NCBI RefSeq assembly: GCF_900095795.1
Contig: NZ_LT608328.1
Location: 1,667,001 to 1,731,000 of the forward strand
Reading direction: 5' to 3'
Length of the DNA stretch: 64,000 nt
Origin: Petrimonas mucosa
GTDB lineage: Bacteria > Bacteroidota > Bacteroidia > Bacteroidales > Dysgonomonadaceae
This document shows positions 1 through 64,000 of this stretch, one piece after another; position 1 is the stretch's first letter, and each line of letters begins with the position of its first letter. The translations under genes and the position numbers were made by a program. The notes below the pieces were generated by a model. That model made no database searches, was not told where the DNA came from, and worked only from the letters and a program-made list of their open reading frames with translations.

Positions 1-154
1 ACCCCAGTCCCTTGCCCACCATATCTTCGACGTATCTCCACAGGAACTGCATCAACACCAGGAAGAGGCATATGGCAAACGTCATCAGAAACAGGGGGAT
101 ATAGGTTTTTAATAGATAGCCGTAAAGTTTTTTTATGTGGAAGTTCCCTCTCAT
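1..154 (-). CDS. LptF/LptG family permease (N-terminal fragment)
   Basis: The first 51 codons of a gene reading leftwards off the window. The start ATG is at 154. The fragment begins with a short basic stretch, then a hydrophobic first membrane segment (about residues 17-36), then a loop containing WRYVEDMVGKGLG. That order, and especially the W-(K/R)-Y-(V/I)-(E/D)-D-(M/L)-VGKGL loop, is typical of the N-terminus of YjgP/YjgQ proteins. In the known LPS transport system these form the inner-membrane LptF/LptG pair that, with the LptB ATPase, extracts lipopolysaccharide for export. Whether this is F or G cannot be decided from 51 residues. Confidence 0.8.
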   Translation of the reverse strand, partial: MRGNFHIKKLYGYLLKTYIPLFLMTFAICLFLVLMQFLWRYVEDMVGKGLG

Positions 155-229
155 CCGTTAAAAAAGATCCCTTTTCTAAAATTTGATACAAAGATATAAT
201 AAATTCCTGTGGCGAAAACTGTTTTAAGA

Positions 230-275
230 TTTAAGAAAACAAAAAGAACAACCGGCTTCACATTCGGCTGTTCTT
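230..275 (-). terminator. Intrinsic terminator after the START-like gene
   Basis: Arms at 244-254 and 265-275 (AAGAACAACCG / CGGCTGTTCTT, one mismatch) enclose a 10-nt loop. Read on the minus strand the hairpin is followed by TTTTTGTTTTC. It sits 26 bp beyond the stop of the gene at 301-738. Confidence 0.75.
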
Positions 276-300
276 CCCTATTTTACCTGCACGAGACCCT

Positions 301-738
301 TTACAACACTCCAAGCTGTCTTTTCATGTTTTCGATCTGCGTTTCCCACAAGGTTATGGCGTCGCCCTTCTCGTCCGGTTCGGCAAAGTCGGTGATCTGC
401 AGGGCAATTTCATTAGATAATTCCAGTTTATGGAGCTGAAACTCAAAATATACATTCTCCTGCTCTTCATCCAACCAGCGGAAACGGATACTCTGGTTGG
501 GTTTTTGACTGATGATCTCGGCCTGGTTTTGCGATTTACCCCAGACGAAGGTGTAAATGTTCTCCTCCTCGCTTATCGAAACTTCATCGGCGAACCATTC
601 AGATAAACCGTCGATATGGCTGATCATTCTCCACAAACTAGCTTGTGTGGCACTTCCCATTAAAAACTCAATATGAAACTTCTCCTTAAGCATAACTGCT
701 CGCAATAAATTGGGCTCAATATACAACTTTTTTTCCAT
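301..738 (-). CDS. START-like domain protein (AHSA1-related, Bacteroidetes type)
   Basis: A 145-residue soluble protein with no signal peptide or membrane segment. It opens with MEKKLYIEPNLL and continues FHIEFLMGSATQASLWRMIS, then WFADEVSISEEENIYTFVWG and IRFRWLDEE. This is the helix-grip beta-sheet pattern of small Bacteroidetes proteins annotated as START-like (AHSA1 relatives). The fold makes a hydrophobic cavity; no ligand can be named. The gene reads from ATG at 738 and ends at a clear intrinsic terminator. It is monocistronic as far as can be seen. The family call rests on remembered sequence style and length; a biochemical role is not known to me. Confidence 0.75.
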   Translation of the reverse strand: MEKKLYIEPNLLRAVMLKEKFHIEFLMGSATQASLWRMISHIDGLSEWFADEVSISEEENIYTFVWGKSQNQAEIISQKPNQSIRFRWLDEEQENVYFEFQLHKLELSNEIALQITDFAEPDEKGDAITLWETQIENMKRQLGVL

Positions 739-859
739 ACAGCGGCATATTGCGGCAGTTTTTTGTGCCTCCGAATCATCTCGTTACAGTGCGAAAAACA
801 GACTGTTTCCGTCTCCAGAACGGTGGATCCAAGGTCATCCATTTTGCTTCTGCCGGTCG

Positions 860-885
860 CTCCCGGGAGTTGCGGCTCCCGGGAG
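860..885. repeat. Double palindrome downstream of the envelope operon
   Basis: CTCCCGGGAG occurs twice, at 860-869 and 876-885, separated by 6 nt. Each copy is itself a perfect palindrome, so the pair can form one strong hairpin. It lies just beyond the stop at 896 of the minus-strand operon and may act in transcript ending or protection, but no strong T-run follows on either strand. Confidence 0.5.
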
Positions 886-895
886 AGGCAGGAGA

Positions 896-1555
896 TTATT
901 CCGATTCAGTAATGACAATATCGCTCGGTATTTCAAATTTCTCTTGCGGAGGTGCCACCTCTTCCACCGATATAACTTCCGAAGAGGTGGCTATGCCCAT
1001 CGTCTCACCCTCCATCTTCATCATCACGTTGCCCCACATCACATATTCCACTTCCGTTCCCTTATCGCTCCTTATGCGCATCTTGCGGCATTTATAGCCC
1101 AGAAATTCCACCTCTCCGAGATCTTCCATCTTCATCTTTCCCAGCAACTCGTCTGTCAAGCTCTCGACATCCACCCCCAGCGGATTGATTGCCCGGGTCT
1201 GCTTATAATGTTCACCGCTCTTCTTGTCCAGGTCGATTTTCCAGTGATCGTCCCCTTTGATGATCTCCAGCGTGTGGGAGGAGTAATCCTCTCCCATCAC
1301 CTCCATCGGTACTGTTGTCTCGATTGCCTCCCACTCGCCCCACTTATCGAAATAGGTGACGATCTCCATCTTCATGCCCATTGCCTTGGAAGTGGAGCGT
1401 ATGATTCCCTGCTCGATGGGGTATCTTCTCTTGCCAGCATCCGCTTGCAGCTCTTTTACCGATAACTTTTCTTCTTCGGTATCTTGCCCCCTCTTCTCTC
1501 CTGAGCAGCCGCCCAGAAGCAGGGCCAACAATAAAATGGATATTACCTTTTTCAT
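896..1555 (-). CDS. Lipoprotein of unknown function
   Basis: A 219-residue product starting MKKVISILLLALLLGGCSG, with a lipobox (LGGC) at about residue 17, so it should be lipidated and exported. A GTG three codons upstream is possible, but the ATG at 1555 gives the better signal peptide. The mature part is rich in Met, Glu and Lys and in alternating beta-type stretches; it holds a paired motif, GYKCRKMRIRSDKG then EYVMWGNVMMKMEG, resembling DUF4412-like proteins. I do not recognise a specific family. It is the last gene of an operon with the OmpA-like protein and starts 5 nt after the previous stop, so translational coupling is likely. Confidence 0.7.
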   Translation of the reverse strand: MKKVISILLLALLLGGCSGEKRGQDTEEEKLSVKELQADAGKRRYPIEQGIIRSTSKAMGMKMEIVTYFDKWGEWEAIETTVPMEVMGEDYSSHTLEIIKGDDHWKIDLDKKSGEHYKQTRAINPLGVDVESLTDELLGKMKMEDLGEVEFLGYKCRKMRIRSDKGTEVEYVMWGNVMMKMEGETMGIATSSEVISVEEVAPPQEKFEIPSDIVITESE

Positions 1556-1560
1556 GATTG

Positions 1561-2325
1561 TCACTCTTTTACAATTCTACTTTTCAGTGATTTATATTTC
1601 ATGCTTTCTCTGGCAAGCGAGACCAGCTTCTCGACTACCATCTGCGGAACCGCAATGTCATCGCCCTCCGCCTCCAGGGTGAAGAAGATATCCTCCACCC
1701 GTCCCGTGTAGTAGCTGGAGTAACGCACCATCTCTTTTCCGTCCCATTCCGCAGTATACCTGTAGCTTCCGCCGGCACCCCACTCCCGGATCCTGATATC
1801 CGACAGCTTCCCGTCATGATTTGGATGGATCCTTTTTTTTATCTTTTCGAGCTTCATGGACAATACCATGCTCTCCATTTCTGTCCGGGCTTTAACCTCT
1901 TCGTCGCCGCTTTCCGAATTATAGATATTGAGCGAGACGGTAAAGTTGTACCCCTTGCCGTCATTTCTACCGGTCAACGTATCAAAATTGATAGAGGCAA
2001 AAAGGGGATAGAGAATGCAGCTCGCCCTGCCTACCGTGCGACACCCTTCCGGTAGAATATTCAGTAACTCCGACGGCACTTCGAATACCAAAACCGATCC
2101 ATCCCCTAACTTATGCTGTTCAATCAGATTGACTGCATCTCGAACACCGCCAAGCATCTGCTGCACCATTTGGGCTTGGCTCAACTGATCCTCCAGGGTG
2201 TTCAGATCCTGATGAGGCAGCTTGGAATCGTCCGGGACAACAGCCCTGATTGTATCCAGGAGATTCGTTGCAAACGTACAGGAGAGGATCAGCTGACAGA
2301 GAGTCAATATCACAAATCTTCTCAT
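1561..2325 (-). CDS. Secreted protein of unknown function
   Basis: A 254-residue protein with a signal peptide (MRRFVILTLCQLILSCTFA), cleaved or lipidated near Cys16. The mature part starts with a helical, Gln/Leu-rich segment (LNTLEDQLSQAQMVQQML) and continues as a beta-rich region with RYTAEWDGKEMVRYSSYYTG. I do not recognise the family. It lies 11 nt downstream of the OmpA-like gene and 5 nt upstream of the lipoprotein gene, all on the minus strand. The context suggests a role in the envelope with the OmpA protein, but nothing in the sequence gives a reaction. Confidence 0.65.
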   Translation of the reverse strand: MRRFVILTLCQLILSCTFATNLLDTIRAVVPDDSKLPHQDLNTLEDQLSQAQMVQQMLGGVRDAVNLIEQHKLGDGSVLVFEVPSELLNILPEGCRTVGRASCILYPLFASINFDTLTGRNDGKGYNFTVSLNIYNSESGDEEVKARTEMESMVLSMKLEKIKKRIHPNHDGKLSDIRIREWGAGGSYRYTAEWDGKEMVRYSSYYTGRVEDIFFTLEAEGDDIAVPQMVVEKLVSLARESMKYKSLKSRIVKE

Positions 2326-2336
2326 GATGATTTTTT

Positions 2337-3614
2337 TTACAGTTTCACAAACTCTACCCTGCGATTCAACGCTTTGTTGGCCGGAGTATCATTAGGTGCC
2401 ACGGGAGAGGTTTCACCCGCTCCATCGGTCTCCATGCGAGATGCATCGATACCGAACCGGGTTACCAGTTCATTCTTTACCGATTCTGCACGACGTTGAG
2501 AGAGTTCCAGATTTTTGGCATCATCGCCATCACTGTCGGTATGACCCACAATCTTTACCCTTACCGATTCATTCTCCTTCAGTACTTCGGCAATGTTTTT
2601 CAGGGTGCCGAACGATTCGGCTTTCACCTCGGCCTTGTTCACATCGAATGTGATGCCGTAGGTAATCAGTCTCCCTTCGGTGATCAGCTTGCTGCGGGTG
2701 TCGGGCGACGCCGTGGTGATCTTGATATTCGACACGAGAGGGGCGCTGTGGCGGTCCCATCCCGAGAAGCGGATACGGTTGAACTTCACGTCGGGATAGA
2801 TATTGGTCGGCATGTCCAGTACCTTTGCATTCTGGTGATAGATACGTACCCGCCGTTTCTGTATCCAGATGATTACATGGTTCTCCTGCTCGCGGATCAC
2901 CGGATTCCGGGTTGCACTGCCTGTAATCCAATCCTCCGAATCCTTGTAGCCATTCGTCTCCCACCGGTCGTGACTGGCAACGATGTGTAGTCCCGCCACA
3001 CCGGGAAATAGACCATCGTTCATCTCCTTCGGTTTTCCCTCTTCATCCTGGTAGAGCGTGAACTGGATTCCATGACCAAACTCCTCATCGGGAATGATGT
3101 CGAACTCCACGATGAAATTGTCGGGAAAATCGATCTGACGGGTGTAACAGTAGCAGGCATTATCCCCGTTCAAGTGAAACCACTTTCCCGGAGCGATATT
3201 GACCGTCTTCACTTCACCACTGCCGTCTGTCGTCCACAGTGCCGGAAAATCACCAATGGCGTCCTGCGAGAAATCCTCGAAATAGAGGATCTTGTCGCCC
3301 GGGACGAAGTCGTACTGGCTGGTGCTGACCAGCTTTTGCGAGGCTGTCTGCCTTGCCTTCCCGGTCGTCTCCTCCCGGCTCGCTTCCTCCTCCATGTCAG
3401 CCTCTTCCTCTGTTACCTCTCTTCTTGTCACTGACTCCTCGGCTTTATTCAGCGTTTTTTCGGTCACCTCTTCCGCTTTCTGTTCCACACGTCGCTCTAC
3501 TGTATTCTTTGCAGCCTCTTTTGCCGCGTTGCCCAGCTTGTTCAGCCAACTTTGCGCATCTGCCCCGGCAATGAACAGCAGGCAAAAACTTAAAAGGATA
3601 ATGATCTTTTTCAT
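2337..3614 (-). CDS. OmpA-family peptidoglycan-binding protein with N-terminal jelly-roll-like domain
   Basis: 425 residues from ATG 3614, chosen because it begins a clean signal peptide (MKKIIILLSFCLLFIAGADAQ); the open frame extends further upstream but without a plausible leader. Residues about 25-95 are highly charged with a Glu/Lys coiled coil. Residues about 105-305 look like a LamG/concanavalin-type beta sandwich (FEDFSQDAIGDFPALW, VEFDIIPDEEFGHGIQ, HVIIWIQKRRVRIYHQN). Residues about 315-425 are an OmpA C-terminal domain with ITFDVNKAEV, IVGHTDSDGD, LSQRRAESV and NRRVEFVKL; the Asp and Arg that bind diaminopimelate are present. It likely tethers the outer membrane or a periplasmic assembly to peptidoglycan. 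It follows the Yip1-like gene by 14 nt and heads two exported proteins. Confidence 0.88.
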   Translation of the reverse strand: MKKIIILLSFCLLFIAGADAQSWLNKLGNAAKEAAKNTVERRVEQKAEEVTEKTLNKAEESVTRREVTEEEADMEEEASREETTGKARQTASQKLVSTSQYDFVPGDKILYFEDFSQDAIGDFPALWTTDGSGEVKTVNIAPGKWFHLNGDNACYCYTRQIDFPDNFIVEFDIIPDEEFGHGIQFTLYQDEEGKPKEMNDGLFPGVAGLHIVASHDRWETNGYKDSEDWITGSATRNPVIREQENHVIIWIQKRRVRIYHQNAKVLDMPTNIYPDVKFNRIRFSGWDRHSAPLVSNIKITTASPDTRSKLITEGRLITYGITFDVNKAEVKAESFGTLKNIAEVLKENESVRVKIVGHTDSDGDDAKNLELSQRRAESVKNELVTRFGIDASRMETDGAGETSPVAPNDTPANKALNRRVEFVKL

Positions 3615-3628
3615 CTTACTACGTTTAA

Positions 3629-4213
3629 TTAAAAAATGAGTCCTGAAGTTGAAAGGATCAATGCGCCCATGACTGTGGAGAGGATGGCCGAGACCACTAT
3701 CACACAGAGCAGGCTCACGATGAAATAGGTGCTCTTTTTCTCTTCCGGCGTACTCATCATGGGTACAAGGCCCAGATAAAGCAGGTATAGACCGTAAAGT
3801 CCGCACAATGCCGCAACAACCGACAGGTTGGGTAGCAGCAGGAGTATCCCGGCCACGCACATTGGCGTGTAGGAATAGGCTACCAGTGAGAATGACCTGT
3901 CGAAATTGTTCGTAGAACCAAATTTATCGGCAAGGTTAGCGATGATCCAGGCCGATAGGTAAGCTCCGCCCAATGTGGAGACGAGCGATGTTACCGCGTG
4001 CCGGATGCCCAATCCGATAAAACTCGAGTGAAGACCCATCAGGTTGAATCTGAAGAGTCCGAATCCAATGAATCCCGCAATGGCCGGGATAAGTGCCAGG
4101 GGGATCAGGTAGGAGACCAATACTTTTGAGTGTGTGTCGTTTTTCTCCGATATTACTTCCCATTCTGTTTTGGGATTCAACAAAATGTTTTTTACTTTGC
4201 TTATGATTTCCAT
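3629..4213 (-). CDS. Yip1-family inner-membrane protein
   Basis: 194 residues. The opening MEIISKVKNILLNPKTEWEVI is the typical N-terminus of bacterial Yip1-domain proteins, followed by about five hydrophobic segments (roughly residues 30-50, 78-98, 108-130, 133-150 and 165-190). Yip1 proteins are multi-pass membrane proteins whose bacterial role is poorly known. This is the first gene of a four-gene minus-strand operon that continues with the OmpA-like protein, a secreted protein and a lipoprotein with gaps of 5-14 nt. That tight packing points to a joint envelope function. Confidence 0.8.
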   Translation of the reverse strand: MEIISKVKNILLNPKTEWEVISEKNDTHSKVLVSYLIPLALIPAIAGFIGFGLFRFNLMGLHSSFIGLGIRHAVTSLVSTLGGAYLSAWIIANLADKFGSTNNFDRSFSLVAYSYTPMCVAGILLLLPNLSVVAALCGLYGLYLLYLGLVPMMSTPEEKKSTYFIVSLLCVIVVSAILSTVMGALILSTSGLIF

Positions 4214-4429
4214 AAAACACTGATTTTAATTTTGTTTGTTCATTGACTGTTTTTCCAGTAGATCTTTATTTCCGGTTCATCGAATACAAAATTAGGGGTT
4301 GAAAAAGGGTGAAAATAGACCCAAAAGGGAGTTTTTTAATGCTGTGGATGAATTTAACTTTGTCCTGAAATGACCATCCTGGTTTGCCGGGGCAACGCTG
4401 TGATATTAATAATTATAACGTTAAGTAAA

Positions 4430-6355
4430 ATGGGGACTTTCATTAGGAGTAGAGGCTTGATCGTCCTGTTTCTCGGGTTGTTCATGCGATCTCTCTGCGG
4501 AACAGCCCAGAGTCTGGATAGCCTAGAGAACCTGTTGAGTGGAAACAGCCTCTCGTCGGAGGAGTACCTGACGGTATGCGATGATTTGAGTTGGGGTTAT
4601 CTCGACCACGATTTCGGAAAATCAAGACAGTATGCCCTGTTGGGTATCGAGCGGGCAAAATCGGACAAGAATCCGCTCATGGAGGCAAGACTTTACCGGA
4701 ATCTGGGTGTGGCCTACTACATGAACAGCCAGATGGATACGGCCCTGGCATACCTGAACCGGTCGCTCGAGAAAGCGGTCCACCTCAATGATGAGCAGCT
4801 GGAGGCTGCTGTTTACAGTGCCATCGGTAACCTGCACAATGTGTCGGGTGATTACAAAGAGGCACTGACCTATTACCTGAAGGCACTCCCCATATTCGAG
4901 AGGTACAATAACAAGGACCGGATCCGGTCGCTACTTGGAAACATTGCAACCCTTTACTTCAGCCTGATCAATCTGAACCAGGCCGAGAAGTATTATATGG
5001 AACTCGAAAAGGCGAGCGAGGAGGCCAACGATCTATACAATATAGGTCGTGCATATGAGGGATTCAGCAAGATTGCGCTGAAGCGGAATGATTTTAGGTC
5101 TTCGCTGGAATATTCGGAAAAGGCGGCCGAAATATTTCACAAGGGAGGTTACAAGTCATCGGAGGCGATTGCACTTCAAGGGATAGCCATGGTCTACTAC
5201 CTCGATTTCAAGGATTATGCCAAGGCGAAGGAGTATGCGCTGAAAGCGTTGAAGTTGACACAGGAGATCGGTTACGGTGCCGATATTGTCGGTTCGTTGA
5301 ATATCTTGTCGAATATCTATTTTAACGAAAAAGATTATGTAAACTGTTTGAATTCGGCACGGGAGGCGATAGCCACCGACACTACGGATGCCAACGTGAC
5401 CACCAATCTTTATGCAAACATGGTTCGGGCCGGCATATTTCTGAACAATCACCAGGAGACGCTGGAGTATTTCGACAAGTACCGCAGGCTCATCGATATC
5501 CGCTCTTCGACAGAGTTCGAACGGGCGATGGCTGAATTGGAGAAAAAGTATCAAACCGAAAAGAAGGAGCTCCGCATACGGAACCTGGAGAAGGAGAAGC
5601 GGCTCCATTTTATTATCTATCTGGTGAGTACTTTTGGTCTTTTTCTCTTCCTGCTGGTACTCTATTTGCGTACCAAGACGATAAAGGCCAACGAGGAGTT
5701 GAACCGGCAGAAGATTATTCAACTGGAACAGGAGAAGCAGCTCATTGCGGCCCAGGCTGTGATGAGTGGTGAGACTGCCGAGCGCACACGACTTGCCCGT
5801 GACCTTCACGATGGCCTGGGTGGAATGCTCTCGGCTGTGAAATTAAACCTATTTGATATGAAACAGAATGTAATCATTGAAGAGGAGGATGTGGCACGGT
5901 TCAATAAGGTGATGGAGATGTTGGACGCTTCGATCAGGGAACTTCGGCGTGTGGCACACAACATGATGCCCGAAACACTTTCCCGTTACGGTTTGAAGAG
6001 TGCCCTGAACGATTTCTGCAATAACTTCAGAAATGTGAAGTTCCATTACTTTGGAACAGAGCAACGGCTTGAAAAGAAGATAGAGACGGTGATTTACCGT
6101 GCTGCGACGGAGTTGATAAACAACGCATTGAAACATTCCGGTGCTGAAACTGTCAATGTCCAGTTGGTGTGCGGACCCGACCTGATTTCGCTCAACGTCC
6201 AGGACGACGGCAAGGGATTTGATACTGCTGCCGAAACATCCGGGGCGGGGCTGGACAATATCCGTACTCGTGTGGCCGCAGTAAACGGCTCCATGAATAT
6301 CCACTCTGCACCGGGTGAAGGAACCGAAGTGGATGTGGAAATAAAGATCTTGTAA
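4430..6355 (+). CDS. TPR-containing sensor histidine kinase (NarX/HisKA_3 type)
   Basis: 641 residues from ATG 4430, which starts the leader MGTFIRSRGLIVLFLGLFMR ending near TAQS. Residues about 40-380 are TPR repeats facing the periplasm (for example AVYSAIGNLHNVSGDYKEAL). One membrane segment lies at about 387-410 (FIIYLVSTFGLFLFLLVLYL), then a coiled coil, then a HisKA_3 dimer domain with the phospho-acceptor His460 in ARDLHDGLGGMLSAVK. The HATPase domain has the N-box ELINNALKHS and G-boxes DDGKGF and GAGLDNIRTR. It is expected to phosphorylate the response regulator that begins 2 nt after its stop. TPR kinases of this kind sense unknown periplasmic or protein cues in Bacteroidetes. Confidence 0.93.
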   Translation: MGTFIRSRGLIVLFLGLFMRSLCGTAQSLDSLENLLSGNSLSSEEYLTVCDDLSWGYLDHDFGKSRQYALLGIERAKSDKNPLMEARLYRNLGVAYYMNSQMDTALAYLNRSLEKAVHLNDEQLEAAVYSAIGNLHNVSGDYKEALTYYLKALPIFERYNNKDRIRSLLGNIATLYFSLINLNQAEKYYMELEKASEEANDLYNIGRAYEGFSKIALKRNDFRSSLEYSEKAAEIFHKGGYKSSEAIALQGIAMVYYLDFKDYAKAKEYALKALKLTQEIGYGADIVGSLNILSNIYFNEKDYVNCLNSAREAIATDTTDANVTTNLYANMVRAGIFLNNHQETLEYFDKYRRLIDIRSSTEFERAMAELEKKYQTEKKELRIRNLEKEKRLHFIIYLVSTFGLFLFLLVLYLRTKTIKANEELNRQKIIQLEQEKQLIAAQAVMSGETAERTRLARDLHDGLGGMLSAVKLNLFDMKQNVIIEEEDVARFNKVMEMLDASIRELRRVAHNMMPETLSRYGLKSALNDFCNNFRNVKFHYFGTEQRLEKKIETVIYRAATELINNALKHSGAETVNVQLVCGPDLISLNVQDDGKGFDTAAETSGAGLDNIRTRVAAVNGSMNIHSAPGEGTEVDVEIKIL

Positions 6356-6356
6356 G

Positions 6357-6968
6357 ATGATAACCGTTCATATCGTTGATGACCACAAGATCCTGGTGGA
6401 AGGATTGAAAAAACTGATCGACAGTTCCGGCTTTGCCACTACTGTTGATCTGAGTTATACCGGAGCTGAATGCCTCTGGAAACTGGGATTTAACCAGCCT
6501 CAGGTGCTCCTGCTCGATATCAATCTGCCCGATTGTAGTGGCATTGAACTCTGCAAAACGATAAAAAACAGATTCCCGGGGGTGAAGATAGTGGCACTTA
6601 CCAGTTATTCCGAATACACCATTGTGAGGCAGATGCTTGAAAACGGAGCTTCGGGCTATGTCATTAAAAATGCCATGCCCGAAGAGATCCTGTTGGGTAT
6701 CCAGACCGTTGCAGACGACAAGACCTTCTTGTGCGAGGAGATCGACTGCCTGATGAGCAAAAGATCCCTTGAGCAGATCTGGCTGACCCCGCGTGAGAGA
6801 GCACTACTGAGACTTATCGTGGATGGATATACCAATCCCGAGATTGCGGAAAAGATGTTTCTCTCCGTGGAAACCATCAACAATTACCGCAAGAAGCTCC
6901 TGTGCAAGCTCAACGCCCGCAATACGGCGGTTCTGGTACGTGTAGCGCTGGAGCGGAAACTGGTGTGA
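6357..6968 (+). CDS. NarL/FixJ-family response regulator
   Basis: 203 residues. An N-terminal receiver domain (about 1-120) has the acidic pair in VDDHK, the phospho-acceptor Asp54 in LLLDINLPD, the Thr/Ser switch in VALTSYSE and the Lys in YVIKNAMPEE. A C-terminal LuxR-type helix-turn-helix (about 138-200) contains LTPRERALLRLIVDGYTNPEIAEKMF split across its helices. The gene begins 2 nt after the histidine kinase stop, so the two form a two-component operon. The target promoters are unknown. The convergent neighbour at 6977 ends 8 nt away. Confidence 0.93.
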   Translation: MITVHIVDDHKILVEGLKKLIDSSGFATTVDLSYTGAECLWKLGFNQPQVLLLDINLPDCSGIELCKTIKNRFPGVKIVALTSYSEYTIVRQMLENGASGYVIKNAMPEEILLGIQTVADDKTFLCEEIDCLMSKRSLEQIWLTPRERALLRLIVDGYTNPEIAEKMFLSVETINNYRKKLLCKLNARNTAVLVRVALERKLV

Positions 6969-6976
6969 CTGTCCCG

Positions 6977-8977
6977 TTACCCTTCGATGTTGTTGCGTAA
7001 TGGCTTGTATTCTACAAATGCCTCAATCGCTTCGTATGAAGCCAGTCCCAGTTTGTCGTACATGTTGGCCGTGGCCCGGTTGCGCTCTTCGGAACGTTGC
7101 CAGAATAACCGCTCATCATCACCGAGGAAAGGTGCGCTCTCCATTTGTGACTGGTGACGCAGGATGGCGTTTCTCTTTTGACGAAGCTCTTCGGGAGAGA
7201 TCGGTACAGCCATTTCGATGTGGTCGATTTCCCATTCCATCCAGGCACCACGGTACATCCAGATACGGCAATCCTTGAACCAGTCGTCATCTTTCATCAG
7301 GTCTATTGCGGCCAGGATGGCATCGAGACACACTTTGTGGGTCCCGTGCGGATCGGCGAGGTCGCCAGCAACGTATATCTGGTGGGGTTTGATGCTTTCA
7401 ATGAAGTTCTTGACAATCACCACATCCTTCTCCGAGATGGGATCTTTCTTCACCTTTCCGGTTTCGTAGAACGGCAGGTCGAGGAAGTGGACATGGCTGT
7501 GAGGCAGCCCCACATATCTGTCGGCCGAACGGGCCTCTTCCCTGCGGATCCGTCCCTTCAGGAATCGAACTTCAGGAATATCCACATCGTCCGAACCCTT
7601 TTCATGGAAAAGGTGATGCAGTATGCTGGATAATTTATCCAGGGCGGCCTTGTTGTCAGGGTCGTACTCCCTGATGAGGTGTTTGAATACCGACAGGTAA
7701 CGGATCACCTCCTCGTCGCCCACGGCAATATTACCTGAAGTCTGATAGGCTACATGCACATCGTGTCCCTGGTTCACCAGGCGTTGGAAGGTGCCACCCA
7801 TGGAGATCACGTCGTCGTCGGGGTGGGGGCTGAAGATGATTACACGCTTGGGATAGGGTTTTGCCCTTTCGGGACGGTTGGAGTCGTCGGCATTTGGTTT
7901 CCCGCCTGGCCATCCGGTGATGGTGTGCTGTAGGTCGTTGAAAATCTTGATATTGACATTATATGCTGAACCGTAAAGGGTAATGAGCTCGCTCAGTCCG
8001 TAATCGTTGTAGTCCTTGTTGGTCAGTTTCAGTATAGGCTTGTTCACAATGCCGCACAACCAGACGATTGCCCTGCGGATAAGCTTGCTGGTCCATTCAC
8101 AGTTGGTGACGAGCCAGGGTTGGCTGATGCGCGTCAGGTTGCTTGCGGCTGCCAGGTCGATATAGACATCTGCATCGGGATGTGTCTGCAGTACCGATGC
8201 GGGAGCCGATTCAGTGACGCTTCCTTCTACCATCTGCTTGATGCTTTCGGCCTTCTGTTCGCCCCATGCAATTAGTGTGATCCGTTTTGCACGCATCATG
8301 TCGGCTATACCCATGGTGATGGCACTGACAGGCACCTTGTCCAGCGATTCATAGCTGGATGCAATATCGCGGCGTGAATCTCCGTCGAGCACCACAAGGC
8401 GCGTCTGTGAGTGAAGGTTGCTCCCCGGCATGTTAAAGCCGATATTTCCCTTGCTGCCCAGTCCCAGCAGCAGGTAGTCCAACCCTCCCAATTGATGCAG
8501 CGCCTCTTCATACTCCTCACATTTTTCAGCGATAAGATCCTTCTCGATATCGGCATCAATCGAGTAGATGTTGTCGGGATCAATATCGATGTGATTCAGG
8601 AAGCTATCCTTGATGAACTGCAGATTGGTCAGGGCGGGTTCGGTAACCGGATAGAACTCGTAGATATTGAATACGACCAGATTACTGAAACTGACACCCT
8701 CCTCCTTGTGCATCCTGATCAGTTCCTCATACACCTGGATGGGAGAAGATCCACCCGATACGCCAAGGATAAACTTCTTACCCTCTTTCTGATGTTTTAG
8801 CATCAGCTTCGCAATATTGGCTGCAATTTTTCTTGCTGCACGATCCGACTTTTCATAGATGTGAACCGGAATCTTTTCGAAGCGGCTGAGCGTATATTCT
8901 TCAAAATCGTTTTCAGGCCTGTAATACCTTTGAGGTATTCGATCAAGTGTGATGTAAGAGCTTAAATCTAATCGCAT
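6977..8977 (-). CDS. NagB-like / LmbE (PIG-L) deacetylase fusion protein, deaminase site degraded
   Basis: 666 residues from ATG 8977 (an in-frame ATG 11 codons upstream is less likely). Residues about 30-300 form a glucosamine-6-phosphate deaminase fold (GVSGGSSPIQVYEELI, FNIYEFYPV, GLGSKGNIGFNMPGS). Residues about 385-610 form a PIG-L/LmbE metal deacetylase domain with the zinc motif SPHPDDDVISMGG and the second histidine in DPHGTHK. Compared with E. coli NagB, the catalytic Asp72 is Tyr106, Asp141 is Lys176, His143 is Asn178 and Glu148 is Met183, so ring-opening and deamination chemistry is unlikely. The PIG-L half appears intact. The 5' neighbour is a POT-like transporter 106 nt upstream on the same strand. 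The probable real activity is deacetylation of an N-acetyl sugar compound, with the NagB half a binding module. Confidence 0.85.
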   Translation of the reverse strand: MRLDLSSYITLDRIPQRYYRPENDFEEYTLSRFEKIPVHIYEKSDRAARKIAANIAKLMLKHQKEGKKFILGVSGGSSPIQVYEELIRMHKEEGVSFSNLVVFNIYEFYPVTEPALTNLQFIKDSFLNHIDIDPDNIYSIDADIEKDLIAEKCEEYEEALHQLGGLDYLLLGLGSKGNIGFNMPGSNLHSQTRLVVLDGDSRRDIASSYESLDKVPVSAITMGIADMMRAKRITLIAWGEQKAESIKQMVEGSVTESAPASVLQTHPDADVYIDLAAASNLTRISQPWLVTNCEWTSKLIRRAIVWLCGIVNKPILKLTNKDYNDYGLSELITLYGSAYNVNIKIFNDLQHTITGWPGGKPNADDSNRPERAKPYPKRVIIFSPHPDDDVISMGGTFQRLVNQGHDVHVAYQTSGNIAVGDEEVIRYLSVFKHLIREYDPDNKAALDKLSSILHHLFHEKGSDDVDIPEVRFLKGRIRREEARSADRYVGLPHSHVHFLDLPFYETGKVKKDPISEKDVVIVKNFIESIKPHQIYVAGDLADPHGTHKVCLDAILAAIDLMKDDDWFKDCRIWMYRGAWMEWEIDHIEMAVPISPEELRQKRNAILRHQSQMESAPFLGDDERLFWQRSEERNRATANMYDKLGLASYEAIEAFVEYKPLRNNIEG

Positions 8978-9082
8978 GACATGATTTTTAAAAAAATGTT
9001 TCTCGTACAAAAATAGCCATATTTGAGTTATTATTGAAAAATATTTAATAAATATTGATCAATAAATAATAAAATAAATTTA

Positions 9083-10465
9083 TCAACTGCCCAGTTCTCT
9101 CTTCCTGTCCAAATATTTGACCACGTTGGAGTAGATCAGCAGGGCGATTGCCGATACAGCTCCGATTCCCACGAAAACATACCAGATGTAGTGTGCATGA
9201 GCAGTTGCCGCAGTATAGGCAGCCTGGTCGAGTAGACCCTCTGAGTCGGTAAATAGGCGCGGGTCGGGACAATATTTTTCCAGCAGGAAACCTGAAATTC
9301 CGAAGGCAAACAGGTATGAGAAGAAGGAATGGAGATGGCTGAAGCCCAGATAGAGCCCCTCCTCCCCTTTAGGTGCCTGCAGCGAGAAGTACTCCAGATA
9401 ACGGGGCGAGATGAAACATTCGGCCAGTGCCTGCATGGCGATTCCAATAATCATCATGAATGCCACGGGATGCAAATTGAGGATGTACGCTTCACCGATG
9501 TGATTGCCGAACGACATGACCAAGGCCGAGATCGGGATGATGAACATCCCGATCATCATGGAGGTGATGGCACTCCTCTTCTTCATCAGCGAAGTGATAA
9601 AGTTGACACAGATAAATACCACCAGCGGATTCACATTGGCGTACCACCCTGGCGTGGCGCCATCACCCACCAGTCGGATGACATATTTAGGCATGGTGGA
9701 GTACATCTGGCTCTGGATCATCCAGAAGCCGCTGATGATCAGCAACAGGATCATCAGTCTCCCGTTTGTGAGCACTTTTCCCAACGAAAGCAACAGCTCC
9801 TGCATCCTTTTCCCCTGCCCTTCGGTGTGGGCCGATCTGTAGAAGAAGAAAACGGCGATCAGGGCCAGGAAAGTCATGGTGGCGGAAAAGAAGTTGAGGT
9901 AGACCAGACCTTCATCTCCCATGCTTTTACGTAGCGGGTCGACAACAGTTTTACCGAGGAACGCTCCGATATTCACCATCATGTAGAATATGGCATATCC
10001 GCGGGCACGGGTCTCGGTGGTGGTTTCGCGGGCTACGGTTCCAGATATCACCGCTTTTATGAAGGCTCCGCCAATCACTATAAAGACAAGAATCGGGATT
10101 ATCGACCATTGGTAAATGCTGCCGATCAATCCAGTATAAGTAGTGGTCATGCTGTAATTCACCAGACCTGCACTCTGCAGGATCGTGGGGATCAGGCCCA
10201 GTCCTCCGTACCCGATAGTTAGCAGGGCGAAAGCCAGGATGATGGAGTTGCGGAATCCCATCTTGTCGGCAATGGCACCGGTAAAGGTAGGAAGCAGATA
10301 GAGGAGGGCTGAATAGATACCGGAAATGATACCGGCCTGCACGTCGGTGAAACCCCAGACATTGGAGAGGTAGAGGGTGATTACAATAAATACTGCGTAG
10401 AAAGCCAGACGTTCGAGGAGTTCTACGAAGTTGGCTACCCAGAAAGGCTTTGAAAATTTTATCAT
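9083..10465 (-). CDS. POT/MFS-family proton-coupled transporter
   Basis: 460 residues with about 12 or more hydrophobic segments. The first helix contains VELLERLAFYAVFI, matching the E-x-x-E-R motif of proton-dependent oligopeptide (POT) transporters. Loop 2-3 holds GAIADKMGFRNSI, an MFS signature. It is an inner-membrane importer of peptides or similar small molecules, but the substrate cannot be read from the sequence. It lies 106 nt upstream of the NagB/LmbE fusion on the same strand, so co-transcription and a related substrate are possible. Confidence 0.8.
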   Translation of the reverse strand: MIKFSKPFWVANFVELLERLAFYAVFIVITLYLSNVWGFTDVQAGIISGIYSALLYLLPTFTGAIADKMGFRNSIILAFALLTIGYGGLGLIPTILQSAGLVNYSMTTTYTGLIGSIYQWSIIPILVFIVIGGAFIKAVISGTVARETTTETRARGYAIFYMMVNIGAFLGKTVVDPLRKSMGDEGLVYLNFFSATMTFLALIAVFFFYRSAHTEGQGKRMQELLLSLGKVLTNGRLMILLLIISGFWMIQSQMYSTMPKYVIRLVGDGATPGWYANVNPLVVFICVNFITSLMKKRSAITSMMIGMFIIPISALVMSFGNHIGEAYILNLHPVAFMMIIGIAMQALAECFISPRYLEYFSLQAPKGEEGLYLGFSHLHSFFSYLFAFGISGFLLEKYCPDPRLFTDSEGLLDQAAYTAATAHAHYIWYVFVGIGAVSAIALLIYSNVVKYLDRKRELGS

Positions 10466-10529
10466 GATGCTTTTGTTTTCCGATTATTTATGCTCAAAAG
10501 TAATTTTTTTGCGCAAAGATATTACAATT

Positions 10530-12962
10530 TTAATCCAAATCAACTACCGTGATGCCCGCGCCGCCAAATTGGACATGCTCATCCTGGAAGTGGGAGACAC
10601 CCTGCACGGTTTTCAAGTAGTCCCGGATGATTTGCCGCAATGCACCGGTACCTGTACCGTGAAGGATGCGCACCCGTGAAACATTCAACTGGATAGCATC
10701 GTCGATAAAGTACATTACAGCCTGCAATGCTTCGTCACCGCGCATGCCGCGCACGTCGATATCCTGCCGGAATGAGAGTTTGCGTTCGTGCAGCAGGTCG
10801 CGGGTGTTGGACGACTTTTGCTCCCTGGCCTGCTGACTCCCTTTTGCTCTCTCCAGTTTTTCCAGGTCGACCGTCGACTTTATCACTCCGAAAGCTACCG
10901 TGGCCCTTTTCCCCTGTATCTCCAGGACCTCCCCGGCGACTGTCTGTCCCTTCATCCGGACAGTATCGCCTACTGCAATCGCCCTCTTTGGAGTGGCCGG
11001 CTGGTGTGGGGTGACTGGCTTTTGTCTGCTCTTCTTTTGCAACGGTTTCAGGTCATGATGCGCTTCGGAGAGATCGGTTATGCTCTCCTTGAATTCGGTG
11101 AGCGACTTGCGGACCAGCTTGGTTCTCTCCTTGTCGGCCTGAGCCTCCCTGATCTGGCGGATGGTGCTTTCAATCTTTGCATTGCTTTCCGCTATCAACT
11201 GTTCGGCTTGCAATTTCGCCTGGGCCAATATCTCCTTCCTTTTCCGGTCGATCTCCTCCAGTTCCGATTGATACTTTTCCGAGATCTCGTTAAGCCGGTT
11301 GCGCTCGCGCCTCACCTCCTCACGTTTACGCTCCCAGTATCGCCGGTCGCGTGAAATATCCTGCAGGTATTTGTCCATGTTGATATAGTCGCTACCCACA
11401 ATTTCTGAAGCTTGGGCAATCACGTCGTCGGGCAGTCCGATCTTCCGGGCAATCTCAACGGCAAAGGAGCTCCCCGGGTTTCCGATGGAGAGCTGGAACA
11501 GGGGTTGCATTTCGTGCCGGTCGTACAGCATGGCGCCGTTGATGACCCCCTCGTTCTCGTTGGCAAAATGTTTCAGGTTCTGGTAGTGGGTGGTGATGAC
11601 ACCAAAGGCGTTCTTCCGGTTGAACCTGTCGAGCAACGATTCGGCAAGGGCGGCACCGATCTGCGGCTCGGTGCCGCTGCCAAACTCGTCGATAAGCAGC
11701 AAGGAGCGGTGAGTGCAGTTCTTCAGAAAGAACTTCATGTTCTGAAGATGAGAGCTGTAGGTGGAGAGGTCGTTTTCGATCGACTGCTCATCGCCGATAT
11801 CGATAAAGATGTCGTTGAAGAGTCCCATCCGGGAGTTTTCACGTAAGGGAACCAGCAAACCACATTGAACCATGTATTGCAGGAGGCCGACGGTTTTCAG
11901 GCAGACCGATTTTCCCCCGGCATTGGGTCCCGATATCACCAGGATCCGGTTGTTCCCCTCCAGGGTTATGTCCAGCGGAACCACCTTGCGGTTCTGTTTT
12001 TGCAGTGCCAGAAACAGCAGCGGATGAACCGCCTCAACCCAATCGATAACGAGTCTATCCTCGAAATTGGGTTTCAATCCATTTATCTGGAGGGCAAACC
12101 TGGCTTTGGCACGGATGAAATCGATCTGGGCCAGGAAATCGTAGGAGCGTAGCAGATCGGGTAGAAGTGGCCGGATGTATTCGGTAAACTCGGTAAGGAT
12201 CCGGATGATTTCGCGGCGCTCTTCACTTTCCAGCTCCCGAATACGGTTGTTGGCTTCAACCACCTCCGAGGGTTCAATATAGACGGTTCTTCCCGATGCC
12301 GACTCGTCGTGGACGATCCCCCTGATCTTTCTCTTGAAAGCGGGATTGACAGGAATAACCAACCTGCCGTCACGCATGCTGGGAGTGATGTCCTTGTCCA
12401 CAAAACCTTCGGCTTGAGCCTTGCGCAATATCGAATTGAGGCTTCGCGAGATACCGTTCAGCGTTGAGGTGATCTCCCGGCGGATGGTACTCAGTTGTGG
12501 GGAAGCATGATCCCTGATCTGGCCGAACTCATCGATGATCCGTTCGGCCCTCCGGTTTATCTCGGGCGAAACGAACACATCCTTTGCCAGCGATGTCAGG
12601 TGAGGATAACGCTTTGTCTCCTCCTCTCCACGCTTGAAGAAAGTTACGATGGAAGAGATCGTCTGGAGTGATTTGTGGAGTTCCGACAATGCGTTCTGGT
12701 CCATCCACGATCCTGCAACGCGTATGCGGTGGAGAACGGGACGTACATCATAAAAGTTGTCGGCGGGAAAGTTCTCCTCTTCCTGCAGGATATGTACAAA
12801 CTCATCGGTTTGTGACAGCTGGAGATCGATCTCTTCGAAAGAGGAGGAGAATTGCATCTTCTCTACCTTCTCTCTTCCCAGTGGACTGAGACAGTGGTTT
12901 GCCACCAACTGCCTTATTTTGAAAAACTCTATTTTTTGTTCGAAATTATCGGGATAAATCAC
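10530..12962 (-). CDS. mutS2: MutS2 (endonuclease / ribosome-collision factor family)
   Basis: 810 residues, the normal MutS2 length, starting with GTG at 12962 (MIYPDNFEQKIEF). Residues about 1-310 are the MutS core/clamp (LSPLGREKV, MRDGRLVIPV, GIVHDESASGRTVYIEP). The ATPase domain follows with Walker A GPNAGGKSVCLKT, Walker B LLIDEFGSGTEP and TTHYQNLKHFA. A long charged coiled coil precedes a C-terminal Smr domain (about 735-810) with DVRGMRGDEALQAV and ILHGTGTGALRQIIRDYL. Family members split collided ribosomes or restrain recombination; mismatch repair is not their role. A -7 element is visible upstream at 13003-13010. Confidence 0.95.
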   Translation of the reverse strand: MIYPDNFEQKIEFFKIRQLVANHCLSPLGREKVEKMQFSSSFEEIDLQLSQTDEFVHILQEEENFPADNFYDVRPVLHRIRVAGSWMDQNALSELHKSLQTISSIVTFFKRGEEETKRYPHLTSLAKDVFVSPEINRRAERIIDEFGQIRDHASPQLSTIRREITSTLNGISRSLNSILRKAQAEGFVDKDITPSMRDGRLVIPVNPAFKRKIRGIVHDESASGRTVYIEPSEVVEANNRIRELESEERREIIRILTEFTEYIRPLLPDLLRSYDFLAQIDFIRAKARFALQINGLKPNFEDRLVIDWVEAVHPLLFLALQKQNRKVVPLDITLEGNNRILVISGPNAGGKSVCLKTVGLLQYMVQCGLLVPLRENSRMGLFNDIFIDIGDEQSIENDLSTYSSHLQNMKFFLKNCTHRSLLLIDEFGSGTEPQIGAALAESLLDRFNRKNAFGVITTHYQNLKHFANENEGVINGAMLYDRHEMQPLFQLSIGNPGSSFAVEIARKIGLPDDVIAQASEIVGSDYINMDKYLQDISRDRRYWERKREEVRRERNRLNEISEKYQSELEEIDRKRKEILAQAKLQAEQLIAESNAKIESTIRQIREAQADKERTKLVRKSLTEFKESITDLSEAHHDLKPLQKKSRQKPVTPHQPATPKRAIAVGDTVRMKGQTVAGEVLEIQGKRATVAFGVIKSTVDLEKLERAKGSQQAREQKSSNTRDLLHERKLSFRQDIDVRGMRGDEALQAVMYFIDDAIQLNVSRVRILHGTGTGALRQIIRDYLKTVQGVSHFQDEHVQFGGAGITVVDLD

Positions 12963-13002
12963 TGTTTGCCTTGAAATTGGTTTTGCGATTTCAGATTTGG
13001 TG

Positions 13003-13010
13003 CAAAATTA
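13003..13010 (-). promoter_or_regulatory. Bacteroidetes -7 promoter element for mutS2
   Basis: Minus-strand TAATTTTG matches the TAnnTTTG -7 consensus of the Bacteroidetes primary sigma factor and lies about 40 bp upstream of the GTG start. No strong -33 TTTG is visible, so confidence is moderate. Confidence 0.55.
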
Positions 13011-13134
13011 CGCTTTTTAGCCGATATCTCTACTATCCTGTCGGGGAGAAATCAGATTTTTGCCGCTCTGCCGGAATTTGTTATGGAGATTGAAGAGAAT
13101 AAAAGAGATTTTTTTACGGTTTTATCGTTTTGGG

Positions 13135-13166
13135 GTTGCAAAATTAAAATATTTGAGCTACTTTTG
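13135..13166 (+). promoter_or_regulatory. Promoter of the CAT-anticodon tRNA gene
   Basis: A GTTG (13135-13138) is followed by exactly 20 nt and TACTTTTG (13159-13166), fitting the TTTG-N20-TAnnTTTG Bacteroidetes promoter. Predicted transcription begins near 13173, about 30 nt before the tRNA. Confidence 0.7.
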
Positions 13167-13204
13167 CACCTCGAAATCGGGACTCAATTCCCCTTTGACA
13201 TGTT

Positions 13205-13278
13205 GGCGAGATAGCTCAGTTGGTTAGAGCGCATGATTCATAATCATGAGGTCCCGGGATCATGCCCCGGTCTCGCTA
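13205..13278 (+). tRNA. tRNA with CAT anticodon (elongator Met most likely)
   Basis: 74 nt. Acceptor arms GGCGAGA and TCTCGCT pair, with a G1-U72 wobble. The D-arm is GCTC/GAGC, the anticodon stem CATGA/TCATG with loop TTCATAA (anticodon CAT), and the T-stem CCGGG/CCCGG. CCA is not fully encoded. A promoter lies just upstream and a terminator just downstream. Elongator tRNA-Met is the likely identity; a lysidine-modified tRNA-Ile2 also carries a CAT anticodon and is not excluded. The T-loop reads ATCATGC instead of the usual TTCGATC/TTCAANC. Confidence 0.9.
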
Positions 13279-13288
13279 CCCTGAAAAT

Positions 13289-13324
13289 AAGGCACTTACA
13301 AACAAAATTGTAGGTGCCTTTTCT
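13289..13324 (+). terminator. Intrinsic terminator of the tRNA transcript
   Basis: AAGGCACTTACA pairs with TGTAGGTGCCTT across an 8-nt loop (one mismatch) and is followed by TTCT. It lies 10 bp after the tRNA. Confidence 0.8.
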
Positions 13325-13427
13325 ATTATGGGTAAACATAACACTTTTGCCAGGACCCCACGTGGGTGGATATCGGGCTTACTCCCTTGAAGCAAGATAA
13401 ATAATCCAACTTTCTCAACCATCCGTC

Positions 13428-13708
13428 ATGGCGAGATACAAAACAAAGAGCTTTCCCAGGTCCCGGATTGCAACGATTGATATTTGCGAGATCGGCAAAA
13501 GAAAACATCATGTGACCGGTCTGATTGAGCTTGATGTTTCGGGTTGAGTTCGATAGTGAAGAAGCCGGTTGTCATAGACGATAAGATAGAGGCCCGGGAG
13601 ATCTTGAACATGTCGCTCCTTTTGGATCACGACGTGATTGACGGTGCTCCTATGGCCAGGTTCCTGAGCGAGCTCACAAGGAACATTGAGAGTGGTTTGA
13701 ATCTGTAA
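13428..13708 (+). pseudogene. Remnant of a 2-oxoacid dehydrogenase E2-type acyltransferase gene (internal deletion)
   Basis: Two pieces of one gene are visible. From ATG 13428 a 39-codon frame reads MARYKTKSFPRSRIATIDIC and continues EIGKRKHHVTGLIELDV before stopping at 13545. In a different frame, from about 13551 to the TAA at 13706-13708, the sequence reads KKPVVIDDKIEAREILNMSL, then LDHDVIDGAPMARFLSELT. The second piece is the C-terminal catalytic end of a lipoyl-less acyltransferase domain (DHxxIDGAPxARF motif). An intact homologue is much longer between these parts, so most of the middle has been lost in one deletion that also changed frame. The gene cannot make a working enzyme. Confidence 0.8.
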
Positions 13709-13724
13709 AGAATGAGCCGTTCGG

Positions 13725-14291
13725 CTATGCCGTTCCAACTTTCATCAACCCTCTCCATTTGAAATATCCGAAAATGGAGATAATGGAGTAGACGGCAAAG
13801 AGCCCTCCCGTGTAATCGAGCTCCTTCCAGAAGTAAAGCCCGCAGGAGACAATGTTGACCAGAAACCATAACCACCACTGCTCGATATATTTATAGGCCA
13901 GCATCCACATGGCGATTATGCTTAAGGCTGTAGTAAATGAGTCTCCGTAGGGGACCGGGCTGTCTGTATAATTGACCAGGATAAAGGCGATCAGTGCAAA
14001 GATTGCTGTTCCAGCCAGGGTCAGGGGCAAGGCCAACCGGAGGGGAGTATGGGTAATCTTTCTCTCCCCCCCCTGTTTTTTCCGTGTTGTCCAGACCATC
14101 CATCCCCAGATGCTTGCAAAAAAGTAGTAGATGTTTATACACATGTCGGCGTAAAACTTGGCCTGGTAGAATATGACAATATAGACTACCGGCATAATGA
14201 CGCCGAATAGCCAGAGCCAGCGGTTGGCCTTGTATTCGAGATAGAGATAGATGAGTCCGATTACGGCTCCAAAGAGTTCCAGGGCTTCCAT
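13725..14291 (-). CDS. pnuT: PnuT thiamin transporter (PnuC family)
   Basis: 188 residues with seven or so hydrophobic segments and the PnuC-family features WLWLFGVIMPVVYIVIFY, YFFASIWGWMVW and WLWFLVNIVSCGLYF. PnuC homologues move vitamins by facilitated diffusion, with phosphorylation trapping the substrate. The gene follows a TonB-dependent receptor by 1 nt in an operon whose leader is a TPP riboswitch, so thiamin rather than nicotinamide riboside is the likely substrate; this receptor/PnuT arrangement is known in Bacteroidetes. A thiamin pyrophosphokinase gene, often third in such operons, is absent here. The neighbour at its 3' side is the E2 pseudogene. Confidence 0.9.
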   Translation of the reverse strand: MEALELFGAVIGLIYLYLEYKANRWLWLFGVIMPVVYIVIFYQAKFYADMCINIYYFFASIWGWMVWTTRKKQGGERKITHTPLRLALPLTLAGTAIFALIAFILVNYTDSPVPYGDSFTTALSIIAMWMLAYKYIEQWWLWFLVNIVSCGLYFWKELDYTGGLFAVYSIISIFGYFKWRGLMKVGTA

Positions 14292-14292
14292 T

Positions 14293-16545
14293 TTAAAAAT
14301 TGATCGTTAGCCGTGCCATATAATTCCGGGTAGCCTGTGGATAATAGCCGATCCAGTGATGGAGGCTCCCATCCTGAAACGCATCGGTGGCTGCCCATCC
14401 GTTGGCAATATACTCCTTGTTGAAGAGGTTGTTGACGAACAGCTGCAGGGTAATCTTGCCGACAGCCGTTTTACCAAATGTGTATCCGGCCGATAGATTA
14501 CTAACAAAGTAGCCGTCGATGGCCTTTGACTCGTCCGACGTATTGTCGAGGTACTGTTTGCCTGTATATCTTCCTAGCAGGTTGATATACAACGCCGGCA
14601 AGGGTTGATAGGTGACACTGCCCATTCCAGTCACGTCGGGCGAGAACGAAATGGTGGTGCTTTTTATCGACCGGGTGGTCTGTCCCACCCATTCATAGTT
14701 CTCAGCTGTATCGTACAGGTCGTAATAGGCGGTATAGTTGCTGATCCTGTTCCGGCTCAGGGTGATGTTTGCATCTACGCGAACCTTCTCGCCGGCCAAC
14801 GGCACCGAAGTCTCCAGTTCCACACCTGTTCGGTAACTCTCCTTTACATTTTCCATCAGCTTGTAGCCCACATCGTTGAGTCGCCCGGTCTGTACCATCT
14901 GATTGTTGTAATCCATGTAGTAGAGGTTTGCTCCCAGGCTGGCTCCATTGTCGCTGGAGAACCGGTAGCCGATCTCATAATCTACCATGCGCTCCGGCTT
15001 GATGGGGTTTATGGCTCCCCCTTTTATGCCATCCTTCAGGTCGGCCCGGAGCGGTTCCCGTTGCCCCACCGCCACTGATGCGTAGAGCGTGTTCTGTTTG
15101 TCGGCCCGGTAGGAGATCCCCGCCTTGGGATTTAAAAAGGAGTAGTTAAATTGGCCGTTGAGCTCTTCCAGGTCGTCATCTATTCCGTTCAGGTCGTAAT
15201 CGATATGCCTGTACTGGAGGTCGCCGAAAGCCGTGATTCTTTCGCTGAGCCAGTACTCAACTTTCGTAAACAGGTTGAATTCACTTTTTTGGCCAACATT
15301 CCGGTACCATTCGTAATTGTCGGGGATATTCTGGTTGAATTTTATCCAGGGCAGCTTGCCGTAGTGATCGCCATCGTAGTAGCTATACATCCCTCCCAGG
15401 GTCCAGGTAAGCCTGTTGGCGGTGTAGGTGAGGGCCATGTTGCCCACGTAAAAATCGTTGCGCATCAGTTTCTGACGGATCATCGGTGAACGTGAGTAGG
15501 TTATTCCGTTTACCGTCTGATCGGGCAGCCCGTAACTGGAGAACTTGTCGCCCCGCTTGAAGCCGCCATATGGATCTGAACGGTAATTTTCATAATAGCC
15601 AAACCCGTTGTTGTAACTCAGGTTGGCATTCAGCGACAGATGGTTGCTGATATTTCGTGAAAATAGCAGCTGCAGGATATGCGAGAAATAGTTGTCGGTT
15701 TCATTGTCGTAATAGTGGACATTATCCGCCTCGTCGAGATACTTGCCTGCCGGGTTGTATCTTCTTCCCTCCTTTTCGAGATCTTCGGGCGAGATACCTT
15801 CCCAGGTGATGCCGGTTCTTTGCCGCCCGTTGATATAGCCCAGCCTGATCAGCTGATTGTGGCTGTAGTGGGAGAGTGCCACATAGAGGTTGTTGTGGTC
15901 GACAAAGCCGTTGCGGATATATCCTTTGCCCGTGTTTCGCGAATAGCGGGCATCAATCGAAAGTCCGTTTTTCATCATACCGCTTCCGGCAGCAATGGTA
16001 GAGGAGAAGGTCTGGTAACTTCCCACTGCCGTGGATGCCTCACCGTACGGTTCTGGCTGGGCTCCCATGCTTTTTAGTGAGATGCTTGCCCCGAATGCGG
16101 CAGCACCGTTGGTTGAGGTTCCAACGCCCCGTTGCACCTGGATGCTCTGGAGGGAGGATGCCAGATCGGGCAGGTTCACCCAGTAGACCTCCTGGCTTTC
16201 GGGATTGTTCAAAGGCATTCCGTTTAGCGTGACGTTGATTCGGGTAGCATCAGTTCCCCGTATGCGCATGGAGCTATTGCCGACACCCAGTCCATCCTCG
16301 CTGAAAAAGACCAGCGATGGAATACTCTGCAGGATAGCCGGTATGTTTCGTGCGGCATTCTCTTTCCGGATTTCTGAACGGGAGATGTTGCTGTAGGCCA
16401 TTGGTGTCGCTTTCCCCGCCCTGGTGGAGGAGACGACCACCTCCTCAAGATGAATGATCTTCAGACTGTCGGTCGGTTCGTTTGCATCGGCAAACAATGA
16501 AAGGTTCAGGGCCAGCAGCCCTGCAAGTAAAACTGCCTTTTTCAT
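14293..16545 (-). CDS. TonB-dependent outer-membrane receptor, thiamin-regulated
   Basis: 750 residues. A signal peptide (MKKAVLLAGLLALNLSLFAD) is followed by a likely TonB box (IHLEEVVVSSTRAGKATPM) near residues 30-50. A plug domain covers about 45-165 with IPAILQSIPSL, MRIRGTDATRINVTLNGMPL and VQRGVGTSTNGAAAFG. The rest is a 22-strand type barrel ending in the aromatic terminal strand NYMARLTINF. It should import a substrate too large or scarce for porins, powered by TonB-ExbBD. The TPP riboswitch upstream and the PnuT gene 1 nt downstream identify thiamin or a derivative as the likely cargo. Confidence 0.92.
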   Translation of the reverse strand: MKKAVLLAGLLALNLSLFADANEPTDSLKIIHLEEVVVSSTRAGKATPMAYSNISRSEIRKENAARNIPAILQSIPSLVFFSEDGLGVGNSSMRIRGTDATRINVTLNGMPLNNPESQEVYWVNLPDLASSLQSIQVQRGVGTSTNGAAAFGASISLKSMGAQPEPYGEASTAVGSYQTFSSTIAAGSGMMKNGLSIDARYSRNTGKGYIRNGFVDHNNLYVALSHYSHNQLIRLGYINGRQRTGITWEGISPEDLEKEGRRYNPAGKYLDEADNVHYYDNETDNYFSHILQLLFSRNISNHLSLNANLSYNNGFGYYENYRSDPYGGFKRGDKFSSYGLPDQTVNGITYSRSPMIRQKLMRNDFYVGNMALTYTANRLTWTLGGMYSYYDGDHYGKLPWIKFNQNIPDNYEWYRNVGQKSEFNLFTKVEYWLSERITAFGDLQYRHIDYDLNGIDDDLEELNGQFNYSFLNPKAGISYRADKQNTLYASVAVGQREPLRADLKDGIKGGAINPIKPERMVDYEIGYRFSSDNGASLGANLYYMDYNNQMVQTGRLNDVGYKLMENVKESYRTGVELETSVPLAGEKVRVDANITLSRNRISNYTAYYDLYDTAENYEWVGQTTRSIKSTTISFSPDVTGMGSVTYQPLPALYINLLGRYTGKQYLDNTSDESKAIDGYFVSNLSAGYTFGKTAVGKITLQLFVNNLFNKEYIANGWAATDAFQDGSLHHWIGYYPQATRNYMARLTINF

Positions 16546-16737
16546 TTACAATAAAGTTCTTATGACGCTGAAACAGCCGTAAACTGTTTTACACGTCGGT
16601 TCAGTAAATTAAAAAAGGGGATTTTGAAAGACTTACCTAAAACAAAATCACGAAGCAACAATTACTGTTCGACTGCACGTATGGCGAATGCCGTGCTACT
16701 AGCCGCTGAATCTGACTGTATGTTGTTGTGATCTTTT

Positions 16738-16813
16738 TACTTCCCTACGCCGGCATTACCCGGATCAGGTATTTGGGTATGATCTCAGCCCGTTGTTATG
16801 TGGCACCCCTGTC
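16738..16813 (-). promoter_or_regulatory. TPP (thiamin) riboswitch
   Basis: Read on the minus strand, the segment carries the THI-box hallmarks in order: GGGGTGCC (P1 5' side), GGGCTGAGATCATACCC (P2/P3 region with CTGAGA), ACCTGATCCGGGTAATGCC and GGCGTAGGGAA (P4/P5 and P1 3' side). It lies about 190 nt before the receptor start. TPP binding normally shuts such operons in Bacteroidetes. No clear terminator hairpin with a T-run is visible between the aptamer and the start, so control may act on translation. Confidence 0.96.
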
Positions 16814-16822
16814 TTTAGAGAA

Positions 16823-16854
16823 CAAAGTTACTCTATTTTTGTTCACCGGACAAT
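16823..16854 (-). promoter_or_regulatory. Promoter of the thiamin-uptake operon
   Basis: Minus-strand ATTG (16851-16854), 20 nt, then TAACTTTG (16823-16830) match the Bacteroidetes -33/-7 pattern. The predicted start near 16816 falls at the 5' edge of the TPP riboswitch, which supports both calls. Confidence 0.75.
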
Positions 16855-16977
16855 ATAAACAGCATTTTTTAACATTGCTGCTGTAAAATTTTTGATGCAG
16901 TTGACGTTGATAGCTGTTTTATTTGTAATTTCGTTACCAGTTTCACCGTACTGTTGCGGTTTGATTCGAGAAGATCT

Positions 16978-19254
16978 ATGAGCGAAGAAGATAAACTTGC
17001 AGCTGAAGAGCAGATGATTGAAAATGAGTTTCAGGCTCTCATTAACGATTATTTAAACTCGAACCACCGGCGTAAAGTGGAAGTGATTACCAAAGCCTTT
17101 AACATGGCGAAGGAAGCCCACAAAGGAGCACGCCGTCGTTCGGGAGAACCATATATCATGCATCCGTTGGCTGTGGCCCGGATTGTTTCGCGGGAGATGG
17201 GGCTGGGATCCACTTCCATTTCTGCTGCTTTGCTCCACGATGTGGTGGAGGACACTGAATACACGGTGGAGGATATCCAGGTGATTTTTGGTGAAAAGAT
17301 CGCGCATATTGTCGACGGGCTGACCAAGATTTCACACGGCATGTTTGGCGAGAATGTCTCGGCGCAGGCGGAGAATTTCCGTAAGCTCCTGTTGACAATG
17401 TCGGAAGATATCCGGGTAATCCTGATAAAGATTGCCGACCGGCTTCACAACATGCGGACATTGTCGTCGATGACGCCAGCCAAACAGTTCAAGATAACGG
17501 GCGAAACGTTATATATTTATGCCCCCCTTGCACACCGCCTGGGACTCTTTGCCATCAAGACCGAACTGGAAGAGCTCTGTTTCAAGTATGAACATCCGGA
17601 AGTCTACGCCGAACTCTCGCAAAAGGTGGAGGAGACTGCCCGCGAGCGGGACCAGATCTACGGGAGCTTCGCCGAACCGGTGATCAAGGCGCTCGACAAG
17701 ATGAACATCGAGTATGAGATGCGTGCCCGGGTGAAATCGCTCTATTCCATCTGGAAGAAGATGCAGGCCAAGGGGATCGATTTCAGTGAGGTGTACGATC
17801 TCTTTGCGGTACGGATCATCTTTGAGACCTATCCCGGCATGGACGAGAAAAAACAGTGCTGGGACATCTATTCGGCCATCACCGATATCTACAAACTGCG
17901 TCCCGACAGGATTCGCGACTGGGTAAGCCATCCCAAGGCGAACGGTTATCAGGCACTTCACTTGACGGTGATGGGACCTGACGGAAAGTGGATCGAAATC
18001 CAGATCCGCAGCAGGAGGATGGATGACATTGCTGAAAAGGGGTTTGCCGCCCACTGGAAGTACAAGGAGAACCGGATTGAAGAGGATAATGAACTGGACA
18101 AGTGGCTGAAAACCATACAGGAGGTATTGGCCAATCCCAATCCCAACGCCATCGATTTTCTGGATACCGTAAAAATGAACCTCTTTGCCTCGGAGATTTT
18201 TGTCTTTACACCGAAAGGAGAGATTAAAACACTCCCCTTGGGAGCTACAGCACTAGATTTTGCCTACACCATCCATACAAGGGTGGGCGACCACTGCCTG
18301 GGGGCAAAGGTGAACCATACGCTGGTTCCGCTCAGTGAAAAGTTGAAGAGCGGCGACCAGGTGGAGATCCTCACCTCCGAATCGCAACAACCGCAGCGTG
18401 AATGGCTCAATTATGTCACTACCGCCAAGGCCCGGACAAAGATCGAGGCAGCCCTGCGCAGACAGAGACGCAGGATATGCGAGAGCGGCCAGAAGATGCT
18501 GGAAGAGTTTGTCGGTAGCCCCGAGCAGCTGGACAATACCCTCTACAACAAAACCCTGAACTACTATAAAGTAGAAAAGAGGGAAGATCTGCACTATGGT
18601 TTGGGAAGCGGAGAACTGAAACTCCCCGATTCAATGGATAAACTGCTTAAACAGCGGGAGTCGGTCGAACCTAAGCAAGACAACCTGTTTGTCAGGTATA
18701 TGAAGCAGGCAATGAGCGGATTCAAGAAGACATCCGAGGAAAACAAGGGTGCTGATGCAGAAGTTGCCGTCAGTCAGGTTAAACCGGGAGAGATAGATCG
18801 GAAGGCGGTATATAAGTTAAAGGAAGTAAACTTCAAGAAAAACTTCATTGTTGCCTCTTGCTGTAATCCCTTGCCCGGTGACGAAGTTTTCGGCTTTATC
18901 ACCGACAAGAATGAGGTGGAGGTGCACAAACGCTCCTGCGAGACAGGTATCAAACTGAAATCGCGCTTCGGTGAAAGAATTGTTGCAACGGAATGGGGCG
19001 ATTACAAGCAATACTCATTCCTTTCGTCGATTGTTTTTTCGGGTATCGACCGCATAGGTATCCTGAATACCATATTGTCAAAGTTGGCGGAGGAGATCGT
19101 AGTGAATATAAAAAGTGTGAATGTCACCTCAAAGGATGGTATTTTCGAAGGGGTATTCAATGTCCATGTTCACAGTGTGGAAGATGTGAATGTGTTGATT
19201 TCAAAGATAGCAAAAGTGGACGGCGTAACCACCGTCCACAGAGCCTTGATTTAA
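16978..19254 (+). CDS. Bifunctional (p)ppGpp synthetase/hydrolase (Rel/SpoT family)
   Basis: About 758 residues from ATG 16978; an upstream TTG is a poorer start. Domains in order: HD hydrolase (about 50-200; HPLAVARIV, LLHDVVEDTEYTVEDI, KIADRLHNMRTL), synthetase (about 240-360; RVKSLYSIWKKM, HPKANGYQALHLTVMGPDG, EIQIRSRRMDDIAEKG), TGS (about 400-460; FTPKGEIKTLPLGATALDFA), a zinc-finger-like region (ASCCNPLPGDEVFGFI) and a C-terminal ACT domain. Both catalytic halves keep their key residues, so it should both make and degrade the stringent-response alarmone. It is the only RSH gene seen here. It ends convergently, 16 nt from the next gene. Confidence 0.95.
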   Translation: MSEEDKLAAEEQMIENEFQALINDYLNSNHRRKVEVITKAFNMAKEAHKGARRRSGEPYIMHPLAVARIVSREMGLGSTSISAALLHDVVEDTEYTVEDIQVIFGEKIAHIVDGLTKISHGMFGENVSAQAENFRKLLLTMSEDIRVILIKIADRLHNMRTLSSMTPAKQFKITGETLYIYAPLAHRLGLFAIKTELEELCFKYEHPEVYAELSQKVEETARERDQIYGSFAEPVIKALDKMNIEYEMRARVKSLYSIWKKMQAKGIDFSEVYDLFAVRIIFETYPGMDEKKQCWDIYSAITDIYKLRPDRIRDWVSHPKANGYQALHLTVMGPDGKWIEIQIRSRRMDDIAEKGFAAHWKYKENRIEEDNELDKWLKTIQEVLANPNPNAIDFLDTVKMNLFASEIFVFTPKGEIKTLPLGATALDFAYTIHTRVGDHCLGAKVNHTLVPLSEKLKSGDQVEILTSESQQPQREWLNYVTTAKARTKIEAALRRQRRRICESGQKMLEEFVGSPEQLDNTLYNKTLNYYKVEKREDLHYGLGSGELKLPDSMDKLLKQRESVEPKQDNLFVRYMKQAMSGFKKTSEENKGADAEVAVSQVKPGEIDRKAVYKLKEVNFKKNFIVASCCNPLPGDEVFGFITDKNEVEVHKRSCETGIKLKSRFGERIVATEWGDYKQYSFLSSIVFSGIDRIGILNTILSKLAEEIVVNIKSVNVTSKDGIFEGVFNVHVHSVEDVNVLISKIAKVDGVTTVHRALI

Positions 19255-19270
19255 AAAAATATGTCTCTTT

Positions 19271-19651
19271 CTATCTTCGTCTCTTCCCTCCAAAAATCCT
19301 GCCGGTGATCTTTCTGGCTGCAAGGGCGAAAATGGCCGGTTTTGTAATTCTCCAGGCAATTCCCGTGATCAAGGGCAGGTTGGCGAGTGCCAGGTTCAAA
19401 AACGGGTTTCCGGGCCTTTTTGTCTTGAAGGGTTGAACGGAAGAGTGGGAACCGTATGAGAGGTTTTCCATCGTTTCGGCCAGCTTATTCTTGAGGCTGC
19501 CCGTTACGCCTTTGGTAAGCATCGATCCCCAGTTATCAGCCAGATACTGTAACTGGTACGACAGTCGTTGCCCCGATATTGCACGTTCTTCGCGCAATCT
19601 TTTCTTTTCCAGATGGAGTTCGTCGAGCGGAGTAAGCTTATTACTTTTCAT
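19271..19651 (-). CDS. Small conserved protein of the holin-like/YtxH cluster
   Basis: 126 residues, basic, with no signal peptide. It starts MKSNKLTPLDELHLEKKRLR and has a charged helical N-terminal third, then a Gly/Ala/Leu-rich C-terminal part (LANLPLITGIAWRITKPAIFALAARKITG) that could be one membrane hairpin. I do not recognise a named family. Its ATG overlaps the stop of the preceding holin-like gene, so the two are translationally coupled. It probably acts with that protein and the YtxH-like protein in an envelope or stress function. Confidence 0.7.
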   Translation of the reverse strand: MKSNKLTPLDELHLEKKRLREERAISGQRLSYQLQYLADNWGSMLTKGVTGSLKNKLAETMENLSYGSHSSVQPFKTKRPGNPFLNLALANLPLITGIAWRITKPAIFALAARKITGRIFGGKRRR

Positions 19652-20031
19652 CAGTTTTTTGTTGTGAATTTAACCTCTTCGTCTTCCTTACGTACCAGAA
19701 ACCTGATTACAGAATTGATAATTGAGTTCTTCAGCGGCTTTTTTATCAGCAACAATACCAACGTAAAGACGATGGCACCTAAAGTAACAATGCCAAAGCC
19801 TTTCCAGTTACTTTCAAAAACGTCAGCCAGATAAAATCCGAGAGTGAGAAGCGCCAAAGACAATATCAGAAAAGTGAAGCCGGCCAGAAAAAGAGTAATG
19901 GCAGTTGATGCTGCTCCCTTGCTCAACTTTTCGAAAGCCTCGAGTTTTACGATCTCAATCGTGTTGGTCACGTAACTCGTAACATCGCTTTTCATCTCCT
20001 CAAATAAGCCGGTAACCGTTTTGTCCTCCAT
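19651..20031 (-). CDS. Phage-holin-like (PHIA4/Phage_holin_3_6) membrane protein
   Basis: 126 residues. A short amphipathic N-terminus (LFEEMKSDVTSYVTNTIEIVKLEAFEKLS) is followed by two strong membrane segments at about 40-65 and 75-100, then a basic tail. This is the pattern of the actinobacterial-holin-like superfamily found widely in bacterial chromosomes, usually next to YtxH and a small partner protein. Despite the name there is no phage here and lysis is not implied. It sits between the YtxH-like gene (43 nt upstream) and the small protein whose start overlaps its stop. Confidence 0.8.
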   Translation of the reverse strand: MEDKTVTGLFEEMKSDVTSYVTNTIEIVKLEAFEKLSKGAASTAITLFLAGFTFLILSLALLTLGFYLADVFESNWKGFGIVTLGAIVFTLVLLLIKKPLKNSIINSVIRFLVRKEDEEVKFTTKN

Positions 20032-20074
20032 CGAAGTTTGCTTTTAGGATAGTGATAGTTTATTCTCTGGCGTT

Positions 20075-20317
20075 TCAGTGTTTGGCCAGTTCCTTTTTTG
20101 CAATCTCTGCAATGTCGTCAATATCTTCCTTCAAATCGCTAACTTCGCTTTTTCCTTTATAAATAGCTGATTTTACATTGGCACGTACTTTATCGGCAAA
20201 TGCATTGGCCTGGTCGAGCCACTCTTCCCGCCTGTCGCTTCCCATAATATAGCCGACAGCTGCTCCGAGAGCAATACCGATTCCTAATCCGAGTAATAAT
20301 TTTGCTTCTGATTTCAT
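20075..20317 (-). CDS. YtxH-domain protein
   Basis: 80 residues. One glycine-rich membrane segment at the N-terminus (LLLGLGIGIALGAAVGYIMGS) is followed by a charged helical tail (EEWLDQANAFADKVRANVKS). This is the standard YtxH form, a small stress-associated membrane protein of unknown mechanism. It is the first gene of a three-gene minus-strand cluster with the holin-like protein and a small basic protein. Confidence 0.85.
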   Translation of the reverse strand: MKSEAKLLLGLGIGIALGAAVGYIMGSDRREEWLDQANAFADKVRANVKSAIYKGKSEVSDLKEDIDDIAEIAKKELAKH

Positions 20318-20439
20318 AATGTTTCTTTTTTAGATGTTTATAGTCCCTCTTTTGATATATTGTTTCAAAGTCGTCGACCTGTTTTAGTAAAACGTTTTTT
20401 TTTTGAAAATGTTTAGCTCCGCCCGAGAAAGTTGGATAA

Positions 20440-21795
20440 TCACTCCGCTACAGGTTCACCGAAAAGTGTGGCTGCAGTGAAGCCTGTCACCTTTACCTTC
20501 ACGAATTCACCTATCCGGTGCCTCTGTTTGTCGAAAACAATCACCTTGTTCTGTTCATTTCTTCCAAAAAGCTGTTCGCGGGAGCGTTTTGAAAAGCCTT
20601 CCACCAGAACCTCAAATACTTTACCCACATCCTGTTCGTTGCTCTTTTGCGACAACTCAAGCTGAAGGTCGATGATCTCCTGCAGACGGCGGCTCTTAAC
20701 CTCTTCAGGAACATTGTCCTCCATTTTCCTTGAGGCATACGTACCCGGGCGTTCGGAGTATTTAAACATGAAGGCCGAGTCGAAGCCAACCTCGCGCATC
20801 AGTGAAAGTGTCTCCTGATGGTCTTCTTCGGTCTCACTGTGGAAACCGCACATGATGTCGGTCGATATTCCGCAATCGGAAATAATACGCCTGATAGCGG
20901 CAATCCGTTCCAGGTACCACTGCCTGTCGTATCTCCGGTTCATCAGCTTCAGCATGCGCGAACTTCCCGACTGTACCGGCAGGTGGATATAGTTACAGAG
21001 GTTTTTGTATCGCGCAATCGTCTCCAACGTTTTGTCGTTCATATCCCAGGGATGTGATGTGGTAAACCGGATGCGCATTTGGGGTGCCTCCTCGGCAACC
21101 ATTGCCAGCAGATCTGCAAAATCGATAACCTGTTCGCCATCTATGAATTTGTAGGAGTTCACATTTTGTCCCAACAGGGTGGCTTCACGGTAACCCTTCG
21201 CCTTGAGATCACGAATCTCATTGAGGATGCTTTCCGGTTCCCTGCTCCGTTCCCTTCCGCGTGTGAACGGGACGATACAGTAGTGGCAGAACTTGTCGCA
21301 TCCGCGTGTTATCGAAACAAAACCGGAGATATTCACTCCGTTCATCTTCAGTGGAATAACATCTTTGTAGGTCTCGGTTTTGGAGAGTACTACGTTGATC
21401 GCCTTTTCACCACGCTCAGCAGCCCCCATCAGGTTGGGCAGATCGAGGTAGGCATCAGGTCCGATTACCAGGTCGGCATGATGGTTGTCGATCAACTCCT
21501 CCTTTACACGTTCGGCCATGCAACCCAGCACACCGATAACAACCCCACCTTTCTTTTTCTTCTTCAACGAGTTGAAGTAGTCAAGCCGTTGTATTACCCT
21601 TTGTTCTGCGTTTTCGCGGATGGAACAGGTGTTCACGAAGATGGCATCGGCAGCCCGGTCGTCATCGGTAATGGTGTATCCGTCCATCTCCATGATGGCC
21701 GCGACCACTTCGGAGTCTGCCACGTTCATCTGGCAACCGTATGTTTCGATGAATAACTTTTTATCTTTCTGATTATCGTTTGTTGTTCTATTCAT
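20440..21795 (-). CDS. miaB: tRNA-2-methylthio-N6-dimethylallyladenosine synthase MiaB
   Basis: 451 residues, usual MiaB length. The N-terminal UPF0004 domain has the three cluster cysteines in ETYGCQMNVADSE, FVNTCSIRENAEQ and GVLGCMAERV. The radical-SAM core has CDKFCHYC in TRGCDKFCHYCIVPFTRGRE and the LGQNVNSY motif. A C-terminal TRAM domain covers about 385-450. MiaB adds a methylthio group to i6A37 of tRNAs reading UNN codons using two [4Fe-4S] clusters and SAM. The gene is transcribed away from the small-RNA candidate and the 22047 gene. Confidence 0.96.
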   Translation of the reverse strand: MNRTTNDNQKDKKLFIETYGCQMNVADSEVVAAIMEMDGYTITDDDRAADAIFVNTCSIRENAEQRVIQRLDYFNSLKKKKKGGVVIGVLGCMAERVKEELIDNHHADLVIGPDAYLDLPNLMGAAERGEKAINVVLSKTETYKDVIPLKMNGVNISGFVSITRGCDKFCHYCIVPFTRGRERSREPESILNEIRDLKAKGYREATLLGQNVNSYKFIDGEQVIDFADLLAMVAEEAPQMRIRFTTSHPWDMNDKTLETIARYKNLCNYIHLPVQSGSSRMLKLMNRRYDRQWYLERIAAIRRIISDCGISTDIMCGFHSETEEDHQETLSLMREVGFDSAFMFKYSERPGTYASRKMEDNVPEEVKSRRLQEIIDLQLELSQKSNEQDVGKVFEVLVEGFSKRSREQLFGRNEQNKVIVFDKQRHRIGEFVKVKVTGFTAATLFGEPVAE

Positions 21796-21865
21796 TTCTT
21801 GTTCAGCTGTAATTATGGCCTGTCGCCAGGAAATTATAATTTTTTGTATATTTTACACGAAAAAA

Positions 21866-21897
21866 TTTGTAAAATATAAATTCTTGTTTTACTTTTG
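21866..21897 (+). promoter_or_regulatory. Consensus Bacteroidetes promoter of the small-RNA candidate
   Basis: TTTG (21866-21869), exactly 20 nt, then TACTTTTG (21890-21897) is a full match to the -33/-7 consensus. The predicted start is near 21904. The only thing it can drive before the hairpin at 21951 is a short transcript. Confidence 0.75.
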
Positions 21898-21903
21898 CCA
21901 CCA

Positions 21904-21983
21904 ACGAAAAAATAAAATTTTTTCATAGTTAAGGTTTTGGTTAAACAATTAGGGGTGGCTGTGAAGTCGCCCCTGATTTTTTG
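21904..21983 (+). ncRNA. Candidate small RNA or leader RNA with intrinsic terminator
   Basis: A consensus promoter at 21866-21897 is followed about 55 nt later by a terminator: AGGGGTGGC (21951-21959) pairs with GTCGCCCCT (21966-21974) with two G-U wobbles, then GATTTTTTG. The resulting RNA would be about 78 nt with no open frame. The next gene (22047) has its own -7 element after the terminator, so this looks like an independent small RNA, although an attenuated leader of that gene is possible. Confidence 0.5.
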
Positions 21984-22014
21984 AATAACCTTTCCTTAAT
22001 TCGTGAAAATTGAT

Positions 22015-22022
22015 TACTTTTG
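22015..22022 (+). promoter_or_regulatory. -7 promoter element of the 22047 gene
   Basis: TACTTTTG matches the TAnnTTTG consensus and lies 24 nt before the ATG at 22047. No good TTTG is seen 20 nt upstream of it. Confidence 0.5.
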
Positions 22023-22046
22023 TCGAACTGCAAAATTAATCAATTT

Positions 22047-22520
22047 ATGGAATTTGGCGACATTATTTATTTAATACTCATGTTAGCCTTCTTAGTTTTT
22101 GGAATTTTTAAAGATTCTGGAAAGAAGCAGAAGAAGGTGAGCAAAAGTACTCAACCTGTAAATTCTGAGGAAGATTTTCGCGAATTGGTTCGGGAAATTT
22201 TTCAAAGACCACAAAGGGAGCCGGTTCCACCCCCAACACCAAAGGCCGTTAGTAGAAAACAACCCGTAAAACCTACAATTGCTTCATCAGAGGGCAGTCG
22301 CCCGGTTTTTCAATCCTCGATGGAACTGGTAACCGATTTTGAGGGCGCCTCCTCATTAAAGGAGTCTGCATTCATGTCGCAACTATTCAGCGATCGTGAG
22401 GAGCTGAAACCGGTAGAAAAGGTTCATCCCGTACTGGAGCAACTGAGAGGTGGTGAGGGAGTGTCAGAAATTCGCAAGGCGGTTATCTACAGTGAACTAC
22501 TGGAAAGAAAATATTGCTGA
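22047..22520 (+). CDS. Small single-pass membrane protein of unknown function
   Basis: 157 residues from ATG 22047; an in-frame TTG further upstream lies inside the promoter region. One N-terminal membrane segment (MEFGDIIYLILMLAFLVFGI) is followed by a basic stretch (KDSGKKQKKVSK) and a low-complexity, Pro/Ser/Glu-rich cytoplasmic tail. The tail ends with LEQLRGGEGVSEIRKAVIYS-type sequence, a C-terminus often seen on short Bacteroidales membrane proteins. No named family is recognised. It precedes the CoA-transferase gene by about 100 nt. Confidence 0.7.
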   Translation: MEFGDIIYLILMLAFLVFGIFKDSGKKQKKVSKSTQPVNSEEDFRELVREIFQRPQREPVPPPTPKAVSRKQPVKPTIASSEGSRPVFQSSMELVTDFEGASSLKESAFMSQLFSDREELKPVEKVHPVLEQLRGGEGVSEIRKAVIYSELLERKYC

Positions 22521-22618
22521 GGAGAGAGAGATCATCGCTTTCTCATGCAGGCAACTCCTTGTAGTACTCCAACTTCTGCAAGCAAAGAATCATTATATTA
22601 TAAAATCAAACAAAATTT

Positions 22619-24121
22619 ATGAGTCTTACCTATGTAACAGCTAAAGAGGCTGCTGCCCTTGTCAACCACAACGACAATGTGGGTTTTAGCGGCTTTACTC
22701 ATGCCGGGTGTCCCAAGGTGGTCCCGGTAGAAATTGCCAAGCGTGCCGAAGAGGAGCACGCCAAAGGCAATCCTTTTAAGATTGGTATGTTTACAGGCGC
22801 TTCTACGGGTGATTCCATCGATGGTAGCCTGGCCCGTGCCAATGCGGTGAAGTTCCGTACGCCATACCAGACCAACAAGGATATGCGCAACGCCATCAAT
22901 GCTGTTGAGCATGATCCGATCCAATATTTCGACATGCACCTCTCTCAAGTGGCACAGGAGATCCGTTACGGGTTCCTGGGCGGTGTGGATGTGGCCGTGG
23001 TGGAAGCCTGCGAAGTTACCGAATCGGGCGAGATCGTACCCACCAGCGGTGTAGGTATCATGCCCACCATCTGCCGGTTGGCCAAGAAAGTTATTGTGGA
23101 GCTGAACGACAAGGTTCCCGCAAAAATGCGGGGCGTTCACGATCTCTATGAACTGCAGGATCCTCCCAAACGGCGTCATATTAACATCTTCGAGGTACAG
23201 AACCGCATCGGGCTGGAGTATGTAAAGGTTGATCCGTCGAAAATATATGTGGTAAGGACCAGTGAAGAGAACGAAGGTAGCGGTTTCGCTCCGGTTGACG
23301 AGATTACCGCCAAGATAGGGGAGAACGTAGCTAACTTTTTCGTTTCCGAACTGAAGAAGGGGAACATTCCGCCTACTTTCCTGCCTATCCAGTCGGGTGT
23401 GGGCAACATTGCCAATGCAGTGCTCGCATCCATGGCGCAGAACAAGGATATCCCCCGCTTTGAAGTCTATACCGAAGTGATTCAGGATGCCGTGCTCGAC
23501 ATGATGCAGAAAGGGCATATCTCTTTTGCCAGCGGTTGCTCACTCACCCTGAGCAACGAAGCGATGGACCGTTTCTACCGCGATCTGGACTTTTTCAAGA
23601 ACAAGCTTGTGCTCCGTCCCTCTGAAATTTCGAACAATCCCGGTTTGGTCCGTCGTTTGGGAGTAATTGGCATCAATACGGCTCTCGAAGCCGACATCTT
23701 CGGAAATGTCAACTCCACCCACGTGATGGGCAATATGATGATGAACGGTATCGGTGGCTCGGGAGATTTTACACGCAGCGCCTACATCTCGATCTTTGTA
23801 ACGCCGTCCACCGCGAAAAACGGAATGATCAGTGCTATCGTGCCGAAGGTGGCACACGAGGACCACAGCGAGCACTCGGTGAAAGTGATCGTGTCGGAGT
23901 ATGGGGTTGCCGACCTGCGCGGTAAGGGAACCTATGCCCGTGCCGAGGAGATAATCGAAAATTGTGCACATCCCGACTATCGTCCGTTGTTGCGCGATTA
24001 CCTCAATCTCTCCAAAAAGGGTCACACGCCGCAAAATCTGTATGCCTGCTACGATTTCCACAAAGCATTTCTGGAAACCGGCAGCATGCTTAATGCAGAT
24101 TTCTCAAAATATAAGAAGTGA
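22619..24121 (+). CDS. Acetyl-CoA hydrolase/transferase family protein (succinate/acetate CoA-transferase)
   Basis: 500 residues, the size of class I CoA-transferases such as AarC and Cat1. Key motifs are the N-terminal NVGFSGFTHAGCPKVVP, the catalytic-glutamate region FEVYTEVIQDAVLDMM (about residue 285), the oxyanion glycine loop NGIGGSGDFTRSA and the C-terminal VIVSEYGVADLRGKGTYARA. It would swap CoA between acetate and succinate or propionate during fermentation, in the cytosol. It has its own transcription unit, ending before GlsB. Acetyl-CoA hydrolysis alone is less likely, given the transferase motifs. Confidence 0.92.
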   Translation: MSLTYVTAKEAAALVNHNDNVGFSGFTHAGCPKVVPVEIAKRAEEEHAKGNPFKIGMFTGASTGDSIDGSLARANAVKFRTPYQTNKDMRNAINAVEHDPIQYFDMHLSQVAQEIRYGFLGGVDVAVVEACEVTESGEIVPTSGVGIMPTICRLAKKVIVELNDKVPAKMRGVHDLYELQDPPKRRHINIFEVQNRIGLEYVKVDPSKIYVVRTSEENEGSGFAPVDEITAKIGENVANFFVSELKKGNIPPTFLPIQSGVGNIANAVLASMAQNKDIPRFEVYTEVIQDAVLDMMQKGHISFASGCSLTLSNEAMDRFYRDLDFFKNKLVLRPSEISNNPGLVRRLGVIGINTALEADIFGNVNSTHVMGNMMMNGIGGSGDFTRSAYISIFVTPSTAKNGMISAIVPKVAHEDHSEHSVKVIVSEYGVADLRGKGTYARAEEIIENCAHPDYRPLLRDYLNLSKKGHTPQNLYACYDFHKAFLETGSMLNADFSKYKK

Positions 24122-24253
24122 TCTTCACGCCATTCTCCCCTTTCCGGAAATAACCGGTCGGGAAGAGAATGGTGAAATACGATCCGAACAAAATTCCAAA
24201 AGATTCTGTTATAATACAGTGCTCTGTTCATTAACTGACTAAAATTTTAATTT

Positions 24254-24505
24254 ATGGGAATTTTATCTTGGATCGTATTAGGCCTGATAGCAGGATTGAT
24301 AGCAAAAGCTATTCGCCCCGGAACAGACCCTGGTGGCTGGATCGTAACCATTCTGATAGGCATTGCCGGTGGTGTTGTTGGCGGCTGGATTGGCTCCCTG
24401 CTGGGCCTGGGAACAGTTGATGGGTTCAGTTTCAGAACCTTGCTGTTAGCCGTTGGGGGATCATTGATCATACTGTGGCTGTATGCCCTGTTGAAAAAGA
24501 GATGA
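24254..24505 (+). CDS. GlsB/YeaQ/YmgE-family stress membrane protein
   Basis: 83 residues, three hydrophobic segments and the family pattern GILSWIVLGLIAGLIAKAI, then GGWIVTILIGIAGGVVGGWI. These small transglycosylase-associated-like proteins respond to acid or general stress; the mechanism is not known. It is followed 21 nt later by a strong intrinsic terminator. Confidence 0.92.
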   Translation: MGILSWIVLGLIAGLIAKAIRPGTDPGGWIVTILIGIAGGVVGGWIGSLLGLGTVDGFSFRTLLLAVGGSLIILWLYALLKKR

Positions 24506-24526
24506 TTTTTAGTAGTCTATAATTGT

Positions 24527-24560
24527 AAGGGGTGACGAGAATAGTCACCCCTTCTTTATT
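24527..24560 (+). terminator. Intrinsic terminator after GlsB gene
   Basis: AAGGGGTGAC (24527-24536) pairs perfectly with GTCACCCCTT (24544-24553) across a 7-nt loop, followed by CTTTATTT. Confidence 0.9.
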
Positions 24561-24676
24561 TCGACGCCCATCCCTTTCAGCCGGAACAGTATCTGGCCTT
24601 GATAGCTGCCTGGCTGAATTTAGCAACCACATTCTGGGGACAAGATCGTCTCCGATTCAGGCATGCATTGGCCTAA
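24560..24676 (+). pseudogene. Orphan C-terminal gene fragment of unknown family
   Basis: An open stretch of 38 codons with no start codon ends at TAA 24674-24676. It encodes FDAHPFQPEQYLALIAAWLN, then a further 18 residues rich in Trp and Leu. Its composition looks like real protein, and it runs from the GlsB terminator to the left end of the IS30 remnant. It may be the tail of a gene whose front was lost in insertion or deletion events. I do not recognise the family. Confidence 0.3.
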
Positions 24677-24687
24677 GTTCAACTTAG

Positions 24688-25314
24688 AAGTGCAACATCC
24701 ACGTGTTGTTTTTTGAAATGATTCTTCACAACAATCATGAAAAACACCGGGGGGGTTTGCCTAACGGCCGGGGGCGCGCAAGCCCCCGAAGAGAGTCGGA
24801 CAGCAACATAAAAGAAAAAGGAGACCGAAGTCTCCCTAAAATTAACTATTATGTTGCTTATGAAAAAATACAAACAGTTAACTTCAGAACATCGGAGGCG
24901 ATACTGACGGTGACGGAAAGGAAGACGAACCTCGTGATGATCGGGGAACTGCCCCGCGGAAGGGACTCGAAAGGGTTGGCCAAGGTGCTGTGCCGCATGT
25001 TGCTACCCTACAAGGACGTGATAAGGACGATCACCACGGACAACGGCTTGGAGTTCGCGGCGCACGAACGGATCACGGAGATGCTGGAAGCCCCGGTGTA
25101 CTTCACCGACCCCTATTCGGCATGGCAAAAAGGATCGATCGAAAACGCGAACAAGCTCATCCGGCAATACATCCCCAAGGGGGCGTCCTTCAAGAACTAT
25201 CCACCCGACAGATTGAAGCGGATACAGCACAGGCTGAATGAAAGACCGAGGAAAAAATTGGACTTTAACACACCCAAAGTTGAGTTTTACAAACAATTAA
25301 TGTAAATTGCACTT
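24688..25314 (+). mobile_element. IS30-family insertion sequence, internally deleted
   Basis: Short terminal inverted repeats AAGTGCAA (24688-24695) and TTGCACTT (25307-25314) bracket a transposase gene that keeps its first 13 codons and its catalytic half but has lost the middle. Two perfect hairpins in the left part (around 24768-24800 and 24818-24836) may insulate the element from outside transcription. The element is about 630 bp, far below a full IS30 element. Confidence 0.7.
24851..25305 (+). pseudogene. IS30-family transposase, central part deleted and out of frame
   Basis: From ATG 24860 the frame reads MKKYKQLTSEHRR, which is the start of an IS30-type helix-turn-helix domain. It hits a stop at once because the sequence jumps, near 24893-24900, to a different frame reading ILTVTERKTNLVMIGELPRG. 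That piece continues with TTDNGLEF, YFTDPYSAWQKGSIENANKL and LNERPRKKLDF, the second half of the DDE catalytic domain. The first catalytic Asp is in the missing part. No functional transposase can be made. Confidence 0.85.
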
Positions 25315-25362
25315 GCTGCTTGACTCTGCTTGGAAAATAATTTTCAAAAAATTTTGTTATTG

Positions 25363-25378
25363 TTTGCCTTTATTGTTA
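25363..25378 (+). repeat. Left copy of 16-bp direct repeat flanking the IS3-type element
   Basis: TTTGCCTTTATTGTTA occurs here and again at 26862-26877, flanking the IS3-type element. IS3-family elements normally duplicate only 3-4 bp of target, so the length is odd. Confidence 0.8.
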
Positions 25379-25434
25379 TATTAGCCCTCAAAAAAACCGA
25401 GCAGTAAAAAATAAAAGTTATTTTTACAACTGCT

Positions 25435-25717
25435 ATGGAAAAGAGGAAGAATTTTTACATCGAAAATCAAGGCTGAAATAGTTTTATCCTTGTTGCGTGG
25501 AGAAGATCCTGAGTTGCTTAGCCGTGAATACGGAGTTACTCTGGCTGATATCAACCTTTGGCGGGATCAATTTATCGAGAGTGGTACCGACGGGTTCAAG
25601 CGTAACCCCGACGATTCGAAGCTGAGTGCAGCCGAGCGTAAGATCGGGCAACTGCAGATGGAGCTTGAACTCACAAAAAAAAAGAACGAATTGGCAGCAA
25701 AACTAAGAAGGAAATAA
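25435..25717 (+). pseudogene. IS3-family OrfA (helix-turn-helix), frameshifted near its start
   Basis: From ATG 25435 the frame is MEKRKNFYIENQG then stop. Removing one T from the five-T run at 25452-25456 restores MEKRKNFTSKIKAEIVLSLL joined to RGEDPELLSREYGVTLADIN, a normal IS3 OrfA (HTH of the HTH_Tnp_1 type). As it stands only a TTG (25490) could open the frame, losing part of the first helix. A run of nine A followed by G at 25675-25684 lies near the 3' end and can shift ribosomes by -1 into orfB. Confidence 0.75.
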
Positions 25718-25722
25718 TCTCC

Positions 25723-26772
25723 ATGCTGATAGAGGAGCATTATCCATTAACCGGGAAGCCATACCCGAAGCGTTTGATATTCAAGGTTGTTGGCTACAGC
25801 AGCAGCACCTGGTATGAAAACCCTACCCCCAAAACAGGGAAACGGGGCAGAAAACCCAAGCATAGCGATGAAGAAGTTTTACAAGAGATTAAAACTGAAA
25901 TTATGAAAAGTACATTCAACGCTGAAGGTTATCTGAAAGTGAAGAAGCGCATGGGTAAAAGGAAGATAAACGCTCTGGTAGCCGGCAAGGCATGTGTGAA
26001 CCGCATCATGCGGGAACACAACCTGCTGAGCCCCTACAGAAGGCCAGGGAAGAGGAATAAGCGCGAACATGATGGCACTATAATCACGGATGCACCCAAT
26101 GTAATGTGGGCCACTGACGGGAAGAAGTTCTGGATTGAAGGGTCAGGCTGGCATTGGTTCTTTGGTGTGATCGATCACTTTAACGATGAGATTATATCGT
26201 GGCATATTGCAAAGAAAGGCAACCGTTTTGCTGCCATTAAGCCTGTTAGGGCCGCTGTACGAAAGACTTTCGGTTCGGTAGGTAAGGATGTATGTAAAGG
26301 AATGAAGTTGCAATTAAGAAGCGACCATGGCTCGCAGTATGACTCTGCTGATTTTATGAATGAAATGAAATTCCTGGGATTGGAGATGTCCAAAGCGTTT
26401 GTACGGTCACCAGAGTGCAACGGGATAATAGAGCGGTTTCACCGCACCCTGGAAGAACAGGTGCTGCAAACAGAAACATTTTCTTCCTTTGAGGAAGCTT
26501 ATAACAGTATTGATCAATTTATTAATGACTACAACACGGATTGGATACTTCATAGACTGGAATACTGTTCACCTGTAGAATACAGGGAAAAGTACGCTGA
26601 AAGCCAGCGAAAAGTAAAAGATGATATACCATCGGGCAATAAGGATCCTGAGGTTCAGCTTGTCCTCATTTCAAGTGGCTCAATGCCACGAAGAAATGAA
26701 ATAGCTCTTCAGGCAATGGTAAAAGGGGCAATTACTTACAGTAACACCCCTTCTATAAATCCTTCGGTATAA
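25723..26772 (+). CDS. IS3-family OrfB transposase (rve integrase core)
   Basis: 349 residues from ATG 25723. An HTH_21-like region (about 45-105; EEVLQEIKTEIMKSTFNAEG) precedes the integrase core with the catalytic triad in MWATDGKKFW (first Asp), LRSDHGSQYDS (second Asp) and CNGIIERFHRTLEEQ (Glu). All three acidic residues are present. The -1 frame after the A9G run at 25675-25684 is open without stops into this gene (ERIGSKTKKEIIS then MLIEEH), so an OrfAB fusion is the probable active transposase if OrfA is translated. It is flanked by the element's inverted repeats and appears intact. Confidence 0.88.
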   Translation: MLIEEHYPLTGKPYPKRLIFKVVGYSSSTWYENPTPKTGKRGRKPKHSDEEVLQEIKTEIMKSTFNAEGYLKVKKRMGKRKINALVAGKACVNRIMREHNLLSPYRRPGKRNKREHDGTIITDAPNVMWATDGKKFWIEGSGWHWFFGVIDHFNDEIISWHIAKKGNRFAAIKPVRAAVRKTFGSVGKDVCKGMKLQLRSDHGSQYDSADFMNEMKFLGLEMSKAFVRSPECNGIIERFHRTLEEQVLQTETFSSFEEAYNSIDQFINDYNTDWILHRLEYCSPVEYREKYAESQRKVKDDIPSGNKDPEVQLVLISSGSMPRRNEIALQAMVKGAITYSNTPSINPSV

Positions 26773-26861
26773 TATATCACCATCGGATCAGCTTGTCCGA
26801 TACAAAAGTAATAAAAAAGATTAAATACAATTAATGTGCTCGGTTATTACGGGCTAATACA

Positions 26862-26877
26862 TTTGCCTTTATTGTTA
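26862..26877 (+). repeat. Right copy of 16-bp direct repeat flanking the IS3-type element
   Basis: Same TTTGCCTTTATTGTTA as at 25363-25378. It begins directly outside the right terminal repeat. Confidence 0.8.
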
Positions 26878-26909
26878 ATTTGTCCGATCATTAAATCCTT
26901 AAATGGAAT

Positions 26910-27464
26910 ATGCCTGCAATCAAGTTTTCAGATATTGCATCTACATACAACGAGTACTTGGACACTCTCTACGCATACGCTCTTCACCTGGGTTTTGACG
27001 ATCACACCGCGATGGATGCCATTCATGATCTATTCTACAAGTTGTGTACGCAGCACTCTTCCCTGAAAGAGATAGATAACCTTAAGTTTTACCTGTTCAG
27101 ATCGCTGAGAAACAGGTTGGTAGACCTTCACCGAACGAAACGTGAATGTTTGTCCCTTCACCTTATGGGAGAACATGAGGGTGTTGACCTGCCCTTTCAA
27201 TTGAATGTCACCGTCGAGGATGAGTTGATCGATAAGGAGGAGGCAGAGAAGATTCGGGAAAAGGTGGAAAATGTGCTGAGCCGGCTTACCCCTCGTCAGC
27301 GTGAAGTGATCTACCTGCGTTATCTTCAGGGGTGCAGTTATGAGGAGATCTCGGAGATCATGTGCATGTCGGTTGCAGGATCACGCAATCTCGTGAGCAG
27401 ATCGATCGCCAAACTTCGTGTAGCCTCTTTGGCCACTTTTACCATCTTTTTGATGGTTCACTAA
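26910..27464 (+). CDS. ECF sigma-70 factor controlling the SusC/SusD locus
   Basis: 184 residues. Region 2 (about 15-80) includes YALHLGFDDHTAMDAIHDLF and FYLFRSLRNRLVDLHR. Region 4 (about 115-175) has the helix-turn-helix LTPRQREVIYLRYLQGCSYE and EISEIMCMSVAGSRNLVSRS. Such factors, paired with a FecR-like anti-sigma protein and a receptor with an STN domain, switch on their own SusC/SusD locus when the receptor is loaded. The FecR gene follows 177 nt downstream. The IS3-type element ends 48 bp upstream, leaving little room for a native promoter. Confidence 0.92.
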   Translation: MPAIKFSDIASTYNEYLDTLYAYALHLGFDDHTAMDAIHDLFYKLCTQHSSLKEIDNLKFYLFRSLRNRLVDLHRTKRECLSLHLMGEHEGVDLPFQLNVTVEDELIDKEEAEKIREKVENVLSRLTPRQREVIYLRYLQGCSYEEISEIMCMSVAGSRNLVSRSIAKLRVASLATFTIFLMVH

Positions 27465-27641
27465 CCCTTTTCTCTTTTTTGCCCCTGCTCTCTCTTGACA
27501 AGAAGAGCGCCTTGGAAGTTGCATCAGTCAGGTTGATGCATATGTTAACATATATATTTTTTTAAATATATGGTGATGATTTAACTCATCTTTCGTCTCT
27601 ATTATATAGAGGAGGGTGAAAAAGTCACCTTTCCGACCATC

Positions 27642-28832
27642 ATGAAACAGAATCATTTCAAACAAGCCGGTTTTACAAAATTTCTCCAGGACGAAGCTTT
27701 TATTGAATGGAAGTTATTTCCATCAGAAGAGTTGGATACCTATTGGAGTAACTTTTTGGATCGATATCCTGAAGAGCGGGAAAATTTTCAAATGGCTGAA
27801 AAAAAATTCAGCAGCATCCGGATATCCTCACATAGAGTGTTACCAGAAAAGAGAAGTGAACCCATCAAACAGCTGGAGCAGTCTCTCAGCGCTTATGGTC
27901 GCAAGCGGAGACTTCGGCATTACTCCTATGCTGCTGCGATATCTGTTGCACTTTTGATCCTTTCCCTCTTTTATTATAATCGGGTTTCCGGAGAGATGTT
28001 GTCGGAGAGCGGCAACTACATTGTGGGGAATAAGCTGGAATCGGAAGATATTCTTTTTGTTGCAGGCAATCAGACCTCCTCGTTCCAGGGGAATGTTGAC
28101 CTCACGATTGAAAATGAGAAGACGGTACGGGTCAGGGGCGAAAACAACCAGGATGCCGAAATCAGCATTGAACAGGATGTGGTGAATAAACTGATTGTGC
28201 CATACGGTAAACGGTCCAAAATCATCCTTTCCGATGGATCCCGCGTCTGGTTGAATTCAGGTTCTGTTCTTGAATTTCCATGTACCTTCTCCGGTGAAAA
28301 AAGGGAAGTGATCCTCCATGGAGAGATGTATATTGAAGTGGAGCCCGACCCCGATAGATCTTTTGTTGTTCACACGGCCGATTTTGATGTGAAGGTCCAT
28401 GGGACGAGGTTTAACGTGACCGCATACAGGGAGACCTCCGCTTCGGTGGTTTTGGTAGAAGGGAAAGTTGGCCTGAATCTGAAGGACGGTGAGGAGTTGC
28501 TCCTGTCGCCCAGGGAACAGGGTCTCTACTCCGGATCAACTGGCACATTTACTACACGTGTGGTTGATGTTGATGCATACATCAGCTGGAAAGAGGGCTA
28601 CCTGATGTTTGAGGATACCCCTGTTACCGAGGCTCTAAGGAAAATTGAACGGTACTATAACCTCTCTTTCAATCTGGATGAAAATGTTTCGTTCTGTGGA
28701 CTGACCTGTACCGGCAAGATCATACTCTCTGCCAATCTCGATAACGTGATGACCGCTCTTTCAGTCATCTCAAACACCGAATACAAAAGAGACGACAACA
28801 TGATTTACATATTTAAAAAGTCAAACAATTAA
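27642..28832 (+). CDS. FecR-family anti-sigma factor
   Basis: 396 residues. A cytoplasmic N-terminal region (1-85) with WSNFLDRYPEERENFQMAEK should bind the ECF sigma factor. One membrane segment (about 92-110, YAAAISVALLILSLFYY) leads to the periplasmic FecR domain (about 180-280; VPYGKRSKIILSDGSRVWLN and SGSVLEFPCTFSGEKREVIL) and a C-terminal DUF4974-type domain (EGYLMFEDTPVTEALRKIER). It receives the signal from the STN domain of the SusC-like receptor encoded next. Spacing to the receptor gene is 145 nt. Confidence 0.92.
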   Translation: MKQNHFKQAGFTKFLQDEAFIEWKLFPSEELDTYWSNFLDRYPEERENFQMAEKKFSSIRISSHRVLPEKRSEPIKQLEQSLSAYGRKRRLRHYSYAAAISVALLILSLFYYNRVSGEMLSESGNYIVGNKLESEDILFVAGNQTSSFQGNVDLTIENEKTVRVRGENNQDAEISIEQDVVNKLIVPYGKRSKIILSDGSRVWLNSGSVLEFPCTFSGEKREVILHGEMYIEVEPDPDRSFVVHTADFDVKVHGTRFNVTAYRETSASVVLVEGKVGLNLKDGEELLLSPREQGLYSGSTGTFTTRVVDVDAYISWKEGYLMFEDTPVTEALRKIERYYNLSFNLDENVSFCGLTCTGKIILSANLDNVMTALSVISNTEYKRDDNMIYIFKKSNN

Positions 28833-28977
28833 ATCTTTATGCGTATGAAAAGATAGATCAAATCAGGTTACATATTACAAGTCGAGAAAAATGCCAGGCG
28901 ATGGTGCGAATGTCGTCCGGTTTCAATAACTCTAATCTAATTGACTAGTTTATTAATCATTAAATCATTACAAAGGT

Positions 28978-31900
28978 ATGGACAGATTTCCTATTGAAGG
29001 GAGAGAACCCCTCAATAATTTGAAGCAGACCCTAAAGATCATGCGAATAACCTTGTTATTACTGTTTTTCTGCGTGCTCTTCTCTTATGCTGATGGTAGC
29101 TATTCCCAGGAAAAAAAGTTTACAATCAGTGTCAAGTCCACCTCGATCAAAGAAATTTGTGAAGAGCTGGAGAACAACAGCAACTACCGTTTTCTTTTCG
29201 CAGGAAATGCGAAAAAGATCATCAAAAAGCGGGTCAATCTCACCGCCGATTCTGAAAATATAGAGGAGATTCTCAAAAGTATCTTGTCAGACACTGGACT
29301 CTCATACAGGATTCTGGAAGATCAAGTGGTTATTTACCAGGATGAGCTGGAAAACTCGTCGAAGGAGACCGGAAAGAGAATCCCTGATTTTGCCGTACAA
29401 CAACAAGGTACGGTGAGAGGAAAGGTTGTAGACCAAAAAGGAGAACCTCTCCCCGGTGTAACCATCACCATTGAGGGAACAACGAGAGGTGTAATCACGG
29501 ATATAGATGGAACATATTCAATTGCCGCGGGTTCATCAGATAAGCTCGTTTTTTCATTCGTGGGAATGGAGAGCCAGACGATCCAGGTGGGCAACCAGAC
29601 TACGATAAATGTCACCTTGACCGAGAAAGTGGACGAGCTGGAGGAGGTGACCATCGTTGCTTTTGGCCGGCAAAAAAAAGAGAGTGTGATCTCGTCCATC
29701 ACAACGGTGAATGCGAAGGAGCTGAAAGTGCCAAGCAGCAACCTTACTACCGCTTTTGCCGGACGCGTTGCCGGGCTCATTTCATATCAGACCAGTGGTG
29801 AACCGGGAAGTGATAACGCACAGTTTTTTATCCGCGGTATCACCACCTTTGGAGCTGATGCCAAAAAAGATCCCCTGATCCTGATTGATGGCGTGGAGCT
29901 GACATCCGAAGACCTGGCCAGGCTAAACACAGACGATATCGCCAGCTTCTCCATCATGAAAGATGCCACTGCTACCGCTCTCTACGGTGCACGGGGTGCT
30001 AACGGGGTGATCCTTGTAACCACGAAGGAGGGACGGGAAGGAAAAGTTCAGGTAAATGCCAGGATCGAGAACTCAATCTCTTCCCCAACACAGATGGTTA
30101 AGCTGGCCGATCCTATTACCTACATGAAAATGCACAACGAAGCGGTTCTGACACGCAACCCAAACGGTGTCAGGGAATATTCCGCCGAGAAAATTGAAAT
30201 GACTGAACGGGGTCTCTATCCCGATATTTTCCCGGCCACTGACTGGTACAAGGCGATGTTCAACGACCACACCATCAACCAGCGGGCCAATATCAGCGTA
30301 AGTGGTGGTGGAGCAATTGCACGTTACTATGTAGCCGCTAGCATTGCAAAAGATAATGGAAACTTAAAGGTGGATAGGAGGAGCAATTTCAACTCCAACA
30401 TTGACCTGACCAAATATACGGTACGCTCCAATGTGAACGTGAATCTTACCAAAACCACAGAGCTGATCATGCGCCTGAGCTCCACATTTGACGATTACAG
30501 GGGACCCATTGACGGGGGATCAGCCATGTATCGCAAGGTGATGCAGGCCAACCCGGTCTACTTCAAACCCTTCTACGAGCCGGACGAACAGTTCGAATAT
30601 GTTGATCATATCCTTTTTGGCAACTATGCAACAGCCGACTATATCAACCCGTACGCCCAAGCTTTGAGAGGTTATCGGGACTATAGCAAAAACATGACGA
30701 TGACACAGTTCGAACTGAAGCAGAATCTGGGAATGTTGACAGAGGGGCTGACTTTCCGCACCATGGTAAACATGAACCGTTTTTCGGAGTTTACGGTGAA
30801 CAGGGAGTATACACCATTCTATTATAGCATCGACATGTACGACCTGGCCAGCAACTCCTATACGCTCAAGAATCTGAATCCAGAGTCTGGAGATCCGTTC
30901 CTCCGTTACAACCCGGGAACCAGGAATATCAACACTGTATTCTATCTGGAATCGGCCTTGGAGTATAATAAGACGATTGCTGAAAAACATTCGATCAACA
31001 GCTTGCTGGTCTACATCATGAGGCAGGAGAAAAACGGTATAGCCGACAATCTGCTGCTCTCATTGCCGAACCGAAATCTCGGGCTGTCTGGCCGTCTGGC
31101 ATATAACTATGATAGCCGCTATTTCGGTGAGTTCAATTTTGGGTATAACGGGTCGGAACGTTTTTCCAAGGAGAACAGGTGGGGTTTCTTCCCGTCGGTG
31201 GGGCTAGCATGGATGGTCTCCAACGAACCGTTCTTCGATGGGTTGAGCAGTATCTTCCCGCAATTCAAACTGAAAGGGACCTACGGACTTGTGGGTAATG
31301 ACGCCATCGGGAGCAACAACGACCGTTTCTATTATCTGTCGCAAGTGGACATGAATGCGTCGAGAAACGTCAACTGGGGGGCAATGATGAACTACAATCC
31401 GCCCGGAATCAGCGTCTCCCGTTATGCAAACGACATGATAGGATGGGAAACTGCCTACAAGACCAATGTGGGTGCGGAACTTTCAGTCAAGGGAGGGCTA
31501 TCGGCCAATATCGATCTTTTTCATGAAAGACGCGAAAACATTCTGCTGACCCGTGTCATCCCGCAAACGATGGGTATCATACCCGCCATCAAGGCCAACC
31601 TGGGTGTCGCCAGTGGCCAGGGTGTGGATATGGAGTTGAATTACGAGAAGTTCATTACAAACGACTTCTATATAACAGGGCGGGGCACATTCACCTATGC
31701 CACCAGCAAAGTGATGGAGTGGGAAGAGCCCGACTATGCCAGCACGCCCTGGAGATCAAGAGTGGGGTATAGTATCAACCAGAACTGGGGCTATATTGCA
31801 GAACGCCTATTTGTGGATGAACGGGAGGTAGCCAACTCGCCAACCCAGTTTGGAAACGTGATGGGAGGCGATATCAAGTATCGCGACGTGAATGAGGATG

Positions 31901-32451
31901 GGGTGATCTCCGCATTGGACCAGGTTCCCATTGGCTATCCTACGGTTCCGGAGATCAACTACGGCTTTGGAACTACAATTGGCTACAAGGGATTTGATTT
32001 TTCATTCTTCTTCCAGGGATCTGGCCGTCAATCGTTCTGGCTGAACATCGGAAATATCCAGCCGTTTGTGGATGGCGATGCAAATGATGGACTGATTGGT
32101 CAGAATGCCGTGCTTCAGGCCATAGCCGACAATTACTGGTCTGAAAGTAATCGGAACCCCTATGCCTTCTGGCCGCGACTCTCCACTTACTCCATCACCA
32201 ACAACAACCAGACAAGCACCTGGTGGATGCAAGACGCCACTTTCATCCGTCTTAAATCGGCTGAATTTGGTTACTCCCTGCCCAAACGTTTCACTCAGAA
32301 AATATATATGACCAACTGCAGGTTTTATCTGAGTGGAACCAATCTTCTGACATGGAGCCGTTTCAAATTGTGGGATCCGGAAATGGCCGGAAATGGATTG
32401 GGATACCCGTTACAGAGGGTTATCAACGTAGGTTTGAACCTGAATTTTTAA
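28978..32451 (+). CDS. SusC/RagA-family TonB-linked outer-membrane protein with STN signalling domain
   Basis: 1157 residues. A leader with hydrophobic core (MRITLLLLFFCVLFSYADG) lies behind a 21-residue extension, common in SusC proteins; ATG 29041 is the alternative start. Domains: STN (about 50-125; FTISVKSTSIKEICEELENN), carboxypeptidase-D-like regulatory domain (about 145-230; VRGKVVDQKGEPLPGVTITI), plug (about 235-360; VAGLISYQTSGEPGSDNAQF, FIRGITTF, LILIDGVEL, YGARGANGVILVTTKEG) and a barrel ending VINVGLNLNF. It forms the outer-membrane import channel capped by the SusD lipoprotein, and its STN domain signals to FecR. The stop overlaps an in-frame ATG for the next gene. Confidence 0.95.
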   Translation: MDRFPIEGREPLNNLKQTLKIMRITLLLLFFCVLFSYADGSYSQEKKFTISVKSTSIKEICEELENNSNYRFLFAGNAKKIIKKRVNLTADSENIEEILKSILSDTGLSYRILEDQVVIYQDELENSSKETGKRIPDFAVQQQGTVRGKVVDQKGEPLPGVTITIEGTTRGVITDIDGTYSIAAGSSDKLVFSFVGMESQTIQVGNQTTINVTLTEKVDELEEVTIVAFGRQKKESVISSITTVNAKELKVPSSNLTTAFAGRVAGLISYQTSGEPGSDNAQFFIRGITTFGADAKKDPLILIDGVELTSEDLARLNTDDIASFSIMKDATATALYGARGANGVILVTTKEGREGKVQVNARIENSISSPTQMVKLADPITYMKMHNEAVLTRNPNGVREYSAEKIEMTERGLYPDIFPATDWYKAMFNDHTINQRANISVSGGGAIARYYVAASIAKDNGNLKVDRRSNFNSNIDLTKYTVRSNVNVNLTKTTELIMRLSSTFDDYRGPIDGGSAMYRKVMQANPVYFKPFYEPDEQFEYVDHILFGNYATADYINPYAQALRGYRDYSKNMTMTQFELKQNLGMLTEGLTFRTMVNMNRFSEFTVNREYTPFYYSIDMYDLASNSYTLKNLNPESGDPFLRYNPGTRNINTVFYLESALEYNKTIAEKHSINSLLVYIMRQEKNGIADNLLLSLPNRNLGLSGRLAYNYDSRYFGEFNFGYNGSERFSKENRWGFFPSVGLAWMVSNEPFFDGLSSIFPQFKLKGTYGLVGNDAIGSNNDRFYYLSQVDMNASRNVNWGAMMNYNPPGISVSRYANDMIGWETAYKTNVGAELSVKGGLSANIDLFHERRENILLTRVIPQTMGIIPAIKANLGVASGQGVDMELNYEKFITNDFYITGRGTFTYATSKVMEWEEPDYASTPWRSRVGYSINQNWGYIAERLFVDEREVANSPTQFGNVMGGDIKYRDVNEDGVISALDQVPIGYPTVPEINYGFGTTIGYKGFDFSFFFQGSGRQSFWLNIGNIQPFVDGDANDGLIGQNAVLQAIADNYWSESNRNPYAFWPRLSTYSITNNNQTSTWWMQDATFIRLKSAEFGYSLPKRFTQKIYMTNCRFYLSGTNLLTWSRFKLWDPEMAGNGLGYPLQRVINVGLNLNF

Positions 32452-32477
32452 TGAATCACCCAAATAAAATTTCGGAT

Positions 32478-34442
32478 ATGAAATCGATTATAAAATATAG
32501 TATTTGTTTAATATTTGCCTCACTGGTGATGTCCTGTAACTACCTGGACATCATTCCGGATAATATTCCTACACTGGATGATGCCTTTGCAAACAGATAT
32601 ACGGCAGAGCAGTATCTTGCCACATGTTACTGGGGGCTTCCCAAAGCTGCGGGATGGGATCAGAATCCAGCTTTTCTGGGTTCGATGGAGATCATCATGA
32701 ACCCCAATTTCCGTACCAGCGGAGGAATGAGACATGCGTTGGGAGAAGATAATCCTACATCACCTGTTATCAATTACTGGGGCAGTACAGCTACAGCCAT
32801 CCGTTCACTCTATGCAGGTATCCGTGAATGCAATACTTTCCTCGACAATATCGGGAGGGTCCAGGACCTGAAAAGTGACGAACGGGACCGGATGATAGCC
32901 GAAGTGAAAACCATCAAGGCGTGGATGCACTTTTACCTGATTACCTATTACGGCCCCATATGTCCGTTAAGGGAGAGCACACCCATCAATACCTCCACAA
33001 CAGGCATCCGGGTTTACAGGGAAAAAATCGATGACTGTTTTGCCTACGTTCTGGAGCTGCTCGAAGAGGTGATTGCATCTGACGCGTTGCCCGACCGTAT
33101 CACTAACCGGACCACCGAACTGGGCAGATTTACACAGGCGGTGCCTTATGCGCTGAAAGCAAGGGTTTTGACCTATTGGGCGAGCGACCTTTTCAATGGG
33201 AATACCGACTATAGCACCTTCAGGGACCATAAGGGCGAACCCTTTTTCAACCAGGTGAAGGATCCATCCCGATGGAGTTTGGCTGCAGAAGCCTGCAAGA
33301 AGGCCATTGAGGTATGCCTGGCCAACGATATCCGCCTCTACCAGGTGGAAGACTATATGCAGACAAAACCGATGTCTGACACCACACTGCTTATCAATAC
33401 GCTCAGAAGCGCCGTAAGTGATCAACAGAACACCAACGTGGAACTGATTTTTGGAAATACTGGATATCCCTGTGGTTCAAATGTCCAAAGGCACTGTCTG
33501 CCACGTTTTGAAGCAGGTTCGGCTGCCAATGCAACCTCCAGGCTGGCTGTGCCCCTTCATATTGTAGATCTTTTCTATTCATCCAACGGACTCCCGCTGG
33601 AGGATGACCAAGGCTGGCTGGAGAACGACAAATACAATACCCGTTTTGAAACTCTCCGTGTAGGTGACGATATGCACCGTTACGTCATTCAGCCTGGAGA
33701 GGTCACTTCCCAGGTCAACTTCGACCGTGAGTTGAGGTTTTATGCCGCACTTGGTTTCGACAGGGGCAAATGGTACGGCAACCACTACAATAATGAACCG
33801 AACAATGATGCCGAAGCCATGTTTCCGATGGCCCGCTTTTCAGAGTTCTCGAACCGGGTGGCCAATAACGAATATAACCCCACTGGATATTGGCCCAAAA
33901 AGCTGGTAAACCTGAATACCCGCTGGCGTGATGCCAATGAACTGACCTATCTGAGCTATCCCTATCCCGATATGCGTTTTGCAGATCTGTTGCTGCTGGC
34001 TGCAGAAACCATCAACGAGTCAACTCCCGGAGATGATAATGTTGCGGTCAATCCCGAGGTCTACAGTTATGTGGATATGGTCAGGGAACGTGCCGGGCTT
34101 GAAGGCATAGTGGAGACCTACCAGAAGTATGCCATTGCCGACAAGAAGAATAAACCGATGACCAAAGGCGGAATGAGGGAGATTATCCGTCGCGAGAGAA
34201 AAGTGGAGTTGTCTCTTGAGGGGCAGGACTATTGGGACCAGAAACGGTGGAAGACGGCGCATATCGAGTTGAACCGGAACATCCAGGGATGGAATGTAAC
34301 CGCGGAAGACCCAAGCCCCAGTGCCTATTATGTGCCGACAACCATTTACACGAAACGGTTTACACTGCGTGATTACTTTGCTCCGATTCCAGAGAGTGAT
34401 TTGATCAATAATCCCCAACTGGTACAAAACCCAGGCTGGTAA
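32478..34442 (+). CDS. SusD/RagB-family substrate-binding lipoprotein
   Basis: 654 residues from ATG 32478, chosen for the lipoprotein leader MKSIIKYSICLIFASLVMSC (lipobox VMSC, Cys20); ATG 32451 overlapping the SusC stop is possible. The mature protein has the SusD TPR-like helices and the C-terminal signature RRERKVELSLEGQDYWDQKR then APIPESDLINNPQLVQNPGW. It should cap the SusC barrel and bind the incoming substrate at the cell surface. At 654 residues it is larger than the classical starch protein, typical of family members for complex ligands. Confidence 0.95.
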   Translation: MKSIIKYSICLIFASLVMSCNYLDIIPDNIPTLDDAFANRYTAEQYLATCYWGLPKAAGWDQNPAFLGSMEIIMNPNFRTSGGMRHALGEDNPTSPVINYWGSTATAIRSLYAGIRECNTFLDNIGRVQDLKSDERDRMIAEVKTIKAWMHFYLITYYGPICPLRESTPINTSTTGIRVYREKIDDCFAYVLELLEEVIASDALPDRITNRTTELGRFTQAVPYALKARVLTYWASDLFNGNTDYSTFRDHKGEPFFNQVKDPSRWSLAAEACKKAIEVCLANDIRLYQVEDYMQTKPMSDTTLLINTLRSAVSDQQNTNVELIFGNTGYPCGSNVQRHCLPRFEAGSAANATSRLAVPLHIVDLFYSSNGLPLEDDQGWLENDKYNTRFETLRVGDDMHRYVIQPGEVTSQVNFDRELRFYAALGFDRGKWYGNHYNNEPNNDAEAMFPMARFSEFSNRVANNEYNPTGYWPKKLVNLNTRWRDANELTYLSYPYPDMRFADLLLLAAETINESTPGDDNVAVNPEVYSYVDMVRERAGLEGIVETYQKYAIADKKNKPMTKGGMREIIRRERKVELSLEGQDYWDQKRWKTAHIELNRNIQGWNVTAEDPSPSAYYVPTTIYTKRFTLRDYFAPIPESDLINNPQLVQNPGW

Positions 34443-34502
34443 GTTGGATTTTACTGTTTAACTATAAAGAATGAACAACATATGATTCACGATCGATTCC
34501 AT

Positions 34503-35702
34503 ATGAAAGCAATTGACTTATTATTGGCTGTATTGGTTGCGCTCTTTTTTTACTCTTGCGAGGAGAAGCAGCTCGAACCAATCAATGAATCAAAAGGGAA
34601 GCCGGCTCCGGTAAGCGATGTGGTGGTAATGTATGCCCCGGGCGGAGCGATCATCTCTTTCAAATTGCCTGCAGACGACGATGTGTTGGCTGTGAAGGCA
34701 GTTTATACGCTTAGCAATGGCCAGAAACGGGAGGCAATCACCTCGTTTTACGGTGACAATATTCTCATAGAGGGGTATAATGACACCAATGAACATGAAG
34801 CATTGCTTTACACTGTAAGCCGGTCACAGGTATTGTCTGACCCGGTGTTGGTTAAGTTTACCCCACAGGAGTCACCGCTCAGCAAGGCCATCAAGTCGGT
34901 CGAAATTGCCAGCGATTTTGGTGGGGCCTACTACTCCTGGAAGAATCTCTACAATGTGCTTCTCACGGCAGAGATGCTGGTGGAGGACGATAACGGTATC
35001 ATGCAGACAGCGAGGATTGCCACTTCCAATCTTGAGACCGCCTTTTTCAGGATTCGCGGGTATGAACCTGTCCCCCGGAGGTTTGGACTGGTGCTCAAAG
35101 ACAACTGGGACAATGTTTCCGATACGATCTATCCGGATGGTGGGACCATTACTCCTTTGCATGAAACAACACTCGACAAGAAGTTTTGGTCGATCTACAA
35201 AATTGATGGTGGCTACCTGCCAGGCGATTTTACCTTTACAAACTGGGAGGGGCGCGATGAATACATGTTTGATGACGATCTGAACACCTTCGGCCACAGC
35301 TACTCCGGATCACTTCCGGTAAGCATCACGATCGATCTGGGCAAGCCGGCCATATTAAGCCGTGTGACCTTCTTTCAACGGTTACAGTCGGGCGTTTATT
35401 ACGGTTGGGGAAATCCCCGGCGGATCATCGTGTATGGTAGCAAGGTGGCTCCAACCACGGGTGGCTGGGATGAGTGGACGCAGTTGATTGACTACACCAT
35501 CGTCAAACCCTCGGGTACCAATGATCAATACACGGTAAATACCGATGAGGACCGGCAGGCGGCTTTAAACGGCCATGAAGCCTCATTCCCCATCTCCTCG
35601 GAGGCGTACCGTTATATCCGGTTCAGGTTTATGACTTCGTGGGAAAACAGGCCGTATGTTCACCCGTCTGAGATAACCATTCATGGTGTATACGAAGAGT
35701 AA
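34503..35702 (+). CDS. Surface lipoprotein, DUF4959/DUF5000-type (SusE-position binding protein)
   Basis: 399 residues from ATG 34503, with the lipoprotein leader MKAIDLLLAVLVALFFYSCE (lipobox FYSC). An N-terminal FN3-like domain (DUF4959 type; PAPVSDVVVMYAPGGAIISF) and a middle FN3-like domain (DUF5126 type, about 110-210) lead to a C-terminal discoidin/F5-8C-like sandwich (DUF5000 type, about 215-395) with MFDDDLNTFGHSYSGSLPVS, ITIDLGKPAILSRVTFFQR and YRYIRFRFM. These proteins follow SusC/SusD pairs and are thought to bind the same ligand at the surface. The gap to SusD is about 60 nt, in the same operon. Confidence 0.85.
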   Translation: MKAIDLLLAVLVALFFYSCEEKQLEPINESKGKPAPVSDVVVMYAPGGAIISFKLPADDDVLAVKAVYTLSNGQKREAITSFYGDNILIEGYNDTNEHEALLYTVSRSQVLSDPVLVKFTPQESPLSKAIKSVEIASDFGGAYYSWKNLYNVLLTAEMLVEDDNGIMQTARIATSNLETAFFRIRGYEPVPRRFGLVLKDNWDNVSDTIYPDGGTITPLHETTLDKKFWSIYKIDGGYLPGDFTFTNWEGRDEYMFDDDLNTFGHSYSGSLPVSITIDLGKPAILSRVTFFQRLQSGVYYGWGNPRRIIVYGSKVAPTTGGWDEWTQLIDYTIVKPSGTNDQYTVNTDEDRQAALNGHEASFPISSEAYRYIRFRFMTSWENRPYVHPSEITIHGVYEE

Positions 35703-35744
35703 CGCATTTAATGAGAAGTAATAGCTACGAGAAAAAAAAGGAAT

Positions 35745-37004
35745 ATGAAAAGATATATCTTATTATTAATAGCCATCTGTGCCATATTTTCATCATGCGA
35801 TGACATGATGGAGGTGCACAAGCCGTTTATCAAGGGCGGAGAGAAGGTGTATGCATTGAAGTTGGACCAGTCAAGCTTTTATGCCGGGCACAACCAGGTC
35901 TATTTCAAGTATTACATGGCCAATACGACAAATATCAAAAGTGTTGATCTCTATTGGGATGATGATTCGCTGATCATACCGATGCCGTCGCATGGATCGG
36001 GCATGGTATCCATACCTGCTCCGGAGGAGAGATCCTACTCGTTTAAATTCCGGACCACCGACATCTTCGGGAACCATTCACTCTGGAATACAGGTTTTGC
36101 CAACTCTTACGGTGAATATTTCCAGAAGTCTCTCCTGAACCGGTCGGTAAAAAGTTTCCAATTGATCAACAACAACAGCAACGGCGAAATTACCTGGTTT
36201 CCTCCAGCGGCCAACCTGATTCGTACCGAAGTGCGATATACCGATATCAACGGGCAGGAGCAATTGGTGGATGTGCCCATAGGTGAAAACGAGACGCTGT
36301 GTCCCGGTTTGGGAGTGAACAGGTTTGATGTGCGTTCTTTCTTCCTGCCGGAGGCCAATGCAATGGACACCTTCTATACCGATTGGCAGCATGTTACGCC
36401 AGTGTATCAACTTCCAACCACCGGGTGGAGCATCAAATATTGCAACTCCTGGCACGGACAACCCTCACTGACGGGGACTGCCAATATGCCACACTTCATT
36501 TTTGATGGAGATTTCAACACATTCTGGCATTCGAACTACGCCAATTATACATTAGGTACACATCCGCTCGATCCGGAAATCACTCGGGATCCCCCACCAT
36601 TTACCACTGTCATTGACATGGGTGAGCCTGTTGAAATTGCGAAGGTTGATATTTACCGCAGGTTGAGCAACAACAACACGCAAACTGTGATTGTTTATGC
36701 CCCGGCGATAGCTGACGATCAACTTTCCGACGAGGATTTCAAGTGGCTGGGCAATGTTCCCGTATCATACACCAACCATAGCATATTCAAAAACTACTTC
36801 TATCCCGGAGTGGAAAACGAGAACTGGAAAGAGCTAGGTAGGGTGGAATTCCCCAGTACCAGTTTTTCAACCCCTGAAGAAAACCTCAGGGAGGTGGATG
36901 CTACGTCACATAATATCAAGAGCAGATATGTGAAACTGATATTGCCAAATACCCGAAGCAATGGTAACGTATCGCTTGCCGAAGTGGCTATTCATGGACG
37001 ATAA
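35745..37004 (+). CDS. Surface lipoprotein, DUF4998 with C-terminal discoidin-like domain
   Basis: 419 residues. Leader MKRYILLLIAICAIFSSCDD (lipobox FSSC). The N-terminal half matches the DUF4998 style (DDMMEVHKPFIKGGEKVYAL; two FN3-like beta units). The C-terminal half (about 235-418) is discoidin-like: PHFIFDGDFNTFWHSNY, VIDMGEPVEIAKVDIYRR and SRYVKLILPN. It probably acts as a second surface ligand-binding protein of the SusC/SusD system, 42 nt behind the DUF5000-type gene and 11 nt ahead of the phosphoesterase lipoprotein. Confidence 0.85.
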   Translation: MKRYILLLIAICAIFSSCDDMMEVHKPFIKGGEKVYALKLDQSSFYAGHNQVYFKYYMANTTNIKSVDLYWDDDSLIIPMPSHGSGMVSIPAPEERSYSFKFRTTDIFGNHSLWNTGFANSYGEYFQKSLLNRSVKSFQLINNNSNGEITWFPPAANLIRTEVRYTDINGQEQLVDVPIGENETLCPGLGVNRFDVRSFFLPEANAMDTFYTDWQHVTPVYQLPTTGWSIKYCNSWHGQPSLTGTANMPHFIFDGDFNTFWHSNYANYTLGTHPLDPEITRDPPPFTTVIDMGEPVEIAKVDIYRRLSNNNTQTVIVYAPAIADDQLSDEDFKWLGNVPVSYTNHSIFKNYFYPGVENENWKELGRVEFPSTSFSTPEENLREVDATSHNIKSRYVKLILPNTRSNGNVSLAEVAIHGR

Positions 37005-37015
37005 TATTTAAAGGT

Positions 37016-37864
37016 ATGAGAAAAATGAAAATAAACAGGATATTTTTGTTAAGCATTATTGTACTGTTGGCTGCATGTGGAAAAGAGTCAACTGAAGAAC
37101 CTCCAACAGTAATCATCCCACCGACAACTGATGCGGCCATTCTGAAAGTGATGACCTACAACATTGCAGGTGCCGCTGCAAGCACAGGCGTGAGAAGCCT
37201 GGAGGGGCTGGCCGAAGTGATCAAGAGGGTCGATCCCGACATTGTAGCCATCCAGGAGGTGGATGCATTTACCACCCGCAACGGAAAAGATGTCCATTTA
37301 GCCCGCGACCTGGCGGCACTTTGTGGCATGGATCACTGGTTCTTTGCAAAAGCGATGGATTTTCATGATGGAGAGTATGGTGATGCCATCATATCGAAAC
37401 TTCCGTTCAAGGAGACCATGGCCTATAACCTGACTGGCGATTGGGAAGGACAACGGATAGAAACCCGTTCGGTCGCCCGTGTTACTGTTGAGGTTGGGGG
37501 AAGGGATATCTGTTTTATCAGCACCCACTTCGACCATACCAGCAATGAAAAATGGCGTATCTTGCAGGCGAAAGAGCTGGTGGAGATCGTCAAGGGGATT
37601 GAGATGCCCGTCATTGTGGGAGGAGATCTGAACTGCACCCCCTCGAGCGAGCCGATGAAAATCTTATATGAAGTGCTTGCCTCACCATGTAAAACCGGAG
37701 ACTGTCTGGGGACCTTCGTGGGTAGCAAGAATGTCATTGACTATCTGGTATACAGAAGCGACAACGTGCTGACTCTCTCCTCATACGGGATCTACTCCTG
37801 GGCCGACAAGGAGTCGGACCATTTTCCGGTTGGGGCGGTCTTTGAAGTTGAAAAGGTTAAATGA
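37016..37864 (+). CDS. Endonuclease/exonuclease/phosphatase-fold lipoprotein
   Basis: 282 residues. Leader MRKMKINRIFLLSIIVLLAA then Cys (lipobox LAAC), so it is an exported lipoprotein. The EEP/DNase I-fold residues are all present: Asn in MTYNIAG, Glu in IQEVD, the His in STHFDHTSN, Asp-Leu-Asn in VGGDLNCTP, Asp in NVIDYLV and the terminal SDHFPV. Members cut phosphodiesters or phosphomonoesters (DNA, RNA, phospholipids, inositol phosphates) using a metal ion. The gene sits 11 nt behind the DUF4998 gene in the SusC/SusD operon, so the substrate is likely what the receptor imports. The exact bond cut cannot be read from sequence. Confidence 0.9.
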   Translation: MRKMKINRIFLLSIIVLLAACGKESTEEPPTVIIPPTTDAAILKVMTYNIAGAAASTGVRSLEGLAEVIKRVDPDIVAIQEVDAFTTRNGKDVHLARDLAALCGMDHWFFAKAMDFHDGEYGDAIISKLPFKETMAYNLTGDWEGQRIETRSVARVTVEVGGRDICFISTHFDHTSNEKWRILQAKELVEIVKGIEMPVIVGGDLNCTPSSEPMKILYEVLASPCKTGDCLGTFVGSKNVIDYLVYRSDNVLTLSSYGIYSWADKESDHFPVGAVFEVEKVK

Positions 37865-37906
37865 TGCCTGGTTGCCTGACCATGCGGCATTTTCGTGAAT
37901 AACAGT

Positions 37907-37934
37907 ACGAGGGTGAACCACCGTTTACCCTCGT
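37907..37934 (+). terminator. Hairpin between the phosphoesterase genes
   Basis: ACGAGGGT (37907-37914) pairs with ACCCTCGT (37927-37934) across 12 nt, 42 nt after the stop. The following sequence is GCTGATATTTTC, a weak T-run, so it may be a partial terminator or an RNA-stability hairpin rather than a full stop. Confidence 0.5.
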
Positions 37935-38035
37935 GCTGATATTTTCACACGATCCGGTTTAACATTGCAGCGGCAGCGTTGAGAGTTGAAAATCATCAAC
38001 AGGGAAATGTAATTCACTAAAAAATATTTGAACCC

Positions 38036-39202
38036 ATGAGAAAAATTTTTTTCCTTCTTTTTTTGAGTTTACCTCTTCTCCTTTTTTGCCAGGAAATTGA
38101 GATCTCACACGGTCCATATCTGCAAAAGATGGGCGAGAATGAGGTGACCATCATCTGGACCACGAATAAGGATGCCCTCTCCTGGGTGGAGTTGGCTCCA
38201 AAAGGGGATGACAGCTTTTATGCATATGAGCGCCCCAGATATTATGACACGGCTTTCGGGAGCAAGAGGGTGGGGAGGCTGCACCGAGTGACTATCAACG
38301 GATTGGACCCGGGCACAGAATATCGCTACCGGATCTTTTCAAAGGAGGTCCTCAGTTACCAGGGGCATCGGGTGCTTTATGGAAATGTTGCAGCTTCAGA
38401 TGTTTATCGGCAGGCTCCCTTTGCTTTCAGAACATTGGACAGAAAGAAAACCCAGTTGAGATTCAAGGTGGTAAATGATATCCACGGTAAAAACGAGAAT
38501 CTGCTCAAAATGCTTGAAGGTACCGGCAGGAGCAATACCGACCTGGTCATCTTCAACGGCGACATGGTGTCGATGTTGAATGATCCTGAAGAGATATTTA
38601 CCCGGTTCATGGATACTTCCGTCAATATTTTTGCCAAAGAGGTGCCCATCTTTTTGGCACGGGGCAACCATGAAACGAGGGGAAAAGGGGGTGTTGACCT
38701 CTACAATTACTTCCCAACCACGAGTGGCCAGTTCTACTACTGCTTTCAGGATGGTCCGGTCTTTTTCCTGGTTCTCGACGGGGGGGAAGACAAGCCTGAC
38801 TCCGATATCGAATATTCAGAGTTGGCCCACTTCGATGACTATCGCACCCGGCAGGCGGAGTGGCTGAAAAAGGTGGTGGCCTCGGAGGAGTTCAGGCAGG
38901 CTCCATTTCGTGTTGTCATCATGCATATTCCCCCCACGGCATCTACATGGCACGGGACCAGGGATGTGATGGAAAAATTGATACCGGTTTTGAATGGTTC
39001 CGACATTGATGTGATGTTGTGCGGCCACACCCATAATTACCGGTTTATCGGCAAGGGAGAGGAGCCGGGCATCAATTTCCCGATACTGATCAACGATGAT
39101 GAGACCTGGCTGGATGTTGAGGTTGATTCTGAAATAAGGATCACTCAAAAGGAGATGTCGGGAAATCCGCTGAAACAGCATCATTTTAAACGTCTCCGTT
39201 GA
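38036..39202 (+). CDS. Purple-acid-phosphatase-like metallophosphoesterase, exported
   Basis: 388 residues. Leader MRKIFFLLFLSLPLLLFCQE, possibly lipidated at Cys18. An N-terminal FN3-type domain (about 22-130; SHGPYLQKMGENEVTIIWTT) typical of purple acid phosphatases precedes the calcineurin-like core with all metal motifs: NDIHG, NGDM, GNHE, the His in VIMHIPPT and GHTHNY. It should remove phosphate from small or polymeric phosphoesters in the periplasm or at the surface. It follows the EEP lipoprotein by 171 nt and precedes the nucleoside-type carrier by 59 nt, suggesting ordered dephosphorylation before import. Confidence 0.9.
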   Translation: MRKIFFLLFLSLPLLLFCQEIEISHGPYLQKMGENEVTIIWTTNKDALSWVELAPKGDDSFYAYERPRYYDTAFGSKRVGRLHRVTINGLDPGTEYRYRIFSKEVLSYQGHRVLYGNVAASDVYRQAPFAFRTLDRKKTQLRFKVVNDIHGKNENLLKMLEGTGRSNTDLVIFNGDMVSMLNDPEEIFTRFMDTSVNIFAKEVPIFLARGNHETRGKGGVDLYNYFPTTSGQFYYCFQDGPVFFLVLDGGEDKPDSDIEYSELAHFDDYRTRQAEWLKKVVASEEFRQAPFRVVIMHIPPTASTWHGTRDVMEKLIPVLNGSDIDVMLCGHTHNYRFIGKGEEPGINFPILINDDETWLDVEVDSEIRITQKEMSGNPLKQHHFKRLR

Positions 39203-39261
39203 GGCAGGGAGATTTTTCTTTTTGTCAATATATTTTAATCAGGCATTAAATCGATAAATAT

Positions 39262-40479
39262 ATGCAGAAAAAAGCAATTAAGACTAGGCTGTCGGCCATG
39301 ATGTTCTTTCAGTTCTTTATCCAGGGTTCATGGTATGTAACCATGGGAACTTACCTGGGAAGGACACTCGACTTTACCGGTGTACAAATAGGGCTGGCCT
39401 ATAGCACTGCAGCCATAGCAGCCATCATATCGCCTGTGATAGTGGGGATGATTGCCGACCGTTTCTTTTCGGCGAACAGGGTGTTGGCATTTCTTAACGT
39501 CACGGGAGCCTTTCTCCTTTTCTGGTTGACCAGAATCGGGTCATTCTCCCTCTTTTTCCCCGTGCTGTTGCTTTACAGCATCTGTTTCATGCCCACGATG
39601 TCGTTGACCAATTCCATATCGTTTGCCAACCTGGAGAGCCCGGCGAAGGAGTTCTCAAAGATCAGGCTGTTCGGGTCGCTTGGCTGGATTGGGGCGGGAC
39701 TTCTTATCAGTGCACTGAAGCTGGAATCTTTCTCCACCCCTTTCCTGATCGGGGCAGGAGTCTCTTTACTTTCCGGGTTCTATGCGTTAAGCCTGCCATA
39801 CAATGCTCCGGTGAAGAGTGCCGGGAAAGCAGGAGTTGGGCAATTGCTCGGCTTCGATGCCTTCAGGTTGACCCGGGAGAGGTCGTTCCTTATCCTGCTG
39901 CTCTTTTCGATGCTGATCTGCATACCGCTGGCGTTTTACGACTCTTTCACCAATCTTTTCATCACCGACGTGGGGATCTTGAATGCGGCTGCGGCAATGA
40001 GCCTCGGGCAGGTGGCGGAGGTGATTTTCCTCTTCACGTTTCCGTTCTTTTTCCTCAAGTTACGTTACAAGGGGAGTATTGTGGCTGCCATCGTGGCCTG
40101 GGTGATGATGTACGGGCTGTTCACCCTGAGTGCAGCCACCGGCAACAACGGATTCATTTATGCCGTGCTGCCGTTGCATGGATTCTGCTTCACTTTCTTC
40201 TTTGTTGCCGGACAGCTGTTTGTGGACGAGAAGGCTCCATCTTCGTTGCGTAATTCGGCGCAAGGGTTGCTCGCTTTCGCCACTTACGGGGTTGGAAAAT
40301 ATATGGGCACACTGGTTGCCGGTAACGTGGTGCAATTCCATACAGCGGAGGGTGGATACAACTGGATGTATGTATGGAGCGTTCCATTCGTAATGACGGT
40401 TCTCTTCCTGCTCGGATTCATCTTCCTGTTCAAGGAGGATATAACCAAAAGGGAGAGCCCGGAGGGTACTATGAACTAA
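39262..40479 (+). CDS. Nucleoside:H+ symporter-like MFS transporter (NupG/XapB type)
   Basis: 405 residues with 12 predicted membrane helices and no signal peptide. The start (MMFFQFFIQGSWYVTMGTYL), the loop GMIADRFFSANRVLAFLNVT and the motif FGSLGWIGAGLLIS are those of the nucleoside:H+ symporter branch of the MFS. These carriers import nucleosides with protons across the inner membrane. The position directly after two exported phosphoesterases in a SusC/SusD locus fits uptake of the dephosphorylated product. Other Bacteroidetes members may carry sugars, so the substrate is inferred. Confidence 0.82.
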   Translation: MQKKAIKTRLSAMMFFQFFIQGSWYVTMGTYLGRTLDFTGVQIGLAYSTAAIAAIISPVIVGMIADRFFSANRVLAFLNVTGAFLLFWLTRIGSFSLFFPVLLLYSICFMPTMSLTNSISFANLESPAKEFSKIRLFGSLGWIGAGLLISALKLESFSTPFLIGAGVSLLSGFYALSLPYNAPVKSAGKAGVGQLLGFDAFRLTRERSFLILLLFSMLICIPLAFYDSFTNLFITDVGILNAAAAMSLGQVAEVIFLFTFPFFFLKLRYKGSIVAAIVAWVMMYGLFTLSAATGNNGFIYAVLPLHGFCFTFFFVAGQLFVDEKAPSSLRNSAQGLLAFATYGVGKYMGTLVAGNVVQFHTAEGGYNWMYVWSVPFVMTVLFLLGFIFLFKEDITKRESPEGTMN

Positions 40480-40557
40480 CCGGCATTTACAGGTGATGAA
40501 CCTGCAGGTCAGTCTGCACTGACAACGGAACTGCTGAAAAGCTGGACCGGTAAAATG

Positions 40558-40594
40558 AAAAAGGCCGAACCGCGATAGCGGTAACGGCCTTTCT
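40558..40594. terminator. Bidirectional terminator between the transporter and GAPDH genes
   Basis: AAAGGCCG, CCGC and then GCGG, CGGCCTTT form a long stem with a small internal bulge around GATA. A-run on the left and T-run on the right let it end both the plus-strand transport operon and the minus-strand gapA. Confidence 0.88.
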
Positions 40595-40616
40595 TCAAAT
40601 TGTATCTGATAACGGA

Positions 40617-41642
<1,026 letters not shown>

Positions 41643-41680
41643 TTAAGAATGTTCCTAAATACCATCTTCGAATCAGAATG

Positions 41681-41688
41681 CAAAATTA
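41681..41688 (-). promoter_or_regulatory. -7 promoter element of gap
   Basis: Minus-strand TAATTTTG matches TAnnTTTG. The predicted start near 41675 leaves a leader of about 55 nt before the ATG at 41621. Confidence 0.6.
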
Positions 41689-41799
41689 CTAAATGTTTTT
41701 ATTTTGACGAAATTATCAGTGCGAAAAAGTGTGAATTGTTACCTCGTTCTCCTGTTCATCTCCATCTTGCACTGCTGTTCGGTATTCCTCAAAAAACAT

Positions 41800-41807
41800 T
41801 ATCTTTG
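41800..41807 (+). promoter_or_regulatory. -7 promoter element of ettA
   Basis: TATCTTTG matches TAnnTTTG, 34 nt before the ATG at 41842. The -33 position is weak (TGTT). Confidence 0.55.
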
Positions 41808-41841
41808 TAGCTTTAAAGAATTGATAACACAATAAGCACGT

Positions 41842-43521
41842 ATGTCTGACGATAAGAAAATTATTTTTTCAATGGTGGGGGTAAGCAAAACGTTTCCACC
41901 ACACAAACAGGTGTTAAAGGATATCTACCTCTCATTTTTCTATGGTGCAAAAATCGGTATTATCGGGTTGAACGGTTCCGGTAAGTCGACCCTGCTGAAA
42001 ATTATTGCAGGAATTGAAAAAGAGTACCAGGGCGAGGTGGTTTCCGACAAGAGCTTCTCGGTGGGATACCTCGAGCAGGATCCTAAACTGGACGACAACA
42101 AGACGGTGATCGAGGTTGTTCGTGAGGGCGTACAGCCGATCATGGATCTGCTGGCCGAATATGAGGAGATCAACCAGAAGTTCGGATTGCCTGAGTATTA
42201 TGAAGATGAGGAGAAGATGAACAGACTGTTCGAGCGTCAGGCTGAACTGCAGGATAAACTGGATGCTACCGACGCCTGGAACATCGACAACCGTCTGGAG
42301 CGCGCTATGGATGCCCTCCGTTGCCCTCCGGAAGAGCAACCCGTAAGGGAACTCTCGGGTGGAGAACGCCGCCGTGTGGCACTCTGCCGCCTTTTGCTGC
42401 AGGAGCCGGACGTGTTGTTGCTCGACGAGCCGACCAACCACCTCGATGCCGAGTCGATCGACTGGCTGGAGCAGCACCTGCAGCAGTACAAGGGAACGGT
42501 AATCTGTATTACGCACGACCGTTACTTCCTCGACCATGTGGCCGGCTGGATTCTAGAACTGGACAGGGGCGAAGGTATCCCCTGGAAAGGGAACTACACC
42601 TCCTGGCTGGAACAGAAGACCAAGCGGATGGAGATGGAGGAGAAGCAGGCAAGCAAGCGTCGCAAAACACTTGAGCGAGAGCTGGAGTGGATCAATATGG
42701 CCCCCAAGGCACGACATGCCAAAGGGAAGGCACGTCTGAACTCGTATGAGCAGCTGCTGAACCAGGATCAGAAAGAGCGCGAGGAAAAGCTGGAGATATT
42801 TATCCCGAACGGTCCCCGTCTGGGGAACAAGGTGATCGAGGCGAAGAATGTGAGGAAGGCATACGGCGAGAAGCTGCTGTTTGACAACCTCAATTTCACG
42901 CTTCCACCCAACGGGATTGTCGGTGTAATCGGCCCTAACGGTGCCGGGAAAACGACACTTTTCAGGCTGATTCAGGGGATGGAGACTCCCGATGCAGGCT
43001 CCTTCGAGGTGGGCGAGACAGTGGTTACGGCCTATGTCGACCAGTCGCATGAGGCGATCGATCCGAACAAGACCGTCTACCAGGTGGTCTCCGGCGGTTC
43101 GGAGTTTGTCCGCGTTGGTGGAAAGGATGTAAATGCCCGGGCCTACCTGTCGCGCTTCAATTTCTCGGGAGCCGACCAGGAAAAGTTGTGCGGAGTCCTT
43201 TCCGGAGGTGAACGGAACCGCCTGCACCTTGCGTTGACACTCAAGGCCGGCGCCAATGTCCTGTTGCTCGACGAGCCGACCAACGATATCGACGTGAATA
43301 CCCTCCGCGCATTGGAAGAGGGGTTGGAGAACTTTGCCGGATGTGCGGTGGTGATCTCGCACGACCGGTGGTTTCTGGACAGGATCTGTACCCATATCCT
43401 GGCGTTTGAGGGGAACTCCGAAGTATTCTATTTCGAAGGATCTTACAGTGAGTACGAAGAGAACAAGAAGATGCGCCTCGGTAACGTTGAGCCGAAAAGG
43501 GTACGATATAGAAAGCTCTAA
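41842..43521 (+). CDS. ettA: Energy-dependent translational throttle EttA (ABC-F ATPase)
   Basis: 559 residues, close to E. coli EttA. Two ABC domains: Walker A GLNGSGKSTLLK and GPNGAGKTTLFR, signatures LSGGERRRVALC and LSGGERNRLHLA, Walker B LLLDEPTNHLDAES and LLLDEPTNDIDVNT. The linker (about 240-320) is the charged P-site interaction motif region (EEKQASKRRKTLERELEWIN). There are no membrane segments, as expected for ABC-F. EttA binds the ribosomal E site and gates the first peptide bond according to ATP level. The DUF5686 gene follows 24 nt later, probably co-transcribed by chance of position. Confidence 0.95.
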   Translation: MSDDKKIIFSMVGVSKTFPPHKQVLKDIYLSFFYGAKIGIIGLNGSGKSTLLKIIAGIEKEYQGEVVSDKSFSVGYLEQDPKLDDNKTVIEVVREGVQPIMDLLAEYEEINQKFGLPEYYEDEEKMNRLFERQAELQDKLDATDAWNIDNRLERAMDALRCPPEEQPVRELSGGERRRVALCRLLLQEPDVLLLDEPTNHLDAESIDWLEQHLQQYKGTVICITHDRYFLDHVAGWILELDRGEGIPWKGNYTSWLEQKTKRMEMEEKQASKRRKTLERELEWINMAPKARHAKGKARLNSYEQLLNQDQKEREEKLEIFIPNGPRLGNKVIEAKNVRKAYGEKLLFDNLNFTLPPNGIVGVIGPNGAGKTTLFRLIQGMETPDAGSFEVGETVVTAYVDQSHEAIDPNKTVYQVVSGGSEFVRVGGKDVNARAYLSRFNFSGADQEKLCGVLSGGERNRLHLALTLKAGANVLLLDEPTNDIDVNTLRALEEGLENFAGCAVVISHDRWFLDRICTHILAFEGNSEVFYFEGSYSEYEENKKMRLGNVEPKRVRYRKL

Positions 43522-43545
43522 ACTGAAATCCAAAATATTCCCGAA

Positions 43546-45138
43546 ATGAAAAGATTGCAGATCCTCTTTTTTCTGGTGCTCATGAGCCTGCAGCTTCCGG
43601 CTCAATACAGGGAGATAAGCGGAGTGGTCGTAGATGCGCACTACAGTACGCCCGTTCCCTATGCCGCAGTTTTTGTGGAGCATACACAGGTTGGGGTAGT
43701 GGCCGGCAACTTGGGGGAGTTTACGTTACATATACCCGACTCGTTGAGTAATAAGCGTCTGGTGAGTGTAGGGGAGGGGTATCGCCTGACTTATATTTCA
43801 CCGGAGAACCTGGTAGAGCTTCCGCTTCGCATCGCCCTGACACCGCAGGAGAATGAAAAGGGTCTGCTTTCCCCTTCCGACGGAGCAGCCAGGGAGCGCG
43901 GTAAGGCCGCACTGCTGCTTGACAAGGCGGCCCGCTTCGTAATGAGTGACTGGATTCCCCTGGGAAATCCGCAGAGCAACAAGTTCGACTTCGGGAGAGT
44001 GCAAACCCTCCCTACCTATAACCCCATCGAAGGTGTCCGTCTGCGGGCGGGAGTCGCTTCCAATGCACGGTTGAATCCCCATCTCTTCGTAAGGGGATAT
44101 ATGGCATACGGTTTTAAAGACCAGCAGTTGAAGTACCGGGGGGAGGCCATCTGGTCGCTCAACAGGAGAGTGTATCACGAGGATGAGTTCCTGAAGAATA
44201 ATCTCCGGCTGGTCTACGAGAAGGATCTTTTCTCTCCCGGCGAGATGCATCCACGAGCGTTGAACGATCTTCTGCTGATCACCTATCGCAGGTCGCTCAA
44301 CGAGGCGACCTACCGCAACTTTGCGGAGATCAGCCATGAAAGGGAACATAAGAACGGACTGGCACATACCCTCTGGTTAAGAAGGTCGAGGCTGGTTCCG
44401 CAAGGAGAACTGCTATTCCGGCGAAGCAACGAGAGTCGGGTTGACTTGTTTGATGAGCTGATCACTTCCGAGGCCGGCCTGATGTTCCGCTACTCTTTCG
44501 AGGAGGCCTATATCCAGCAAAAGCGTAAACGGATTCCTGTGGATACATCAAGCCCCGTCCTTTTTCTCTCGCACTCTATCGGTTACACCAATCTCCCCGA
44601 AGGCGAGGAGGCGTACCACCGGACGGAGTTTTCAGCCCAGAAGCGTTTCTATCTGGGAAGTACGGGACGATTGGATGCTGTGGGAGAATTTTCGAAGGTG
44701 TGGAATGCAGTACCTTTTCCGTTACTGGTCTACCCCAATCAACGGTTTCGCCACCATATCGAGAACAACGCCTTCTTCCTGAACCGTGCCCTGGAGTTTG
44801 TGGCCGATGAGCAGTATACGGTTCGGACAACCTTTGTGGGTGACGAACTGCTATTGTCAAGAATTCCGTTGATGGCGGCATTCAGGGCAAAGGAGCTGAT
44901 CTCCTTGCGAGCTACTTATGGAAGGTTGAGCGACAAAAATGATCCGTTGCTCTCATCTTACCCGCTATTCGACATTCCTGAGAGATCTTTCCGGTACGGT
45001 TCCGTGCCTTATGTGGAGGGAACCGTCGGATTGACGAATCTCCTTGGTTTGCTGCGTATTGAGTATGTTCACCGCTTCACCTACCGCGATCATCCGGATG
45101 CCCTGCTGGGCCGGGTGCGGGTCGATGTGACGTTGTAG
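43546..45138 (+). CDS. DUF5686-type outer-membrane protein with carboxypeptidase-like regulatory domain
   Basis: 530 residues. Signal peptide MKRLQILFFLVLMSLQLPAQ, then a carboxypeptidase-D-like regulatory domain (about 22-105; REISGVVVDAHYSTPVPYAA and GEFTLHIPDSL). A DUF5686-like beta-rich region follows (about 120-530) with YNPIEGVRLRAGV and repeated aromatic strands ending LGRVRVDVTL, as expected for an outer-membrane barrel. Many family members exceed 800 residues, so this is a short one. The role is unknown. It lies 24 nt after ettA. Confidence 0.8.
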   Translation: MKRLQILFFLVLMSLQLPAQYREISGVVVDAHYSTPVPYAAVFVEHTQVGVVAGNLGEFTLHIPDSLSNKRLVSVGEGYRLTYISPENLVELPLRIALTPQENEKGLLSPSDGAARERGKAALLLDKAARFVMSDWIPLGNPQSNKFDFGRVQTLPTYNPIEGVRLRAGVASNARLNPHLFVRGYMAYGFKDQQLKYRGEAIWSLNRRVYHEDEFLKNNLRLVYEKDLFSPGEMHPRALNDLLLITYRRSLNEATYRNFAEISHEREHKNGLAHTLWLRRSRLVPQGELLFRRSNESRVDLFDELITSEAGLMFRYSFEEAYIQQKRKRIPVDTSSPVLFLSHSIGYTNLPEGEEAYHRTEFSAQKRFYLGSTGRLDAVGEFSKVWNAVPFPLLVYPNQRFRHHIENNAFFLNRALEFVADEQYTVRTTFVGDELLLSRIPLMAAFRAKELISLRATYGRLSDKNDPLLSSYPLFDIPERSFRYGSVPYVEGTVGLTNLLGLLRIEYVHRFTYRDHPDALLGRVRVDVTL

Positions 45139-45294
45139 GATTACTCCCGATGGAAAATCCTTTGATCCTAATCTCATTCATTGGTTTTTCCATTATCTTT
45201 GCATTTTATTTTATATTGATTGTGCTGTCTGGCAATGTTCATACAGCGACTCAGAAATTGCACAAACAGAGTAGGTAAATTACAACCGGACAGT

Positions 45295-46311
45295 ATGGTT
45301 ACGATTTTAGGCATAGAATCTTCATGCGACGATACATCGGCAGCGGTCATCCGCGACGGTGTAATCCTGTCGAACGTGATTTCGTCGCAAGCTGTACACG
45401 AAAGATATGGTGGCGTGGTGCCGGAACTGGCATCTCGCGCTCATCAACAAAATATAATTCCGGTGGTTCACGACGCCTTGAAACAGGCTGGTATCCGGAA
45501 AGAGGAGATTTCGGCAGTTGCCTTTACAAGAGGTCCCGGATTGTTGGGTTCGCTGCTGGTGGGAACCTCCTTTGCGAAAGGGTTCTCCTCGGCGCTCAAC
45601 ATCCCGATGATCGAGGTCAACCACCTTCAGGCCCATGTGCTGGCACACTTTATCAAGGAGGATGAAGATGATACAGACCAGCCCGGTTTTCCGTTCTTGT
45701 GCCTGTTGGTTTCGGGTGGCAACTCGCAGATCATCCTGGTAAAGTCGCACCATGAGATGGAGATTATCGGACAGACCATCGACGATGCAGCCGGTGAGGC
45801 GTTCGACAAATGTGCCAAGGTAATGGGGTTGGGTTATCCTGGCGGGCCGGTAGTAGACAGGTTGGCCAAAGAGGGGAACCCAGGACGGTTTACATTCAGC
45901 AAGCCCCATATTGCCGGCTACGATTACAGCTTCAGCGGATTGAAGACCTCATTCCTCTACTTCCTGCGAGATGAGCTGAAAAGTGATCCCGATTTTATCG
46001 GGAAAAACAAGGAGGATCTTTGCGCATCCCTACAGAAGACGATTATCGACATCCTGATGGATAAGTTGTATCGTGCGGCAAAAGATCTGAAAATTAAGGA
46101 GGTGGCGGTTGCCGGTGGCGTGTCGGCCAACTCTGGCCTGCGCAACGCCTTTGAGGCGTACAGCAATCGGTACGGTTGGAAAATCCATATACCCAAGTTT
46201 GCCTACACTACCGATAATGCTGCCATGGTGGCCATATCGGGATATTACAGATACCTCGACGGTCAGTTCTGTGGAAAAGATGTTGCACCCTATGCGAGGG
46301 TATCGATATAA
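45295..46311 (+). CDS. tsaD: tRNA N6-threonylcarbamoyladenosine transferase TsaD
   Basis: 338 residues from ATG 45295, chosen because it begins the conserved MVTILGIESSCDDTSAAVI; codons upstream give no family match. The metal-binding motif HxxxH is in VNHLQAHVLAH, the ATP-fold phosphate loop in LLVSGGNSQIILV, and the C-terminal VAGGVSANSGLR and TDNAAMVA are present. With TsaB/TsaE and threonylcarbamoyl-AMP it makes t6A37 in ANN-decoding tRNAs. It heads a likely operon with glnS, a TPR protein and a DUF5009 protein. Confidence 0.96.
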   Translation: MVTILGIESSCDDTSAAVIRDGVILSNVISSQAVHERYGGVVPELASRAHQQNIIPVVHDALKQAGIRKEEISAVAFTRGPGLLGSLLVGTSFAKGFSSALNIPMIEVNHLQAHVLAHFIKEDEDDTDQPGFPFLCLLVSGGNSQIILVKSHHEMEIIGQTIDDAAGEAFDKCAKVMGLGYPGGPVVDRLAKEGNPGRFTFSKPHIAGYDYSFSGLKTSFLYFLRDELKSDPDFIGKNKEDLCASLQKTIIDILMDKLYRAAKDLKIKEVAVAGGVSANSGLRNAFEAYSNRYGWKIHIPKFAYTTDNAAMVAISGYYRYLDGQFCGKDVAPYARVSI

Positions 46312-46340
46312 ACAATGGAACAATAATTAAAAACCGATAT

Positions 46341-48041
46341 ATGATGTCAGAAAAAGAGACTCCTGCTGTGGAAGAGAACAAGAAGAGCCTGAATTTTATC
46401 GAACAGATCGTTGAAAAGGATTTAAAAGAGGGGAAAAATGGTGGTCGCGTACAAACCCGTTTTCCGCCCGAACCAAATGGTTATCTTCATATCGGTCATG
46501 CAAAGGCGGTCTGTATCGATTTCGGTATTGCCGAAAGGTATGGTGGAATCTGCAACCTTCGCTTCGATGATACCAACCCGGTCAAGGAGGATGTGGAGTA
46601 TGTCGATTCCATCATGGAGGATATCCAGTGGCTCGGATTCCAGTGGAAAAATGTCTTCTATGCTTCCGACTATTTCCAGCAGTTGTGGGATTTTGCCGTT
46701 CGTCTGATCAAGGAGGGGAAGGCCTATGTCGATGAGCAGTCGGCCGAAGAGATTGCCCGGCAAAAGGGAACGCCTACCGTACCCGGAACGCCCAGTCCCT
46801 ATCGCGACCGTCCCATTGAGGAGTCGCTCGATCTCTTTTACAAGATGAACAGTGGCGAGATACCCGAAGGAAAGATGGTGTTGCGGGCCAAGATCGATAT
46901 GGCGTCGCCCAACATGCATTTCCGCGATCCCATCATGTACCGGGTAATCCATATCCCGCACCACCGTACCGGTACCACCTGGAAGGCCTATCCGATGTAC
47001 GATTTTGCACATGGGCAGTCCGACTATTTTGAGGGCGTCACTCACTCTATCTGTACGCTGGAGTTTGAAGTGCATCGCCCGCTTTACGATTGGTTCATCG
47101 ACCAGCTGGCAACCGATGATTATCGTCCCCGCCAGTATGAGTTCAACCGGCTCAACATGACCTACACCATGATGAGCAAGCGGAAACTGCTGCAGCTTGT
47201 TCAGGAGAAACTGGTGTCGGGCTGGGACGATCCACGCATGCCGACACTCTGTGGCCTGCGACGTCGTGGATATACACCGGAGTCGATCCGCAACTTTGTC
47301 GACAGCATCGGCTATACCAAATATGACGGTATCATCGACGTCTCGCTGCTGGAGCATGCCGTACGCGATGACCTCAACAAGAAGGCGGTCCGCGTTTCGG
47401 GTGTGATCGATCCGGTCAAGCTGATCCTGACCAACTACCCCGAAGGTAAGACCGAGGAGGTGGAGATGGTGAACAACCCCGAGGATGAATCGATGGGCAG
47501 CCGGATGGTCAAATTCACCCGTGAACTCTGGATCGAACGTGAAGACTTCATGGAGGTGGCTCCCAAGAAATATTACCGGCTCACCCCGGGAAACGAGGTG
47601 AGGCTGAAAGGGGCCTACATTGTGAAGTGTACCGGTTGCAAGAAAGATGAGAACGGAAATGTCACGGAGGTATATGCCGAGTACGATCCTCAAACCAGGA
47701 GCGGAATGCCCGAGGCCAACCGGAAGGTAAAGGGAACCATCCACTGGGTTTCCGTGCAGCATGCTATCGATGCCGAAGTACGGCTTTACGACCGTCTATT
47801 CCTGGTGGAAGATCCGGCAGCGGAGAAAGAAAAGGATTTCCGTGAACTGTTGAATCCCGATTCGCTTATCGTGAAGAGGAATTGCAAGGTCGAGGAGTAC
47901 CTAGCCAGTGCCAAACCGTTGGATAGCTTCCAGTTTCAACGGATCGGATATTTTAATGTGGATCCCGACACTACGGATGGCCGGCTCGTTTTCAACCGGA
48001 CGGTAGCCTTGAAGGATTCGTGGAAGAAACAGAGCAACTGA
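46341..48041 (+). CDS. glnS: Glutaminyl-tRNA synthetase
   Basis: 566 residues. Class I motifs HIGH in NGYLHIGHAKAVCIDFG and KMSKS-type MMSKRKLLQLV are present; the GlnRS-specific FPPEPNGYLHIG and LRFDDTNPVKEDVEYVDSI confirm the identity over GluRS. The C-terminal anticodon-binding beta barrels run from about residue 345 to the end. It charges tRNA-Gln directly with glutamine in the cytosol. The gene lies 29 nt behind tsaD and 36 nt ahead of the TPR gene. ATG 46344 is an equally possible start. Confidence 0.97.
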   Translation: MMSEKETPAVEENKKSLNFIEQIVEKDLKEGKNGGRVQTRFPPEPNGYLHIGHAKAVCIDFGIAERYGGICNLRFDDTNPVKEDVEYVDSIMEDIQWLGFQWKNVFYASDYFQQLWDFAVRLIKEGKAYVDEQSAEEIARQKGTPTVPGTPSPYRDRPIEESLDLFYKMNSGEIPEGKMVLRAKIDMASPNMHFRDPIMYRVIHIPHHRTGTTWKAYPMYDFAHGQSDYFEGVTHSICTLEFEVHRPLYDWFIDQLATDDYRPRQYEFNRLNMTYTMMSKRKLLQLVQEKLVSGWDDPRMPTLCGLRRRGYTPESIRNFVDSIGYTKYDGIIDVSLLEHAVRDDLNKKAVRVSGVIDPVKLILTNYPEGKTEEVEMVNNPEDESMGSRMVKFTRELWIEREDFMEVAPKKYYRLTPGNEVRLKGAYIVKCTGCKKDENGNVTEVYAEYDPQTRSGMPEANRKVKGTIHWVSVQHAIDAEVRLYDRLFLVEDPAAEKEKDFRELLNPDSLIVKRNCKVEEYLASAKPLDSFQFQRIGYFNVDPDTTDGRLVFNRTVALKDSWKKQSN

Positions 48042-48077
48042 AAATCTGCATAAAACAGTAAACTCGTGACACGGGAG

Positions 48078-49508
48078 ATGGAGGAAGAACTGGACGACAT
48101 ATCATCCTTGGTGGAAAAATATGAGCAGATGCTTGCGTTCGGCAGAAAGATCTATTTCGATGCCGACGAGTTTGCCGCGCTTGCTGATCATTACAACAGC
48201 CTGGGTGAAAACGAACAGGCTCAGGAGGTCATCGATGAGGGCCTCAGGATGCACCCGGCCAGCCCGGATCTGATGGTTTTGAAAGCCAAGACAATGGTCT
48301 ATGCCGAGAAGTATGAGGAGGCGTTCTCCTACTTGAACAACATCCCCGGGGACGGCGATGTGGAACTTGCCCTGCTGCGGATCGAGACCCTGTTGCACCT
48401 GGAGAAGAAGGAGGAGGCCAATATACTGATCAACGAGACGATCAGCCGGGAGTTGTCGATCGATGATCTCTACGTTTTCATTACCGAAGTCGGCTATATC
48501 CTGAACGATGTGGAGAGTTATGACCGGGCCATCTCATACCTCGAGGAGAGTCTCAAAATTGATGATTCCAACCCCGATGTGCTGATCGACCTGGCCTATG
48601 CCAACGAGATGAAAGGAGATTTCGGCCGGGCCATCGAGTATAACAACCGGTTGCTCGATCTTGACCCCTATTCCTTCGAGGGTTGGGTCAATATCGGCAA
48701 GCTATACTCGATGAACAAGCAGTACGACAAGGCCATCGATGCCTTTGACTTTGCCCTGACTATCAATGAGAACGACGTCTCGGCCCTGAAGATGAAAGCA
48801 TTGTCGCTCTACCTGAACGACAATGCTCCGGAAGCGATCCATGTTTTCGAAGAGTGTATACGCATATCGCCCGACGATGAGTCGCTATATGATTCGTTGC
48901 TGGAAGGTTATGAGGCGTTGGAACAGTACGACCAGATGTCGCGCGTTATCGATATCAGGGAGAAACGTTTCGGGCCAAAAGGGATTGCTACCCGCCGGGC
49001 ATTTGTTGAGTTGTTGAAGGGCAATGTTGCTGCAGCCAGGGAGCTCTATGCCAAGATTCCCGATGGAGAGAAGGAGTCGCTCGATTACTACATGCTCGAG
49101 GGAGAGCTGATGTTCACCGAAGGCAATTTAAGGGCTGCGGAAGCAGCCTATATAAAGGCTGCACTGGTATCGGAAAACAACGAGGATATTATCGACCGCC
49201 TGGCCAACGTGAGCGTTGCGCAGGAGAAGTATGAGCAGGCTGCCGGGTATCTGGAGCAGCTGCTTAAGCTTGATCCCGATTTTCCGACCGCCAAATCGCG
49301 CCTGGCCTTTATCCGCTTCGAGATCGGGAATAAGGAACCTTTTGACGAGATCATGGAACAATTCTCCGATGATGAGTTGCGTGCCTTGCTCAACATCATT
49401 TCCGGCAATGAGGATGCCGACTTTTCAAATTATGACCGTCGCAAATTGCTGATCCGCCTCAATGAGGCCCGTGAGAACAGGGTGCTCTTCAAAAATATAA
49501 AATACTGA
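48078..49508 (+). CDS. TPR-repeat protein, cytoplasmic
   Basis: 476 residues from ATG 48078; a GTG at 48066 is the alternative. There is no signal peptide or membrane segment. About ten TPR units cover the protein, for example DLAYANEMKGDFGRAIEYNN and KLYSMNKQYDKAIDAFDFAL. It is strongly acidic. TPR scaffolds bind partner proteins; the partner is unknown. It sits in the tsaD-glnS operon, 4 nt ahead of the DUF5009 membrane protein, so it may assist a translation-linked or envelope process. Confidence 0.8.
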   Translation: MEEELDDISSLVEKYEQMLAFGRKIYFDADEFAALADHYNSLGENEQAQEVIDEGLRMHPASPDLMVLKAKTMVYAEKYEEAFSYLNNIPGDGDVELALLRIETLLHLEKKEEANILINETISRELSIDDLYVFITEVGYILNDVESYDRAISYLEESLKIDDSNPDVLIDLAYANEMKGDFGRAIEYNNRLLDLDPYSFEGWVNIGKLYSMNKQYDKAIDAFDFALTINENDVSALKMKALSLYLNDNAPEAIHVFEECIRISPDDESLYDSLLEGYEALEQYDQMSRVIDIREKRFGPKGIATRRAFVELLKGNVAAARELYAKIPDGEKESLDYYMLEGELMFTEGNLRAAEAAYIKAALVSENNEDIIDRLANVSVAQEKYEQAAGYLEQLLKLDPDFPTAKSRLAFIRFEIGNKEPFDEIMEQFSDDELRALLNIISGNEDADFSNYDRRKLLIRLNEARENRVLFKNIKY

Positions 49509-49512
49509 CGAT

Positions 49513-50649
49513 ATGAATGCACGTTCTATCCCTTCCTCTATCCCTTCTGGTCGCCTTGCATCATTGGATATCCTGCGGGGTTTCGATCTCTTCATGCTGG
49601 TCTTCTTTCAGCCTGTTTTTGTTGCTTTTGCCCGCCACTGGAGCGAAACTCCGGTTTTTTCGTTCCTGTTGAAACAGTTTAATCATATTCCATGGGTGGG
49701 ATTCAGTGCCTGGGATCTGGTGATGCCGCTATTCCTCTTCATGGTGGGAACTGCCATGCCCTTCTCATTTGAGAAATACCTTGCCAATCCCGACAAGTGG
49801 GAAATTTATCGAAAAATCACCAAAAGGTTTGTCATCCTCTTTATTCTCGGGGCTGTGGTTCAGGGAAATCTGCTGAGTCTCGACCCGTTGCGGCTCCGCC
49901 TCTACTCCAATACTTTGCAGGCGATTGCGGTCGGTTATCTCATCTCTGCCATATTGTTACTCCATCTCTCCCGCAAAGGACAGCTCGTTGTCACTTTCCT
50001 GTTGCTGGCAGGTTATTGGGCGTTGCTCACCTTCCTGGGTGATTTTACTCCCGACGGCAATTTTGCGGAAGCTGTAGACCGGGCCATATTGGGGAGATTC
50101 CGCGACGGTGTCTCATATGCGGAGGATGGTTCCTGGAGCTTCTCGGATAGCTACCGGTATACCTGGGTACTCACCAGCATGGTGTTTGGAGTAACCACCA
50201 TGATGGGTGTTTTTGCAGGCCAGATCATGAAGTATGGAAAGGATAAGAAGAAAAACTGCCAACTCTTGTTTGTCATTGGGGTGGTGCTGTTGCTCTTTGC
50301 CTGGTTGCTGAGTTTCCAGACCCCCATCATCAAGAGGATCTGGTCGGCCAGCATGACACTCTGGTCGGGCGGACTCTGTTACCTGCTGATGGCTCTCTTT
50401 TACTATGTTGTCGATTATAAGGGGTGCTCCAAAGGATTGAACTGGTTGAAAATATATGGGATGAACTCGATAGTGGCCTATACGCTGGGCATGGTGGTCA
50501 ATTTCAGGAGTGTGGCCCACTCCCTGCTTTGGGGGCTGGAGCAATATACGGGTGACTATTACGCAGCCATACTTACTTTTGCCAATTTTTTGATACTCTT
50601 TTTTATCCTTCGGCTGATGTTCAAACAGCAGATTTTTGTTAAAATCTAG
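49513..50649 (+). CDS. DUF5009 / HGSNAT-like membrane acyltransferase family protein
   Basis: 378 residues with about ten hydrophobic segments. The start ASLDILRGFDLFMLVFFQPV and FSAWDLVMPLFLFMVGTAMP are typical of DUF5009, related to heparan-alpha-glucosaminide N-acetyltransferase (HGSNAT). Those proteins pass an acetyl group across a membrane onto an amino sugar. The usual active-site histidine of HGSNAT cannot be assigned with confidence here. The gene begins 4 nt after the TPR gene, so the two are coupled. It precedes the secreted oxidoreductase cluster but has an independent promoter between. Confidence 0.78.
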   Translation: MNARSIPSSIPSGRLASLDILRGFDLFMLVFFQPVFVAFARHWSETPVFSFLLKQFNHIPWVGFSAWDLVMPLFLFMVGTAMPFSFEKYLANPDKWEIYRKITKRFVILFILGAVVQGNLLSLDPLRLRLYSNTLQAIAVGYLISAILLLHLSRKGQLVVTFLLLAGYWALLTFLGDFTPDGNFAEAVDRAILGRFRDGVSYAEDGSWSFSDSYRYTWVLTSMVFGVTTMMGVFAGQIMKYGKDKKKNCQLLFVIGVVLLLFAWLLSFQTPIIKRIWSASMTLWSGGLCYLLMALFYYVVDYKGCSKGLNWLKIYGMNSIVAYTLGMVVNFRSVAHSLLWGLEQYTGDYYAAILTFANFLILFFILRLMFKQQIFVKI

Positions 50650-50784
50650 CCTTGACCCCGAGTTTGGCAAAGAAAACACTTTTTATTCATTTATTTATTG
50701 AAAATTTTAGTTGTTCGGTTTTTTTCATTATTTTTACGCCAATAATTCTGTTCAGTTTTCCCTACAGAGATGGGGTATGACTTA

Positions 50785-50816
50785 TTTTATCAGAAAGTTA
50801 TAATATAATACTTTTG
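50785..50816 (+). promoter_or_regulatory. Promoter of the oxidoreductase/DUF1080 cluster
   Basis: TTTT (50785-50788), 20 nt, then TACTTTTG (50809-50816). The -7 match is full, the -33 is one base off. Predicted start near 50823, about 20 nt before the ATG. Confidence 0.6.
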
Positions 50817-50842
50817 AAATTTTTTATCTAAAACAAATCGTT

Positions 50843-52312
50843 ATGTCATCAAAAATGTCAAGAAGGAAGTTTATCCAGGCAGGCGCAACAGCTGCTGTTG
50901 GATTAACTGTCGTACCTTCATCGGTACTTGGAAAAAGTATGGGGCACATGGCTCCGAGTGATAAACTCAACATCGTAGGTGTTGGAGTCGGAGGAATGGG
51001 TTTTGCTAACCTGAAAAATCTTGAAAGTCAAAACATTATTGGTCTTTGTGATGTAGACTGGAAATACAGCAAGCGTGTTTTCGATTACTTCCCGAATGCG
51101 AAGAGATATTACGACTATCGCAAGATGTATGACGAGTTGGGAAAATCGATTGATGGCGTTGTTGTTGCTACTGCCGACCATACCCACGCAATTATTGCCG
51201 CAGAGGCGATGACAATGGGTAAACATGTTTATGTACAGAAACCGTTGACTCACAGTGTATACGAGTCGCGTCTTCTGACAAAACTGGCAAAAAAATATAA
51301 AGTGGCTACCCAGATGGGCAACCAGGGTTCTTCCGGTCCCGGCGTACGTCAGGTTATTGACTGGATCAGAGACGGACAGATTGGTGAAGTTACACGCGTT
51401 GACACTTTCACCGACAGACCTATCTGGCCGCAAGGTTTGATGACCCCGACAAAGGCAGACAAAGTTCCCTCAACCTTGAAATGGGATCTCTTTATCGGTC
51501 CGGCCAAGAATCGTCCCTTCAACAACATCTATCACCCCTGGAACTGGCGTGGATGGTGGGACTTCGGTACAGGAGCGTTGGGCGATATGGCCTGTCACAT
51601 CCTGCACCCGGTCTTCAAGGGCTTGAACCTGGGCTATCCCACCAAAGTTCAGGGTTCCTCCACCATGTTGCTGAACGACTGCGCACCCAATGCACAGGTT
51701 GTGAAATATGTTTTCCCGGCCCGCGACAACATGCCGAAGGTTGCCATGCCCGAAGTAGAAGTTACCTGGTACGATGGCGGTTTACAGCCGTTCCGTCCCG
51801 AAGGTGTTCCCGCCGGCAAGGACCTGAATGATTCGGGTGGCTGTGTAATTTTCCACGGAACTAAAGATACGCTGATTTGCGGTTGCTATGGCGTAAATCC
51901 GTGGTTGGTATCCGGCAGGACTCCCAATTCGCCAAAGACACAGCGTGAAGTAACCCTTTCTCATGAAATGGATTGGGTGCGTGCATGTAAAGAAAGCCCC
52001 GAAAATCGCGTTGAAACTGCATCTCCCTTCTCGGAAGCAGGACCTTTCAACGAAATGGTGGTAATGGGTGTTCTGGCTGTAAGGTTGCAGAGTCTCAACC
52101 AGGAGCTGCACTGGGACGGCGAAAACATGAAGTTTACCAACATCCCGTCAGATGCCAAGATCAGAACCATCATCGAAGACGGATTCAAGATCACCGACGG
52201 CCATCCGACCTTCAACAAGACCTGGACTGAACCGGTTGATGCCAATGAATTTGCTGCGGAATTGATCAACCATACCTATCAAAACGGTTGGAAATTACCG
52301 GCAATGCCGTAA
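50843..52312 (+). CDS. Tat-exported Gfo/Idh/MocA-family oxidoreductase
   Basis: 489 residues. The N-terminus MSSKMSRRKFIQAGATAAVG is a twin-arginine leader (SRRKFIQ), so the folded, NAD(P)-loaded enzyme should go to the periplasm. The Rossmann motif NIVGVGVGGMGFANL, the DVD-type acidic loop (IGLCDVDWKYS) and VQKPLTHSVYE (family EKP motif, here QKP) follow. The second domain holds HPWNWRGWWDFGTGALGDMA and CHILHPVFKG. Family members oxidise or reduce sugar hydroxyls. With the DUF1080 and TIM-barrel lipoproteins encoded next, a 3-keto sugar step is the best inference. Confidence 0.92.
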   Translation: MSSKMSRRKFIQAGATAAVGLTVVPSSVLGKSMGHMAPSDKLNIVGVGVGGMGFANLKNLESQNIIGLCDVDWKYSKRVFDYFPNAKRYYDYRKMYDELGKSIDGVVVATADHTHAIIAAEAMTMGKHVYVQKPLTHSVYESRLLTKLAKKYKVATQMGNQGSSGPGVRQVIDWIRDGQIGEVTRVDTFTDRPIWPQGLMTPTKADKVPSTLKWDLFIGPAKNRPFNNIYHPWNWRGWWDFGTGALGDMACHILHPVFKGLNLGYPTKVQGSSTMLLNDCAPNAQVVKYVFPARDNMPKVAMPEVEVTWYDGGLQPFRPEGVPAGKDLNDSGGCVIFHGTKDTLICGCYGVNPWLVSGRTPNSPKTQREVTLSHEMDWVRACKESPENRVETASPFSEAGPFNEMVVMGVLAVRLQSLNQELHWDGENMKFTNIPSDAKIRTIIEDGFKITDGHPTFNKTWTEPVDANEFAAELINHTYQNGWKLPAMP

Positions 52313-52430
52313 TATTTCGAGAACAGATATTGGATGTCAGGTTCCTGCACTGTTTAGAAGCAGTGTCAGGACCTGATGTCTGGTGTTTTCAGTTTATCAG
52401 GAGAAGTTTAAATTTTAAAAAAGAATAAGT

Positions 52431-53303
52431 ATGAAAAAAGTTTTTAATGTGCTCTTAAGTGTTGCGGTTGCAACAGCTTTCGTAGCTTGTACCGGAGGTG
52501 CAAAGAAAACAGCAGAAACAGAAACCACAGATTCAATGAAAGCAGAAACACCCCAATACACCGTGGTTGAAAAACCGCAGGTTGATCTTTCCCAGTTTGA
52601 AACCGATAAAGATGGTTACATTGTATTGTTCAACGGAAAAGATTTTACCGGTTGGCGTGGATATGGTAAAGATGAGGTTCCCGGAAAGTGGACCATCGAA
52701 GATGGTGCCATCAAATTTAACGGATCTGGTGGTGGCGAAGCTCAGGAGCAGGATGGTGGCGATATTATCTTTGCCCACAAATTTAAAAATTTCGAATTGG
52801 TTCTGGAATGGAAGGTTTCCAAGGGAGGCAACTCCGGTATCTTCTATCTCGCCCAGGAAGTAACTACTACCGATAATGAAGGCAACGTGAGGATGGAGCC
52901 GATCTACATCTCTTCCCCCGAGTACCAGGTGCTGGACAACGCCAACCACCCCGATGCCAAACTGGGTAAAGACAACAACAGGCAATCTGCTTCACTTTAC
53001 GATATGATTCCTGCTGTTCCCCAAAACCAGAAGCCTTTCGGCGAATGGAACAAGGCTAAGATCATGGTCTACAAGGGTACTGTTGTTCACGGACAGAACG
53101 ACGAGAACGTGGTTGAATACCACTTGTGGACTCCCCAATGGACCGAGATGCTTCAGGCTAGCAAGTTCAGCCAGGAAAAATGGCCGTTGGCTTTCGAATT
53201 GCTGAACAACTGCGGCGGTCCCAACAGGGAAGGTTACATCGGCTTCCAGGATCATGGCGATGATGTCTGGTTCCGCAACATCAAAATCAAAATTTTGGAT
53301 TAA
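52431..53303 (+). CDS. DUF1080 (3-keto-disaccharide hydrolase-like) lipoprotein
   Basis: 290 residues. Leader MKKVFNVLLSVAVATAFVAC (lipobox FVAC), then a Thr/Glu-rich spacer (about 22-50), then a DUF1080 jelly-roll (about 60-288): IVLFNGKDFTGWRGYG, KWTIEDGAIKF, NFELVLEWKVSKGGNSGIFY, SPEYQVLDN and the terminal DHGDDVWFRNIKIKIL. The domain is known from proteins that cleave 3-keto-glycosides. It follows the oxidoreductase by 118 nt and is followed by a terminator and then the TIM-barrel gene. Confidence 0.9.
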   Translation: MKKVFNVLLSVAVATAFVACTGGAKKTAETETTDSMKAETPQYTVVEKPQVDLSQFETDKDGYIVLFNGKDFTGWRGYGKDEVPGKWTIEDGAIKFNGSGGGEAQEQDGGDIIFAHKFKNFELVLEWKVSKGGNSGIFYLAQEVTTTDNEGNVRMEPIYISSPEYQVLDNANHPDAKLGKDNNRQSASLYDMIPAVPQNQKPFGEWNKAKIMVYKGTVVHGQNDENVVEYHLWTPQWTEMLQASKFSQEKWPLAFELLNNCGGPNREGYIGFQDHGDDVWFRNIKIKILD

Positions 53304-53316
53304 GCATACATAACCT

Positions 53317-53359
53317 GAAAAAGAGTGTTTCTGAAATATTCGGAAATACTCTTTTTTTT
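53317..53359 (+). terminator. Intrinsic terminator after the DUF1080 gene
   Basis: AAAAGAGTGTTTC pairs with GAAATACTCTTTT (one mismatch), followed by TTTT. It separates the DUF1080 gene from the TIM-barrel gene, so the latter may depend on readthrough or its own promoter. Confidence 0.8.
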
Positions 53360-53391
53360 AAACAGTATTATCATTTATATTGAACATTAAG

Positions 53392-54285
53392 ATGAAAAAG
53401 ATCTCAACTTTATTTGCAGCAGTTTTGTTAGGCGGCCTGTTTATCTTGTCGGGTTGTAACCAGGGGCAGAAAAAAGAGGCAGAAGAGGCGAAGGCAAAGA
53501 AGGATATCTATCTCCAGCTCTATTCGCTTCGTGATGATATCAAGGCCGATTATGCAGCTACAATTGCCAAAGTGGCTGAAATGGGCTATACCGGAGTTGA
53601 AGCTGCTGGTTATAACGACGGTAAATTTTATGGATTAACGCCTGCAGAGTATAAAAAATCGATCGAGGATGCAGGTTTGGAAGTTCTCTCCTCACACGCA
53701 GGTCGCCCCTTGGCTGAAAATACCAAGGATACCAACTGGGAAGAGATCTGGCAATGGTGGGATACTGCCATTCAGGCCCACAAGGAAGCCGGTATGAAAT
53801 ACCTGGTAGTTGCCTGGATCCCCACACCCAAGACATTGGCCGACCTTCAGGCTTATTGCGACTACTTCAACCAGATCGGTGAAAAGTGCAATGCTGCCGG
53901 AATCCGTTTCGGTTATCACAACCACAACTTCGAATTCCAGGAAATTGAAGGAGAGTTGATGTACGACTATATGTTGAAAAATACAGATCCTGACAAGGTC
54001 TTCTTCCAGATGGACGTTTACTGGGTAGGTGAAGGTGGTAAAGACCCTGTTGAATATTTCAACAACTATCCGGGTAGGTTTGAAGTGCTTCACATCAAGG
54101 ATGAAACCGAACTGGGCAAGAGCGGGAAGGTAAATTTTGAAAATATCTTCAACAACGTCGAAAATTCAGGTGCAAAATACATGGTTGTAGAGGTTGAGAG
54201 GTATACCGGAACACCCGAAGAAGGTGTAAAGGAAAGCTATGACTATCTGGCGAATGCTGACTTTGTCAAAGAGAGCTACAAGTAA
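53392..54285 (+). CDS. Sugar phosphate isomerase/epimerase-type TIM-barrel lipoprotein
   Basis: 297 residues from ATG 53392 (an upstream TTG is poorer). Leader MKKISTLFAAVLLGGLFILS then GC, a lipobox (LSGC). The AP-endonuclease-2-like TIM barrel shows YLQLYSLRDDIKADYAATIA, MGYTGVEAAGYNDGK, AGIRFGYHNHNFEFQ, KVFFQMDVYW, FEVLHIKDE and VVEVERY, which supply the usual Glu/Asp/His metal ligands. Cytosolic relatives epimerise keto sugars; being exported here, it probably acts on keto-glycosides or keto-sugars made by the neighbouring periplasmic enzymes. Confidence 0.9.
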   Translation: MKKISTLFAAVLLGGLFILSGCNQGQKKEAEEAKAKKDIYLQLYSLRDDIKADYAATIAKVAEMGYTGVEAAGYNDGKFYGLTPAEYKKSIEDAGLEVLSSHAGRPLAENTKDTNWEEIWQWWDTAIQAHKEAGMKYLVVAWIPTPKTLADLQAYCDYFNQIGEKCNAAGIRFGYHNHNFEFQEIEGELMYDYMLKNTDPDKVFFQMDVYWVGEGGKDPVEYFNNYPGRFEVLHIKDETELGKSGKVNFENIFNNVENSGAKYMVVEVERYTGTPEEGVKESYDYLANADFVKESYK

Positions 54286-54310
54286 TCTTTGAACCTTATT
54301 TTACCTGCAA

Positions 54311-54358
54311 CCGAAAGGAGGCTGTCTCATGATCCAGACATGAGATGGCCTCTTTCCT
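54311..54358 (+). terminator. Strong hairpin terminator after the epimerase gene
   Basis: AAAGGAGGC, TG, TCTCATG pairs with CATGAGA, TG, GCCTCTTT across a 7-nt loop. A T/C-rich stretch follows (CCTTTCTCCTCC). Confidence 0.8.
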
Positions 54359-54886
54359 TTCTCCTCCCCATCCATTTTTTCTCCAAAACCGGCTCCCCCC
54401 ATTCTCGGATCTGATTTTCTTTTGCCTGTTCAGGGCCAGATGAAGCCACTCTCTCCAGGTCTTGAAATCCGATTCCGGGTTGTGAACAATCGTGGGTGGT
54501 TTATATGCCATTGATCTTCAGTATGCTCAGCCTCTGTTTGATATGTTACATCCGGTTACTGGCAGATTTGCGGCAATCTCCCCCCCTAAAATACCTGGTT
54601 TTCCAAAAAACCTGTAACCGATATTTAAGACTACTCATTACTTCTTGTGGCAACCGGCAGGCCTGTTGTTGTGGGTTTGTTGTCATATGTGAGGGAATGA
54701 TTTCTATTTGTTTTTTTTAAGCTTGTCTTGCTTACAGTTTTTTTAAAAAATGGTTATATAAATAACTGAAATTTAAAATATTAAATGGTTAGTTAAATGT
54801 GTCGAAAACGCAACGTTATTACACTAATTTTTTGTAATTTTGTGGTGATTTTTAAATATATTATCCCAAACATTAAAAATTGATTT
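54359..54886. other. Gene-poor intergenic region before the Oar-like receptor
   Basis: No convincing gene is seen. A minus-strand frame ending near 54296 opens with MAYKPPTIVHNPESDFKTWR, which has protein-like character, but its 3' third runs through the terminator hairpin. It may be a gene remnant. Near the right end TAATTTTG at 54835-54842 is a good -7 element for the receptor gene at 54887. Confidence 0.5.
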
Positions 54887-57800
54887 ATGATTAAGAAGAT
54901 GAATTTTTTAACAGTGGCATTTCTCTTGCTGATTGCTACTGTAGTGGAAGCACAGGTAACCACCTCCAGCATGAGCGGAAGGGTTACCGATGCCGAGGGA
55001 GCCGTTATCGGTGCAACGGTGATTGCCACACACACGCCTTCAGGTACTACCTATGGTACCGTAACCAATATGGAGGGCCGTTTCAATCTGAACGGTATGC
55101 GTGTTGGCGGACCTTACACAGTTGAGATTTCTTATATCGGGTATGGTACAAGTACGACAAACAACATTACATTGGCCCTCGGGGACAATTACGTATTGAA
55201 CGTCGTACTCTCGGAAGAAACGACTACACTGGATGAGGTTGTGGTTACGGCAACCCGCACTAAATTCTCTACCGAAAAAACCGGTGCTGTAACTAACATC
55301 ACAAATAACCAGATAGTTAATCTTCCTACTGTAAGCCGGAGCATCATGGATGTTACCCGTCTCTCTCCTTATGGCGGTAACGGCATGAGTTTCGCCGGTA
55401 CAGACGGTCGTACGGCAAACTTTACTGTTGACGGAGCTAACTTCAACAATAACTTCGGATTGAGCGATGCTCTTCCGGGTGGCGGCAACCCCATATCTAT
55501 CGAAGCTATCGAAGAGTTGCAGGTTGTTATTGCCCCCTACGACGTACGCCAGACCAACTTTATCGGCGGAGGGGTCAACGCCATCACCAAATCGGGAACC
55601 AACGACTACAAGGCTAGCGCCTATGTATACCACCGGAATGAAAATATGAGGGGTGATGCGGTGAAAGGGATGCAGATCTCGGGTGCCCGCGATAAAGATC
55701 GTAACACCACATACGGTTTCACTTTCGGTGGTCCGATCATCAAAAATAAACTGTTCATCTTTGTTAACGGCGAGATGTCGAAGATACCGACTGTTGTCAA
55801 CCGCTGGAGAGCTTCTACAAATGGTGTGGCAGTTCCCGACCAGTACATCTCCCGTACTACCATCAGCGACATGCAGCGGGTTTCGGATTTCGTGAAGGAG
55901 AAGTATGGATATGATACCGGTTCCTATAACAACTTTCCGGCAGACGAAAGCAACAACAAGCTGCTGGCCCGTATCGACTGGAACATTACAAACAAGCACA
56001 GACTGGCATTGCGTTACAACTACACCAAGAACGTCTCCTGGAGATCTCCCAATGCCACTTCTATGGACGGAGGTACCCGTATGTCTGAAGCCCGTATGTC
56101 GAAAGCTTCCATGGCTTTTGCCAACTCCATGTACTCACAGGACAACCTGGTTCACTCCTTCTCTTTCGACCTGAACAGCCGGTTGTCGGACAAGATATCC
56201 AACCAGTTCCTGGCCACCTTCTCGAAGCTTGACGATATCCGCGGAACCAACTCTGATGAGTTCCCCTTTATCGACATCCTTAAAGATGACCAATCCTACA
56301 TGTCGCTGGGATATGAACTCTTCACCTGGAACAACGGTGTTCACAACGACGTATTGAACATCAAGGATGAGGCAACTTACTATTTGGGTAACCACAAGAT
56401 CGTGGGAGGTATCGCATACGAATACAAGATGGCCGACAATGCCTACATGCGTAACGGTACCGGATACTACCGTTATTCCAGCCTTGAAGACTTCCTCAAT
56501 GGCAATGCTCCCGAAATCGTTAACCTCACCTATGGATACGATGGCGAAAGCAATCCTGCTGCACGCGTGAGGACTAACAAGATCGGCGCATACGTCCAGG
56601 ATGACTGGAGCATGACTGAGAAGTTCAAACTCTCTTACGGTCTTCGCATCGACGGGCTTTTCTTCAACAACAGCGACCTGATGACCAACCAGGCGATCTA
56701 CGATATCGACTATGCCGGTCGCCATATCGATACGGGCAAATGGCCATCTGCCAATATTATCTTCTCTCCCCGGGTGGGATTTGTTTGGGATACCTTCGGG
56801 GATAAGAGCCTGAAAGTGCGCGGTGGTACCGGTATGTTCTCCGGAAACCTGCCACTGGTATTCTTCACCAACATGCCTACCAACGGCGGTATGGTGCAGT
56901 ATCAAGCATTTATCAACGGCAATACCAAAGTTTTTGATGGTTACAAGGGAGCTTTTATTGAAGATAGCAAAGGGGACAGGTATATTGACATGTCGCAATT
57001 TGCCGGCGGACTGGTAACTGATGCCAACGGCAAGGCTACCATCGCAGCCCTCTATAATAAACTGGCCGCAATGGGATATCCTACCACCATCTCGCCCGAG
57101 GACGGAACGGTTCCCTCTGCCATTGCTGCAGTAGATCCAGATTTCAAGATGCCGCAGGTATGGAAATCGTCGCTTGCCGTAGACTACTCGCTGCCCACCT
57201 CGTTCCCCTCTTCGGTAACGGTGGAAGGAATCTACAACAAGACCATCAACGGTGTAACTATTTCCGACTGGAGTATTCCTTCGGTAGGTGGTTTTGCCCG
57301 CTTCAACGGCGTGGACAACCGCCCCATCTATCCCAGTGGATATCGTGAAGGCACAAAAGCATTTGTGCTGGAGAACACCAACAAAGGTTACGGATGGTCA
57401 GCCAACGTTACGCTCAATGCGCAACCGACCGAGGCACTCAGCCTGATGGCCGCCTATACCCATACGGTAGCCAAGGATATCACCGGCATGCCGGGATCGA
57501 ATGCTGAATCTGCGTTTACTTATGTTCCCACTGTGGAAGGACCGAACTTTATCCGTTTGCACAACTCCCAGTACAATACACCCGACCGTATTGTAGCTTC
57601 GCTTACGACTCACGACAAGAGTGGCAACCACTACAGCCTGATCTATGAGACATGGCGCGGTGGTGCCAACTACTCCTACATGACTGTAAACGATATCAAC
57701 GGTGATGGTTACAACTACGATGCTATTTACGTGCCTACCGACGAAGAGGTGGCAAACGGCCAGTTTGTCTTTGTTTCTGAAGATGACAAGACCCGCTTTA

Positions 57801-58195
57801 TGGATTTTGTACATGCCGACAGCTACCTGAAGAACCGTCAAGGCAAGTATGCCGAAGCCTACAGCGTTTACTCGCCCTGGGTACATCGCATCGACTTCAG
57901 CTATAAGCACGACTTTGCTGTGAAGTATGGTAATAGCAGCCACAAGCTGCAGCTGAGTTTCGATATCAAGAACCTGATGAACCTCTTCAACTCCAGCTGG
58001 GGTGTGGCAAAATATCTCAATCCTGAGATTGGAACCGAGGCACGTATCCTCAAATATGAGGGGGTAAATGCAGACGGTGTGGCTACATTCTCTACGCCTT
58101 CTGCCATCAACGGCAACACCAAGACCTTCACCCCGAGCTATTCGTTGGGTCAGTGCTGGTATGCCTCTATCGGTATCAAGTATATTTTCAACTAA
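54887..58195 (+). CDS. Oar-like TonB-dependent receptor with carboxypeptidase-like domain
   Basis: 1102 residues. A signal peptide (MIKKMNFLTVAFLLLIATVV, EA-Q) is followed by a carboxypeptidase-D-like regulatory domain (about 25-110; SSMSGRVTDAEGAVIGATVI), a TonB-box-like stretch (TTLDEVVVTATRTKFSTEK) and a plug (about 125-245; MSFAGTDGRTANFTVDGANF, ELQVVIAPYDVRQTNFIGGG, VNAITKSGTND). The rest is a barrel ending CWYASIGIKYIFN. The plug details, with the NNFGLSDALPGG-type loop, are those of the Oar-like receptors of Bacteroidetes rather than SusC; no SusD follows. The partner appears to be the OB-fold lipoprotein 18 nt downstream. The ligand is unknown. Confidence 0.9.
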   Translation: MIKKMNFLTVAFLLLIATVVEAQVTTSSMSGRVTDAEGAVIGATVIATHTPSGTTYGTVTNMEGRFNLNGMRVGGPYTVEISYIGYGTSTTNNITLALGDNYVLNVVLSEETTTLDEVVVTATRTKFSTEKTGAVTNITNNQIVNLPTVSRSIMDVTRLSPYGGNGMSFAGTDGRTANFTVDGANFNNNFGLSDALPGGGNPISIEAIEELQVVIAPYDVRQTNFIGGGVNAITKSGTNDYKASAYVYHRNENMRGDAVKGMQISGARDKDRNTTYGFTFGGPIIKNKLFIFVNGEMSKIPTVVNRWRASTNGVAVPDQYISRTTISDMQRVSDFVKEKYGYDTGSYNNFPADESNNKLLARIDWNITNKHRLALRYNYTKNVSWRSPNATSMDGGTRMSEARMSKASMAFANSMYSQDNLVHSFSFDLNSRLSDKISNQFLATFSKLDDIRGTNSDEFPFIDILKDDQSYMSLGYELFTWNNGVHNDVLNIKDEATYYLGNHKIVGGIAYEYKMADNAYMRNGTGYYRYSSLEDFLNGNAPEIVNLTYGYDGESNPAARVRTNKIGAYVQDDWSMTEKFKLSYGLRIDGLFFNNSDLMTNQAIYDIDYAGRHIDTGKWPSANIIFSPRVGFVWDTFGDKSLKVRGGTGMFSGNLPLVFFTNMPTNGGMVQYQAFINGNTKVFDGYKGAFIEDSKGDRYIDMSQFAGGLVTDANGKATIAALYNKLAAMGYPTTISPEDGTVPSAIAAVDPDFKMPQVWKSSLAVDYSLPTSFPSSVTVEGIYNKTINGVTISDWSIPSVGGFARFNGVDNRPIYPSGYREGTKAFVLENTNKGYGWSANVTLNAQPTEALSLMAAYTHTVAKDITGMPGSNAESAFTYVPTVEGPNFIRLHNSQYNTPDRIVASLTTHDKSGNHYSLIYETWRGGANYSYMTVNDINGDGYNYDAIYVPTDEEVANGQFVFVSEDDKTRFMDFVHADSYLKNRQGKYAEAYSVYSPWVHRIDFSYKHDFAVKYGNSSHKLQLSFDIKNLMNLFNSSWGVAKYLNPEIGTEARILKYEGVNADGVATFSTPSAINGNTKTFTPSYSLGQCWYASIGIKYIFN

Positions 58196-58213
58196 TTTAA
58201 AGATCGACACAAC

Positions 58214-59731
58214 ATGAAAATAAAATATCTATTCCCCCTGTTCGTCGCGGTGATTGCCTTAATGGTGGGTTGCGACGATGAGAATATGGTGACCTTGCTC
58301 GATGAGATCCAGGTATCCTCCTCTTACGTTGCGATTCCCAAGGATGGCGGTAGTACCACCATTACGGTGACGGCCAAGGAGAGCTGGACTGCTGAAAAGG
58401 TGGTAACTTCAAAAGATTCGGTCAAGTGGCTGAAGCTCTCCGCCACATCCGGCAGTGCCGGCGAAAGCCAGCTTACCTTCTCGGCAGAGTCGACCCTCGA
58501 TGGCCGTACGGCGGAGGTGCTGATCAAATGTGCAGGCAAGACGCAACGGATCAATGTGATCCAGGGGCTGGCCCAGATTGAAGAAGCCAAGGTGAGTGAA
58601 GTGAATGCAGGTCCCGACGGGAAAACCTACCAGGTGACAGGTATCTGCACCGCCATTTCAAATACCGAATATGGTAACTGGTACCTGACCGATGAGACAG
58701 GTACGCTCTACATTTATGGTACTCTCGACGCCAAGGGCGGTAAAAAGAACTTCCTCAGCCTCGGTCTGGAAGTGGGTGACGAGGTGACCGTCCAGGGTCC
58801 CAAAACCACCTATCAGACTACCGTTGAACTGGTGGATGTAACGGTGATCAAAATCAACAAGTCGCTCGTGAAGGTAGACTCCCTTGCAAACTCAATACTG
58901 CCTGAAGAAGGTGGTGAAGCTATCGCCTATATAACCTGCAAGGGTCAGGGCGTTTCGGTAGATATCCCGGAAGATGCCAAGTCGTGGCTTGCCATCTCGT
59001 CGATCCAGTCGTCCGGAACCAGCACGGTGGTGAAATTTGTGGCTGCCCCCAACACCGGCGGCGATCGCAGTACCACCATCACTTTCCGCACCACCGACGG
59101 CAAGAAGGAGTACACTTCAGAGACTTCGCTGTACCAGAAAGGGGCCATCATCGATGCATCGGTAGCTGAATTCCTGGCGGCACCGGTGGGTAACACCCTT
59201 TACCGTCTCTCTGGTGTGATCACTGAGATAAAGAGCAGCAAGTACGGCAATCTCTACCTGAGGGACTTCTCCGGTGAGACCTACGTGTACGGTGTAGAAG
59301 GTTTTGAATCGCTGGGCCTGAAGGTGGGCGATGTGCTTACCATCATAGGTAAACGGGCCGAGTACAATGGAGATGCTCAGGTAGGTTCTGGTGTCATGGA
59401 GAGCATGATCTCCGTAACTCCTGCGACCATAGCTGAAGTGTTGGCAAAGCCCGATTCCAATGTGGATTACTTCATGGTAACCGGTGAAATTACATCAGTT
59501 GCAAACCCCACCAATGGCAACCTCTACCTGAACGATGGCGAGAACGAGCTTTATGTCTTCGGCTGCTATCCGGGCTGGGGTGCTACCGGTGATTTCCGGA
59601 AGAATCTGCTGGCAGACAAGAACATCCAGGTGGGAGATACGCTCACCGTAATCGGAACCAAGGGTTCCTATAAAGGAGTGGCTCAGCTCACTAACGGTAT
59701 CTATTTCAGTCACGTCAGCGCGGCGGAATAA
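58214..59731 (+). CDS. BACON / repeated OB-fold surface lipoprotein
   Basis: 505 residues. Leader MKIKYLFPLFVAVIALMVGC (lipobox MVGC). A BACON-like domain (about 28-118; VAIPKDGGSTTITVTAKESW and INVIQGLAQ), then an OB-fold (about 125-215; YQVTGICTAISNTEYGNWYL), a second BACON-like domain (about 220-310), and two more OB-folds (about 313-400, YRLSGVITEIKSSKYGNLYL; about 405-503, YFMVTGEITSVANPTNGNLY). The three OB units share a G-N-(W/L)-Y-L-x-D motif. Such units bind nucleic acids or oligosaccharides elsewhere. It is coupled to the Oar-like receptor by an 18-nt gap, so it may capture that receptor's ligand. Confidence 0.85.
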   Translation: MKIKYLFPLFVAVIALMVGCDDENMVTLLDEIQVSSSYVAIPKDGGSTTITVTAKESWTAEKVVTSKDSVKWLKLSATSGSAGESQLTFSAESTLDGRTAEVLIKCAGKTQRINVIQGLAQIEEAKVSEVNAGPDGKTYQVTGICTAISNTEYGNWYLTDETGTLYIYGTLDAKGGKKNFLSLGLEVGDEVTVQGPKTTYQTTVELVDVTVIKINKSLVKVDSLANSILPEEGGEAIAYITCKGQGVSVDIPEDAKSWLAISSIQSSGTSTVVKFVAAPNTGGDRSTTITFRTTDGKKEYTSETSLYQKGAIIDASVAEFLAAPVGNTLYRLSGVITEIKSSKYGNLYLRDFSGETYVYGVEGFESLGLKVGDVLTIIGKRAEYNGDAQVGSGVMESMISVTPATIAEVLAKPDSNVDYFMVTGEITSVANPTNGNLYLNDGENELYVFGCYPGWGATGDFRKNLLADKNIQVGDTLTVIGTKGSYKGVAQLTNGIYFSHVSAAE

Positions 59732-59786
59732 TATGATGACCGGGTCTAGATAAACCCTTACACGATTTTTCCAGACTGGATATTTT

Positions 59787-59834
59787 AATCCACAAGTTTG
59801 AAGGTTAATTTCAGACTTGTGGATTTCTTTTTTT
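59787..59834 (+). terminator. Intrinsic terminator after the OB-fold lipoprotein gene
   Basis: AATCCACAAGT (59787-59797) pairs perfectly with ACTTGTGGATT (59815-59825), followed by TCTTTTTTTT. It also touches the stop codon of the minus-strand pseudogene. Confidence 0.88.
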
Positions 59835-60289
59835 AGCGTTTTTTGTAAATGGTTACAGCTCCCCGCAACCCTTTTTCTTGAAAAGACCGCTCGATGTCCG
59901 GTCTGGTTATAACCCAACTCTTCCGTTTCTCCTCCGGCTGCCTGGCATCATATAACAGACGATTGAACCGTGTACTTGTGATCTCAACTTCTAACCTGTT
60001 CTCTCCCGATTTCAAATGTTTTGTGAAATCTGAACAATAGGGTGGGGTCCACAATCTATCCAGCTCCGTACCGTTCAATTTTGTCACGGCAAACTCCTCA
60101 ACAGGTCCAAGATCGATCAAGTAATTTACCCCATTCTCCAACTCTCCAATATGATAAGGTTGTCGAATAGATTACCGAACCAGAGAAGGATTTAGCTTCT
60201 GGAGATAGATCCAATTCTTTCCATGCAGTCAGTTTGTCAATATTATGGCTGAAATTCCCGCTTTTTTCTAACCAGATTATTGTCAATCA
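59833..60289 (-). pseudogene. C-terminal remnant of a large glycoside hydrolase (GH106/rhamnosidase-like), frameshifted
   Basis: Minus strand. The first piece reads KLTAWKELDLSPEAKSFSGS, VIYSTTL; then the frame changes near 60150-60160 and continues IGELENGVNYLIDLGPVEEF, TPPYCSDFTKHLKSGENRLE and VEITSTRFNRLLYDA to the stop at 59833. This is the terminal galactose-binding-like sandwich that closes alpha-L-rhamnosidase-like and related glycoside hydrolases (W-K-x-P-Y, G-x-N-x-L-E-V-x-V-x-(N/S)-x-W/F-x-N-R-L). A stop lies immediately upstream, and the rest of the gene is gone. The IS1634-type element begins about 35 bp further on. Confidence 0.75.
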
Positions 60290-60346
60290 CACGTAATTTA
60301 CTGATAAATAGTGAAAATATTTTGGAAAACCCTTGTTTTTCTCAAA

Positions 60347-60374
60347 CAATATGGTTACATTTGTAACCATATTG
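60347..60374. repeat. Perfect 28-bp palindrome upstream of the transposase
   Basis: CAATATGGTTACA, TT, TGTAACCATATTG: 13-bp arms with a 2-nt centre, 13 bp before the start codon. A half-site (AATATGGTTACA) follows the transposase stop at 61995-62006. Likely a transposase-binding or self-regulation site. Confidence 0.85.
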
Positions 60375-60387
60375 AAGATTCATTGTC

Positions 60388-61995
60388 ATGGGAAAAAGGG
60401 TCATCGAGATCAAGGCGAAGAATGGAACGGTATATCTCTACGAGGATGAGTCATACTGGGACAGGGAAAAGGGTTACTCAACGCACAAGCGCACCTGTAT
60501 TGGCAAGAAGGGGGCAGATGGTGAGGCTATTTACAACACTTACTATAGGAACCGGGAAAAGATGCATCAACTAGCCGCAGAGGTAAAGAAGCCCAACGAG
60601 GTATCCAACACCACATTCGTTGGAGAGACGATGATACTTGACAAGGTGACCCGGGATACTGGTGTTTCACGCGTTTTGACCGAGAGCTTCGGGGAAAATG
60701 ATGCCCGCAAGATCATCGCGTTGTCTTACTACCAGATATGTCGGGGGAAGGCATTGAGCAACGCGGAAGACTGGTTGGAGCAGCGCGGTTTGGGGAATAT
60801 GGGGTTGAGTTCACAAAGGGTATCCGAATTGCTCGAGAGATTGAAGCAAGACAAGGTGAACACGTTCTTTCAACTCTGGGCGGGGGAACACGCGGAAAAA
60901 GGGAGCCAGCTATTCGATTTGACCAGCGTGAGTACCTACGGCAAACGAAACCCTTACGCGGAGTACGGGTACAACAGGGATAGGGAAAACCTCGAGCAAA
61001 TCAACCTGGCACTGCTGACCTCGTGTGGGAGCGGGCTGCCTATGTGGTACCAGGTGCTCCCCGGGAGCATGTCCGACAAGGTGATCCTGGATCAGGTGTT
61101 GTCGATGATGAAGAAGATGGAAGTCCCAAGGTTTACCTTCGTGGGTGATCGCGGTTTTTATAGTGACTACAACCTTGAGCTGTTGTCACGCGAGGGCTAC
61201 AAGTTCACCATCCCGGTGCCGTCCAATGTCGCATGGCAAAAGAAATTGATCGCGGAACATCGCGACACACTTGTGCGCCCGGGGAACCTGATCGAGCAAA
61301 ATGGGAGTATCATGTACGGGAAGACCATCTACAAGACTACCCCTGCTCATGGCAGAACCTGGTATCACCTGTATTTTGACCCCGCGAGAAAAGACAAGAT
61401 CATAGCCTCTTTCATGCAAAAGCTAAGGGCTTTGAAAGATGAGCTGGAAGCAGACAAGCTTGTAGAATCACACCGGACGATGTATGAGCGTTACTTCATC
61501 GTCAAGGAGACCCCCGTTCGGGGCCGGTCGGTGAATTATAACGATGAGGCGATACAGGAGTTCATCAACAGTGACAGTTGTTACTGGGTACTGATCTCTA
61601 CCTCAGCCAAAACGGCGGTTCAGGCACTGGAACAATACCGGGAGAGAAACGGTGTGGAATTGTACTTCGATGATGAGAAGAATCTCCTGGACTTGAGACG
61701 CCTGAAGAACCATAGCGAGCAGACGATCAAGGGTAAAATTTTCGTGACCTTCATCTCTCTGATCATCCTTGCAAGGTTACGAAAAATGGTGGGCCAGATT
61801 GACAAGAAGAAACGCAAACACTGGTCTGAACAAGATATGTTGCGCAAGGTGGAAACTTATGCAAGGGTTCACTTCGAGGGAAAATACAAGGATGTGTACT
61901 CCACACCCACCGCGGCTCAGCGACTAGTCTTCGACCTCCTGGAGATACCATACACCTTCAAGGGTAAGGAAAGAACATCGGGAAGAGAGCTGTAA
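60388..61995 (+). CDS. IS1634-type transposase
   Basis: 535 residues from ATG 60388. The catalytic acidic triad fits FDLTSVSTYGKRNPYAEYGY (first Asp), FVGDRGFYSDYNLELLSREG (second Asp) and VELYFDDEKNLLDLRRLKNH (Glu of the YREK-like region, with following Leu/Arg). The C-terminal region RLVFDLLEIPY is usual in the family. All catalytic residues are present and the gene is uninterrupted, so the element may be active. It lies between the broken glycoside hydrolase and the DUF3871 gene. Confidence 0.92.
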   Translation: MGKRVIEIKAKNGTVYLYEDESYWDREKGYSTHKRTCIGKKGADGEAIYNTYYRNREKMHQLAAEVKKPNEVSNTTFVGETMILDKVTRDTGVSRVLTESFGENDARKIIALSYYQICRGKALSNAEDWLEQRGLGNMGLSSQRVSELLERLKQDKVNTFFQLWAGEHAEKGSQLFDLTSVSTYGKRNPYAEYGYNRDRENLEQINLALLTSCGSGLPMWYQVLPGSMSDKVILDQVLSMMKKMEVPRFTFVGDRGFYSDYNLELLSREGYKFTIPVPSNVAWQKKLIAEHRDTLVRPGNLIEQNGSIMYGKTIYKTTPAHGRTWYHLYFDPARKDKIIASFMQKLRALKDELEADKLVESHRTMYERYFIVKETPVRGRSVNYNDEAIQEFINSDSCYWVLISTSAKTAVQALEQYRERNGVELYFDDEKNLLDLRRLKNHSEQTIKGKIFVTFISLIILARLRKMVGQIDKKKRKHWSEQDMLRKVETYARVHFEGKYKDVYSTPTAAQRLVFDLLEIPYTFKGKERTSGREL

Positions 61996-62036
61996 ATATG
62001 GTTACAAAAGCACGGGATTTTCGGATGGAAACAGCA

Positions 62037-63068
62037 ATGCAATTAAACCCGGTCAGGACAAGGCTTCTCCTGCCATTTAATCAACCTTCAAGCAGGGTTG
62101 AAAATCAGGCAGTCATTGAGCCTCCAATGTATGTAACCAGGCCCAGAAGCAGAAATCCTTTCATAGAAGCCAACACCAGGCAGGTGGACATACACCATTT
62201 AAGGAATGAGTGTGTGGTGCCAGTCTTCAGCAAGGACAATGAAATCACCATCTCCCATCAGGCATTCATCGAGACGGTCTGGGAGGCTGCCAATACTTTC
62301 TTCCGGGGGGAAACCATCGATACCCCTGAAATAAGGGTGTCACACATCATCAAGGGCAGGGTGCCCGAAGCCATCCACAAGCCCGTGGACATGCTTCTGG
62401 AGGGTGACAAGACCATGTACTACGAAAGGATGGCATTCTGCCTTGAAGTGCCCTCCATAAGCGAGGATATTGACGGAAGTCCGTTGAATCTGACCATAGG
62501 GGGAGTAAGGGCATACAATCATGAGAACCTGTACAGCAAGAAGGGGATGGAGAAGTTCAAGATCTTCATCGGATTCAAGAATCTGCTCTGCACCAACCTG
62601 TGTGTCAGCACGGACGGTTACTTGTCGGAGGTAAGGGTGATGAGCATATCCGAACTGGCCAAAAATGTAATGAAGCTGTTCCAGCAGTACAACATGGCAA
62701 AACACCTGTACATGATGAGTGCCTACAAGGACAGTTACCTTACGGAACACCAGTTTGCCCAGCTTCTTGGTAAATCACGGTTGTATCAATATTTGCCGAT
62801 TGAAAAGAAGAAGCTTATACCTGAAATACTTATTACTGATTCACAAATTAATATGGTAGCCAAATCATATTATTTTGATAATAACTTTAAAGTACTAACG
62901 GATAGTAAGGAAATCAGTATGTGGAAGGTATATAACTTACTTACCGGAGCCAACAGAAGCAGTTATATCGACAACTTTCTGGATAGAAGCCTTAATGCAG
63001 CCCAATTGACTGAAGGCATCAATAAAGCTCTGTATGGCGATGAGGAGTATGCGTGGTTTATCAATTAG
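62037..63068 (+). CDS. DUF3871-family protein
   Basis: 343 residues from ATG 62037; in-frame ATGs at 62025 and 61998 lie in the end of the insertion sequence, so they are doubtful. Conserved DUF3871 stretches include FIEANTRQVDIHHLRNECVV, PVFSKDNEITISHQ, RVSHIIKGRVPEAIHKP, YSKKGMEKFKIFIGF and LTGANRSSYIDNFLDRSLNA. It is a soluble protein, commonly carried by Bacteroidetes mobile islands; its function is unknown. The insertion sequence ends within about 15 bp of the start, so the native promoter has probably been displaced, although the coding region seems complete. Confidence 0.88.
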   Translation: MQLNPVRTRLLLPFNQPSSRVENQAVIEPPMYVTRPRSRNPFIEANTRQVDIHHLRNECVVPVFSKDNEITISHQAFIETVWEAANTFFRGETIDTPEIRVSHIIKGRVPEAIHKPVDMLLEGDKTMYYERMAFCLEVPSISEDIDGSPLNLTIGGVRAYNHENLYSKKGMEKFKIFIGFKNLLCTNLCVSTDGYLSEVRVMSISELAKNVMKLFQQYNMAKHLYMMSAYKDSYLTEHQFAQLLGKSRLYQYLPIEKKKLIPEILITDSQINMVAKSYYFDNNFKVLTDSKEISMWKVYNLLTGANRSSYIDNFLDRSLNAAQLTEGINKALYGDEEYAWFIN

Positions 63069-63369
63069 CTTCAAAGAAAATTGTTATAATATCGTAATCA
63101 GTATTTACCTATTTAGAAGAGAAGCATAGTAAAGGGACATCTTGAAAAATTTGTCTTTTATTTGTTGTTGACTGCCTCAATCCGTATAAAAACGGGTTGG
63201 GGTTTGTCAATAATAAACATTCCGGATATTTTTTCCTGTCACTTTGTGTAAAAATTAAAACCTGATAATAACGTATCTGTTAACTAAATATTTGTTATAT
63301 TTGCGTCTAATCTAGACCAAAGTGATGCTTTGAAACGCAAGGTTTCTAGTGCTGAATCCGGATTAAAAG
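63069..63369. other. Gene-free AT-rich spacer after DUF3871
   Basis: No open frame with protein-like content is seen on either strand. A weak hairpin (AATCCGT / ACGGGTT region near 63179-63199) may end the DUF3871 transcript. GC content drops compared with the rest of the window. Confidence 0.5.
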
Positions 63370-63436
63370 AACTTTCGTAAACAACCTCTATTATGGGTGG
63401 TTATACGAATGTTTTAAATTTGTATTTACGAAAGTT
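63370..63436. repeat. Inverted repeat IR1 (AACTTTCGTAAA)
   Basis: AACTTTCGTAAA at 63370-63381 and its complement TTTACGAAAGTT at 63425-63436, 43 nt apart; with one mismatch the arms extend to 16 bp. A related CGTAAATAAC follows at 63449-63458. Confidence 0.8.
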
Positions 63437-63459
63437 GTTTATTTATTACGTAAATAACA

Positions 63460-63497
63460 CGTTCTCCCGACATCGCCTTCGGCTCGTCGGGAGAACG
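63460..63497. repeat. Inverted repeat IR2, cruciform-like hairpin
   Basis: CGTTCTCCCGAC (63460-63471) pairs perfectly with GTCGGGAGAACG (63486-63497). The 14-nt loop contains a further GCC/GGC stem. Confidence 0.9.
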
Positions 63498-63623
63498 GAC
63501 GGAGGATTACATCCTGCATTCTACTCCTCGCCTAACGGCGACATCGTAGAACACAGGATTTGCGAGATTACAAGGGATAGTGGATATCCCCCCCCCCGCA
63601 ACCTCGCAAATCCTCCGTCCGTT
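63494..63623. repeat. Inverted repeats IR3 and IR4 with shared arm
   Basis: IR3: AACGGACGGAGGATT (63494-63508) and AATCCTCCGTCCGTT (63609-63623), 15 bp perfect. IR4: AGGATTTGCGAG (63555-63566) and CTCGCAAATCCT (63603-63614), 12 bp perfect. The right arms overlap at 63609-63614 and IR3's left arm overlaps IR2 at 63494-63497, so the hairpins compete. A run of ten C lies at about 63588-63597. Confidence 0.9.
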
Positions 63624-63627
63624 AAGC
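63530..63627 (+). other. attC-like site (candidate integron cassette recombination site)
   Basis: GCCTAACGG (63530-63538) and CCGTTAAGC (63619-63627) are complementary at 8 of 9 positions and match the RYYYAAC and GTTRRRY core boxes of attC sites, 98 nt overall with inner inverted repeats. No integron integrase is seen in the window, so this remains a structural likeness. Confidence 0.3.
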
Positions 63628-63708
63628 GACAGCAGTGGACAACACCGCACGCACAGCGAAACAGCGACAGAAAATTAGCCGTCCGAAAGGACACAAAATA
63701 AAAACAAG

Positions 63709-64000
63709 ATGAAATCACATTTTCTAAAACAAGGTATTTTAGTAAGCACACTAATGATAATTAGTGCATTAACTATTTTCACCTTTTCTTCTTGTAATAA
63801 AGAGGAAGTGGATAATAATGAAACAGTTATAAACGACAATTACTATGTAAAGTATGTTATATCTTGTAGTTATCCTAAAATTTTTAGCAATTGGTCAGTT
63901 ACTACACCACAAGGAGAATACACCAAAAATGGTTATCAAATAAGACATTGGGAACAAACATACGGTCCTGTAAAAAAAGGATTTAAGTGTGAGGTTCAAG
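63709..64000 (+). CDS. Small lipoprotein, AT-rich, runs off the window
   Basis: 97 codons from ATG 63709, open to the window end. The leader MKSHFLKQGILVSTLMIISA, LTIFTFSSC gives a lipobox (FSSC) at Cys29. The mature part begins NKEEVDNNETVINDNYYVKY and looks beta-rich. No family is recognised. Its A/T-rich codons contrast with the roughly even base composition of the core genes, and it sits behind a block of nested inverted repeats, both suggestive of recent acquisition. Confidence 0.75.
   Translation, partial: MKSHFLKQGILVSTLMIISALTIFTFSSCNKEEVDNNETVINDNYYVKYVISCSYPKIFSNWSVTTPQGEYTKNGYQIRHWEQTYGPVKKGFKCEVQ

Follow-up and report, generated by a model that had tools for sequence, protein, structure and literature searches.

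A carbohydrate-active enzyme is usual but not required in a PUL, SusC/SusD pairs accompanied by discoidin-type binding proteins usually handle glycans, and the PUL in which BT3783 of Bacteroides thetaiotaomicron sits is presumably a mannan PUL. Two papers describe other systems that resemble the locus treated here: the mucin O-glycoprotein PUL BT4240-50 and the BT3013 PUL, which is on record as free of CAZymes (PMC11992087), and the PULs of BT2857 and BT3158, to which no substrate is assigned there (PMC8211771). The locus described here pairs a SusC/SusD system with two phosphoesterases, and on balance we lean, if only slightly, towards reading it as a PUL whose substrate is a glycoconjugate with phosphodiesters and galactose.

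The window (the whole stretch of 64,000 nucleotides that was analysed) contains nine genes on a single strand at 26910-40479, with gaps of 177, 145, 26, 39, 42, 11, 171 and 59 bp between them. All nine lie where the initial annotation had placed them, which confirms the locus that it described, a nine-gene operon. The operon and its boundaries are as follows.

25723..26772, + strand: integrase-core transposase, directly upstream, boundary outside the operon (rve_3, rve_2, rve, HTH_21)
26910..27464, + strand: ECF sigma factor (Sigma70_r2 and r4_2 in Pfam; TIGR02937 above cut-off)
27642..28832, + strand: FecR-type anti-sigma factor (FecR, FecR_C in Pfam)
28978..32451, + strand: SusC/RagA TonB-dependent transporter with STN signalling domain (STN, CarbopepD_reg_2, Plug; TIGR04056, 996.7 bits)
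32478..34442, + strand: SusD-like lipoprotein (SusD_RagB in Pfam; VMSC lipobox)
34482..35702, + strand: SusE-like protein, probably a lipoprotein (DUF4959-DUF5126-DUF5000 in Pfam)
35745..37004, + strand: lipoprotein with DUF4998 and F5/8 type C (discoidin) domains (Pfam; FSSC lipobox)
37016..37864, + strand: predicted EEP-fold phosphodiesterase/phosphatase lipoprotein (PF03372, Exo_endo_phos; LAAC lipobox)
38036..39202, + strand: DxH metallophosphoesterase with PAP-type N-terminal domain (Pur_ac_phosph_N and Metallophos in Pfam)
39262..40479, + strand: MFS carrier from a divergent NHS subfamily associated with PULs, with GxxxT instead of GxxxD (Nuc_H_symport in Pfam)
40617..41621, - strand: GAPDH, opposite strand, downstream boundary (Pfam and NCBIfam domains)

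The SusD gene is present as annotated, but it does not start inside SusC: the start is at 32478 instead of 32352, an ATG 26 bp past the SusC stop, and the resulting 654 aa equal the length of the orthologue in the relative G088. That the locus is a PUL follows from SusC adjoining SusD and, judged by domains, from an ECF sigma/FecR pair accompanied by an STN-domain SusC. No GH or PL was found by Pfam among the nine genes, and the absence of a glycoside hydrolase noted earlier thus holds for the operon, while GH36 lies downstream of the EEP gene in two close relatives. The search for the same gene order in other Bacteroidetes, proposed at the outset, was run and recovered all nine genes in identical order in G088. 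Of the 17 orthologous loci, 16 furthermore have SusC/SusD upstream of the EEP gene, and the remaining one begins at a contig end. As the nine-gene order is kept in G088 and the SusC/SusD-EEP arrangement in these 16 loci, the order is not due to chance. Near the window's transporters, a search for riboswitches and other RNAs gave only a tRNA at gathering score.

Further searches for the EEP gene added little. None of nine other congeners has an orthologue at E<=1e-30, and in an empty-site comparison of the eight congeners with a match (nine searched) the homology to the window consists of the GAPDH gene only, ending on both sides of it. Wider samples of the order and of the phylum gave 2/393 (E<=1e-38) and 2/395 (E<=1e-48), respectively, with the own genome counted in each. 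The patchy spread of the EEP gene, with no such orthologue in the nine congeners, is compatible with horizontal transfer, though no proof of it.

The EEP-fold enzyme belongs to its superfamily both by catalytic and metal residues and by fold (AF2 model, pLDDT 86.3). Residues N49, E81, H171, D204, N206, D242, D268 and H269 are invariant across 19 sequences, and the catalytic residues are therefore intact, as they had been read initially. The proposed structure check was run and bore out the EEP fold, but the fold did not decide between nuclease and phosphatase: in Foldseek CNOT6L, nocturnin and TDP2 score like BT3783 (PDB 4c1r; rank 8, 19% identity), so that phosphatases and nucleases are not separable in this way. 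For this reason sequence profile and gene context were used. In the profile search the solved EEP phosphatases, sphingomyelinases, nocturnin and the mannosyl-6-phosphatase BT3783 (E 2.2e-10) rank above DNA nucleases, an order that is less clear with the single EEP sequence, for which AP endonucleases appear at E ~0.01 and BT3783 is not listed. An ExoIII-type nuclease assignment was not obtained, the xth equivalog of NCBIfam scoring 26 against a cut-off of 99.05 bits.

The second phosphoesterase carries the metallophosphoesterase motifs DxH, GD, GNHE and GHxH and, by Pfam, a PAP N-terminal domain in addition to the metallophosphoesterase domain. The metal signature of purple acid phosphatases (PAP) is GDxxY, whose Tyr is Ser in the window enzyme, and among 39 distinct homologous genes including that of the window DxH is present in 39/39 and GDxxY in 0/39; these 39 replace an earlier 42 rows with cut or repeated copies. 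We thus rejected identity as a purple acid phosphatase, and of the earlier description, purple-acid-phosphatase-like with all metal motifs, the four motifs and the N-terminal domain stand but the signature Tyr does not. Because its N-terminus is hydrophobic and does not match the lipobox pattern, the enzyme is probably periplasmic.

In this genome all three metallophosphoesterase homologues (E<=1e-10) adjoin or are fused to an EEP domain. A rough calculation from 11 EEP in 3.7 Mb puts the probability that any one metallophosphoesterase gene would have an EEP no more than 3 kb away at about 2-3%. Across 17 genomes, 14/32 homologues lie <=3 kb from an EEP or are fused to one. The window's own family accounts for 11/14, or for 6/9 when the EEP-orthologue loci by which the genomes were selected are removed, against just 3/18 in a second family. 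Fusions were found as 11 distinct genes, with both domains checked by Pfam in L073. Of the 17 orthologous EEP loci, 6 have the metallophosphoesterase adjacent or fused, 3 have it at another place in the stretch retrieved and 8 show none in that stretch. From this adjacency and these fusions we suggest that a phosphodiesterase and a phosphatase likely act in series, which supports the original idea that the SusC/SusD system serves a phosphoester substrate. Literature searches for PUL with EEP, PUL with purple acid phosphatase, teichoic acid with SusD, and BT3783 gave no match, and within these limited searches the EEP-metallophosphoesterase unit appears undescribed.

The initial annotation had listed phosphorylated glycans among its alternatives, and we favor this as the better reading, candidate substrates being a galactosylated teichoic-acid-like polymer, a phospho-O-glycan and a GPI/phospholipid head group. 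The nearest solved chains to the window SusD are 7bll (E 3.8e-67), 5ck1 and 5cjz, of which 7bll is BT3013 and 5cjz is BT4246 according to PMC11992087. This nearness to mucin-linked SusDs is a hint of galactose; the galactose-pocket residues of BT4246 are not kept (Y371 to T, R467 to N and D468 to E, in a low-confidence alignment). The SusE-like protein, assigned to its family as a DUF4959-DUF5126-DUF5000 protein encoded directly after SusD, shows FFYSC by eye where the lipobox pattern gave no match. It matches 7m1b (E 4.8e-42, residues 32-396 of 406) and 7m1a (E 7.6e-17), which are named galactose-binding or galactose-binding-like proteins and would be BT3158 and BT2857, respectively, going by PMC8211771. 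Membership in the BT2857/BT3158 family gives a second hint of galactose, although of the galactosidase activities which that paper reports in SusE-like proteins the one of BT2857 is low, with the product unidentified.

A third hint is the GH36, joined in one case by GH42, that follows the EEP gene in two close relatives, L053 (DUF5000-DUF4998-EEP-metallophosphoesterase-GH36) and L054 (SusC-SusD-DUF5000-DUF4998-EEP-EEP2-GH36-GH42). These GH36 enzymes might act on beta-L-arabinopyranosides, for which the NCBIfam match is below cut-off. Of 17 orthologous loci two have GH36, one more has GH109/GH20 and 14 have no recognised GH, a count that is not exhaustive, the flanks having been assigned by BLAST against a limited set of references and by selected Pfam scans (L053, L054 and L055, identical to G102, G094 and G1105, were each counted once).

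The alternative that survives best, unlikely as it is, would be scavenging of phospholipid or glycolipid head groups or of GPI/inositol phosphate, in which the EEP enzyme would be a diesterase of the sphingomyelinase or phospholipase C kind, the head group would be freed by the metallophosphoesterase, and the carrier would import inositol, glycerol or a galactosyl polyol. Sphingomyelinases are indeed among the matches of the EEP profile, with E values between 8.6e-10 and 1.1e-8, and a PGAP2IP nuclease-like domain is the second Pfam match of the enzyme. Among 27 carrier contexts (fragments L139, L186 and L187 kept; L167, L196 and L201 add nothing) one type of Gfo/Idh/MocA gene adjoins in 9, where eight copies share 86-96% identity with the one in G088, and this gene follows the carrier in the carrier's seven closest relatives. 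It weakly matches inositol dehydrogenase, but at 47 of 355 bits, far below the cut-off, whereas levoglucosan dehydrogenase is its best match at 99.4 of 650 bits; nor would head groups be expected of SusC/SusD with discoidin-type binding proteins, glycan handlers as a rule.

Scavenging of nucleic acids or nucleotides, the initial proposal, with the EEP enzyme as surface nuclease, the metallophosphoesterase as nucleotidase and the carrier as nucleoside symporter, now appears quite improbable. Two such enzymes in series would suit DNA or RNA breakdown, and the fold matches to CNOT6L, nocturnin and TDP2, the weak single-sequence matches to AP endonucleases and the 14 loci without a recognised GH in the above count would agree with it. 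However, the best DNA enzyme in the EEP profile, an AP endonuclease (1.6e-7), ranks below BT3783 and the sphingomyelinases, DNase I is not among the profile matches at E<=0.001, and the galactose-type binding module and the GH36/GH42 of close relatives point to a glycan.

The carrier belongs to Pfam NHS family PF03825 (343 bits, cut-off 25.9), and its nearest solved relatives are YegT, the closest, and NupG, which speaks for a nucleoside cargo. It nevertheless lies outside the NupG-type clade and below the nucleoside-permease cut-off of TIGR00889 (337.2 against 446.1 bits), so that the label NupG/XapB-like holds for the family but not at the level of the permease. We take R136, T140, Q225 and Q261 of NupG to be uridine-site residues. 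Contact residues of NupG are F143, N228, Y318, F322, E264, G319 and D323 (PMC11979927). At these 11 sites, in a comparison with the K-12 NupG and YegT, the carrier keeps R136, Q261, E264, G319 and F322 and is changed at six, the proton-site Asp included: F143W, Q225A and Y318H are common to YegT, while T140S, N228D and D323T are unlike both. YegT has Tyr at site 228 and at F322 and keeps the proton-site Asp. As a matter of caution, YegT, a putative nucleoside carrier, is also without some of the NupG residues.

D323 is replaced by T in 24/24 members of the carrier subfamily (330-residue minimum; fragments L139, L186 and L187 left out) and one 11-letter pattern is found in 22/24, whereas 25/25 NupG-type carriers keep all 11 sites; GxxxT, Trp 143 and Asp 228 split the two sets without exception. 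This genome has a separate NHS carrier that equals NupG at 11/11 sites. Besides the Gfo/Idh/MocA gene in 9/27 contexts, SusC/SusD adjoin the carrier in 12/27, GH2, GH43, GH51-type, GH97, GH127 or sulfatase genes lie nearby in some, and a crude nucleoside-hydrolase motif had no match within 8 kb. The subfamily stands beside sugar and PUL genes and is without several nucleoside-site residues of NupG, which largely amounts to the clustering with sugar-only transporters that had been named at the outset as refuting the nucleic-acid reading; that reading is not supported. If the favored reading is right, a Pfam 'nucleoside H+ symporter' within a PUL need not carry nucleosides.

It is likewise very doubtful that this is an ordinary glycan PUL whose EEP enzyme and metallophosphoesterase just trim occasional phosphate decorations while backbone GHs are encoded elsewhere in the genome: BT3783, a solved EEP-fold mannosyl-6-phosphatase by its PDB title, the CAZyme-less BT3013 PUL (PMC11992087) and the units elsewhere in this genome, with an EEP-metallophosphoesterase fusion adjoining GH123 and the third metallophosphoesterase homologue adjoining a GH29-EEP fusion and GH31, would fit, but in the operons of the window and G088 the two phosphoesterases are the only hydrolases recognised, and phosphate removal therefore looks central.

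For the phosphodiester-bearing glycoconjugate that we favor, the SusD, SusE-like and DUF4998 proteins would capture the substrate at the surface, and the lipid-anchored EEP enzyme, given its fold and residues, would open the phosphodiester. The STN-SusC would import the fragment and, as its architecture suggests, turn the operon on via FecR and the sigma factor. The metallophosphoesterase, coupled to EEP by adjacency and fusion and probably periplasmic, would strip the exposed phosphate, and the carrier, with its non-NupG residues and sugar-locus contexts, would carry the sugar or sugar-alcohol, now freed of its phosphate, across to the cytosol. There it may be oxidised by a Gfo/Idh/MocA dehydrogenase like the one encoded after the carrier in its seven closest relatives. 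In a more specific version, which we consider rather unlikely, the system would be dedicated to a galactosylated polyol-phosphate (teichoic-acid-like) or other phosphodiester-linked glycan of neighbouring microbes, the phosphodiesterase/phosphatase relay would replace glycoside hydrolases, and the NHS carrier, its proton- and nucleoside-site residues lost, would have become a sugar carrier. If the favored reading is true, a PUL can be aimed chiefly at the phosphodiester bonds of glycans. Predictions of PULs from their CAZymes would overlook substrates of this class, for which the EEP-metallophosphoesterase unit, adjacent or fused, could then be used as a genomic marker.

Compared with the known systems, the window EEP shares with BT3783, a sugar-phosphate enzyme going by the title of PDB 4c1r, its fold and its occurrence in Bacteroidota; at 19% identity this is a likeness of fold that does not imply orthology. 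The SusE-like proteins BT2857 and BT3158 have the same three-domain architecture as the window protein, and their PULs are compared with the window by SusC/D/E alone (PMC8211771). The main text of PMC11992087 lacks the words phosphatase and endonuclease. Among the likenesses to the window, one binding protein of the BT4240-50 PUL bears a CBM32 module, the BT3013 PUL is CAZyme-free as is the window operon, and BT4240 is named an APH-family phosphotransferase, a family also represented in L053. Unlike the window, both PULs carry an M60-like peptidase and BT4240-50 also has GH2/GH109 (PMC11992087). The symporters NupG and YegT are of the same Pfam NHS family as the window carrier, which, unlike NupG, is found in sugar-locus contexts.

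The nine genes at 26910-40479 lie on a single strand with intergenic gaps of 11-177 bp, and Pfam confirms the nine-gene operon described in the initial annotation: ECF sigma factor, FecR, STN-domain SusC, SusD (start at 32478), a SusE-like protein, a lipoprotein with DUF4998 and F5/8 C domains, an EEP-fold lipoprotein, a metallophosphoesterase and an MFS carrier of the NHS (nucleoside:H+ symporter) family. In line with that annotation's lack of a glycoside hydrolase, Pfam recognises neither a glycoside hydrolase nor a lyase among the nine. We consider it most likely that the operon serves the uptake of a phosphodiester-bearing, galactose-containing glycoconjugate from which phosphate is removed stepwise; a galactosylated teichoic-acid-like polymer, a phosphorylated O-glycan and a GPI or lipid head group would all fit. 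Two genes bound the operon:

25723-26772, integrase-core transposase gene, upstream boundary
40617-41621, strand opposite to the operon, GAPDH gene, downstream boundary

The operon region is flanked on both sides, at 24703-26772 and 60388-63068, by integrase-core genes (a weak match and a full one) and by a DUF3871 gene together with a DDE transposase; one integrase-core gene ends 137 bp upstream of the sigma factor gene.

EEP orthologues (E<=1e-30) were found in 10 of 101 genomes of the window's family, the window genome counted, and six of these ten (window included) reach at least 47% EEP identity; the nine other genomes of the genus have none at this threshold. From a phylum sample of 395 genomes, two of which matched the EEP at E<=1e-48 (own genome counted), we drew G489, and a sample of its family centred on it gave orthologues at E<=1e-45 in 11 of 251 genomes. 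Six loci from the window's family and 11 from this second family form a set of 17, in which SusC and SusD lie upstream of the EEP in 16, the 17th starting at a contig end. The gene-order search proposed earlier recovered all nine genes, in identical order, in one relative (G088, carrier 77% identical), where eight genes lie at the end of the sole contig and the carrier at its start, so that contiguity presupposes a circular chromosome.

The earlier inference of a phosphoester substrate is strengthened by the adjacency and fusion of the two enzymes. A metallophosphoesterase stands next to or fused beside the EEP in six of the 17 loci, elsewhere in the fetched stretch in three, and is absent from that stretch in eight. 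Across the 17 genomes, 14 of 32 metallophosphoesterase homologues (E<=1e-10) are fused to an EEP or lie no more than 3 kb from an EEP gene; they make up 11 of the 14 homologues in the window's family and 3 of the 18 in the second. Because the genomes were chosen by their EEP locus, a fairer count omits the EEP-orthologue loci, and in the window's family it gives six of nine. All three homologues in the window genome are paired, one in the operon and two at these loci of G000:C1:

L147:8246-11916, minus strand, EEP-metallophosphoesterase fusion of 625 aa, directly downstream of a GH123 gene
L148:9100-11328, minus strand, 742-aa fusion of a GH29 alpha-L-fucosidase domain with an EEP domain, adjoining the metallophosphoesterase and GH31

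We collected 11 distinct fused genes, and Pfam shows both domains in the one that was scanned (L073); no description of such a unit was found in the literature searched. For similar fusions at other loci, the neighbours checked by Pfam are AXE1 plus a type I phosphodiesterase in L156, GH43 in L157 and, in L163, a sulfatase. At L101:8643-9851 and L102:10866-12074 a BT_3987-N binding domain is fused to the EEP, replacing the separate surface-binding protein (Pfam for L101 only). Another phosphoesterase PUL type, in Bacteroides and relatives, combines GH130, an MFS carrier, SusC/SusD, DUF3823, two EEPs and a TIG/NHL protein (L040, L058, L060, L061, L074; Pfam for L058 only).

Galactose is hinted at by close relatives and by the SusE-like protein. 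One (L053) runs DUF5000-DUF4998-EEP-metallophosphoesterase-GH36 and, after one intervening ORF, an APH-family gene; another (L054) runs SusC-SusD-DUF5000-DUF4998-EEP-EEP2-GH36-GH42, where EEP2 and GH36 share a 1-base overlap. The SusE-like first surface protein aligns to 7m1b (E 4.8e-42). For its family members BT2857 and BT3158 of B. thetaiotaomicron, passages of PMC8211771 describe a CBM32-like DUF5000 domain and report pNP-beta-galactoside activity, low for BT2857, with a second product uncharacterised there. The SusD is closest in the PDB to BT3013 and BT4246, which, according to passages of PMC11992087, come from mucin-linked loci, BT4246 binding galactose. The BT4246 galactose pocket appears not to be conserved in the window SusD, as is likewise described for BT3013 in that text.

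The initial annotation favoured nucleic-acid scavenging, which is not the best reading in view of the EEP profile order, the sugar-gene contexts and a carrier unlike NupG. The EEP retains its catalytic residues, and its structure was predicted well (mean pLDDT 86.3). Searched with a 19-sequence profile, it matched solved EEP proteins, sphingomyelinases, nocturnin and the mannosyl-6-phosphatase BT3783 at E 1e-12 to 1e-8, versus 1.6e-7 for a chloroplast AP endonuclease, 2e-6 for ExoIII and 4e-4 to 8e-4 for human APE1, with no match to DNase I at E<=0.001. The order is less clear from the single sequence (4ruw, nocturnin, 3g6s, then AP endonucleases at E ~0.01; no match to BT3783 at E<=10), and Foldseek ranks BT3783 eighth amid nucleases of similar score. 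We take GDxxY to be the signature of purple acid phosphatases. Its tyrosine occurs in 0 of 39 distinct metallophosphoesterase homologues (DxH in 39 of 39), and the operon's metallophosphoesterase is thus no true purple acid phosphatase.

In the window's family, 23 of 101 genomes carry a member of the operon carrier's subfamily, as do 2 of 345 genomes in a class sample; both counts include the window genome. Among 27 carrier contexts, one Gfo/Idh/MocA oxidoreductase type adjoins the carrier in nine (eight of the proteins being 86-96% identical to the ninth), SusC/SusD adjoin it in 12, five have other sugar, binding-protein or oxidoreductase genes nearby, and the remaining one is the window. Among the neighbours that Pfam confirmed at individual loci are GH2, GH43, GH97, GH127, the C-terminal domain of an arabinofuranosidase and a sulfatase. 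The seven closest relatives in the tree (clade support 0.87) all have the Gfo/Idh/MocA gene after the carrier, and at another site the window genome carries a copy of that gene (92% identical), close to GH97 and to a type I phosphodiesterase. These contexts, with their Gfo/Idh/MocA, SusC/SusD and glycoside hydrolase genes, point to a sugar or sugar-alcohol as cargo. Elsewhere in the window, consecutive Gfo/Idh/MocA, 3-keto-disaccharide hydrolase and TIM-barrel genes (50843-54285, plus strand) resemble a keto-glycoside pathway. At 13725-16545 on the minus strand, a TonB-dependent receptor gene is followed after 1 bp by a PnuC-type transporter gene; the two may form a pair for vitamin uptake, and no riboswitch was found there at gathering score.

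The residues speak against a NupG-type carrier of nucleosides. We presume carrier sites 136, 140, 225 and 261 to be NupG contacts; the other checked sites come from passages of PMC11979927. Two NHS carriers are encoded in the window's genome, and the one at G000:C1:758902 equals NupG at all 11 sites, whereas the operon carrier differs at six, the proton-site Asp among them. Full-length operon-type carriers have Thr as the proton-site residue, together with Trp143 and Asp228 (24 of 24), and the full-length NupG-type sequences collected keep the NupG letters (25 of 25, NupG counted). The nearest solved relative of the operon carrier is YegT (E 1.3e-74), which keeps the proton-site Asp that the operon carrier lacks. 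YegT, called a putative nucleoside transporter, has three of the operon carrier's six changes in common and, according to passages of PMC11979927, likewise lacks NupG's uridine residues, so that the residues rule out a site like that of NupG but not all nucleosides.
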